Shown: piece after piece, positions 1 through 41,973 of the stretch
Layout of the letters: every line of letters starts with the position of its first letter
Numbering within the stretch: position 1 is the stretch's first letter
Assembly: GCA_016873715.1 (NCBI GenBank)
Contig: VGWF01000025.1
Location: 1-41,973, forward strand
DNA length: 41,973 bases
Direction: 5' to 3'
From: Lentisphaerota bacterium
GTDB taxonomy: Bacteria; Verrucomicrobiota; Kiritimatiellia; PWTM01
Notes under the pieces: model-generated
What the model saw: only the letters and a program-made list of their open reading frames with translations
Told to the model about the DNA's origin: nothing
Databases searched by the model: none
Program-made: the position numbers and the translations under genes

Positions 1-108
1 TCGCCCCTCGTCCCTCGTCCTCACCGAACGATTCCGCGGTGGCGGGCCACTAATGGGTTGAACGCCGCGCCCGGGCGCGGCACAAACGTGGAAGACGGAG
101 GACGGACG
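1..108. other. Non-coding left edge with an 18-bp perfect palindrome
   Basis: No gene is seen here. The first 20 bases are a short CCTCGTC-type repeat. Bases 64-81 read GCCGCGCCCGGGCGCGGC, a perfect 18-bp palindrome. It is followed by a purine-rich GAAGACGGAGGACGG stretch that also supplies the ribosome binding site of the next gene. The palindrome could be the 3' hairpin of a gene left of the window or part of a dispersed repeat. It has no T-tract, so it is not a classical intrinsic terminator. Confidence 0.5.
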
Positions 109-1077
109 ATGAAGACATGGATCGGACTGATGCTGGCGACGGGGATTGCGGCGGGAGCGTGCGCGGCCGACGTGCCGCCGCCGGGATCCGGGCCGGACAC
201 GAACGTGGCCGGCGCCGTCGTCATCAGCTGCAAGATCCTGGAGGTGCCCGCGGCGGAATACCGCAAGCTGCTGGGCGATCCGGCGCTCCAGGGCGCCGCG
301 GTCGTGCCGGAGTCCATGCAGAGACGGATCCTGGACCTCAAGGACGCCGACATCCTGTCGGCACCCCGCATGGCGACGATGCCCGGCCAGTCGGGGCAGA
401 TCCGCGTCGTCCGGACCGTGAAGGTCGTCGCCGGGTATCAGAAGAACAAGGAAACGGGCAAGTCCGAGCCCGTGCTGGAGGACCGGGAGGCCGGCCTATC
501 GCTGACGGCGATGGCGGAGCCGGACCCGGCGGATCCCGGCATCCTGGCCACGACCATCGATCTCCAGATCGTCGACGTCCCCGAGCAGCCGCCGGTCGAA
601 TCCGCCCCGGGCGCCGTCGCGGTCGTGTCGACGCGCAGCATCTCGACCTGTGTCCGGATCCCCAACGGCGGGACGGTGGTCCTCGGCGGCCTGGCCCGGG
701 ATGACGGCGCGGCGAAGGACGGCAAGCGGATGACGCTGGTCCTGCTCAGTGCCAGCCAGGGCGTCGCGCCCCTCGTGGCGAAGTGCCGCTCCCTCGTCAT
801 CCCCCAGATCGAGTTCCGGGAGGCATCGATAAAGGACGTCGTCGCGTTCCTCGTCGAGCGATCGCACCAACTCGATCCCGCGAAGGATGGCGTCAACATC
901 GTCCTCGACCTCCAGGGCGCGGAGCCGCCGCTCCTCACGCTCGCCCTGCGCAATGTCCCCCTGGGCGATGCGCTCCGCTACGTCACGATGCTGACCGGGC
1001 TCGAGTTGAAGTACGAGCCCCTCGCCGTGGTGATTTCCACCGCCCGCAAGGAGCAGCCGAAGCCGTCGAACCCGTGA
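109..1077 (+). CDS. Exported protein with secretin-like and STN-like segments
   Basis: The product is 322 residues and starts at ATG 109, 4-8 nt after GGAGGACGG. A reading from TTG 58 would put 17 unlikely residues before the signal peptide. Residues 1-19 form a signal peptide (MKTWIGLMLATGIAAGACA). Around residue 184 lies IPNGGTVVLGGLARDDG, which resembles the conserved core of type II/III secretins (NGETVVLGGL). Residues ~233-315 (from QIEFREASIKDVVAFLVERS) resemble the small STN/secretin N-domain that PVC bacteria often carry in periplasmic proteins. The order is reversed relative to a real secretin, and the protein is far too short to make an outer-membrane ring, so a secretin pore function is unlikely. 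Its stop codon overlaps the GTG start of the sigma-factor gene, so the two are translationally coupled. It may be an envelope sensor or partner of that system, which is inference. Confidence 0.8.
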   Translation: MKTWIGLMLATGIAAGACAADVPPPGSGPDTNVAGAVVISCKILEVPAAEYRKLLGDPALQGAAVVPESMQRRILDLKDADILSAPRMATMPGQSGQIRVVRTVKVVAGYQKNKETGKSEPVLEDREAGLSLTAMAEPDPADPGILATTIDLQIVDVPEQPPVESAPGAVAVVSTRSISTCVRIPNGGTVVLGGLARDDGAAKDGKRMTLVLLSASQGVAPLVAKCRSLVIPQIEFREASIKDVVAFLVERSHQLDPAKDGVNIVLDLQGAEPPLLTLALRNVPLGDALRYVTMLTGLELKYEPLAVVISTARKEQPKPSNP

Positions 1078-1601
1078 ACGATCCGGCCTCAAGCTTCGAG
1101 GCAACGGCGCTGGCGTGCCGTCCGCGGATCTACCGGGCGGCCTGCCTGCTGCTTGCCGACCCGCACGAGGCGGAGGATGTGACCCAGCGCGTCTTCGTCG
1201 AGGCGTGGCGCGGCTGGGCGCGCTTCGAGGGCCGGTCGTCCGCGTTCACGTGGCTCTACCGCATTCTCGTCCGCACCTGCGCGCGCCACCGCCGGCGCCA
1301 CGGCCGGCTCGCGTGGCGCCTCGGCCCCAGCGAGCCCGCCGCCGCCGCCGAGGCGATTCCGGACCCCGCGCCCGGGCCGGCCGAGCGCCACGCCAGGGAC
1401 GAGACGCACGCGGATGTCCGGACGCTGCTTCGGGCCCTGTCCCCCAAGCTGCGCGCCGTGCTCGTCCTGCGCTACGTCGAGGACTGCACGGTGCCCGAAA
1501 TCGCCCGGGCCCTCGGCCTTCCGGAGGGGACCGTGAAGTCGCGGCTCAATTACGCGCTGGAATCGGCCGCCCGCCTCTGGCGCACGGAGCATGGATCATG
1601 A
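1074..1601 (+). CDS. RNA polymerase sigma factor, ECF sigma-70 family
   Basis: The product is 175 residues and starts at GTG 1074, overlapping the previous stop as GTGA. Region 2 is visible at residues ~12-70: YRAACLLLADPHEAEDVTQ, then VFVEAWRGWARFEGRSSAFTW, the typical DAEDxxQxxF...WL pattern. An Ala/Pro-rich linker follows. Region 4 covers residues ~115-170 with LRAVLVLRYVEDCTVPEIA and LGLPEGTVKSRLNYA, the helix-turn-helix that reads the -35 element. It directs core RNA polymerase to a specific regulon. The start of the next gene overlaps its stop (ATGA). That gene encodes a short single-pass membrane protein, the usual arrangement for an ECF factor held by a membrane anti-sigma factor. Its targets are unknown; the adjacent surface-protein gene is one candidate. 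Confidence 0.93.
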   Translation: MNDPASSFEATALACRPRIYRAACLLLADPHEAEDVTQRVFVEAWRGWARFEGRSSAFTWLYRILVRTCARHRRRHGRLAWRLGPSEPAAAAEAIPDPAPGPAERHARDETHADVRTLLRALSPKLRAVLVLRYVEDCTVPEIARALGLPEGTVKSRLNYALESAARLWRTEHGS

Positions 1602-1969
1602 ACGACCCCCGTCACGCGATCGAGAGGCGCCTCCGCGAAGCGATGCGCGCCGAGGCGGACCGATGCGCCGCCGACGAGCCCGCCCGCCTCGCCGCCCGAT
1701 GCGCCGCGATTCCGACGGCCGCCGCGATGCCGATCCGCCACCGGGCCGCGTGGTTCTGGGCCGCGGGGCTGGCCGCCGCCGCCGCGATGGCCGTCGTTCT
1801 CCGTCCCTTCGCGCCGCCGGGGCCGCCTGCGCCCGTCGTGCGCCCGGTCGCGGTCCCCGCAACCGGGGCCCAGCTGGCCCGCCTCCACGCCTCCGTCCCC
1901 CGCCCGCCGCCGGTCCTCCGCCCGCCACCCGTCGTTCGCCCGCCCCCGCCTTCCCGGCCCGGGTCCTGA
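1598..1969 (+). CDS. Probable membrane anti-sigma factor (small, single TM)
   Basis: The product is 123 residues and starts at ATG 1598, overlapping the sigma-factor stop. A charged cytosolic segment (residues 1-50, with ERRLREAMRAEADRCAADE) is followed by one hydrophobic helix at ~52-70 (WFWAAGLAAAAAMAVVLRPF). The tail is short and strongly proline-rich (repeated RPPP units). No HxxxCxxC zinc anti-sigma motif is present, although isolated cysteines occur at about residues 22 and 34. The anti-sigma role is inferred from its position directly after an ECF sigma gene and from the topology, not from a recognised domain. The Pro-rich tail would lie in the periplasm and could contact the envelope. 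Confidence 0.7.
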   Translation: MNDPRHAIERRLREAMRAEADRCAADEPARLAARCAAIPTAAAMPIRHRAAWFWAAGLAAAAAMAVVLRPFAPPGPPAPVVRPVAVPATGAQLARLHASVPRPPPVLRPPPVVRPPPPSRPGS

Positions 1970-2292
1970 CGGCGATATCCTTGACTTTTCCAAGGATTGG
2001 AACCCGCCGCGCCACCGGTTTCCAAGGGTTGGAAGATTTCGGATCCGCCCGTGCACGTCCGCTCGCGATTCCCGTCCCCGCGCTTCGTGTCCCCGCGTGC
2101 CCCCGCGCAACGGGTTGCGGAACGGATGGCTGTCGCGGCCGCCGCTCCGCCGCCGCGCCCACCGGGGGGAGTATTCCAGACCGTCTGTCGTCATTGATCT
2201 TGTCATCCGGACCGGTTGGCATAAGTACTGCGATAGCTTGTGATGGGTTGCTGCAACGGATGGACGGCTGGGAACGAAGTCCGGAGGATGCG
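1970..2292. other. Intergenic region upstream of the PEP-CTERM gene
   Basis: This 323-nt stretch has no convincing gene. It holds a pair of 15-bp palindromes (listed separately), then GC-rich sequence. A relatively AT-rich patch around 2190-2245 contains TTGTCA (2200-2205) and ATAAGT (2221-2226) at 15-bp spacing. That is a weak promoter-like pair ahead of the surface-protein gene. A Shine-Dalgarno GGAGG lies at 2283-2287. Confidence 0.4.
1986..2034. promoter_or_regulatory. Two tandem TTCCAA-N3-TTGGAA palindromes (operator-like or repeat)
   Basis: Copy 1 is TTTTCCAAGGATTGGAA at 1986-2002 and copy 2 is TTTCCAAGGGTTGGAA at 2019-2034. Their centres are 32 bp apart, about three helical turns, so a protein bound to both would sit on one face. 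TTGACT (1981-1986) lies immediately left of copy 1. The arrangement is typical of a dimeric-regulator operator. Equally, it could be a dispersed intergenic palindrome of this genome. A degenerate relative (TTCC-GGACC-TTGGAA) appears near 16728-16742. Confidence 0.45.
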
Positions 2293-5200
2293 ATGAAGTC
2301 TTTGATGCTTGACCGGGGATCGGCGCCGCGGACCTGCACGTTGCTTCGGCGGCCCTGGGCCGGGGCCCTGGTCGTGGCCGGACTGCTCGCCGCGGGCGTG
2401 GGTGACGCCCGGGCGCAGACGGGCGTCTGGGCGAAGACCGACGGCGCCTATTGGAACGACGCCGCGTCCTGGTCGAACAGCGTCATCCCCAACGGCGTCG
2501 GCCACTGGGCGTGGCTGACCGGCAACAACGACATCGGCGGCGGCATCGGCGGAGCGGCGATCATCACGCAGAATGTCAACGTCACGCTCGGCTTCCTCAT
2601 TTTCGGCGACACGGACCGCGGCACGGCGTCCAGCATCCGCGGGACGAACGCGACGACGTCGAGCACGCTGACCTTCGACACCGGCGACGGACGGATGGCG
2701 CTGCTGTCGCACGGCTCGGGCGATCTCCACACGCTCGGCCAGCCGTCCGGACGCAATTTCAACATCGGCAACGGCGGCGACTTCATCGACGTCGGCATCA
2801 AGGTGACCGACCCGCAGGGCCTCTACATCGAGAACTTCGCCAACCTGACCTTCTGGGGCGGCACGACCAACTCCCGCGTGTTCGACGGCGGCGGCTTCGA
2901 CGTGATCAAGACGGAGGATGCCCTCCTCCAGTTCCGCCGCACGATCACCAACGTCAACAACTTCATCGTCCGCGACGCCTACGCCGAGCTCATCCTCGAG
3001 GGCGATCTCGGGATGCGCCCGGACATCACCAACATCGTCATCGGCGTCGCGCCGGGCACCCTGGAGACCGGTGCGCTTCATCCGATCCAGAGCCAGGTCC
3101 TGACCGGCGAGGGCGGGACGAAGGACCGCACGCAGTACCCGTACTTCAACCTCATCGGCGACAACAACACCAACAGCACGACGAAGATGACGAACACCTT
3201 CAACGTCGTCCTGAACCACGGGGCGTACCGCGCCTTCTCCCGGCCGTTGGCGGCGGCCGCCCAACAGTCGAATTGGACGAATTACCAGGGGGTCTACTCG
3301 GGGACGTTCACCCTGAACGGCACGGCCGATGAATCGTTCCTATGGACGGAGGCGCAGGATACGGGGAGCTTCACCAGCAGCGCCCGCCAGGTGTACTTCA
3401 CCGGGCCGCTGACCGGCACCGGCGGGTTCACCAAGGTGGGGTCGGGAGAGATGACGCTCCTGGGCACCAACAGTTTCTCGGGCGAGGTCAACCTCCTCCG
3501 CGCATGGGACCGCGGTCGCGGCCGGTACGGCAGCATCGGGCTGCGCGACGGCGGCATCATGACGGCCGTGGCGGGATTCAACATCCTGCGCGATGGCGGG
3601 ATCTACCTCGACAACAGCGCGGTGAACATCGCGGACCGCATCAACGACAACGCGTGGATCCTCAACCAGAACTACGGCCGGCTCGAGATCCTGGGCAACG
3701 GACTGGCGGCATCGAGCGAGACGCTCGGCAACGTCACCAACCGCTCCGGCTGGATGGCCTTCGAACTGGACACCCACGACTCCACCCCGCAGGCGATGAC
3801 GCTGAACCTCGCCCGGCTCGTCCGCGACGTCGGGTCGGTCGTCTCGTTCCACGCCAGCGACGTCCGCCAGGGCGCCTTCGCAACCAACGCGGGCCCGGGG
3901 ATGCTGACGGTCAACCTGGCCGACAACGGCGCCTCGCTGACCCGGATCGGCGGCAACGGCGGCGTGGGCGCGGTGAACCGCAAGGTCGTTGTCGGCGTGT
4001 TCGGCGGCGACGCCTCGGACATCGCCGCGCTGACGGGGACGACGACCGACCCCAACGGCATCGTGGCCAACCGGGCGGATGAGTTCATGACGCTGGACGG
4101 CGGCCGCCTCCGCACGCTGCGGGACGACGAGATGGTCCACCTGGGCGGGCGCGTCACGAATACGCTGACCATCACCCAGGCGGACGCTGCGACGGACGCG
4201 AACGTCAACATCGCCTTCCGGTCCACGCAGGTGGCCGTGAACTCGTCGGCCAACGGTGTTGGCGGCGCCTTGAACCTGATCAAGAACCGCATTTCCGGCG
4301 ACGTCACCTGGAATTCGCTGCGCTTCGGGCCGGCGACAAACTTCACCGGCGCCGCGGCCAACGATGTCGGCGGCCGGACGATCCTCATCGACCACGGATC
4401 GAAGGTTACGCTGGAGTCCGGCATGCTGCTCTTCGGCCGCGACACGCGCAGCGCCACCGGCGACGACCTGCCGGGCGGCTCGATCTACCTCTGGCGCGGC
4501 ACGCTGGATCTCGACGGGGCCGCCAACGACCGCGAGGCGGTCATCCACAACTCGGGCGGCTATACCGCGGTTATCCGCAGCACGGTGGAGGCGGCGAACG
4601 GTCTGACGAAGTCCGGCGACAACAGCATCTATCTCGACAAGGCCAACGCGATCGGCGGGACCGTGTTCGTGCCGCAAAGCCTGCTGCTCCTGCGCGATCC
4701 CGCGGCCCTGGGTTCGGCCACCCAGGTGGTCATCAGCGGCTCGGGGGAACTCCGTCTCCAGCTGGGCGGTTCCTTCAACCCGGCGGAGCTGGTGGTTCAG
4801 CCGATGCCGTACGCGAAGGGTTTCCTCCGCAGCGAGAACTATCACAACCAGTGGAACGGGAACATCCGCATCTTCCACGTCGACGAGACCGGCCTGACCC
4901 ATCACGATACGCAGTTCCTCGCCGGGGAGAACAGCCAGAACGCGACGCTGACCATCGCCGGGGACATCGCGCTCGACGGCCCGCAGGCGGCGTCGGATAT
5001 CCACCTGATCGACCCCACGCGGCTGACGCTGGGGACCTCGGCCGGCATCCTCAATCTGAAGGGCAGCGTCGGCGACGTGTACAGCAACGGGGTTGCGCGG
5101 CCCTTCATCTCGGCCGACGCGACGGCCGGCATGGTCGGCGGCGGCGACATCACCAACCGGGTTTCCACCGAGAACTCGATGCTGCGCTTCCGGATCGACG

Positions 5201-8200
5201 GTCCGTCGCTGGCCAACTACGGCGACGAGCTCGCGGTGAACATCTACAGCCCCTGGCGCGCGACGGGCCGCCTCTACGCCGAGCAGGGCACGATCCGCTA
5301 CCTCGGCGATCCCGCGGCGGGGAAGGGCGCGTTCTGGGACGCCCAGACGCTGAGCAACGCGAATTTCGTGAACGCGCTCAGCGGGTTCGTCCTCGGCGAG
5401 GCGGGCACGGACAACGGCGGCAGCGTGACCTTCCTGCTGACGAAGGACGGCCAGTCGCTCAACGCCGAGCGGTTCGCGATCGGCAACAACAACCCAACCA
5501 ACACGCTCGCGCTTGGCCTGGAGCACTTCGGCCCGCAGAACAAGACCGTCCTGGTCGGCAACAGCTACAACGATCCCTCTCCGGCGGGCGACGACAACCG
5601 CATCACGTTCGACCGCGAGCTGCGCGTGTACTCGCACAACGGGTGGGACAGCGCGGCAGGCACGGCGAGCGTCGGCCGCGTCAACATCACGCAGTCGCTG
5701 CGCGGCAACGGCAACGCGACACTGACGAAGATCGGCAGCGGCGTTGTCAACCTCCAGGGGCCCGATACCAGCGCTTACAGCGAGGCCAACCGGATCTATC
5801 GCTTTGTCCTCCTGGGCGGCGAGTTGGTCCTGGACCGGTCGCCGGGGTCATCCGCCAACCTCGGAATGCGGCGGACGACGGACGACCAGACGGCAGCCCT
5901 CGTGCTCGGCGGCGGCGATCTGACGCATTGGGGGAATGCGGCGATCACCACGGAGCTCCCCGGCAGCAACCTGCTCGTCCGGGCGGGCGATTCGATCATC
6001 CGCTCGCGGACGACGGGTCCCGCCGGAACCAATGCGCTGTTCATCGCGACCGCGACGGCGCAGACGGTGACGCGGCAGCCGGGCGGGACCGTCAACTTCG
6101 AGCGCGACCTTTCGGCCGGCGGCAACGCAGGGATTCACTTCGGTCTCACGGCCAACGCCCGGATCGGCTCGTGGGCGGTGATCAGTTCGAACGGGCTGTC
6201 CGGCTTCTCCTGGGCGGCGACGGACGCGGGGACCAACGTCCGGCCGTTCACGGCCTACTCGGTCGACACCTTCGGGTCGGGCAACCATGTCGACGTGCAG
6301 GCGCCGTCCGTATTCGCGGCCGACACCGTGGCGGCGTCGGCCCGGTTCAACGCGAATCAAGGGCTCGATCTCGGCGGATTCCAGCTGGACGTCCAGCAGG
6401 GCGGCCTGCTGGTCACGCCGAACGTGGGCAGCACGCTTTCGATCGGCAACGGCACCCTGACCGGTTCGGGCGGCGAATTGATCCTCCACAACTACAGCGC
6501 CGCCTACGGCTTCGGGATCTCGGCGAACATCACCGGCGCCCTGGCGCTGACGCACTCCGGGCCGGGGACGACCACGCTGACGGGGGCCAACAGCTTCCAA
6601 GGCCCGGTGTACCTCAACGGCGGCACCCTGCGCGTCGACGGCGCGGCTCGGCTGGGCAACGCGACGAACAGCCTGGAACTGAGGGGCGGCGTCCTTCAGT
6701 TCACCGGGACCACCGACCTCGGGACCCGGTCCATCGTCGTCGGCGGCGACGGCGGCCAGATCCGGGTCGATGCCGGCATGACCGTGACGAACTTCGGGCG
6801 GATCGACAGCGAGACCAACTACCTCGACATCGCCCGCGTCAACCTCGGCCAGGGCGACTACATCAAGAGCGGCTTGGGGACCCAGGTCTGGGCGGGGGCG
6901 GTCGCCGACGGCGGCGTGGTGATCAGCAACTGGATCCAGGGCGCGATCGACATCCGCGAAGGCGTCGTGAAGGTCGACCGGCGGTTCCTGACGAACGAGG
7001 TCTTCGGCACCTCCCGGTCCTACTTCGACGGCACCGTCATCCGCAGCGGCGCCGCCCTGGTGATCAACTCCCAGACCAACGCCGGGAATGCCACCCCGGA
7101 CATCCGCGAGTGGCTGACGCTGGAGCAGGGGGCCACGCTGGCGATCCTGGATCGCGATCCCAACTTCCAGGGCCGGCGGTGGAACGCGCCGGTCAACGTC
7201 CTCGGGGACGCGACCGTCTTCGTCGGGGCGGAGGACTTCAGCCTGCACGAATCTGCGGGCTACCTGGAGGGGCCGGGCAGTCTGATCAAGACGGGCGACG
7301 GGGCGCTGCTCATCCGCAATTACAGTCCGGATCACACCGGCGCGTTGGAGGTTCGGGATGGCACCATCGACATGTTCACGACCGGTCCCTACACGCATCC
7401 GAACGCGTCGGCGATCCGGATCGGCTCCGCGACCAACGTGGACTTCGGGACGTTGATGTTCCGCATCCGGCCCGAGATCGAGAATCTCGCCAAGGAAACG
7501 GTCGTGCCCCAGAACATCACGGTCCTCGGCGAGTCCGCCGACACCCGCCTCGGGTTCTTCCGGTCCGACCACAACGACTCGGTCCGGTTCACGGGCGGCA
7601 TCGACCTGACGGGATTCAACACCAACGCCGGGGCCGCGGTCCGCGAGTTCCAGCTCTGGCGCGGGGATGACGCCGTCGGACAGCGCACGGCCGAGGGCGG
7701 CGACACGTTCGACGAGCGGCTGTTCGTCTGGCTCGAGGGCGGCATCACCGGCGGCGACAAGCGGATCCGCACGGTCACGGAACTGGCCGGCAATCAGGAC
7801 AAGGGGACCCAGGATCCGCCGGAACTCAATGTCCATACCGTCTATACGCTGTCGGGGACGAACACCGGCTGGACGGGCACGTTGGAGGTCGGCAACCGCA
7901 ACGGAACAGCCGCCGGCGTGCAGGGTCCGGACTTCGACAAGGAGCACTACGTCCGCTTCGGCCGGAACGACGGCGCGGCGACGCTGGCGATCTCGTCGAA
8001 CAACATCGTCGTGCTCCGCCACGACGCCCATCTGCAGGCCTTCGGCAGCCAGGTGACGATCGGGACGCTGATGACCGACGGCAAGGCCGACAACGTGACG
8101 ACCGACTACTACGGCAACGATCCGTCGACGAACTCGTTCATCGAGAACGCCGGCACGATCGCGGGCAGCTTCCGGATCGTCCAGCAGACGAACAGCATCC

Positions 8201-8940
8201 TGCGCGCGACGATCCGCAACGGCACCTTCTGGTCGCCGACCGCCGGCGACCAGGCCGCGGCCCCGCTGAGCATCATCAAGGACGGACCGGCCAGCCTGAC
8301 GCTGGAAAGCGCCCATACCTACAGCGGGACGACCCGCGTCATGGCCGGCACGCTGGCGCTGACGGGCGGGGCGTCGATCGTGAACAGCTCGATGATCCAG
8401 ATCGACGCCGGCGCGACGTTCAGCGTGACGCAGCGAACCGGTGCGACGATGACGCTGGTCTCGGGGCAGACGCTGAAGGGCGAGGGGACGTACGCCGGCG
8501 GGCTCATCGTCGCCTCCAACGCCACCGTCGCCCCCGGGTCGAGCCCCGGCACGCTCACGACCACCGCCGATGTGGAGTTCCAGTCCGGTTCGACCTTCTC
8601 GGTCGATCTGGTCGGCACGCTCGCCGGCGAGGCCGACAAGCTCGTGATGGCGGGGGCGGGCGACACGCTGACGCTCGGCGGGGCGACGCTGAGCCTCATC
8701 ACGCCCAACGTGCTTCCGGTCTCCTCGTCGTTCGTGATCATCGACGGCTTCAGCAGCATCAGCGGCACGTTCGCGGGCCTGCCGAACGATGGCGACACGG
8801 TGGCGACCGCGAACAACACGTTCGAGATCCAGTACAACGCCAACGACATCACGTTGACGGTCGTTCCCGAGCCGGCGTCGCTCGGCCTGATCGGGGTTGC
8901 CGGACTGTTCGGCTGGCTGGTCCGCCGCCGGCGCTGCTGA
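2293..8940 (+). CDS. Giant PEP-CTERM surface protein with autotransporter-associated beta-strand repeats
   Basis: The product is 2215 residues. ATG 2293 follows GGAGG with 5-nt spacing and begins an N-terminal signal region ending near residue 40 (VGDARAQTGVW). The body is a long repetitive beta-helix-like array rich in Gly, Asn and Thr. Autotransporter-associated repeat units are clear near residues 380 (TKVGSGEMTLLGTNSFSGEV), 1420 (SGPGTTTLTGANSFQGPVYL), 1667 (TGDGALLIRNYSPDHTGALE) and 1994 (KDGPASLTLESAHTYSGTTR). A VAPGSSPGTLTTTADVEF segment near 2080 is typical of the family's C-terminal part. Residues 2191-2215 are a complete PEP-CTERM sorting signal: VPEPAS, a hydrophobic helix, then RRRR. 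There is no autotransporter barrel. The expected fate is export by Sec, cleavage and attachment by an exosortase, which is not in this window, and display at the surface or in the extracellular matrix. Confidence 0.93.
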   Translation: MKSLMLDRGSAPRTCTLLRRPWAGALVVAGLLAAGVGDARAQTGVWAKTDGAYWNDAASWSNSVIPNGVGHWAWLTGNNDIGGGIGGAAIITQNVNVTLGFLIFGDTDRGTASSIRGTNATTSSTLTFDTGDGRMALLSHGSGDLHTLGQPSGRNFNIGNGGDFIDVGIKVTDPQGLYIENFANLTFWGGTTNSRVFDGGGFDVIKTEDALLQFRRTITNVNNFIVRDAYAELILEGDLGMRPDITNIVIGVAPGTLETGALHPIQSQVLTGEGGTKDRTQYPYFNLIGDNNTNSTTKMTNTFNVVLNHGAYRAFSRPLAAAAQQSNWTNYQGVYSGTFTLNGTADESFLWTEAQDTGSFTSSARQVYFTGPLTGTGGFTKVGSGEMTLLGTNSFSGEVNLLRAWDRGRGRYGSIGLRDGGIMTAVAGFNILRDGGIYLDNSAVNIADRINDNAWILNQNYGRLEILGNGLAASSETLGNVTNRSGWMAFELDTHDSTPQAMTLNLARLVRDVGSVVSFHASDVRQGAFATNAGPGMLTVNLADNGASLTRIGGNGGVGAVNRKVVVGVFGGDASDIAALTGTTTDPNGIVANRADEFMTLDGGRLRTLRDDEMVHLGGRVTNTLTITQADAATDANVNIAFRSTQVAVNSSANGVGGALNLIKNRISGDVTWNSLRFGPATNFTGAAANDVGGRTILIDHGSKVTLESGMLLFGRDTRSATGDDLPGGSIYLWRGTLDLDGAANDREAVIHNSGGYTAVIRSTVEAANGLTKSGDNSIYLDKANAIGGTVFVPQSLLLLRDPAALGSATQVVISGSGELRLQLGGSFNPAELVVQPMPYAKGFLRSENYHNQWNGNIRIFHVDETGLTHHDTQFLAGENSQNATLTIAGDIALDGPQAASDIHLIDPTRLTLGTSAGILNLKGSVGDVYSNGVARPFISADATAGMVGGGDITNRVSTENSMLRFRIDGPSLANYGDELAVNIYSPWRATGRLYAEQGTIRYLGDPAAGKGAFWDAQTLSNANFVNALSGFVLGEAGTDNGGSVTFLLTKDGQSLNAERFAIGNNNPTNTLALGLEHFGPQNKTVLVGNSYNDPSPAGDDNRITFDRELRVYSHNGWDSAAGTASVGRVNITQSLRGNGNATLTKIGSGVVNLQGPDTSAYSEANRIYRFVLLGGELVLDRSPGSSANLGMRRTTDDQTAALVLGGGDLTHWGNAAITTELPGSNLLVRAGDSIIRSRTTGPAGTNALFIATATAQTVTRQPGGTVNFERDLSAGGNAGIHFGLTANARIGSWAVISSNGLSGFSWAATDAGTNVRPFTAYSVDTFGSGNHVDVQAPSVFAADTVAASARFNANQGLDLGGFQLDVQQGGLLVTPNVGSTLSIGNGTLTGSGGELILHNYSAAYGFGISANITGALALTHSGPGTTTLTGANSFQGPVYLNGGTLRVDGAARLGNATNSLELRGGVLQFTGTTDLGTRSIVVGGDGGQIRVDAGMTVTNFGRIDSETNYLDIARVNLGQGDYIKSGLGTQVWAGAVADGGVVISNWIQGAIDIREGVVKVDRRFLTNEVFGTSRSYFDGTVIRSGAALVINSQTNAGNATPDIREWLTLEQGATLAILDRDPNFQGRRWNAPVNVLGDATVFVGAEDFSLHESAGYLEGPGSLIKTGDGALLIRNYSPDHTGALEVRDGTIDMFTTGPYTHPNASAIRIGSATNVDFGTLMFRIRPEIENLAKETVVPQNITVLGESADTRLGFFRSDHNDSVRFTGGIDLTGFNTNAGAAVREFQLWRGDDAVGQRTAEGGDTFDERLFVWLEGGITGGDKRIRTVTELAGNQDKGTQDPPELNVHTVYTLSGTNTGWTGTLEVGNRNGTAAGVQGPDFDKEHYVRFGRNDGAATLAISSNNIVVLRHDAHLQAFGSQVTIGTLMTDGKADNVTTDYYGNDPSTNSFIENAGTIAGSFRIVQQTNSILRATIRNGTFWSPTAGDQAAAPLSIIKDGPASLTLESAHTYSGTTRVMAGTLALTGGASIVNSSMIQIDAGATFSVTQRTGATMTLVSGQTLKGEGTYAGGLIVASNATVAPGSSPGTLTTTADVEFQSGSTFSVDLVGTLAGEADKLVMAGAGDTLTLGGATLSLITPNVLPVSSSFVIIDGFSSISGTFAGLPNDGDTVATANNTFEIQYNANDITLTVVPEPASLGLIGVAGLFGWLVRRRRC
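8863..8937 (+). other. PEP-CTERM sorting signal (C-terminus of the surface protein)
   Basis: The last 25 codons encode VPEPASLGLIGVAGLF, then GWLV and an Arg cluster with a terminal Cys. This matches the tripartite PEP-CTERM signal: a PEP motif, a transmembrane helix and a basic tail. Exosortases recognise this signal. Confidence 0.93.
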
Positions 8941-9285
8941 CCGGCGCGGGGCGGGCGGGCCGTTGTCCGCATCGAGATCCTCGCGATACTCCGCCGAGGC
9001 TCCGGCCTCGGGCGGTCGCCGCCCTACCGCGCTGTCGAAGCGCATCGGGCCCGGGACTCCGTCCGCCCGTCCGGCGGCCGGGGATCGGGCTCACCCCTCG
9101 GGACAGCGGTTCCCGTTGCTGCCGTCGCGATCACGGAACGGGCGATGGACACCGGCCGCTGACGGGACGGGGGCGGGGCGGGGACGGACAGCCCCCGCCA
9201 TGCGCCTGCGCACGCGACAACGCCACCGGCCGCGCCAACGCCGTCCACCTCCAGCCGGCGCCCGGCCCTGGCGTCGGCTTGCCCG
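8941..9285. other. Convergent intergenic region with a GC hairpin
   Basis: This 345-nt stretch lies between the 3' ends of two convergent genes, and no gene is supported in it. A near-perfect hairpin lies at 8991-9015: CCGCCGAGGC, loop TCCG, then GCCTCGGGCGG with one unpaired G. It has no T-tract. Further right, CCCGTT and AACGGG form a looser inverted pair around 9112-9142. These may act as 3'-end structures for both flanking genes. Confidence 0.4.
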
Positions 9286-12200
9286 TCACCGCCGGTGCAC
9301 GCGGACGCGGAAGAAGCGCGACGTCGGGGACGCGGACTGCGGGCGCCAGCTTTCCATCCACAGCCCGCCGGGGAGAAGGGCGCCGGGCGCGCGGTCCGCC
9401 GCATCGAGCTCCGTCCAGCCCGCGAGGTCGCCGGACCATTCGGGCACGCAGACGGCGTCGTCCGCCGTGAGCCGGCGATCGAAGAGGATCTCCAGCGCGC
9501 CCTCCGTCCGCGCGATCCAGATCTGCCCGTCCGGCATCGCGTGATCGAGCAGGTCGGGGCGGCCGTTCCCGTCGAGGTCCGCGCGCGGGTCGCCGGAGAA
9601 CCGCTGCGAATCCGTCCCGCCCGGCGTTCCGTTGGTCGCCGCGCTGACGCGCCAGCTCCCCGGGTCGCCGGGGTTGCCGGGTCCTTCGACGCGCGTCAGG
9701 CTGTGCCCGCTGCCGTCCGCATCGACGGGCCAGGGCAGGGCGTCGTCGAAGGTGAAGGACTGGATCACCGCGGTGCCTCCGCCCTCGGCCGGGCCGGCGA
9801 GCGCCAGCGTCTCGCCCGCGTTGTCGAGGCCGCCGGTGTAGACCCCCGCGACCGGCAGCCCGGTCCCGTACGCGGCCGTGAACGCCGCCAGGTTCCTCAC
9901 GAGGATCCGCCGCGCGCCGGCGCCGAGGAACTCGCCGGCGGCGAACGCGAAGGCGATGCCGTCGGTGAACGCGACGCCGGAGAGGTCGACGACGTCGCCG
10001 CCCGGATTCCAGAGCTCGATGAACTCGGTGTCCTCCGACGTCCCCGCCGGGTTGTACATGATCTCCGAGATCACGACGTTCGCGGCGGTCGGCCGCACGC
10101 CGGGCACGAACGCGGCCTCGGTCAGCGCGCTCCACTCGCCCCCGGCGGCGCGGGCGCGGGCGCGGACGGTCATCGGGTGGGTCAAGGCGACCGGCCCCGC
10201 GTAGGGCGTGCCGTGCGGAAGGCCGGTGATCGCCTCGCGTGGGTCGCTGCCGTCGGTGGTCACGTGGATCGTGCCGGTCGGCGCGGTGATCGTCAGGGTC
10301 GAGCCGTTCGTCACGAGGCCGCCGAACACCGAGAACGACGGCGCCTCGGCGGCCGGGAAGAGGCCCGCGGCGCGCAGTTCGGTCACGATCGCGAAGCTGT
10401 TGGTCTCCTCGAACAGGCTCGGCAGGTAGGTGTCGGCCACGGACTGCACGGTCGGAAGCCAGTCGGCCTCGCGGGTGTACTCGCGCTTGAGGGGGACGCC
10501 GGGGCGGCTCTCGGTGTTGCCGTAGGGCGTCTCGTCGGCGGTGTCGCCCCAGCGCGCGCTCTCGGCGACGATCGGCTTGTCGAGGATCGCCGCCAGCGCG
10601 TTCCACCGCGCGCGGCAGGCCTCGAGCCCCAGCGCGCCGCCGTTGCGCAGGTGCCGGTGGACGCGGTCCGCGAAGAGCATCCTGAACTCGGCGTTCTGCC
10701 GCAGCGCCTGGAAGAGCGCGGACGGCGTGCCGGCGTGGTTCGAGGCGGTCCGGTTGATGGCGTGGTTGTCGAGGGCGATCTCCTGGTCCCACACGAGGAA
10801 CCGCCACTTCGCGCCGGGGGCGACGCGGCTGCGGACCGCGTACCAGTTGTGGTGCGGCCAGTCCTCGCAGTCGGCGAAGAAGTGCAGGATCACGTAGTCG
10901 GCGAGGCTGACGATGTCGACCTGGTCCGCGAACGCCGCGTAGGCCTCCGGCGTCGCGAGCCCGGCGGTCGCCATCGCCTGGACCGCGTCCCACGCGGCGC
11001 GCGTGCCGGCCTTCAGCTCGTTGAAGTCGGCGATCACGTCGTAGTCGGCGGCGAGGCCGCCGAAGTGGTCCGCGCAGAACCGCTCGTCGATGCGCTCGGT
11101 CAGGTTGTAGACGCCCCAGTAGAGGCCGTTGACGAACAGGTGCACGAACGAGCCGGCGCCGGCGGCGTGGCCCATGGCGCGGTGCGACTCCTTCATCCAC
11201 ACGTCGCGGAAGCCGACGGAGTCGTCCGGGCGGTAGCGCGCGGGATCCCACGACACGAGCCCCCAGCCGTCGGTGAAGAAGGGGCGCAGCACGAGCCGGT
11301 CGAAGGCCGTCACGCCGCTGCCGGGGAAGAGATCGTACTCGAGCTGCGACGCCCCGTACTCGCCGCGCATCGCGATGCGGAAGCCGTGCTTCTGGAGCCG
11401 GTAGGGCCGCCGGCTGGAGTTGCCGTGGATGCGGATCCCCGCGTTGAGGTGGAAGTGGTTCGTCACGCCGCCCGCCCACGGCATGTACTCGACGGCGCAG
11501 GGCTTCTCCCATGCGTCGCCGGTGGACCGCGGGTGCGAGTAGATGCCCGCGGAGGCGCCGAGGAACGCGTCGGGGTCGAGCGTGACGGCCATCACCGGCA
11601 GGCCCCGCAGCGCATCGGCCACGCCGAAGCCCGGAAGCGTCGCCGACGTGACGTTCGGGTCCATCGCGTAGTCCGAGGGCACGGTGCCGTTGCCGGCGCC
11701 GTCGTAGGAATCGACCTCGCTGTCGGTGCCCCACGTCGCGGGCCAGCCCGGCGGCGCGGCGGGCTGCTGCGCGACCGTGTCGGGGAAGAGGTACGTCAGC
11801 GTGTCGATGTCCGGCGGGATCCAGCCGGCGCGGAAGGCGCAGGCGCGGAGCACGGTCGTGCCGGAGACGGGCACCGGGCCGGAGTACGGGATGCCGGTGG
11901 TGGGCGTCGGCTCGCTGCCGTCGAGCGTGTAGCGGATCTGCGCGCCCGGGGTCGCGCAGGTGATCGTGACGGCGAAGCTGTTGCTCTTCGCGCCGCGGTC
12001 GACGTCGAAGTGGGTGTCCGCCACCGTGCCCGCGTAGCCCGGCGCGTTGGCGGCGCCGGGCGTCGGGCTCCGGAAGAAGCGCACCGGCGAGGCCGCCGGG
12101 CCGCGGGTCTCGAGGACCGGCAGGAGGAAGAAGTCCGCGTCGGCCGCCGCCGCGTTGAGCCCCTGCACGGCCAGCACGTTCGTGCCCGTCGCGAGCAGTC

Positions 12201-13656
12201 CGGGGGGCACCTCGAACGAGTCGTAGGCGAGGGCCTCGTCCCCGGTGCGCGCGGCGGTGGCGGCGGAATCCCACGCCGGCGCGGCCGGCGCGTTGGCGCG
12301 CGCGACCTCGGCGCCGTTGAGCCAGGCGACGAAGCCGTCGTCGTGGCGGATGCGCAGCGTGCAGCCGGTGACCGGCGCGCCGCCGGCGAGGAGGAACGGG
12401 AGGCGCGCGTAGAGCGACGCGTTCCGCCCGAGCATCGCGTCCGCCGTGTCCGTGCGGATGTCGGCGAGCAGCGGCGCGGGGCTGATCCGCAGGGCGTTGA
12501 GGAACACCCCGTAGCTCGTGCTGTCGCTCTCGCGGCGCGCCTCGATGCGCAGGATCCCGGCGGCGTCCGCGGCGACCGTGCAGGCGATGCGGTACTGCCC
12601 GTTGCTGGCGGGCGGCACCGAGCCGTTGAAGGTGTAGTCGTCGGCGACCAGCTCGCTGTTGACCTGCCAGTCGGAGACGCGCGACCCCGTGCTGCCGGAA
12701 TCGAAGGACCAGATCTCGACCTGGTAGCCGCGGCCGGGCACGAGGCCCGCGACCTCGACGTCGAGGCCGTTGTTCCCGGTGCTGTCGGTCGCGAAGACGA
12801 AGTCGCGCAGCAGCTCCGCCTGCGTGAAGGCGGCGGTATTGGTCGGCGTCGTCCGGAGCCGGTCGTCGAGCGCCACGCCGCCGACGGGGGCGAGGGTGAC
12901 GCTGCAGCCGCCGAAGACCCGCGTCACCGCCCCCGACTGCGGGGCGGTCGCGCTGCCGGCGCTGTTGAGGAGGAAGGCCGAGAAGCCGGGGGCCGTCACG
13001 CCGGTGGTGCGGTCGTTGAAGTCGACGCTCAGCACCGCGCCGGCCGAGCCGCTCGCATCGTGGCCCAGCGCGGTCCGGCCCTCGGCCCACCCCGCGTCAG
13101 CGAAGCCCGGCTGGATCCACGAGGCTCCGAGCGCGCCGTTGGTCGGCACGTGCCAGAGCACGGGGGCGCCCCCGGGGACCGGCTCGGCGATGTCGACGGG
13201 GCCCGACGGACCGGCGGAGATGTTGACGCGCTGGCGGGGGTAGGCGGGCGCGAACTGCGAGGCGACGGTGACGCCGTCGGGGGCGACGAGCGCGAGGTAC
13301 TCGCCCATCTCGTCGAGCTTGAAGTTCGCGTGGAGCGGCAGGCCGGCGACGGCGCGGTTCTTGTCCGACGCGAACACGACCAGGTAGCCGCCCGCCGGCA
13401 GGTTCGTGGAGGGGAAGGTCCACTTCGCGAGGGCGAGGGCGTTGTCCGTCAGGTGCCACCCCCCGAGGTCGACCGGGGCCGTGCCGGGGTTGTGGATCTC
13501 GATCCAGTCCGGGTGCGCCCCGTCCTCGTCCGCGAGCCCGCCGTCGTTGACCGCGAGGAACTCGCTGATCCCGAGACCCTGCCCGCGCGCCCCGCCGGCG
13601 GCGAGGAGAAGGGCGGCCCAACCGGCGATGACCCGGGTGAATCGCATCGCCTCCAT
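9286..13656 (-). CDS. Secreted lamin-tail (LTD) and CotH-kinase domain protein
   Basis: The product is 1456 residues with a signal peptide ending near residue 25 (VIAGWAALLLAAGGARG). The order of parts is as follows. An N-terminal lamin-tail domain starts at ~25 (GISEFLAVNDGG, DWIEIHNPG). Beta-rich linker regions follow, then a chitobiase-like segment at ~573 (IRYTLDGSEPTPTTG). A CotH kinase-like domain spans ~740-960, with GIRIHGNSSRRPYRLQKHGF, LFVNGLYWGVYNLTERIDE and WRFLVWDQEIALDN. A second chitobiase-like segment is at ~1129 (IHVTTDGSDPREAITG) and a second lamin-tail domain at ~1192 (NVVISEIMYNPAGTSED). This layout is common in large secreted proteins of PVC bacteria. CotH-family proteins are atypical protein kinases, but the substrate here is unknown. 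The start could also be 13647; a GGAGG only 2 nt before that ATG makes 13656 somewhat better. It is divergent from the HzsA-like gene. Confidence 0.9.
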   Translation of the reverse strand: MEAMRFTRVIAGWAALLLAAGGARGQGLGISEFLAVNDGGLADEDGAHPDWIEIHNPGTAPVDLGGWHLTDNALALAKWTFPSTNLPAGGYLVVFASDKNRAVAGLPLHANFKLDEMGEYLALVAPDGVTVASQFAPAYPRQRVNISAGPSGPVDIAEPVPGGAPVLWHVPTNGALGASWIQPGFADAGWAEGRTALGHDASGSAGAVLSVDFNDRTTGVTAPGFSAFLLNSAGSATAPQSGAVTRVFGGCSVTLAPVGGVALDDRLRTTPTNTAAFTQAELLRDFVFATDSTGNNGLDVEVAGLVPGRGYQVEIWSFDSGSTGSRVSDWQVNSELVADDYTFNGSVPPASNGQYRIACTVAADAAGILRIEARRESDSTSYGVFLNALRISPAPLLADIRTDTADAMLGRNASLYARLPFLLAGGAPVTGCTLRIRHDDGFVAWLNGAEVARANAPAAPAWDSAATAARTGDEALAYDSFEVPPGLLATGTNVLAVQGLNAAAADADFFLLPVLETRGPAASPVRFFRSPTPGAANAPGYAGTVADTHFDVDRGAKSNSFAVTITCATPGAQIRYTLDGSEPTPTTGIPYSGPVPVSGTTVLRACAFRAGWIPPDIDTLTYLFPDTVAQQPAAPPGWPATWGTDSEVDSYDGAGNGTVPSDYAMDPNVTSATLPGFGVADALRGLPVMAVTLDPDAFLGASAGIYSHPRSTGDAWEKPCAVEYMPWAGGVTNHFHLNAGIRIHGNSSRRPYRLQKHGFRIAMRGEYGASQLEYDLFPGSGVTAFDRLVLRPFFTDGWGLVSWDPARYRPDDSVGFRDVWMKESHRAMGHAAGAGSFVHLFVNGLYWGVYNLTERIDERFCADHFGGLAADYDVIADFNELKAGTRAAWDAVQAMATAGLATPEAYAAFADQVDIVSLADYVILHFFADCEDWPHHNWYAVRSRVAPGAKWRFLVWDQEIALDNHAINRTASNHAGTPSALFQALRQNAEFRMLFADRVHRHLRNGGALGLEACRARWNALAAILDKPIVAESARWGDTADETPYGNTESRPGVPLKREYTREADWLPTVQSVADTYLPSLFEETNSFAIVTELRAAGLFPAAEAPSFSVFGGLVTNGSTLTITAPTGTIHVTTDGSDPREAITGLPHGTPYAGPVALTHPMTVRARARAAGGEWSALTEAAFVPGVRPTAANVVISEIMYNPAGTSEDTEFIELWNPGGDVVDLSGVAFTDGIAFAFAAGEFLGAGARRILVRNLAAFTAAYGTGLPVAGVYTGGLDNAGETLALAGPAEGGGTAVIQSFTFDDALPWPVDADGSGHSLTRVEGPGNPGDPGSWRVSAATNGTPGGTDSQRFSGDPRADLDGNGRPDLLDHAMPDGQIWIARTEGALEILFDRRLTADDAVCVPEWSGDLAGWTELDAADRAPGALLPGGLWMESWRPQSASPTSRFFRVRVHRR

Positions 13657-13700
13657 TCTACCGCCCCGCGCCCGCGGATTCGAGCCGGCCGACAACAGCA

Positions 13701-13730
13701 TTGTGCGGAGGGGGTCCGGCCTGCTAGCGT
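13701..13730 (+). promoter_or_regulatory. Candidate promoter for the HzsA-like gene
   Basis: TTGTGC (13701-13706) and TAGCGT (13725-13730) are separated by 18 bp, 21 nt before the ATG. The match to the -10 consensus is poor (TA...T only). GCTAGCGTGGG here resembles GCTAGGGTGGG upstream of the radical SAM gene at 19937. The call is weak. Confidence 0.25.
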
Positions 13731-13751
13731 GGGAGGCGGAGACCCGGGCCG

Positions 13752-16652
13752 ATGAGGATCTTCCATGCAGCGGGCGGGATCGGGCTGGCGCTGGCCGTCG
13801 TCGCGGCGGCGGCGGACGAGCCGTTCCAGCCCTACGACAGCGGTCCCGTCGCCGGCGACGGTCCGGCGCGCGAGATCCGCGTCAACGTCTCGGGCGTGCG
13901 GGTTCTCCGCCTGGTCGCATCGTGCGAGAAGGGCACGGCCAACTGCAACATCTGGGGCGAGCCCGTGCTGGTCGCCCGCGACGGCACGGCCACCCCGCTC
14001 ACGAGCCTGCGCCCGGTCTCCGCCCGCGTCGGGTGGGGGCGGCTGATCGTCAACTCCAACTGGATGGGCCGCCCGCTGCGCGTCGGCGACCGCACCTTCA
14101 CGAACGGGTTCTGGGTTCACGCGGACAGCGAACTGCGGTTCAATCTCGACGGGAAGTACGAGACCTTCCGCGCGTTCGCCGGCGAGGATGCCGACCGCGC
14201 CAACGGCGTCGCCCGATTCCAGGTCCTCGCCGCCGATCCGCCGCGTCCCCTGGCGCCCGCGGAGATGCTGGCCGCGGAGCTCGACAGCCAGTTCGCGACG
14301 CTGGCCGAGGACCTCCGGCAGCGCGCGCGGTTCGAGAAGCTCGCCGCCGAGACCTTCCATCCCTCCGCGCTGGTCCGGGCGGACGACCGCGACCCGGCCG
14401 ACATCGTCCTGCGCCGCACCGAGGCCCTGCGCGCCGACCTGCGGCTCGCGCCGTTCGAGGCGCCGCTCGCCCGGCTCCGCGCGCAGGTCGAGGCCACGCC
14501 GGTCACCAACGCCGCCGCGCGCCGCGCGCTGTTCGACGAGGTCTGCCGCCTGCGCCGGCGGATCGCGTTCGCGAACCCGCTGCTCGACTTCGACCGGCTC
14601 CTCTTCGTCAAGCGCCACCGCGCGATCTTCAACCACATGTGCGACCAGTTCTACGGCATCACCGCGCGGCCGGGCGGGGGGCTGTACATCCTGGAGAAGC
14701 CGTTCGGCGACGCGCCGGAGGTCCGCGACGTCCTCGCCCGGTCGGTCGTCCGGAAGGGCCGGCTGGAGGGGCAGCGCCTCGTGGGCGGCAACGGCGCGAC
14801 GGCGGACCTCCGCTGGGACGGCGTCCAGTACCTCAGCGGCGACGAGACCGAGGGCGGCGCGTTCCTCTCGCCCGCGCTCTCCTACGACGCCCGGCAGATC
14901 CTCTTCGCCTACGTCGAATGCACCGGCGACCGCGACCAGAAGATGCACACCGACCCGTCGCGCGGCCACTGGGACCCGGGGCGCTGCTTCCACGTCTTCA
15001 AGGTCAACGTCGACGGCTCCGGCCTCGAGCAGCTCACCGACGGCACCTGGAACGAGTTCGACCCCTGCTGGCTGCCGAACGGACTCGTCGCGTTCATCAG
15101 CGAGCGTCGCGGCGGCTACCTGCGCTGCGGCCGCGCCTGCCCGCTCTACAACCTCTACGACATGAACCCCGACGGCAGCGGCATCAACCTGCTGAGCTTC
15201 CACGACAGCAACGAGTGGAACCCGGCCGTGACGCACGACGGCCGCATCGTCTGGACCCGGTGGGACTACGTCGACCGCCACGGCTGCGTTGCGCACGTGC
15301 CGTGGATCACCCGCCTCGACGGCACCGATCCGCGGGCGCTGCACGGCAACTTCGCGGTCCGCGCCCAGCGCGCCGACATGGAGCTCAACGTCCGCCCGAT
15401 CCCCGGCTCGCCGCGCTACGTCGCCACCGCCGCGCCGCACCACGGGCAGGCCTTCGGCTCGCTCGTCATCCTCGATCCGCGCGTCGAGGACGACGACGCC
15501 ATGGGGCCCGTCCGCCGGCTCACGCCGGACGTCGGCTTCCCGGAGAGCCAGGGCGGATGCGAGGTCTACGGCACGCCGTGGCCGCTCAGCGAGACGTACC
15601 ACCTCTGCGTCTACGACGCCGCGATGCTCGGCGGCCGCCGCGGGGAGGGGGACGGGAACTACGGCATCTACCTCGTCGACGCGTTCGGGAACCGGGAACT
15701 GATCCATCGCGACCCCGCGATCGGCTGCTCCAGCCCCATTCCGCTGCGGCCGACGACGCGTCCGCCGGTCACGGTCGGCCCGCAGTGGAATCCCGGCGCG
15801 CCGCCGGTGAAGCCCGGCGACCCCGGCAGCGGCGCCATGGCCGTGCTCAACGTCTACGACACCCAGCGGCCCTGGCCGCCGGAGATGAAGGCGAAGGAGA
15901 TCCGCATCTACCAGCTCCTGCCCTGCTCGGTGCCCTCCGGCGGCCTCGCGCCGCACCAGACCGGCAAGCGCATCGCCGAGGCCGGCGATTCCATCGTTCC
16001 CGCGCGCTGGGTGCTCGGCACCGTGCCGATCGAGGCCGACGGCAGCGCGCACTTCAAGGTGCCGGCGAACCGCGAGCTGTTCTTCCAGGTCGTCGACGAG
16101 CGCGGCCTGGCGATCCAGTCCATGCGCTCCGGCACGGCGATCCGCGACGGCGAGACCCTGCTCTGCCAGGGCTGCCACGAGCCGAAGCCCCGGGCGGCGG
16201 AGCGCGGCACGATGCCGATGGCGATGCGGCGCGCGCCGTCGGAGCCGAAGCCCGACGTCGACGGCTCCAACCCGTTCAGCTACCCGCGTCTCGTCCAGCC
16301 CGTGCTCGACCGCCACTGCGTCGCCTGCCACGACCGCAATCCCGGCAAGGCGCCGAACCTCAAGCGCGAGCCCGTCCAGGGCAAGTTCTTCGCCTCCTAC
16401 AACAGCCTCGTGCGCCACGGCTTCACGGGCTACGGCGACCACTACCGCACCGTGCCCGGCAAGTTCGGCGCCCGCGCCTCGAAGCTCTTCGCGATGCTGG
16501 AGAAGGGCCACCACGACGTGCAGCTCCCGTCGGAGGACTTCCACCGGCTCACGCTGTGGCTCGACACCGTCTCCATGTTCTACGGCGTCTTCGAGCAGGA
16601 GGGCGGCGAAGCCCAGCTCCGCGGCGAACTCGCCGCGCCGACGCTCGAATAG
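13752..16652 (+). CDS. NPCBM plus hydrazine synthase alpha-like propeller protein with two c-type haem sites
   Basis: The product is 966 residues with a signal peptide (MRIFHAAGG... ending near residue 23). Residues ~28-165 look like an NPCBM domain, with GFWVHADSELRFNLDGKYET and FRAFAGEDAD. From ~280 onward the protein resembles the hydrazine synthase alpha family (HZS_alpha): FVKRHRAIFNHMCDQFYG, ALSYDARQILFAYVE, then TolB-like propeller blades such as VNVDGSGLEQLTDGTWNEFD and MNPDGSGINLLSFHDSNEWN. Two CXXCH haem-attachment motifs lie in the C-terminal part: CQGCH (Cys805-His809) and CVACH (Cys856-His860). The protein is therefore an exported, probably periplasmic, di-haem cytochrome-like protein. 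No HzsB or HzsC homologue is nearby, so hydrazine synthesis is not implied. Wide non-anammox distribution of this fold in PVC bacteria is the better context. Its substrate is unknown. Confidence 0.88.
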   Translation: MRIFHAAGGIGLALAVVAAAADEPFQPYDSGPVAGDGPAREIRVNVSGVRVLRLVASCEKGTANCNIWGEPVLVARDGTATPLTSLRPVSARVGWGRLIVNSNWMGRPLRVGDRTFTNGFWVHADSELRFNLDGKYETFRAFAGEDADRANGVARFQVLAADPPRPLAPAEMLAAELDSQFATLAEDLRQRARFEKLAAETFHPSALVRADDRDPADIVLRRTEALRADLRLAPFEAPLARLRAQVEATPVTNAAARRALFDEVCRLRRRIAFANPLLDFDRLLFVKRHRAIFNHMCDQFYGITARPGGGLYILEKPFGDAPEVRDVLARSVVRKGRLEGQRLVGGNGATADLRWDGVQYLSGDETEGGAFLSPALSYDARQILFAYVECTGDRDQKMHTDPSRGHWDPGRCFHVFKVNVDGSGLEQLTDGTWNEFDPCWLPNGLVAFISERRGGYLRCGRACPLYNLYDMNPDGSGINLLSFHDSNEWNPAVTHDGRIVWTRWDYVDRHGCVAHVPWITRLDGTDPRALHGNFAVRAQRADMELNVRPIPGSPRYVATAAPHHGQAFGSLVILDPRVEDDDAMGPVRRLTPDVGFPESQGGCEVYGTPWPLSETYHLCVYDAAMLGGRRGEGDGNYGIYLVDAFGNRELIHRDPAIGCSSPIPLRPTTRPPVTVGPQWNPGAPPVKPGDPGSGAMAVLNVYDTQRPWPPEMKAKEIRIYQLLPCSVPSGGLAPHQTGKRIAEAGDSIVPARWVLGTVPIEADGSAHFKVPANRELFFQVVDERGLAIQSMRSGTAIRDGETLLCQGCHEPKPRAAERGTMPMAMRRAPSEPKPDVDGSNPFSYPRLVQPVLDRHCVACHDRNPGKAPNLKREPVQGKFFASYNSLVRHGFTGYGDHYRTVPGKFGARASKLFAMLEKGHHDVQLPSEDFHRLTLWLDTVSMFYGVFEQEGGEAQLRGELAAPTLE

Positions 16653-16996
16653 CCGGCGCGGGCGCGCGGGAGTTCCAGGCTCGCGGCAGGTCGTCCTCCC
16701 ATCCTTGGATCCCGTGGGGCTCGGCACTTCCGGACCTTGGAACCTGCGCGCCTCGGAACCTCCGGACGGAATCCTGCGTCCATAGGGCTACCGGGATCCA
16801 TCGAACGGAAGGCCCGCACGGGCGTCTTCGTCATCGCAGCACCGGACCGGAGATGCGCCCCGCCTTCCTCCGGCCGGGGCTTTCGGCTTGTTTGCGCGGC
16901 TGCCGTCGCGGTATTATCGGTTGACGCCGAATCGAGCGAGTGGGGTTCGGGATGCCGGCCGCGGCGACGGCGATGAGGATGTCGGGAGTCTCGTCG
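16653..16996. other. Intergenic region with a promoter and degenerate repeat-like sequence
   Basis: No gene is supported. The left half contains repeated short GGAACC/CTTGGAA/CTTGGAT words (16700-16770), including the degenerate palindrome TTCC-GGACC-TTGGAA, and looks like remnants of a dispersed intergenic repeat. The right half holds the promoter candidate at 16888-16917. Confidence 0.4.
16888..16917 (+). promoter_or_regulatory. Candidate sigma-70-type promoter for the alpha-oxoamine synthase gene
   Basis: TTGTTT (16888-16893) and TATTAT (16912-16917) are spaced by 18 bp. TATTAT stands out in very GC-rich surroundings and matches TATAAT at 5 of 6 positions. Transcription would begin near 16924, giving a ~70-nt leader to ATG 16997. 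Confidence 0.45.
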
Positions 16997-18238
16997 ATGC
17001 TGCCCAGAAACCGGTTTCAGGCCCTGGCCGAGATCGTGCGGCGCGGGAAGGACGGAGGCTACTATCCCTTCTTCCGCGCGCTGTCCGCGTCCTCGGGGCC
17101 GGAGGTCGAGGTGGACGGGCGCCGGCTGGTGATGGCCGGATCGAACGACTACCTCGGGCTGGCGCACGACCCGCGGGTCGTCGAGGCCGCGACCGACGCC
17201 GCCCGCCGCTGGGGCGTCGGCCCCGGGGGCTCCCGGTTCCTGTGCGGCAACACGACCCTTCACGAGACCCTGGAGGAGCGGCTGGCCGCCTTCGTCGGGA
17301 AGCGGCGCGCGCTCGTCCACACCACCGGCTTCGTGACGAACCTCGGCGCGCTCCACGCGCTGGCCGGTCCCGGCGACCTGCTGCTGTGCGACGAGGAGAG
17401 CCACGCGAGCGTCGTGGACGGCTGCCTGTCGGCGCGCGGGCGCCTGTCGACCTTCCGCCACAACGACGCCGCGTCCGCGCGCGCGAAGCTGGAGGCGGCG
17501 CGGTCGAAGGATCCCGAGGCGTGCTTCCTGATCACGGAGGGCGTCTTCAGCATGTCCGGCGACGTCGCCGCGCTGCCGGACCTCGTGGCGCTCCGCCGCG
17601 AACACCCGGCGGCCGTCCTGTATCTCGACGACGCGCACGGCCTGGGCGTCATGGGCCCCGGCGGCCGCGGCACCGCCGCGCATTTCGGCGCGACGGGCGA
17701 CGTCGACTTCATCATGGGCACCTTCAGCAAGGCCCTGGCCTCGGTCGGCGGTTTCCTCGCGTCGGACGACGAGGAGGCGATGACCTTCCTCCGCCACCAG
17801 TCGCGTCCGCTGATCTTCTCCGCGGCCCTTCCGGCGTGCTGCGTCGCGGCGGCGCTGGCCGGGCTCGACATCCTCGAGCGCGAGCCGGAACGCGTCGAAT
17901 GCCTGCACCGGAACGCGCGCAGGGCGTGGGACGGCTACCGGCGGATCGGCCTCGACGCGCGCTGGTCGGGCTCGCCCATCCTGTCCATCCGCATCGGGTC
18001 GGAGATGGCCGCCTACCGGTTCGCCCTGGAGTTGTTCGAGCGGGGCGTCTTCGCGCTCCCGGCGGTGTTCCCCGCCGTGCCGCGCGGGGAGGCGATCATC
18101 CGGACCGCCTACATGAGCACGCACGCGCCGGAGCACATCGATCGCGTGCTGGACGTCCTGGAGTCCGTCGCGGACGCGCACGGGTTGCGCGGGGGCCGCG
18201 CCGCCGGCGAGCCCGCCGTGGCGGCGGCCGCGCCGTGA
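16997..18238 (+). CDS. PLP-dependent alpha-oxoamine synthase (BioF/KBL/SPT family)
   Basis: The product is 413 residues from ATG 16997, which has GGGAG 8 nt upstream. GTG 16940, ATG 16952 and ATG 16973 are alternative starts that only add an unconserved N-terminus. Family hallmarks are all present: GSNDYLGLAHDPRV near residue 50, GPGGSRFLCGNTTLHETLEE near 75, FITEGVFSMSGD-type (LITEGVFSMSGD), YLDDAHGLGVMGPGGRG and the PLP lysine in GTFSKALASVGG (Lys245). The enzyme condenses an amino acid with an acyl-CoA or acyl-ACP and loses CO2. Candidates are serine palmitoyltransferase, 8-amino-7-oxononanoate synthase and 2-amino-3-ketobutyrate ligase. No biotin or threonine dehydrogenase genes are adjacent. 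The next gene encodes a GNAT-like acyltransferase of a type seen beside serine palmitoyltransferases, so a sphingolipid role is favoured. This is inference. Confidence 0.9.
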   Translation: MLPRNRFQALAEIVRRGKDGGYYPFFRALSASSGPEVEVDGRRLVMAGSNDYLGLAHDPRVVEAATDAARRWGVGPGGSRFLCGNTTLHETLEERLAAFVGKRRALVHTTGFVTNLGALHALAGPGDLLLCDEESHASVVDGCLSARGRLSTFRHNDAASARAKLEAARSKDPEACFLITEGVFSMSGDVAALPDLVALRREHPAAVLYLDDAHGLGVMGPGGRGTAAHFGATGDVDFIMGTFSKALASVGGFLASDDEEAMTFLRHQSRPLIFSAALPACCVAAALAGLDILEREPERVECLHRNARRAWDGYRRIGLDARWSGSPILSIRIGSEMAAYRFALELFERGVFALPAVFPAVPRGEAIIRTAYMSTHAPEHIDRVLDVLESVADAHGLRGGRAAGEPAVAAAAP

Positions 18239-18290
18239 GCCGCCGCCGCCTGCGGAGCCGGGGCCCCGCGCCGAGGGAAGGGGGAGGCGC

Positions 18291-19466
18291 ATGGCGGCCG
18301 CGACGCTGACCGTGCGGCCGGTCCGCACCGCGCCCGACCGCGAGGCCTTCCTGCGCGTGCCGTGGCGGATCCAGCGCGACGACCCCTGCTGGGTTCCGCC
18401 GCTCCTCGCACGGCAGGCCGCCTTCCTCGATCCGGCGACCGGCCCGTTCTTCGAGAGCGGCGAGGCCGAGCTCCTCCTCGCGTATCGGGGCGGGGAGGCG
18501 GTCGGCCGGATCTCGGCGCACGTCCACCGGCGGCACGACGAACTCCACGGCGGCGGCACCGGCTTCTTCGGCTTCTTCGAATGCGAGCGGGATCCCGCCG
18601 CCGCGGCGGCCCTGGTCCGCGCGGCGACGGACTGGCTCCGCGCGCGCGGCCGCGTGCGCGTGGTCGGGCCGATGAGCTTCGCCATCTACGACGACATCGG
18701 CCTCCTCGTCGACGGTTTCGATTCGCTGCCCGCGTTCCTGCTGACGCACAACCCGCCGTGGTACGCCGGCCTGCTCGAGGCGGAGGGGTTCCGCAAGGCG
18801 GTGGACTGGCACGCCTTGCGCGTGACGAACCGCGACGTGGACGCCGGGGCCATGGGCGCCGAGTCGGCGGCGATCATGGCCCGCGCCGGCCTGACGCTTC
18901 GCATGCCGAGTCCGGCGGAGGTGGCGCGCCGGTCGGACGAGATCCTCGGGCTCTTCAACGATGCGTGGGCCGGGAACTGGGGCCACATCCCCTTCACGCC
19001 GGGCGAGTTCGCCGCCGTGCTGCGCGACCTCGGTCCGCTGCTGCGCGCCGACCTGATCCGCATCGTGACCGACGGCGACCGGATCGTCGCCTTCACGATC
19101 ACGATCCCGGATCTGAACCCTCTCGTGCGCCGGTTCGACGGCCGGCTCCCGTGGTGGAACGCGCTGCGCTTCTACGCCGCGGCGCGGCTGGCCCCGCTGG
19201 AGCGCGTGAAGACCGTGCTGCTGGGCGTCGCGCGCGAGGTGCGCAACCGCCGCCTGCACGACGCGATGATCCTCGACACCTACGCCCACCTGGTGCGGAC
19301 GCAGCCGCGGCTGGTCCAGTGCGACTGCTCGCTCATCTGCGAACAGCTCGCCCCGTTCATCCGGTCGCTGAAGCGGTACGGCGCGCGCGTCTACAAGACC
19401 TACCGGATCTTCGAGAAGGAGATCGGCCCCGTCACGGCTTGCGGCGGATCGACACGCGGAACGTGA
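18291..19466 (+). CDS. GNAT-like N-acyltransferase, YghO-type; possible ceramide synthase
   Basis: The product is 391 residues. ATG 18291 is preceded by GGGGGAGG, an excellent ribosome binding site. The N-terminal half has RVPWRIQRDDPCWVPPLLAR, PFFESGEAELLLAYRGGEAV and GRISAHVHRRHDE, a GNAT core strand-turn. It then carries GPMSFAIYDDIGLLVDGFD and HNPPWYAGLLEAEGFRKAVD, typical of ~390-residue YghO-like proteins. The gene starts 52 nt after the alpha-oxoamine synthase and is probably cotranscribed. Bacterial ceramide synthases that acylate the sphinganine product of SPT are GNAT-like, so this protein could do that step. The assignment rests on context and remembered family resemblance. Its last 35 nt overlap the opposite-strand gene 19432-19785. 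Confidence 0.8.
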   Translation: MAAATLTVRPVRTAPDREAFLRVPWRIQRDDPCWVPPLLARQAAFLDPATGPFFESGEAELLLAYRGGEAVGRISAHVHRRHDELHGGGTGFFGFFECERDPAAAAALVRAATDWLRARGRVRVVGPMSFAIYDDIGLLVDGFDSLPAFLLTHNPPWYAGLLEAEGFRKAVDWHALRVTNRDVDAGAMGAESAAIMARAGLTLRMPSPAEVARRSDEILGLFNDAWAGNWGHIPFTPGEFAAVLRDLGPLLRADLIRIVTDGDRIVAFTITIPDLNPLVRRFDGRLPWWNALRFYAAARLAPLERVKTVLLGVAREVRNRRLHDAMILDTYAHLVRTQPRLVQCDCSLICEQLAPFIRSLKRYGARVYKTYRIFEKEIGPVTACGGSTRGT

Positions 19467-19785
19467 GCCCGTGCCGCGTGGTCAGCACGCCGGCGATGCG
19501 GCCGTCGGCCTCGAGGCGTCCTTCGAAGCGGTGGCCGGAGTGGTGGCGGCCCGTGACGCGGTCGCCCTCGACGCGCCCGTCGAGGTGATAGGTCCACCGG
19601 CCGCCGAGCGGGGTATCGACGCGCGCGAGGCCGAAGACCTCGGCGCCCTGCTGCACGATGTCGACCGAGAAGCGGGCGATGAGGTAGCGTCCGCCCCAGG
19701 TCCCCGCCAGCTGCGGGGGCGGTGCGTCCGCGGCCGCCGCCGCGACCGCCAGTCCCACCGCCAGGATGGCCAGGATGAATCTCAT
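19432..19785 (-). CDS. Small secreted protein of unknown function
   Basis: The product is 117 residues. A clear signal peptide (MRFILAILAVGLAVAAAAADA) is followed by a ~95-residue domain of alternating beta strands: AGTWGGRYLIARFSVDIVQQ, GRWTYHLDGRVEGDRVTG and FEGRLEADGRIAGVLTTRHG. The pattern suggests a small beta-barrel or lipocalin-like fold. No specific family was recognised. The upstream Shine-Dalgarno is weak. The 3' end overlaps the convergent GNAT gene by 35 nt. It could be missed by gene callers, but the signal peptide and coherent beta pattern support it. Confidence 0.65.
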   Translation of the reverse strand: MRFILAILAVGLAVAAAAADAPPPQLAGTWGGRYLIARFSVDIVQQGAEVFGLARVDTPLGGRWTYHLDGRVEGDRVTGRHHSGHRFEGRLEADGRIAGVLTTRHGLTFRVSIRRKP

Positions 19786-19936
19786 CGGGCTCGTTCCGCC
19801 GGCCCGCGGCCGGCCCCGCGACGATTCCAGAGCGGGGCGGCGAAGTCAAACCGGGGGGCGCAGGGCGGGTGTGCCGGGCGTCCCCGTCCGTTTTCCGACT
19901 TCGTCGGCTGCCCGAACTGCGCTAGGGTGGGCGGGC

Positions 19937-20950
19937 ATGCAGTTCGGCAACATGGTGAAGATGGGCGCGGCCGCGGTCCTCCACGGGCTGGGCGGGGCGC
20001 GCCGTCCCGTCAACGTGATGCTCGCGGTCACCAACCACTGCAACGGCGCGTGCCGCTACTGCCGCATCCCGGAGCGCGCCGGCCGCGAGATGACGACGGA
20101 GGAGATCCTCCGGCTGGTCGACCAGATGGCGGACGCCGGCACGGTGCGGCTCGGGCTGTGGGGCGGCGAGCCGCTGCTCCGGCGGGACATCGGGGCCATC
20201 GTCGACCGCGCCCGCGCCCGGGGCCTGTACGTGACGATGGACAGCAACGGGCTGCTGTGGCGCGAGCGGTGCGGCGACCTGGGCGGCCTCCACCACGTCA
20301 CGTTCGCCTACGACGGGGACGCGCCCGCCCACGAGGCGAACCGCGGGCCCGGCACGCACGCCCGCGTGAGCGAGGCGATCGACTTGGCGGTGGGGACGCC
20401 GGGGCTGAAAGTCTGGACGCTGACCGTGCTGACCCGGAACAACCTCGGCGACGTCGACCACGTGATCGACCGCGCCGCGCGCCTCGGGATCCACTGCGCC
20501 TTCCAGGTCCTCCACCACAACGGCGAACTCGGCTGCAACCACGATGCGCTGCTGCCGTCCGACGGGGAGTACCGCGCGGTGTTCCGGCACCTGCTCGACC
20601 GCAAGCTGCGCGGCGCGCCGATCGCCTCGTCGGTGCGCTACCTCCGCTACATCGCCGCCTGGCCCGACTTCCGGCAGGCGACGCTGCCCGGGCGGCACCT
20701 CGGCGCGCCGTGCCGCGCCGGCGCGCTCTACTGCAACGTCGACGCCAACGGCGACGTCTACGCCTGCAGCCTCCGGGTGGGGGAGGCGGCGGCGAAGAAC
20801 GCGGTGGATGCGGGATTCCGCGCCGCCTTCGACGCGATTCCGCCGTCGCCCTGCGGCTCGTGCTCCGCGACGTGCTTCACGGAGTACAACTACCTCTACT
20901 CCCTGGACCCGCGCTGCATCCTGCAGTGGATGCGCACCACGCGCCGGTGA
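19937..20950 (+). CDS. Radical SAM protein with C-terminal SPASM/twitch-like cysteines
   Basis: The product is 337 residues. ATG 19937 follows a GGGTGGGCGGG stretch. The 4Fe-4S/SAM motif is CNGACRYC (Cys35, 39, 42), preceded by NVMLAVTNH, and GLWGGEPLLR is the SAM-contact strand. C-terminal cysteines lie in PCRAGALYCNVDANGDVYAC and CGSCSATC, the spacing expected for an auxiliary-cluster (SPASM/twitch) region. The middle segment RGAPIASSVRYLRY matches RGAPIANSSRFLRD in the radical SAM protein at 30333-31415, so the two are paralogues. It stands apart from the minus-strand cluster; its stop is only 6 nt from the convergent membrane-protein gene. The reaction is unknown. These proteins act on peptides, glycans or lipids, and the family relation suggests it belongs to the same pathway as the cluster. 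Confidence 0.9.
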   Translation: MQFGNMVKMGAAAVLHGLGGARRPVNVMLAVTNHCNGACRYCRIPERAGREMTTEEILRLVDQMADAGTVRLGLWGGEPLLRRDIGAIVDRARARGLYVTMDSNGLLWRERCGDLGGLHHVTFAYDGDAPAHEANRGPGTHARVSEAIDLAVGTPGLKVWTLTVLTRNNLGDVDHVIDRAARLGIHCAFQVLHHNGELGCNHDALLPSDGEYRAVFRHLLDRKLRGAPIASSVRYLRYIAAWPDFRQATLPGRHLGAPCRAGALYCNVDANGDVYACSLRVGEAAAKNAVDAGFRAAFDAIPPSPCGSCSATCFTEYNYLYSLDPRCILQWMRTTRR

Positions 20951-20956
20951 GCGGCG

Positions 20957-22687
20957 TCAGGGCGCCGCCGGCGGCCTCACGCGCCAGGCGACGGTGCGGT
21001 CGTCGGCGCCGATCCGCGTGAACTCCGAGTCCAGCCGCGCGACGAGCGGCGCATCGCGGGCGGCCTCGTCCGGGGACGTGTGCAGGACGACGAGCCCGAT
21101 GCCCTGTTCGCGGACCTGCCGCAGGGCGCCGGTCCACGCGTCGGCGTCGGCCGCCGGGCCGGCGGGGTCGTTGAAGAGCCGCACGAGCACGCCGCGCAGC
21201 CCGGGCGGATCGTCGGGGCACTGGTCGAACCACACCAGCCGCTGGCCGTGCTCGGACTGGAAGTAGGTGTAGGCCCCCCAGCGCCTGCGCGACTCGGGCC
21301 CGGCGGCGGGAGGCAGGTCGAGCACGGGAAGATCCTCCTCCTCGAAGGCGGGCAGCGCGCGGACCGTCGCGGGGAGGTCGATCGCGGCGTCGAGATGGTT
21401 CCGCGGGCGGGTGCGGATGCCCGGCGGCGAGACGACGAGCCCCTCCGCCGCGACGAGCGCGACGATCGCGGCCGCCGCCGCGAGGACGGCGCGCGGGGGG
21501 CGGGAGGCGACGGCGCGCGCGACGAGGAGGCCGCCGCACGCCGCCATGAAGGGCAGCAGCCGGTTCAGCTTGACGACGTTCTCGAAGCCCGGGACCAGGT
21601 GGTCGAGCAGCGCCGCGGGCAGCGGGATGCGGAAGCCCGGCGGGCCGAAGGAGCGTCCGAGGGCCAGTACGGCGAGGACCGCGGTCCCGGCAAGCAGGAT
21701 GGCGGAGTCGCGCGAGCAGACCGCGCGGCCGGGCGTTCGGGACGACCGGCGCCGGCGCAGCAGGGTTGCGACGGCCCAGGCCACCGCGGCGAGAAAGACG
21801 GTGCCGAGGTAGGGCTTCTCCTGCCAGAGCCCCTCGCTCGGGTTGAAGAGGTCGAGGACCGACTCCGCCGGGATCCCCGCCGCGATCCCGACGTCCGCCG
21901 TGCCCGGGTTGAGGTTCAGGAGGTTCGCGGCCCCGGCCGAGCCGGGCGCGTAGAAGCGGACGAGCACCGGCAGGAGCCCGAGCAGCACGAGGCCCGCCGC
22001 CAGCGCGCGCCGCACGCCGGGCGCCCGCCACGGGAGGTCCAGCCGCTCCACCGCGTGGGCGAGGATGAAGGGCCACGCGGCCGCGAGGAAGAGCGCGAGG
22101 TAGGGCGAGGAGAAGACGGCGAGGCAGGGGAGGGCGACGGCGGCGACGAAGGCCGTCGCGCGCCGGCGCCCCTCGACGAGGTCGACGATCGCGCCGTAGG
22201 CGAAGCCGGCGGTCCAGAGCATCACGTTCTCGATCTGGCCCCGCAGGACGAAGGACTGCACGCAGGGGTGAAACACGACCAGCGCCGCGTAGGCCGCCGC
22301 CGCGGCCGGGGGGTAGCGCAGCTTGCGGGCCAGCCGGTGGAAGGCCCACGCGGACAGGAACAGGTTGAGCATGAAGACGAGGTTGAAGGCCGCCCGCGCG
22401 GGGAGGACGCGGCACAGCGCGTGGCCCGCGACGAGCGAAGGCACCGCGAGCGGCAGGGCCTCGCCGCCCTCCGGATAGGCCCACAGCGTGAGGAACGCGG
22501 GGGGCTTGCCCGGCGCGGGGTCGAGGTACATCCCGAGGCGCCGCATCTCGACGGCCTTCGAGCTGGCGGTCCGGTGCGACAGCGACAGCGTGAACGGCCG
22601 CAGGGAGCAGGGCGCATAGGCCAGCAGGGTCAGCGCGACGAAGGCGGCGGCCGCCGCGAGGGAGGCTCCGTGGCGCCGCAGGTTCAT
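20957..22687 (-). CDS. Polytopic membrane protein, glycosyltransferase-like (GT-C type topology)
   Basis: The product is 576 residues, with ATG 22687 overlapping the TolC stop as ATGA. About 10-12 hydrophobic helices fill residues ~10-410. They include AAAAFVALTLLAYAPCSLRP near the N-terminus, AAVALPCLAVFSSPYLALFL, AGLVLLGLLPVLVRFY and AILLAGTAVLAVLALG. A C-terminal ~150-residue soluble domain follows (FEEEDLPVLDLPPAAGPESR, WFDQCPDDPPGLRGVLVRLF). This layout, with a large first loop and a C-terminal periplasmic domain, resembles lipid-linked-sugar glycosyltransferases or YfhO-type proteins, but no catalytic motif was identified with confidence. It is the last gene of the efflux operon. It might modify the exported product or be part of a glycan pathway. 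Confidence 0.85.
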   Translation of the reverse strand: MNLRRHGASLAAAAAFVALTLLAYAPCSLRPFTLSLSHRTASSKAVEMRRLGMYLDPAPGKPPAFLTLWAYPEGGEALPLAVPSLVAGHALCRVLPARAAFNLVFMLNLFLSAWAFHRLARKLRYPPAAAAAYAALVVFHPCVQSFVLRGQIENVMLWTAGFAYGAIVDLVEGRRRATAFVAAVALPCLAVFSSPYLALFLAAAWPFILAHAVERLDLPWRAPGVRRALAAGLVLLGLLPVLVRFYAPGSAGAANLLNLNPGTADVGIAAGIPAESVLDLFNPSEGLWQEKPYLGTVFLAAVAWAVATLLRRRRSSRTPGRAVCSRDSAILLAGTAVLAVLALGRSFGPPGFRIPLPAALLDHLVPGFENVVKLNRLLPFMAACGGLLVARAVASRPPRAVLAAAAAIVALVAAEGLVVSPPGIRTRPRNHLDAAIDLPATVRALPAFEEEDLPVLDLPPAAGPESRRRWGAYTYFQSEHGQRLVWFDQCPDDPPGLRGVLVRLFNDPAGPAADADAWTGALRQVREQGIGLVVLHTSPDEAARDAPLVARLDSEFTRIGADDRTVAWRVRPPAAP

Positions 22688-24042
22688 GGAGGGGTTGCGA
22701 TCCCGGCCGCCGGGGCCGGCGGCCGCAGGCCGGCCGCGAGGTCCCCGTCCGCCGCCTGCAGGGCCTCGAGCAGCGTGGCGTGGGCGGAGTGGCACGCCCG
22801 GTTCGCCGCGCGGATGCGGGCGGCGTGCTCCTCGTTCCGGAACCGGGCCTCCGCGTGGTCGGCCGGCGCGATCGCCCCGTGGGCGAGGCGCACCCCGGCC
22901 TCGCGGAACGCGTCCGCCGGCCCCGTGTCGGCGCGGAGGCGCTGCAGGTCGTGCGCCGCCTGGCGGAGGTGGATGAAGGCGTCGGTGACGGACTGCGACA
23001 CCTCGGCCTCGGCCTGGAGGAGGCTCGCGGCGAGGCCGTCCAGCCGGGCCAGCGCCTGGTCCTTCCGGGCCTGCACCTCGCCGGCGTCCCACAGCGGGAT
23101 CTCCAGCCCCAGCATGGCGAAGTTGCCGCGCGTCTCGTCGAGCTGGCTCTCGCCGCTGTCGTAGCCGAAGGACAGCCGCGGCCGCGGGATCCGCTCGAGG
23201 CCGGCGAGCCGCGCGACGAGGGTCAACACCTCGCGCTCGGCCTGCAGCGCGGCGAGGTCGCCCCGGTGCGCGCGCGCCCAGCGCAGGCAGTCTTCGAGCT
23301 CGACGGGCGGGAAGGCGTAGTCGGGCGGCTCCGCCAGCACGAGGGCGGCGGACGGGAGACCGCAGAGCGCGGCGACCCGCTCCCGCGCCGTCCGATCGGC
23401 CGCCGCGGCATCGCGGGATTCGACCGCGCGCTGCGCGGCGTCGATCGCGGCGGCGGCGGCGGCGCGCCGCATCCGGGGATCGTCCGTCGCGGCGCCGTCC
23501 AGCGCCTTGTGGCGGTCGGCGGAGGCCCCGGCGCGCGCCTGGGCCAGCCCGGCGGCGTCGCCGGCCTCGAGGCAGCGGATGCAGGCGAGGCGGACCTGCA
23601 CCTCGTAGCGCAGGCGCTCGCGCGCCGTCCGGGTCTCGGCGATCGCGGTCCGCTGCCGGGCGATGCGCCGCCGCACCATGTTCTGGGGGATCTCGAGGAC
23701 GTGCTCGCCGAGGCTCACCGAGACCCCGTAGTCCTGCTCGCCCTCGGAGTACTGCCGCCCGTCGACGGTCACGCTGAGCTGGGGCCGCGACTGCGCGTCG
23801 GTCTCCCGGCGCGCCGCGTCGGCCAGCGCCGCCTGGCTGTTGAGCACGCCGCCGGCATCGGCGGTGCGGAGCGCGAGGCGGACGCAATCGGCCAGCGTCA
23901 GCGGCGCCGGGGGCGCAGCCGGGGCGTCGGCGCCGTCCGCCGACCGCGCCGGGCCGGCGGCGCAGGCGGCGAGGAGGACGAGGCAGGCCCGCGCGCCGGT
24001 GCGGGCGCGGGGGCGGCGGCCGGCCGGTCGGGGATCATTCAT
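22684..24042 (-). CDS. TolC-family outer-membrane efflux channel
   Basis: The product is 452 residues with a basic N-terminus and signal peptide (ACLVLLAACAAGPARSADGA). LTLADCVRLALRTADAGGVL is the typical start of a TolC helical repeat. Two long alpha-helical, coiled-coil-prone halves follow, the second beginning near residue 235 (ELEDCLRWARAHRGDLAALQ), each with a beta segment (QLSVTVDGRQYSEGEQDYGV; RLSFGYDSGESQLDETRG). TolC proteins trimerise into the outer-membrane duct of tripartite pumps. The gene overlaps the upstream permease gene by 8 nt and the downstream membrane-protein gene by 4 nt, so it is firmly in the operon. It pairs with the adaptor, ATPase and permease encoded immediately upstream. 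Confidence 0.93.
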   Translation of the reverse strand: MNDPRPAGRRPRARTGARACLVLLAACAAGPARSADGADAPAAPPAPLTLADCVRLALRTADAGGVLNSQAALADAARRETDAQSRPQLSVTVDGRQYSEGEQDYGVSVSLGEHVLEIPQNMVRRRIARQRTAIAETRTARERLRYEVQVRLACIRCLEAGDAAGLAQARAGASADRHKALDGAATDDPRMRRAAAAAAIDAAQRAVESRDAAAADRTARERVAALCGLPSAALVLAEPPDYAFPPVELEDCLRWARAHRGDLAALQAEREVLTLVARLAGLERIPRPRLSFGYDSGESQLDETRGNFAMLGLEIPLWDAGEVQARKDQALARLDGLAASLLQAEAEVSQSVTDAFIHLRQAAHDLQRLRADTGPADAFREAGVRLAHGAIAPADHAEARFRNEEHAARIRAANRACHSAHATLLEALQAADGDLAAGLRPPAPAAGIATPP

Positions 24043-25402
24043 GACGCAGGGCCTCCGTGGGCTCGAGCCGGGCGGCGACGAGGGCGGGGAAGAGGCCCGA
24101 CACCAGGCCGACGGCGACCGACGTTCCGAGCGAGAGTCCGAAGAAGACGGGCAGGAAGACCGGCGACCAGCCCGAGGTCTCCGCGACGGTGCTCGCGACG
24201 AACCCGGCGGCCTCGGAGGCCAGCAGGACCCCGAGCAGGATGCCCAGCGTGCCCCCGATGGCGCAGGTCAGCACGGACTCGGACAGGAAATGGGCCATCA
24301 CGTCGGCGTCCGTCGCGCCCACGGCCTTCCAGATGCCGATCTCGCGCGTCCGCTCGCGCACGGCGACGAGCATGATGTTCATGATGCCGACGCCGCTCAC
24401 CAGCAGCGAGAACGCGGCGACGGAGATCGTCAGGATCCGGAACGTCCGCAGCATCGTCGCGTGCTGCTCGATCAGCTCCTGCTGGCAGAAGACGCGGATC
24501 TCCTCCGGGTCGCGGTCGCGGAGGCGCGCCATCACCTCGTGGTGGAGCCGGTCGCGCAGGGCCAGCGCCCCGTCGTTGTCGCGCGCCTGCACGAGCAGCG
24601 CGCTGACCATCTCGATGCCGCGGCGTTCGTGCATGGACGTGATCGGAACCTGGATGAGGCGGTCGTAGTCGAACCGCATCATCGTCCCCTTCGGCTGCAG
24701 CACGCCGACGACCCGCCACTGGCTGCCCAGCATCGAGAGGCGGCGGCCGACGGCCGGGGCGCCCTTGAAGATCTCCTCGGCGATCCGCGAGCCGAGCACG
24801 CAGACCTGCTCGGAGCGCTCGGTGTCGGACGGGATCAGGTAGCGCCCCTCCCGGACCGCGAGATTGCGGATGACCGCGCCCAGGGCGGTGCCGCCCTCGA
24901 CGAGGGCGACGCGCGGGCGCGTGCCGGTGAGGCCGACCTCGGCGTAGTCCATCGCCACCGGCTCGATAAGGGCTGCCTCGGGCAGCCGCGCGCGGAGGGC
25001 CTCGACGTCGCGCATCCGGAGGACCTCCGGCATCGGGATCCCGTCGCCGGACGGGTCCTGCCCGGCCGCGGCGCCGGGCGACGCCCGCGACTTCAGGATG
25101 ATCTTCTTCTCGATCTCGTCGGGCTGCGCGTCCTCGATCGCCGCCGCCTGCCGCTGCTCGGTCTCGTACACGTCCTGGAAGAGGCGGACGGGCTCCGGGC
25201 GGTAGCGGTCCTCGAGGAGGACCATGTTGATCCCCATCTTCTCGAGGTGCAGGCGGAGCTGCTCGCGGCCGCCCTCGACGACGGCCAGACTCGAGATCAC
25301 CGCGGCGGTGCCGATCACGACGCCGAGGATCGAGAGGATCCGCCGCACCCGGTTCGTGCGGAGCTCGCGCAGCAGCGTGCCGCCCATGTAGAGCCAGTCC
25401 AT
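24035..25402 (-). CDS. ABC transporter permease, MacB/FtsX type
   Basis: The product is 455 residues. One N-terminal transmembrane helix (residues ~18-40, RRILSILGVVIGTAAVISSL) is followed by a ~240-residue periplasmic domain and three C-terminal helices from ~320 on. GIWKAVGATDADVMAHFLSE is the FtsX-domain hallmark, and the protein ends with ARLEPTEALRHE. Four helices with a large periplasmic domain is the MacB topology; the ATPase is encoded separately here. MacB-type transporters do not move substrate through the membrane. They drive periplasmic substrates through TolC by mechanotransmission. The gene starts 4 nt after the ATPase stop. Confidence 0.93.
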   Translation of the reverse strand: MDWLYMGGTLLRELRTNRVRRILSILGVVIGTAAVISSLAVVEGGREQLRLHLEKMGINMVLLEDRYRPEPVRLFQDVYETEQRQAAAIEDAQPDEIEKKIILKSRASPGAAAGQDPSGDGIPMPEVLRMRDVEALRARLPEAALIEPVAMDYAEVGLTGTRPRVALVEGGTALGAVIRNLAVREGRYLIPSDTERSEQVCVLGSRIAEEIFKGAPAVGRRLSMLGSQWRVVGVLQPKGTMMRFDYDRLIQVPITSMHERRGIEMVSALLVQARDNDGALALRDRLHHEVMARLRDRDPEEIRVFCQQELIEQHATMLRTFRILTISVAAFSLLVSGVGIMNIMLVAVRERTREIGIWKAVGATDADVMAHFLSESVLTCAIGGTLGILLGVLLASEAAGFVASTVAETSGWSPVFLPVFFGLSLGTSVAVGLVSGLFPALVAARLEPTEALRHE

Positions 25403-25406
25403 CGCG

Positions 25407-26093
<687 letters not shown>

Positions 26094-26096
26094 GCC

Positions 26097-27296
26097 CTAC
26101 TCCGCGGCGATCTCGTCGCCCTCGGCGAGGCCGGAGACGATCTCCACGTGGGTCTCGTCGGAGATCCCCGTCGTCACCTCGACGCGCTCGCGCGCCCCGC
26201 CGCGCACGCGCCACACCGCGTCGCGTCCGTTCGCCCGGTGGAGGCAGCGCAGCGGGATCGCGGGGACGCCCGCCTTGCGCGCGACGACGATCTCGACCTC
26301 CGCCGTGAGCCCGTGCTTGAGCAGGCCGTCCGCGTTGTCCACCCGCATCTCGACGACCACGGTGGAGTTCTGGCCGTGCGAGAAGCCGAGCTGGCCGACC
26401 GACGCCACGCGGCCCCGGAAGTCGCGCCCCGGCACGTGCTCGGCGCGTACGACCGCCTCCTGGCCCGTCCGGATGAGCGCCGCGTCGCCCTCGAAGAACC
26501 GGGCGACCGCCCGCATCTCGCGGACGTCCGCGAGGATCAGCAGCGGCCCGCGGCTCGGCTGGAAGCGGAACCCGAGCGTTCCCGGGTCGGGGCTGAACTC
26601 CCGGACCGCGTCGTTGATCCGGAGGATCCGTCCCGCGAACGGCGCCCGGCCCAGGCTCTCGTCGAGCCGCCGCCGCGCCCGCATCAGGTCGGAGACGGCC
26701 TGCAGGCGCTGCGCCTCCAGTTCCTCGACCTCGGCCGGCCGCTCCGCCGCGCCGGCGCCGGCCGGCCCCGCGATCCGCAGCGCCAGCTCCGCCCGCGCGG
26801 CCGCCCGCTCGGCCTTCTCCCGGTCGGCCTGGCTCGCCAGGCCGCGCCCGGCAAGGTCCTTCGCCGTCGCCGCGGCCTGGGAGGCCTCGGCGAGCGCCGC
26901 CTCGGCCGCCCGCCGCGCGTCCTCGGCCCGCAGCTCCGCGAGCGCCACCTGGCGGGCGAGGACGTTGGTGCGGGCCTCGAGGGTGCGGAGGTCGGCGAGC
27001 GCGGGCTCCGTGTCGAACGTGAAAAGGAGATGCCCCGCGGGGACCTCGTCGCCGTCGCGGACATGGACGGCCTTCAGCTCGGCGTCGCCGACCTCGGGGA
27101 AGAAGCTGACGATCCGCGACGCCTGCAGGCGGCCGTCCTCGCGCCGCGTCTCCTGCAGGTCCCGCCGCTCGACCCGGAAGGTCTCGGACGCGGGCTTCTC
27201 CGGCGCCGCGGGACGCGCTCCGCAGCCGGCCAGGGCGGAGGCGAGACACGCCGCCAGCGCCATCCGCCAACCCCGATTCCGGACGAACGATGTCAC
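26097..27296 (-). CDS. Periplasmic adaptor lipoprotein, MacA/HlyD family
   Basis: The product is 399 residues from GTG 27296, with AGGAGG 5 nt upstream. An N-terminal lipoprotein signal ends in LAGC (Cys25), so the protein is probably lipid-anchored and periplasmic. A split lipoyl/barrel-sandwich domain (DGDEVPAGHLLFTFDTEPAL ... GRAPFAGRILRINDAV) brackets a long coiled-coil hairpin at ~95-190 that is rich in Ala, Glu and Arg. A beta-barrel and membrane-proximal domain follow (LKHGLTAEVEIVVARKAGVP). It bridges the inner-membrane permease and the TolC channel. It is the first gene of the export operon and begins 86 nt after the radical SAM block. Confidence 0.93.
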   Translation of the reverse strand: MTSFVRNRGWRMALAACLASALAGCGARPAAPEKPASETFRVERRDLQETRREDGRLQASRIVSFFPEVGDAELKAVHVRDGDEVPAGHLLFTFDTEPALADLRTLEARTNVLARQVALAELRAEDARRAAEAALAEASQAAATAKDLAGRGLASQADREKAERAAARAELALRIAGPAGAGAAERPAEVEELEAQRLQAVSDLMRARRRLDESLGRAPFAGRILRINDAVREFSPDPGTLGFRFQPSRGPLLILADVREMRAVARFFEGDAALIRTGQEAVVRAEHVPGRDFRGRVASVGQLGFSHGQNSTVVVEMRVDNADGLLKHGLTAEVEIVVARKAGVPAIPLRCLHRANGRDAVWRVRGGARERVEVTTGISDETHVEIVSGLAEGDEIAAE

Positions 27297-27382
27297 GGCC
27301 ACCTCCTGCCGCCCCGGCCCGGGCGGGGCCGGGGGTCGGTTCCCCCCTACCAATTCGGGGGCACAGGGACAAGCCGATTGTC
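27297..27382 (-). promoter_or_regulatory. Junction between radical SAM block and export operon, with strong hairpin
   Basis: Bases 27312-27334 form a perfect 9-bp stem, CCCCGGCCC and GGGCCGGGG, around a 5-nt loop. There is no T-tract, so it is not a classical intrinsic terminator. A second short inverted pair (CCCCC...GGGGG around TACCAATTC, ~27342-27360) lies to its right. The larger stem lies between the last radical SAM stop and the adaptor ribosome binding site. It could attenuate read-through or protect mRNA ends. Confidence 0.45.
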
Positions 27383-28924
27383 CTACTGGCTGATCAGCCG
27401 GCGGAAGGACCCGTACTGGCGGAGCTTGAAGAGGGTCAGCTCGCCGTGCACGAGCATGTCGAGCGCGATCCACGCGTCCTTCACGAGATCGGCGGCCTGC
27501 GCGGCGAACTTCAGGGGCCCGGGATGCCCGCGGAGCCACGCGCTGTCCATCAGCCGGCGGATCAGCGCGCGCGGGACGAACGACTTGGAGCTGAGGATCG
27601 CGAGGCAGATCCAGAACGTGTCCTCGCGCGGCCGCGGGTAGTCGAGGCTGAGCCGGAACTGGCGGAACGACTTGGTCGCGCGCCCCTCGACGTCGTCCGG
27701 CCCGATCAGCCCGCGCTCGAGCAGGTCCTTCGCCAGCGCCGTGCGCGGGAAGACGGTCAGCGAGTAGATGTAGATCTTGAACGGCCGCGGCAGGGCCAGC
27801 AGCAGCTCGATCATGCGGCGCTTGTCCTCGCGCCCGGCGAGGGGGTTGTCGAAGATCAGGTCGAACACCACCGGGACGCGCGCGCGGCGGCAGGTCGCGG
27901 CGAAGTCCAGCACCGAGGAGGTCGTCGAGCGCCGGCCGTAGACCGAGCGGACCTCCTCGTCGGAGCCGGACTGGATCCCGGTCTGCACCTTGCACAGCCC
28001 CGCCGCGCGGAGGCGGACGAGGTCCTCCTCGCCGAGTTCCCCGGGATAGGTCAGCACCTCGAACGGCAGGCCGATGCGCCGCCGGTACTCGTCGCAGAAG
28101 GACGCGATCCACGCCTCGGGGAAGGCGAAGACGTCGCCGTCGAACTTGATCCGGCGGGTGCGCGGCAGCACGCGCCGCGCGTGCTCCAGCTCCGCGATCA
28201 CGCTCTCCACGCCGCGGGTGCGGTAGAACGCGCCCCGGCCGCGGAAGAGGTCGCGCAGCACGCTGTTGTGGCAGTAGGCGCAGGTGTAGGGGCAGCCGCG
28301 CGTCGGGTAGATGCGGTACTCGGCGGTGCCCTCGATCGGGTCGGTCTCGCGCAGCCGCCCGTCCTCGATGAAGAACGTGTCCGGCGCCCGGTAGTCGGGG
28401 AAGGGCAGGGCGTCGAGGTCCTCGAGCAGCGGGCGCGGCCCGTTGCGGACGACCTCCGCCCCGCGGCGCACCCAGAGGTTCGGGATCGCGTCGGGGACCG
28501 CGCCCTCCGCCAGCGCGCGGCACAGGTCGAGGGTCGGGTACTCGCCCTCGCCGACGCAGACGTAGTCCGCGATGCCGATGCACTCGTCCGGGCAGACGGT
28601 CGGAAAGACGCCGCCCCAGAGGACCGGCGCCGCGACCGCCCCGCGCAGCCGCTCCGTGATGCGCGTGACGATCTTCAGGTAGGGCGCGCCGAAGCCGAAG
28701 CCGATCAGCAGCGGGTCCAGCCGCCGCGCGAGGTCCGCGAGCAGGTCCTCCTCGGCCGCCGTCGGCGGCGTGAGGCCGTTGTTGACCCAGCGCTTGAGCA
28801 GCACGAGGCACGGGCGGAAGCCGGCCGCGCGCAGCACCGCGGTGATGTAGCGCGTTCCCCGGTTCTCGATCCCGTAGGGCGAGACGATCATCACCGTCCG
28901 CCGGCCTGCCGCTCCGCCGTTCAT
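27383..28924 (-). CDS. B12-binding-domain radical SAM protein (rSAM5 of the block)
   Basis: The product is 513 residues, with ATG 28924 overlapping the previous stop (ATGA). Residues ~10-150 form a cobalamin-binding-type Rossmann domain (VMIVSPYGIENRGTRYITAV, IGFGFGAPYLKIVTRITERL, VLWGGVFPTVCPDECIGIAD). The radical SAM motif is RGCPYTCAYC (Cys211, 215, 218). GIQSGSDEEVRSVYGR and FDLIFDNPLAGREDKRR are typical of BchE-like enzymes. Unlike its paralogues, it lacks the C-terminal FYLRP signature and ends with a different ~90-residue helical tail. Class B enzymes of this kind methylate unreactive carbons or rearrange carbon skeletons; the substrate is unknown. It is the last gene of the block. Confidence 0.93.
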   Translation of the reverse strand: MNGGAAGRRTVMIVSPYGIENRGTRYITAVLRAAGFRPCLVLLKRWVNNGLTPPTAAEEDLLADLARRLDPLLIGFGFGAPYLKIVTRITERLRGAVAAPVLWGGVFPTVCPDECIGIADYVCVGEGEYPTLDLCRALAEGAVPDAIPNLWVRRGAEVVRNGPRPLLEDLDALPFPDYRAPDTFFIEDGRLRETDPIEGTAEYRIYPTRGCPYTCAYCHNSVLRDLFRGRGAFYRTRGVESVIAELEHARRVLPRTRRIKFDGDVFAFPEAWIASFCDEYRRRIGLPFEVLTYPGELGEEDLVRLRAAGLCKVQTGIQSGSDEEVRSVYGRRSTTSSVLDFAATCRRARVPVVFDLIFDNPLAGREDKRRMIELLLALPRPFKIYIYSLTVFPRTALAKDLLERGLIGPDDVEGRATKSFRQFRLSLDYPRPREDTFWICLAILSSKSFVPRALIRRLMDSAWLRGHPGPLKFAAQAADLVKDAWIALDMLVHGELTLFKLRQYGSFRRLISQ

Positions 28925-30336
28925 CCGCGCCCCCCCAGCAGCGCGAGCGCCGCCGATGCCTTGTGGCGCAGCTCGCCCGGGCTCCCGAGGCCGCGGAGCT
29001 GGCGCCAGACCACGGACGGCCGCAGGTAGAAGCGGCGGTAGGCGAGCCGCAGCAGCGAGGTCAGCTCCGTCGCGCTCATCGACTCCTCCCAGAAGCGCAG
29101 CCGGAAGTCCGGCCGCGGGTCGCGCACGAACGGCTCCCACTCGCCCCCGGGCGCGAGGCCCTTCGCCACCGCCATCGCGTGCAGCTCGGTGTGCGGGTAG
29201 ATCGCGAGAACGTTGAACATCGCGTAGTCCGGGCCGATCCGCCGCGCGAAGTCGATCGTGCGCAGCACGTCCGCGCGCGACCGCTCGTGCGGGCAGCCGA
29301 TGAGGAAGTAGGTCGCCGTCGCGATGCCGGCCTCGCGCGTCCACGCGATCGCGCGCTCGGCCTGCCCGACCGTGATGCCCTTGCGCAGCGCGCGGAGGCC
29401 CTCGTCGGTCCCGGTCTCGATGCCGTAGTGGATCCGGATGCAGCCCGCGCGGCGCGCGAGCCTCAGGCTCTCCGCGTCCACGCGGTCGACGCGCGCGCGG
29501 AGGCTCCACCGGACGGCCAGTCCGCGCCGCAGGATCTCCCCGCTGACCTCGCCGAGCCGCTCCGCGCGCAGGTTGAAGGTGTCGTCCACGAAGTGCAGCT
29601 CCTCCGCGCCGCGGCCGAGGCAGGACTCCATCTCGTCGACCAGGTTCGCGGTGGACCGCATGCGGCAGCCGCCGTGCGGCGTGCTGCAGAAGATGCACTT
29701 GAACGGGCAGCCGCGCGTCGCGAGCAGCGTCGTGAAGGTCGCCCGCCGGCCCAGCACGTGGCGGTAGTCGCGGGGATCGAGCAGGCCGCGCGCGGGGAAG
29801 GGGAGCGCGTCGAGGTCCTCCGGCGGCGCCGGCGGCGGGGCGACGACGACCCGCCCGCCGTCGCGGCGGATGAGGCCGGGGATCGCGTCCACCGGCCCGC
29901 CGTCGGCGAGCGCGTCGATGTAGGCGTGGAAGGAGGCCTCGGCCTCGCCGCGGAAGGCCGCGTCGATCGACGGCCACGCCAGCGCCAGCTCCGGGAACGC
30001 GTCGACGTGCGGTCCGCCGAGGCAGACGACCGTCCCCGGCGAGGCCCGCTTGATGCACTCCGCCGCGCGCTTCGCCTCCACCAGGTTGTGGGTCGTCGTC
30101 GTGATGCCCGCCACCCCGGGACGCTCCGCCGCGACGCGCTGCCCGAGGGCCTCGTAGGAGACGTCCCGCGCCGGCATGTCGACCAGCGCCACCCCGTGCC
30201 GCGGGTCGCGCTGCAGGTGCGCCGCCAGGTAGAGCAGGCCGAGCGGCGGGAAGTGGCCGACCTCCTTCGACACGTAGCCGGGCAGCTCGGTCGAGATCAT
30301 GCCCTCGGTCCGCGGGTTGACGAGGAGCACCTTCAC
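28921..30336 (-). CDS. B12-binding-domain radical SAM protein (rSAM4)
   Basis: The product is 471 residues from GTG 30336, with GGAGG upstream and a GTGA overlap with the previous stop. The N-terminal B12-type domain shows VKVLLVNPRTEG, FPPLGLLYLAAHLQ and CLGGPHVDAFPELALAW. The radical SAM motif is RGCPFKCIFC (Cys210, 214, 217). GIETGTDEGLRALRKG and TYFLIGCPHERSRADVLRTI follow. The C-terminus carries LAYRRFYLRPSVVWRQL, shared with rSAM1 and rSAM2. The N-domain lacks the classical DxHxxG cobalamin-ligand motif, as is normal for BchE-type proteins. Its role is probably a methylation or radical rearrangement on an unknown substrate. Confidence 0.93.
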   Translation of the reverse strand: MKVLLVNPRTEGMISTELPGYVSKEVGHFPPLGLLYLAAHLQRDPRHGVALVDMPARDVSYEALGQRVAAERPGVAGITTTTHNLVEAKRAAECIKRASPGTVVCLGGPHVDAFPELALAWPSIDAAFRGEAEASFHAYIDALADGGPVDAIPGLIRRDGGRVVVAPPPAPPEDLDALPFPARGLLDPRDYRHVLGRRATFTTLLATRGCPFKCIFCSTPHGGCRMRSTANLVDEMESCLGRGAEELHFVDDTFNLRAERLGEVSGEILRRGLAVRWSLRARVDRVDAESLRLARRAGCIRIHYGIETGTDEGLRALRKGITVGQAERAIAWTREAGIATATYFLIGCPHERSRADVLRTIDFARRIGPDYAMFNVLAIYPHTELHAMAVAKGLAPGGEWEPFVRDPRPDFRLRFWEESMSATELTSLLRLAYRRFYLRPSVVWRQLRGLGSPGELRHKASAALALLGGRG

Positions 30337-31415
30337 GGGGCCGCCTCCGCGACGGGCGCCGCGGGCGCGCGGCGGGCGAGCCGGAAGGCCTCGACGCTGC
30401 TGCGCAGGTCGTGCACCGCGTGCGTGACCTCCGCCCAGCACGGGCGCATGCAGCCGGGACACGCCCCGCGCAGGCGCCGGGCCTCGCGGCGGGCCGCCGC
30501 GTCGAGGATCCGTCCCGCGAGATCCGGCGCGTCGTGCGCGGCCAGCGGCGGGAAGCGGTGGCAGATGGACACGCCGCCCTGCGGGCCGATGGAGAGGTAG
30601 AGCGTCCCCGCGTCGCAGGCCCAGCGCGTCCGGCCCGTCCGGAGGAACTCCCGCGAGTCGCGCAGGAACCGGCTGGAGTTCGCGATCGGCGCGCCGCGCC
30701 GCTTGGCGTCGAGCAGCGCCGCGTAGGCCGCGTCGAGCCGCGCGTGGTCGGCCGGCCGCACCGCGAGGTCCGGCGCGACGGCCGCGAACCCGTCGGAATC
30801 CGCTTCCGACGGCGAGAGCGAGACGGGCACGAACGAGCAGAAGAAGCCCTCGCGCGCCGCGAAGGCGACGAGGTCCGGCAGCTCGCCGAGGTTCATGCGC
30901 GACACGCAGACGTTCATCACGGGGACCGAGGGGGGCGTCCGCAGCCGCGCCCGGAACCGGCGCATCGAGGCGACGATGTCGTGCCAGACGTCCTGCCCGC
31001 CGTAGATGTCCCTCTCCTTCGCGGGATCGAGCGTGTCGAGCGAGATCGACACGTGCCGCATCCCCGCGGCGACGACCTCGTCCACGCGCGCGTCGTCCAG
31101 CCCCACGCCGTTGGTGAGCACCCGCACCTCCGCGCCGGCGCCGGCGAAGGCCGCGACGATGCCGGGGAGGTCCTTGCGGACGAACGGCTCGCCGCCGCCG
31201 AGCGCGACCATGCGCACGCCGGCGCGCGCGAGCTCGCCGGCCAGCCGGCCCACCTGCGGAAGCGTCAGCTCCGTCGCGCGGTCGCCGTCCCGCCAGACCA
31301 CGCACATGCGGCACCGCATCGTGCAGCGGTGCGTGACGCCGTAGTGGGCGTAGATCGGCCGGGCGCGCCCCAGCCGGGCCGCCAGCGCCCCCGCCGCCTG
31401 CCGCCACCGGCTCAC
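30333..31415 (-). CDS. Radical SAM protein with SPASM/twitch-like C-terminus (rSAM3)
   Basis: The product is 360 residues from GTG 31415, overlapping the previous stop as GTGA. It has no B12 domain. The cluster motif CTMRCRMC (Cys31, 35, 38) comes early, after YAHYGVTHR. VALGGGEPFVRKDLPGIVAA is the SAM-binding strand. C-terminal cysteines occur in WACDAGTLYLSIGPQGGVSI, in CHRF, and in RGACPGCMRPCW, consistent with auxiliary iron-sulfur binding. It is a paralogue of the protein at 19937-20950 (shared RGAPIA(N/S)S(S/V)RFLR segment). Such enzymes often modify peptides or lipid or glycan precursors. Confidence 0.92.
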   Translation of the reverse strand: MSRWRQAAGALAARLGRARPIYAHYGVTHRCTMRCRMCVVWRDGDRATELTLPQVGRLAGELARAGVRMVALGGGEPFVRKDLPGIVAAFAGAGAEVRVLTNGVGLDDARVDEVVAAGMRHVSISLDTLDPAKERDIYGGQDVWHDIVASMRRFRARLRTPPSVPVMNVCVSRMNLGELPDLVAFAAREGFFCSFVPVSLSPSEADSDGFAAVAPDLAVRPADHARLDAAYAALLDAKRRGAPIANSSRFLRDSREFLRTGRTRWACDAGTLYLSIGPQGGVSICHRFPPLAAHDAPDLAGRILDAAARREARRLRGACPGCMRPCWAEVTHAVHDLRSSVEAFRLARRAPAAPVAEAAP

Positions 31416-32017
31416 GGCGCGCCTCCCGCGGCCGGGGCCGTGCCGAGCTGGAGGAGGTCGTGCTCCTTGCCGGCGAAGGCGAACGACCGCACCCGCGCGA
31501 AGCCGAGCGACTCGAGCACGCGGCGGACCGCGTCGTTGCCGCGCTCGATCGTGACGTGGACGCGGGCCGTCCCGCGCCGCCCGTACTCCTCCAGCACCGC
31601 GCGGATCAGGTCGTGCGCGACGCCCCGCCGCCGGACCCCCGGCGCGACGGTGATGAAGATCATCTCCGCGACGATCGGCGCGTCGCCCGCGCGGCCGGGA
31701 TAGCCCCGCAGGCGCGCCAGGAGCCGCAGGCCGCCCGGGCGGAGCAGCGCGCGGGCCGCGTGCAGCGCGAGCCGCGCGCCATGCCGCCCCACGAGGCCGC
31801 GGACGAAGGCGGGGCGGTCCGACACCGCCGCGATGACCGCCGCGGGCCGCCCGTCCTCCTCCCAGACGCGCGCGACCGCGTGCGGCGAGGCCGCGAACCG
31901 CTCGTAGAAGCACTCGAGGAAACCCGTGCCGATCTCCGCGAACGCCGAGCCCGGCATCAGCTCCGCGTGCTGGCGGGCGGCCCACGCGACCTCGTCGCGG
32001 CGGAACGGCCGGATCAT
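31412..32017 (-). CDS. GNAT-family N-acetyltransferase
   Basis: The product is 201 residues, with ATG 32017 overlapping the rSAM2 stop (ATGA). The acetyl-CoA-binding region is clear near residues 115-140: VAEMIFITVAPGVRRRGVAH, then DLIRAVLEEYGRRGTARV, matching the V-x-P-x-x-R-x-x-G-x-A/G GNAT motif A. ERGNDAVRRVLESLGFARVR is the usual C-terminal motif. It transfers an acyl group, usually acetyl, to an amine. Its coupling inside a chain of radical SAM genes suggests it acylates an amino group on the same intermediate. Confidence 0.92.
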   Translation of the reverse strand: MIRPFRRDEVAWAARQHAELMPGSAFAEIGTGFLECFYERFAASPHAVARVWEEDGRPAAVIAAVSDRPAFVRGLVGRHGARLALHAARALLRPGGLRLLARLRGYPGRAGDAPIVAEMIFITVAPGVRRRGVAHDLIRAVLEEYGRRGTARVHVTIERGNDAVRRVLESLGFARVRSFAFAGKEHDLLQLGTAPAAGGAP

Positions 32018-33477
32018 GACGGGGCCGACCTCTCCGGCGGACGGCGGCGCCGGATGAACATGCCGACGAGCAGCGACAGCGCGCGCGCGTACCGGCGGAT
32101 GTCGCTCGGCCCGCGCAGCATCTTCAGGTGCCGCCACACGATCACCGGCCGCAGGTAGAACGCGCGGTAGAACCGCCGGTGCAGTTCCTGGAGCTCCTCG
32201 CGCGTCATCCCGTTCGGCACGAAGACCGGCTCCCAGAACGAGAACGCGGCCAGGTCGTGCGAGATCAGCCGGCCGTATTTCTCGTAGACGTTCCACTGCG
32301 GCGCGCCGGGCAGCGGCGTGTTGATCTGCACGGTGATGTCGGTCAGCGGCAGTTCCCGCGAGAGCGCGATCGACTTCTCGATCTTCTCCCGCGTCTCCCC
32401 GATGTGCCCGACCATGAAGAAGCCCTTCGGATGCAGGCCGAGCTCGTCCGCGGCGCGGACCACCGAGCGGACCTGGTCGAGGCTGACGTCCTTGCGGATC
32501 AGCGTGAGCACCTCGGGGTCGCCGGCCTCGACGCCGATGCGGACGCGCCAGCATCCGGCGGCCTTCATGCGGGCGAGGATCTCGCGGTCCGCCACGTTGG
32601 CGCGGATCGTGCAGGTCCAGTGGACCTTCAGGCGGCGGCGGAGGATCTCGTCGACGATGTCGTTGACCCGGCGGCGGCTGACCATGAAGAGCGAGTCGAC
32701 GAAGGCGATGTCGCGGATGCCGTGGCGCGTGACCAGCTCCTCCATCTCGTCGACGATCCGCACCGCGCTGAACGTCCGGTACTTGTTGCCGAAGATGCCG
32801 TGGTCGCAGAACGTGCACAGGTAGGGACAGCCGCGGCTGCTGATCATCGCGGTCTTCGGCAGGTAGGGGCCGTCGTTCGGCTGCGGCACGTACTTGTGCA
32901 GCGGCAGCAGGTGCCGCGCGGGCATCGGCAGGTCGTTGAGGTCCTCCAGCAGCGGGCGCGGCTCGCTGAAGACCACGCGGCCGTCGCGCCGGAACGCCAG
33001 GCCGCGCACCGTGCCGGGGTCGGCGCCGGCGGCGAGGGCGCGGACCAGCTCCAGCATCGCGAACTCGCCCTCGCCGATGCAGACGACGTCGAAGCAGCCG
33101 TGCTCCATCACCCGCTCGGGGTTCGTGCTCGCGTGCGGGCCGCCGACGACGAGGAACGCGTCGGGATCCGCCGCCTTGAGCCGCCGGGCCAGGTCGAGCG
33201 CGTTGCCGAAGAAGTTCGTCGTCGAGGTCAGGCCGACGACGTCCGCGCCCGTCGCGCGGATCCGTTCGACCGTCTCCTCCATCGTCCAGTTCTCCACCGC
33301 CGCGTCGAAGACCCGCACCGGCACCTTCTCCCGCTCCAGCAGCGCCGCGATGTAGGCGATCCCGAGCGGCGGCGAGTTGAAGTAGAGGTTGCGGATGACC
33401 GGCCCGAGCGGACCCTCGCGCTGCTCGCGCGTGATCGGCGGGTTGACGAGGACGACCGAGGCGCCGCGGGCCTTCAT
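32014..33477 (-). CDS. B12-binding-domain radical SAM protein (rSAM2)
   Basis: The product is 487 residues, with ATG 33477 overlapping the rSAM1 stop (ATGA). The B12-type domain at ~1-150 shows VVLVNPPITREQREG, FNSPPLGIAYIAALLEREKV, GLTSTTNFFGNALDLARRLK and VVGGPHASTNPERVMEHG. The radical SAM motif is RGCPYLCTFC (Cys217, 221, 224). GVEAGDPEVLTLIRKDVSLD and FFMVGHIGETREKIEKSIAL follow. The C-terminus has RRFYRAFYLRPVIVWRHLK. Enzymes of this class are known as cobalamin-dependent methylases and cyclases in lipid, pigment and antibiotic pathways. No substrate can be assigned. Confidence 0.93.
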   Translation of the reverse strand: MKARGASVVLVNPPITREQREGPLGPVIRNLYFNSPPLGIAYIAALLEREKVPVRVFDAAVENWTMEETVERIRATGADVVGLTSTTNFFGNALDLARRLKAADPDAFLVVGGPHASTNPERVMEHGCFDVVCIGEGEFAMLELVRALAAGADPGTVRGLAFRRDGRVVFSEPRPLLEDLNDLPMPARHLLPLHKYVPQPNDGPYLPKTAMISSRGCPYLCTFCDHGIFGNKYRTFSAVRIVDEMEELVTRHGIRDIAFVDSLFMVSRRRVNDIVDEILRRRLKVHWTCTIRANVADREILARMKAAGCWRVRIGVEAGDPEVLTLIRKDVSLDQVRSVVRAADELGLHPKGFFMVGHIGETREKIEKSIALSRELPLTDITVQINTPLPGAPQWNVYEKYGRLISHDLAAFSFWEPVFVPNGMTREELQELHRRFYRAFYLRPVIVWRHLKMLRGPSDIRRYARALSLLVGMFIRRRRPPERSAPS

Positions 33478-34871
33478 CGGAGTTCCTCCCTCAGCCACAG
33501 GCGGAAGGCGTAGGCCGCCCGGCGGAGCCCGCCGCGGCGCAGGAAGAAGGCGGTGTTCCGCGCGAGGATCCCGGGCCGCAGGTAGAACCGCAGGTAGGCG
33601 CGCCGCTTGGCCCGCCGGAGGTGGTCGGCGGTGCACTCGGCGGAGGCGAAGAACAGCTCGTCTGCCGGGCGGCGCCCGTGCACGTGGTCGGTCCAGTAGT
33701 CGGGCCGCAGCGCGCCGTCGCGGACGGCCCGGTCGCCCAGCGGCGTGCGGGGGTGGGGGAGCGTGATCGTGTAGCTCGCCCAGTCGAGCCCCAGCGCCCG
33801 CGAGAAGCGCAGGGTGGCCTCGATCTCGGCGCGCGTCTCGCCGGGATAGCCGATCATGAAGTAGCCGTGGGTGCGGAAGCCGAGGTCGCGGGCGAGGCGG
33901 ACCGCGTCGCGCACCTGCGCGGTCGTGATCCGCTTGTTCATGAGCTTCAGCACGCGGTCGGTGCCCGACTCGATGCCCAGGTGCAGCGTGTGGCAGCCGG
34001 CGTCGCGCATCGCGGCGAGCAGCTCGCGGTCGACGAGGTCGATGCGCGTCCGCGCGTTCCACCGCACCCGGATCCCGCGCTCGCGGATGAGCCCGCAGAT
34101 GCGCAGCGCGGCCTTCCGGCGGGCGCCGAAGGTCTCGTCGAAGAGCACGATCTCCCGCGCGCCGAAGCGGTCGACCGCCCGGGCGATCTCGTCGACCACC
34201 GCCTCGGGCGAGCGGGGGCGCAGCGTGTCGCCGTCGTAGATCTGCGAGCAGAAGTCGCAGCGGTAGGGACAGCCGCGCGAGGCGATCATCGTCACGAAGG
34301 GCTCGTCGACCAGGACGCTGCGGTAGCGGTCCATCGGCAGCAGGTCCAGCGCCGGCAGCGGCAGCGAGTCGAGGTCCTCGATCCACGGGACCGGCTGGTT
34401 CGCCCGGATCGCGCCGTCCGCCCGGGCCACGCAGCCGGGGAGGTCCGCCAGGGTGCGCCCCGCCGCCAGCCGCTCGCAGATCGCGACCGCCGTGCGCTCG
34501 CCGTCGCCCATCACGCCCGCGTCGAAGACCGAGGCCTCGATCGTGGCCTCCGGGAAGGCCGTCACCTGGGGGCCGCCGGCGATCATCGGGGTGGACGGGA
34601 ACCGCCTCCGGACCTCCGCGGCCGCCTCGCGGACGACCGGCCACGCGGTCGTCGTCGAGGTGAAACCGATCCAGCCGGCGTCGGCCGGGATGCGCGCCGC
34701 CGCCTCCGCCGCGGTCCAGCCCATCGCCTCGGCGTCGAGCACGACCGGCTCGTGGCCGGCCTCACGCAGCGAGGCGGCCACATACGCGAGGCCCAGCGGG
34801 GGATAGCAGCCCGTGATGTTGGTCTCGCCCGACCGCGAGTCGCCTCCGGCTCTGATCAAGACGGCCTTCAT
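33474..34871 (-). CDS. B12-binding-domain radical SAM protein (rSAM1, first gene of the block)
   Basis: The product is 465 residues from ATG 34871, the only in-frame ATG near the domain start. The ribosome binding site is weak. The B12-type domain shows MKAVLIRAGGDSRSGETNIT, YPPLGLAYVAASLREAGHEP and MIAGGPQVTAFPEATIEASV. The radical SAM motif is RGCPYRCDFC (Cys201, 205, 208). GIESGTDRVLKLMNKRITTA and GYFMIGYPGETRAEIEATLR are family hallmarks. The C-terminus has AYLRFYLRPGILARN. A poor promoter-like pair on the minus strand (TTGCCG at 34907-34912, TGCTAT at 34886-34891, 15-bp spacing) lies just upstream. The gene opens a six-gene chain with 4-nt overlaps at each junction. Confidence 0.93.
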   Translation of the reverse strand: MKAVLIRAGGDSRSGETNITGCYPPLGLAYVAASLREAGHEPVVLDAEAMGWTAAEAAARIPADAGWIGFTSTTTAWPVVREAAAEVRRRFPSTPMIAGGPQVTAFPEATIEASVFDAGVMGDGERTAVAICERLAAGRTLADLPGCVARADGAIRANQPVPWIEDLDSLPLPALDLLPMDRYRSVLVDEPFVTMIASRGCPYRCDFCSQIYDGDTLRPRSPEAVVDEIARAVDRFGAREIVLFDETFGARRKAALRICGLIRERGIRVRWNARTRIDLVDRELLAAMRDAGCHTLHLGIESGTDRVLKLMNKRITTAQVRDAVRLARDLGFRTHGYFMIGYPGETRAEIEATLRFSRALGLDWASYTITLPHPRTPLGDRAVRDGALRPDYWTDHVHGRRPADELFFASAECTADHLRRAKRRAYLRFYLRPGILARNTAFFLRRGGLRRAAYAFRLWLREELR

Positions 34872-34932
34872 GCGCCGGGGGTTCCATAGCACCTGTCCGG
34901 CCCCCACGGCAAGGCCAACCGCGTCGGCGGCC

Positions 34933-35321
34933 GGGCCGACGCATCTTCCTCGAGGTCGTGGCGCCTTTCGGTCGGCGGGGCGCGGAGTGGCCGGTGGACG
35001 CTGGAGCGCTTGCGGTTGCGGGGGTGCGACGCGCACCAGGCCGGCCGGATCGCGCGGGATCCCGCCCCGCCTGCGGCGTTGCCGAAGGGGGCGCGGACAC
35101 GAGTCCAGCGCCCCCTTCGTCGCCTTGCATCCGGGGCGGTCTGCCGCGTTCCCGGCCGGGCCCCTCGCGGGCTCGGGGCCACCTGGTGCGCGCCGCGGCC
35201 TCGCCCTTGCCTTGATTCAAGGATCGTTCGGCTGGGATCTCCCCTTCTCGGCGATGGAAGGGGGATCCTGAGGATCCCGCGCACACGGCCCGGTTTCGAC
35301 AGGAACAAGATGCGCCTGCCC
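34933..35321. repeat. Dispersed ~390-bp non-coding element, copy 1 (MITE-like)
   Basis: The element is 389 bp and is repeated in the same orientation at 37316-37722. The ends are imperfect inverted repeats: left GGGCCGACGCATCTT, right end (reverse complement) GGGCAGGCGCATCTT, 13 of 15 matching. It encodes no transposase. The interior is nearly identical to copy 2 except for a variable segment after 35106. In this copy that segment completes a long hairpin. With terminal inverted repeats and no coding capacity it resembles a MITE. A large structured intergenic repeat is the alternative. Confidence 0.75.
35083..35119. repeat. Perfect 12-bp stem with nested 4-bp stem inside element copy 1
   Basis: CGAAGGGGGCGC (35083-35094) pairs with GCGCCCCCTTCG (35108-35119). 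Inside, GGAC (35095-35098) pairs with GTCC (35103-35106) around an ACGA loop, leaving one bulged A. This is a 16-bp, nearly continuous hairpin. It is not followed by a T-tract. Confidence 0.75.
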
Positions 35322-35384
35322 TGCGTCGGCGGCCGGGCCCTGACGCGGCGCCCGCGAGGACGGCCGGGGCGGGGCGGCGTTCCG

Positions 35385-37259
35385 TCAGCGCGGGGGTTCC
35401 TGCGGCTCGAAGCGCACGACGATCCGCGTCGCCGTCACGCCCGGCAGGTGGGCGGCCAGCTTGCGGAACCGGTTCCCGGCCTGTTTCTCCGGATTCGGCG
35501 AGGTCGGCAGCGGTTGCGCCTTGCGGACCTCGAAGCGGGCTCCGGCGGGTTCCGCCAGGGTGGCGGTCACGCGCCGGTCATCGATCCGCAGCGTTGCGGA
35601 GCGGCCGTCGGGCGCCAGGTCGATGTCCGCCGGCGTGTGCGCGAACCACCACAGGTCGGCGGGCGTGTCCGCCCGGACTTCGTCGGTGACCGTGACCCGG
35701 GACCGATCGGCCATCTCGAACGTGCGGACCGCGCGCCGGGCGTGCGGCGCGTACGCGGCGGACAGGTCCACCACGGCCCGGCCGCCGCCCGGGGCTGTTT
35801 CGAAGGACGTGATCGGGGCGACCGCCTTCATCGCCTGGTCCGGCCCGGCGCCGGGGTTGAGGACGAGGGTGTTGTGGCCCTCGGCGCGGACGCGGTAGTA
35901 GGCGGCGCGCGGGTTGTGGTGGCGGTGGGCCTGGTAGGTCTCGCTCTCGGTGCCGCTGTCGATGATCCACCGCCGGCCGAAGGCCTCGAGAATGAAGCTG
36001 CCGAGGTCGAGGTGACGGTGGCCCGACAGGTTGCGGTTGTCGCCGGCCTGGATCGCCAGGACGAGGGCGTTCGTGTCGTTCCACGCGCTGCGCAGGCTGG
36101 CGCATTCCGCGACGCGGAAGTGGCGGCCCGCCGGCAGCGGCGGCGCGGGGAGGGCGGCGGCGGCGGGGTCGTACCACAGCAGGTCCGCCACGCCGCCGCC
36201 CCGGCCGTCGTCCCGGAGCGCGTCGAGCCGGAACCGGGTGAACTCGGGGCGCCGGAAGACGCGGCCCATCCAGAGATGCTGCGGGGCGGAGGCGCCGGTC
36301 GAGCCGCAGTCGGCGAAGTTGAAGGTGGTCCGGTCGGTTCCGGACATGAAGATCGGGTAGAACCCGCTCTCTTGGAATCCCGGCACCGCGCGGAGGCCGA
36401 AATCGGTGCCCAGCGCGGACTCGAGCGCGTCGAGCATGAGCACGTTGTAGCGCGATCCGTAGTTCCAGTAGGTCACGCCCTCGACCCCGCCGCCGTCCGG
36501 CGCGAAGTGCCGCATCGCGATGGGCACGCTCAGGGCCGCGTGGCGGACGACCGTCGCGGCCAGGTCGGGCTCGGTGTCGGCGATGGCCAGCGCGCCGAGC
36601 GTCAGGCCGCCGTTGCAGACCTGGTTCCAGTTGTTCCAGCCCGCGGCCCAGCCGCTGTTCCGTTCGTAGACCTGGAGGCCCGGCTTCAGGCCGAGTTCGG
36701 CGATCGCGCGGCGAAGGGTCTGTCGCTGCGCGTCCGTCCATGCGCCGAAGAACCAGTCGTAGCCGAGGGCGAAGCCGCCGGTCATCTCGGCCGTGTCGAG
36801 GAAGTGCGGGGGGTTCCAGTCCTTGAACCGCGCCGCGGCCTCGAGTTCCGCCCAGGCCCGCGCGGCATGGCGCGCGTCGCCGTCGACGAGGTACAGCAGG
36901 CCGAGCGACTCGACGCGGGACTTCAGTTCGCGGCTGACGGACAGCAACCGCTTGCCGTCGGGGAGCCGGTACTCGACCGGGCGCTTCGACGACACCTTGG
37001 CGACGGAGTCCTTCAGCGCGCCGTACCATGCGATGCAGAGCGGGTCGGTCCGGACCTTCTCCCGCAGCCGCGCGACACCCTGTGTCCCCGGCACGAGCAG
37101 GAACGGGCGGTCCTTCCGCAGCGATGCGAGAATCCGCCCGGCGGGCGGGATGGCGGGTTGCGGCTCCTTCGCCGGTGCGGGCCCGTCGGCCGCCTGGACC
37201 CACGCCGCCGCAAGCCCCACGGTCCCGAGGATGCCCGTCCGCCATGTTCGCTTCATCAT
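35385..37259 (-). CDS. Heparinase II/III-family polysaccharide lyase
   Basis: The product is 624 residues from ATG 37259 (37256 is an adjacent alternative), with a signal peptide (GILGTVGLAAAWVQA). Residues ~30-350 look like the alpha/alpha toroid of alginate and heparin lyases: NSGWAAGWNNWNQVCNGGLT and GVEGVTYWNYGSRYN, with candidate catalytic Asn and Tyr. The C-terminal beta-sandwich is the Heparinase_II/III-like domain, with SGHRHLDLGSFILEAFGRRW, IIDSGTES and AEGHNTLVLNPG. Such enzymes cleave uronic-acid-containing polysaccharides by beta-elimination in the periplasm or outside the cell. It is exported, so it probably degrades environmental polysaccharide. It lies alone between two copies of the ~400-bp element, in the same direction as its neighbours. 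Confidence 0.93.
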   Translation of the reverse strand: MMKRTWRTGILGTVGLAAAWVQAADGPAPAKEPQPAIPPAGRILASLRKDRPFLLVPGTQGVARLREKVRTDPLCIAWYGALKDSVAKVSSKRPVEYRLPDGKRLLSVSRELKSRVESLGLLYLVDGDARHAARAWAELEAAARFKDWNPPHFLDTAEMTGGFALGYDWFFGAWTDAQRQTLRRAIAELGLKPGLQVYERNSGWAAGWNNWNQVCNGGLTLGALAIADTEPDLAATVVRHAALSVPIAMRHFAPDGGGVEGVTYWNYGSRYNVLMLDALESALGTDFGLRAVPGFQESGFYPIFMSGTDRTTFNFADCGSTGASAPQHLWMGRVFRRPEFTRFRLDALRDDGRGGGVADLLWYDPAAAALPAPPLPAGRHFRVAECASLRSAWNDTNALVLAIQAGDNRNLSGHRHLDLGSFILEAFGRRWIIDSGTESETYQAHRHHNPRAAYYRVRAEGHNTLVLNPGAGPDQAMKAVAPITSFETAPGGGRAVVDLSAAYAPHARRAVRTFEMADRSRVTVTDEVRADTPADLWWFAHTPADIDLAPDGRSATLRIDDRRVTATLAEPAGARFEVRKAQPLPTSPNPEKQAGNRFRKLAAHLPGVTATRIVVRFEPQEPPR

Positions 37260-37738
37260 CCGGCCATCTTGCCCGCGGCGGGCGTCCCGGACAAGGCCGG
37301 AGGGACCTTTGACTAGGGCAGACGCCTCTTCCTCGAGGTCGTGGCACCTTTCGGTCGTCGGGGCGCGGAGTGGCTGGTGGACGCTGGAGCCCTTGCGGTT
37401 GCGGGGGTGCGACGCGCACCAGGCCGGCCGGATCGCGCGGGATCCCGCCCCGCCTGCGGCGTTGCCGAAGGGGGCGCGGACACGAGTCCCGCCTTCGCCC
37501 CGCAGGGCGGGGCTCCGGCGTGGCACGCCAGCCTTCGGCACGACGCGCGTTCCCGGCCGGGCCCCTCGCGGGCTCGGGGCCACCTGGTGCGCGCCGCGGC
37601 ATCGCCTTCGCCTTGATTCAAGGATCGTTCGGCTGGGATCCCCCTTTCCCGGCGATGGAAGGGGAATCCTGAGGATCCCGCGCATACGGCCCGGTTTCGA
37701 CAGGAACAAGATGCGTCTGCCCCGGCCGGGAGACCCGC
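37260..37738. other. Intergenic region occupied by repeat copy 2
   Basis: This 479-nt gap lies between the start of the heparinase-like gene and the stop of the PQQ-like gene. Nearly all of it is element copy 2. The 56 nt next to the heparinase start must contain its promoter, if it is separate; no good -35/-10 pair is visible. No gene is supported. Confidence 0.7.
37316..37722. repeat. Dispersed ~400-bp non-coding element, copy 2 (MITE-like)
   Basis: This is a 407-bp direct copy of the element at 34933-35321. The terminal inverted repeats are better here: left GGGCAGACGCCTCTT, right end (reverse complement) GGGCAGACGCATCTT, 14 of 15 matching. The variable centre differs from copy 1. It contains a GCCCCGC-AGG-GCGGGGC hairpin (37497-37513) inside an outer GCCGAAGG/CCTTCGGC pair (37464-37471 and 37532-37539), and looks like a different small palindromic unit swapped into the same place. 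No flanking target duplication is visible. Confidence 0.75.
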
Positions 37739-40906
<3,168 letters not shown>

Positions 40907-40949
40907 GCCCGCCTCTACGGGATCCCCCCGTACAAGTCAACGCTCCACC

Positions 40950-41033
40950 TGCTGGATGTCGGCTGCTGGACGTTGGCTTCTGATTCCGAACTTCGGTGTT
41001 CGATGTTCGGCGTTCGATCTTCAGCCCTCGTCC
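40950..41033. repeat. Degenerate short-word repeat (GTTCGAT/CTGGAC type)
   Basis: The sequence contains CTGGATGTCGG-CTGCTGGACGTTGG and then TTCGGTGTTCGATG-TTCGGCGTTCGATC, a chain of related 6-9-base words. It lies between divergent genes and codes for nothing recognisable. Similar word chains are common between genes of environmental PVC-type genomes (from general experience, not checked here). Confidence 0.45.
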
Positions 41034-41034
41034 A

Positions 41035-41063
41035 TTGACTCCCCGCCGCCCCGGCGGCATCAT
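41035..41063 (+). promoter_or_regulatory. Candidate sigma-70-type promoter for the gene at 41102
   Basis: TTGACT (41035-41040) and CATCAT (41058-41063) are separated by exactly 17 bp. The -35 matches TTGACA at 5 of 6 positions and the -10 matches TATAAT at 4 of 6. The spacer contains a small palindrome (GCCGCCCCGGCGGC). The predicted start near 41070 gives a ~32-nt leader with a GGGGAG ribosome binding site. Confidence 0.45.
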
Positions 41064-41101
41064 GGCGCGCGACGGGCAGCGGAAACGGCCCGGGGAGACC
41101 C

Positions 41102-41563
41102 ATGAGCGAACCCTTGTTCCAGATCGGCGCGGACGGCGTCGACGCGGCGGCGATCGAGGCGGAGATCCGGTCCTCCGTCGACTCGCGCATCACGGCCGGC
41201 GCCTTCGCCGACGCCCGCATCGGCCGCGCCGAGCGTCTCACCCTCGTCAACCTCCGCCGCGACGGCGCCTTCATCACGCACTACCTCCGCAGCCTGCGCG
41301 ACGCCGTCGAGGTCGACATCTCCGACTTCGAGATCCGCGAGCGCCGCGCCGGCCTCGCCCCGCTGCTGGTGCGGCTCAAGAAGGCGATCTGGGGCCTGCT
41401 CAGGTTCTACACCTACCGCCTCTGGTCCCAGCAGAACCAGGTCAACAGCATGCTCGCCGCCGGGCTCGAGGGGATCGACGAGCAGTACGCCGCGAAGATC
41501 CGCCGGCTCGAGGAGCGCCTCGCCGAACTCGAGCGCCGCGGCGGCGGGACGCAGGGCGGCTGA
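41102..41563 (+). CDS. Conserved-looking cytosolic protein at the start of a polysaccharide locus
   Basis: The product is 153 residues from ATG 41102, preceded by GGGGAG at good spacing. No domain was recognised. An acidic N-terminus (GVDAAAIEAEIRSSVDSR) is followed by RDGAFITHYLRSLRDAVEVD and an amphipathic or weakly hydrophobic helix (PLLVRLKKAIWGLLRFYTYR). The C-terminus is a predicted coiled coil (EQYAAKIRRLEERLAELERR). The stop is 1 nt before the start of a glycosyltransferase gene, so the two are coupled. Small coiled-coil proteins with this type of sequence occur beside glycosyltransferases in cell-surface polysaccharide clusters. A scaffolding role is a guess. Confidence 0.85.
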   Translation: MSEPLFQIGADGVDAAAIEAEIRSSVDSRITAGAFADARIGRAERLTLVNLRRDGAFITHYLRSLRDAVEVDISDFEIRERRAGLAPLLVRLKKAIWGLLRFYTYRLWSQQNQVNSMLAAGLEGIDEQYAAKIRRLEERLAELERRGGGTQGG

Positions 41564-41564
41564 C

Positions 41565-41973
41565 ATGGCCGCGCCCGCCTCCATCGCCGTCGTCGTGCCG
41601 CGCCATGCCGACGGGGTCACCGCGGGCGGCGCCGAGACGCTCCTGCGGCAGCTCGCGCTCCGCTGCGCCGGCCGCGGCCTCCGCGTGCGGCTGCTGACCA
41701 CCTGCGCGACGAGCCACTTCACCTGGGCGAACGAGCGGGCGCCCGGCATCGTGCGCGACGGCCCGCTCGAGGTCGAGTACTTCCCCGTCGACGACCGCGA
41801 CGCCGGCGTCTTCCTCGAGCACCAGCAGGCCCTCAGCCGCGGCGCGGACCTCACGCGCGAGCAGGAGGAGGCGTGGCTTGCCAACAGCGTCCACAGCCGC
41901 GCCCTCTACGACCACCTGCGCGCGGCGGACTACGACCGCGTCCTCGCCGGCCCCTACCTCTTCGGCCTCAAAA
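41565..41973 (+). CDS. GT4-type glycosyltransferase, N-terminal part (cut by window edge)
   Basis: 136 codons are present from ATG 41565, and the gene runs off the right edge. The opening, SIAVVVPRHADGVTAGGAET followed by LLRQLALRCAGRGLRVRLLT, is the donor-independent N-terminal Rossmann half of GT-B, family 4-like glycosyltransferases (the GGAE loop and first helix). EVEYFPVDDRD and YDHLRAADYDRVLAGPYLFG continue the fold. The catalytic EX7E region would lie beyond the window. It probably adds a sugar to a lipid-linked or surface polysaccharide. Confidence 0.85.
   Translation, partial: MAAPASIAVVVPRHADGVTAGGAETLLRQLALRCAGRGLRVRLLTTCATSHFTWANERAPGIVRDGPLEVEYFPVDDRDAGVFLEHQQALSRGADLTREQEEAWLANSVHSRALYDHLRAADYDRVLAGPYLFGLK

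Follow-up and report, generated by a model that had tools for sequence, protein, structure and literature searches.

The window, a 41,973-nucleotide stretch from a Lentisphaerota bacterium, encodes a di-haem protein of the HZS_alpha family that, judged from its sequence, is not a hydrazine synthase. We take it to be, with a probability of roughly 0.55, an exported di-haem c-type protein that acts in the oxidation of sugars or polyols, as an oxidoreductase or an electron carrier. Sugar-binding-type domains occur in its relatives, and some of the relatives lie in sugar-breakdown clusters, so redox work in sugar metabolism is likelier than nitrogen chemistry.

Domain architecture and fold

From the N to the C terminus, the protein comprises a probable signal peptide, an NPCBM domain, a helical linker, a β-propeller, the HZS_alpha domain carrying haem 1, and a cytochrome c domain carrying haem 2. 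The features are as follows.

13752..16652, plus strand: HZS_alpha-family di-haem protein, 966 aa (ORF, motif and Pfam analysis)
13752..13817, plus strand: probable Sec signal peptide, residues 1–22, MRIFHAAGGIGLALAVVAAAAD, judged by eye; pLDDT below 50 at residues 1–21
13818..14246, plus strand: circularly permuted NPCBM domain, residues 23–165, canonical C-terminal part first (profile match of the rotated order)
14256..14570, plus strand: helical linker domain, residues 169–273 (secondary structure of the model)
14595..15743, plus strand: β-propeller of TolB-like fold, residues ~282–664 (model, Foldseek, NCBIfam TolB)
15891..16181, plus strand: HZS_alpha middle domain, residues 714–810 (Pfam)
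16164..16178, plus strand: haem c motif 1, CQGCH (805–809), equivalent of HzsA haem alpha-I, with Pro813 at the Tyr591 position
16272..16586, plus strand: C-terminal cytochrome c domain, residues ~841–945 (alignment to HzsA and model)
16317..16331, plus strand: haem c motif 2, CVACH (856–860), equivalent of HzsA haem alpha-II
16509..16514, plus strand: His920–His921, candidate distal ligand of haem 2, at most one residue from HzsA His772 in the alignment

The reading frame is open over 13752–16652, and its GC content at the three codon positions (0.71/0.49/0.97) is of coding type. The HZS_alpha profile (PF18582) scores 78.4 bits against a cut-off of 26.6 (E 6.4e-22), which places the protein in the family. 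The NPCBM profile (PF08305) matches residues 82–161 in the natural order of the sequence (E 5.4e-20). Both CXXCH sites are conserved in all 66 close homologues, and H920 is present in the same 66 and in 23 of the 27 HZS_alpha family members of the genome itself. An earlier note on this DNA had proposed the reading frame, the two domains and the two haem motifs; the Pfam search and motif scan bear all of them out, with both profile matches significant and the motifs retained across the homologues.

The AlphaFold2 model, computed from 66 sequences, has a pLDDT of 87.7 and a pTM of 0.81. In a Foldseek search against the PDB, HzsA of K. stuttgartiensis (5c2v, chain A) ranks first with an E value of 1.1e-26; the alignment covers 826 columns, and the TM score, normalised by target length, is 0.61. 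TolB comes second (E 8e-10), so the TolB-like blades described in the note are weak by sequence (NCBIfam TolB, E 1.1e-4) but clear by structure. HzsA is also the top PDB match in phmmer (4.9e-8) and aligns with the window protein in hhalign at 99.6% (E 4e-24) over residues 370–941. The predicted fold shares with HzsA (5c2v chain A; NF052339) the propeller, the HZS_alpha middle domain and the C-terminal cytochrome c domain, along with the two CXXCH motifs, and the resemblance to the anammox alpha subunit that the note had expected holds at the level of the fold.

Circular permutation of the NPCBM domain

In natural order, the sequence matches only positions 4–83 of the NPCBM profile, with 79.2 bits. 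When residues 22–79 are placed after residues 80–165, a single match spans positions 4–134 of 137 and scores 85.3 bits; the score exceeds the PF08305 cut-off, and coverage of the profile is full once the order is rotated. In addition, residues 27–57 align to the C-terminal part of the NPCBM structure 2vmh. These alignments show that the domain is circularly permuted, and because of the permutation it covers about residues 23–165 instead of 82–161. Every profile segment of the CBM51-type NPCBM domain (2vmg/2vmh) is present after rotation; the window domain differs in its permutation and in being fused to a cytochrome rather than to a glycosidase. In the other NPCBM-bearing homologues, the best stretch covers only the first 82–87 profile positions, as would be expected if the permutation is common to them.

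Accessory domains among the close homologues

A relative is encoded in 433 stretches of the genome collection, and the best 80 were retained. They derive from Verrucomicrobiota, Kiritimatiellota, Lentisphaerota and Planctomycetota, apart from a few whose bins bear other labels. Among these best 80 of 433, an NPCBM domain is found in 17, an F5/8-type-C domain in 32 and both in none; 49 thus carry one of the two, and 31 carry neither, some of which could be truncated gene models. The 17 NPCBM-bearing homologues led us to reject the idea of a fusion unique to the window protein.

In the tree, the window protein forms a clade with the homologues at L065, which has NPCBM, and L066–L068, which have no such domain (support 100). 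This clade is nested in a well-supported, NPCBM-rich clade of 18 rows. The three nearest-kin proteins, at about 70–72% identity, are without NPCBM, and the domain appears to be dispensable. A recent gain of NPCBM was also rejected: the more parsimonious account is that the nearest kin lost it, and the 18-row NPCBM clade has several losses. Mapping the domain label onto the whole tree requires 16 changes, which implies that sugar-type domains have often been gained and lost.

Conserved residues and proposed mechanism

All 66 close homologues share a large number of His, Cys, Asp, Glu, Trp and Arg residues that lie outside the haem motifs, including H295, C297, H399, H414, H484, E488, H515, H563 and H564. 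R503, W504, D/E505, H563 and M791 are conserved family-wide. Together, the invariant propeller residues and the family-wide residues suggest a real site near haem 1.

The scheme that we infer extends from export and glycan binding to haem ligation, the substrate, the direction of electron flow and the partner. The protein would be exported and its two haems attached in the periplasm; a cytochrome c assembly protein is present in the genome. The permuted NPCBM domain would anchor the protein on a glycan, and the propeller and the haem-1 domain would together make up the oxidation site for a sugar or polyol. Alternatively, a partner dehydrogenase may supply the electrons; the exported FAD oxidoreductase whose gene lies next to some relatives is one candidate. 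Haem 1 would then pass the electrons to haem 2, from which a soluble carrier would accept them.

The same architecture could belong to a non-catalytic electron-transfer or scaffold protein, whose haems would do no more than relay electrons and whose propeller and NPCBM domain would position it at the envelope. The combination of a propeller and a C-terminal cytochrome c domain in which the second His is invariant fits electron transfer, as does the exchangeable and seemingly dispensable character of the accessory domains. The residues invariant outside the haem motifs seem to be more than a scaffold would need, and we consider this alternative possible but somewhat doubtful.

A sugar/polyol cluster beside relatives

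Neighbour clustering recovered a recurring set of genes beside the relatives, consisting of a RhaT-like symporter, an FGGY kinase of xylulokinase/fuculokinase-like type, URO-D, an SDR, DeoC (the deoxyribose-phosphate aldolase, scoring above its equivalog cut-off), a Zn alcohol dehydrogenase, a GlpD-like dehydrogenase, an SGL protein and a DeoR/AraC regulator. With a component counted at 50% identity or above, at least two components occur at 12 of 80 homologue loci (best 80 of 433) and at 0 of 17 random regions of the same genomes. RhaT lies near 10 of these best 80 loci, where its genome frequency would predict 0.33; the corresponding Poisson figure treats loci as independent, and several of them are close relatives. 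The cluster loci span at least three phyla (Verrucomicrobiota, Kiritimatiellota and Planctomycetota) and occur in both the NPCBM and the F5/8C branches. Broad Pfam counts of neighbours show a modest contrast with controls (URO-D 7 versus at most 1, sulfatase 6 versus at most 1, SDR 6 versus 3), and the specific cluster test is the sharper of the two.

An exported-type FAD oxidoreductase gene lies directly downstream of the homologue in L065, L070 and L083, where it occupies 10148-12499 in L083, and a 74%-identical copy is present in the genome of the window, on contig C134. An alpha-L-fucosidase gene adjoins L068. The two RhaT genes of the genome match the Pfam family at E ~1e-51, more strongly than they match the cluster type (1e-23 to 1e-26).

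Several observations count against a role in sugar metabolism. The window copy has no sugar cluster around it, its neighbours being a CotH/LTD protein and an aminotransferase, and the cluster is found at none of the fetched HZS_alpha loci of the genome. At 68 of the 80 close homologues (best 80 of 433), fewer than two components lie near enough to be counted, in part owing to contig ends. Ligands other than sugars are also possible for F5/8C and NPCBM domains. The note had proposed redox chemistry on a polysaccharide or at the cell surface; the link to carbohydrate is supported indirectly by the accessory domains and clusters (49 and 12 of these 80, respectively), with the window copy itself outside a cluster. 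Since small sugars or polyols are what the clusters take up and phosphorylate, the substrate may be a mono- or oligosaccharide and not a polysaccharide.

Paralogues in the genome and class

The genome contains 27 HZS_alpha loci, so the description of the gene as lying alone applies to its neighbours in the window and not to the genome. Across the same class, the domain occurs in 41 of 146 genomes, with up to 31 copies per genome. The 27 proteins of the genome include six with F5/8C, four with LamG-type, five with FGE-sulfatase, two with NPCBM, one with GH28 and one with rhamnosidase N-terminal domains; their ORF starts were chosen mechanically, and some N-terminal extensions may be too long. 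The FGE-sulfatase (formylglycine-generating type) and GH28 fusions, among loci L009–L030, could name substrates.

The protein might instead process sulfated or otherwise modified glycans, for instance together with sulfatases and their activation, rather than oxidise sugars as such. Sulfatases adjoin several homologues (6 of 125 neighbours), and the five FGE-sulfatase fusions point the same way. The window protein has neither such a domain nor a sulfatase neighbour, and the clearest conserved cluster is one of sugar or polyol import, phosphorylation and aldol cleavage, which makes the idea improbable.

Distinction from hydrazine synthase

Against the HzsA equivalog NF052339 (NCBIfam), the window protein scores 38.7 bits, where the cut-off is 800. 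In a survey of 392 genomes from the phylum of one homologue, 27 genomes exceed the cut-off, with best matches per genome of 1351–1642 bits; the lowest single genuine match, of 1065 bits, is a partial copy, and beyond those 27 genomes the survey found no HzsA match at E 1e-60.

The haem-1 motif of all 12 genuine HzsA sequences inspected reads CHxGSY, with the tyrosine at +4. This residue, Tyr591, is a ligand of haem alpha-I (PMC12607021). The window protein reads CHEPKP, with Pro813 in the Tyr591 column, and a tyrosine within eight residues after the motif occurs in just 3 of 66 close homologues. One of 26 paralogues (contig C41, L012:6743-12733, minus strand) has a tyrosine at +4, the Tyr591 position (CVGCHEKNY), with the GSY motif absent. 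At haem alpha-II, His920/921 lies at most one residue from the column of the distal His772 and is a candidate ligand. For the zinc site of HzsA, Cys303/His587, the alignment of the propellers is too weak to place Cys303, which is conserved not even in all anammox bacteria (PMC12758564).

A profile search of the contigs found no bona fide HzsB or HzsC in the genome; the best HzsB-like match reaches 83 bits against 560 and the best HzsC-like match 35 against 625. The contigs of these sub-threshold matches (C74, C64 and C10) are free of HZS_alpha genes. The protein on C74 (L152:10822-12705), a 628-aa stretch in which a YVTN propeller is fused to a MauG/CCP domain, is HzsB/C-like but far below the cut-off, and was rejected as a partner because no HZS_alpha gene is near. 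Sequences adjoining it are mutL- and xerC-like, as named from their translations. The absence of partners claimed in the note therefore stands for bona fide HzsB/C, with the qualification of this one fused protein on another contig.

The cut-off, Tyr591 and the missing partners led us to reject a divergent anammox protein. A hydrazine-synthase-type enzyme that has diverged and still acts on hydroxylamine, ammonia or NO at haem 1 would have the fold and domain order of HzsA in its favour, as well as a paper in which hzs-like genes are discussed either as a sign of possible novel anammox or as members of a wider enzyme family with other substrates (PMC10732223), but the low score, the proline in place of Tyr591, a residue also reported lost in other homologues (PMC12758564), the lack of linked HzsB/C and the 27 copies in one genome make it highly improbable. 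The note's placement of the protein outside nitrogen metabolism is well supported.

Other genes in the window

The HZS_alpha gene is divergent from a minus-strand gene (9286-13701) for a 1471-aa secreted-type protein with two lamin-tail domains, a CotH kinase domain and chitobiase C-terminal-type repeats. On the plus strand, 16940-20950 encodes in a row an alpha-oxoamine-synthase-like aminotransferase, a 391-aa protein without a Pfam match and a radical SAM protein. MacB/ABC/outer-membrane efflux genes (22684-26093) adjoin an operon-like minus-strand run (26100-35036) of four B12-binding radical SAM proteins, one more radical SAM protein, a GNAT acetyltransferase and an HlyD-type protein. This run and the efflux genes look like a biosynthetic and export cluster, of which the genes at 16940-20950 may be part. 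Further out, 1591-8940 on the plus strand encodes a 2449-aa protein that combines passenger-type repeats with a PEP-CTERM sorting signal, and 37739-40906 on the minus strand a 1055-aa protein in which PQQ-type propeller repeats surround a weak methyltransferase-like match. Two proteins that look similar to the latter lie near homologue L107.

Relation to known systems

Compared with HzsA, the window protein differs in its N-terminal, permuted NPCBM domain, the proline for Tyr591, the score of 39 bits against 800, the many copies per genome and the lack of an HzsB/C operon. Over 600 structural hits to the HZS alpha subunit have been reported, none with another function confirmed experimentally (Hagglund et al. 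2025, PMC12758564), and a wide family with other substrates has been proposed (PMC10732223). Clades I–IV of the non-anammox homologues (PMC12758564) likewise have the HZS_alpha fold, in Planctomycetota and others, and have lost Tyr591. They were selected for a neighbouring beta-gamma gene, which is absent at the window protein, and clade I is said to be without the His772 equivalent, whereas the window family has the invariant H920 at this site.

The planctomycete-specific cytochromes PSCyt1-3 with CBMs (He et al. 2017, PMC5615132) resemble the family in their PVC distribution, many paralogues, NPCBM/F5/8C/LamG fusions and sulfatase neighbours. Their function is given as unknown, their cytochrome domains are other ones, and the passages on them describe no HZS_alpha domain or HzsA-like fold. 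The HZS_alpha family, the loss of Tyr591 (PMC12758564) and CBM-fused PVC cytochromes (PMC5615132) are already known. To our knowledge of the open-access literature, the permuted NPCBM domain, the alternation of NPCBM and F5/8C, the paralogue numbers in the class and the conserved linkage to a sugar cluster are new.

PF18582 matches number dozens per genome here and are therefore not to be taken as anammox markers. Speculatively, and with considerable doubt, the HZS_alpha family may be a widespread group of haem-dependent exported sugar/polyol oxidoreductases of PVC bacteria, amplified to some 30 copies per genome like glycosidases, from which the anammox alpha subunit was recruited by gaining the tyrosine ligand. 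Anammox is defined by the enzyme hydrazine synthase. The linkage of a subfamily to a sugar/polyol cluster in three phyla, together with sugar-type domains on most members, provides a concrete proposal for function and hence a candidate ancestral activity.
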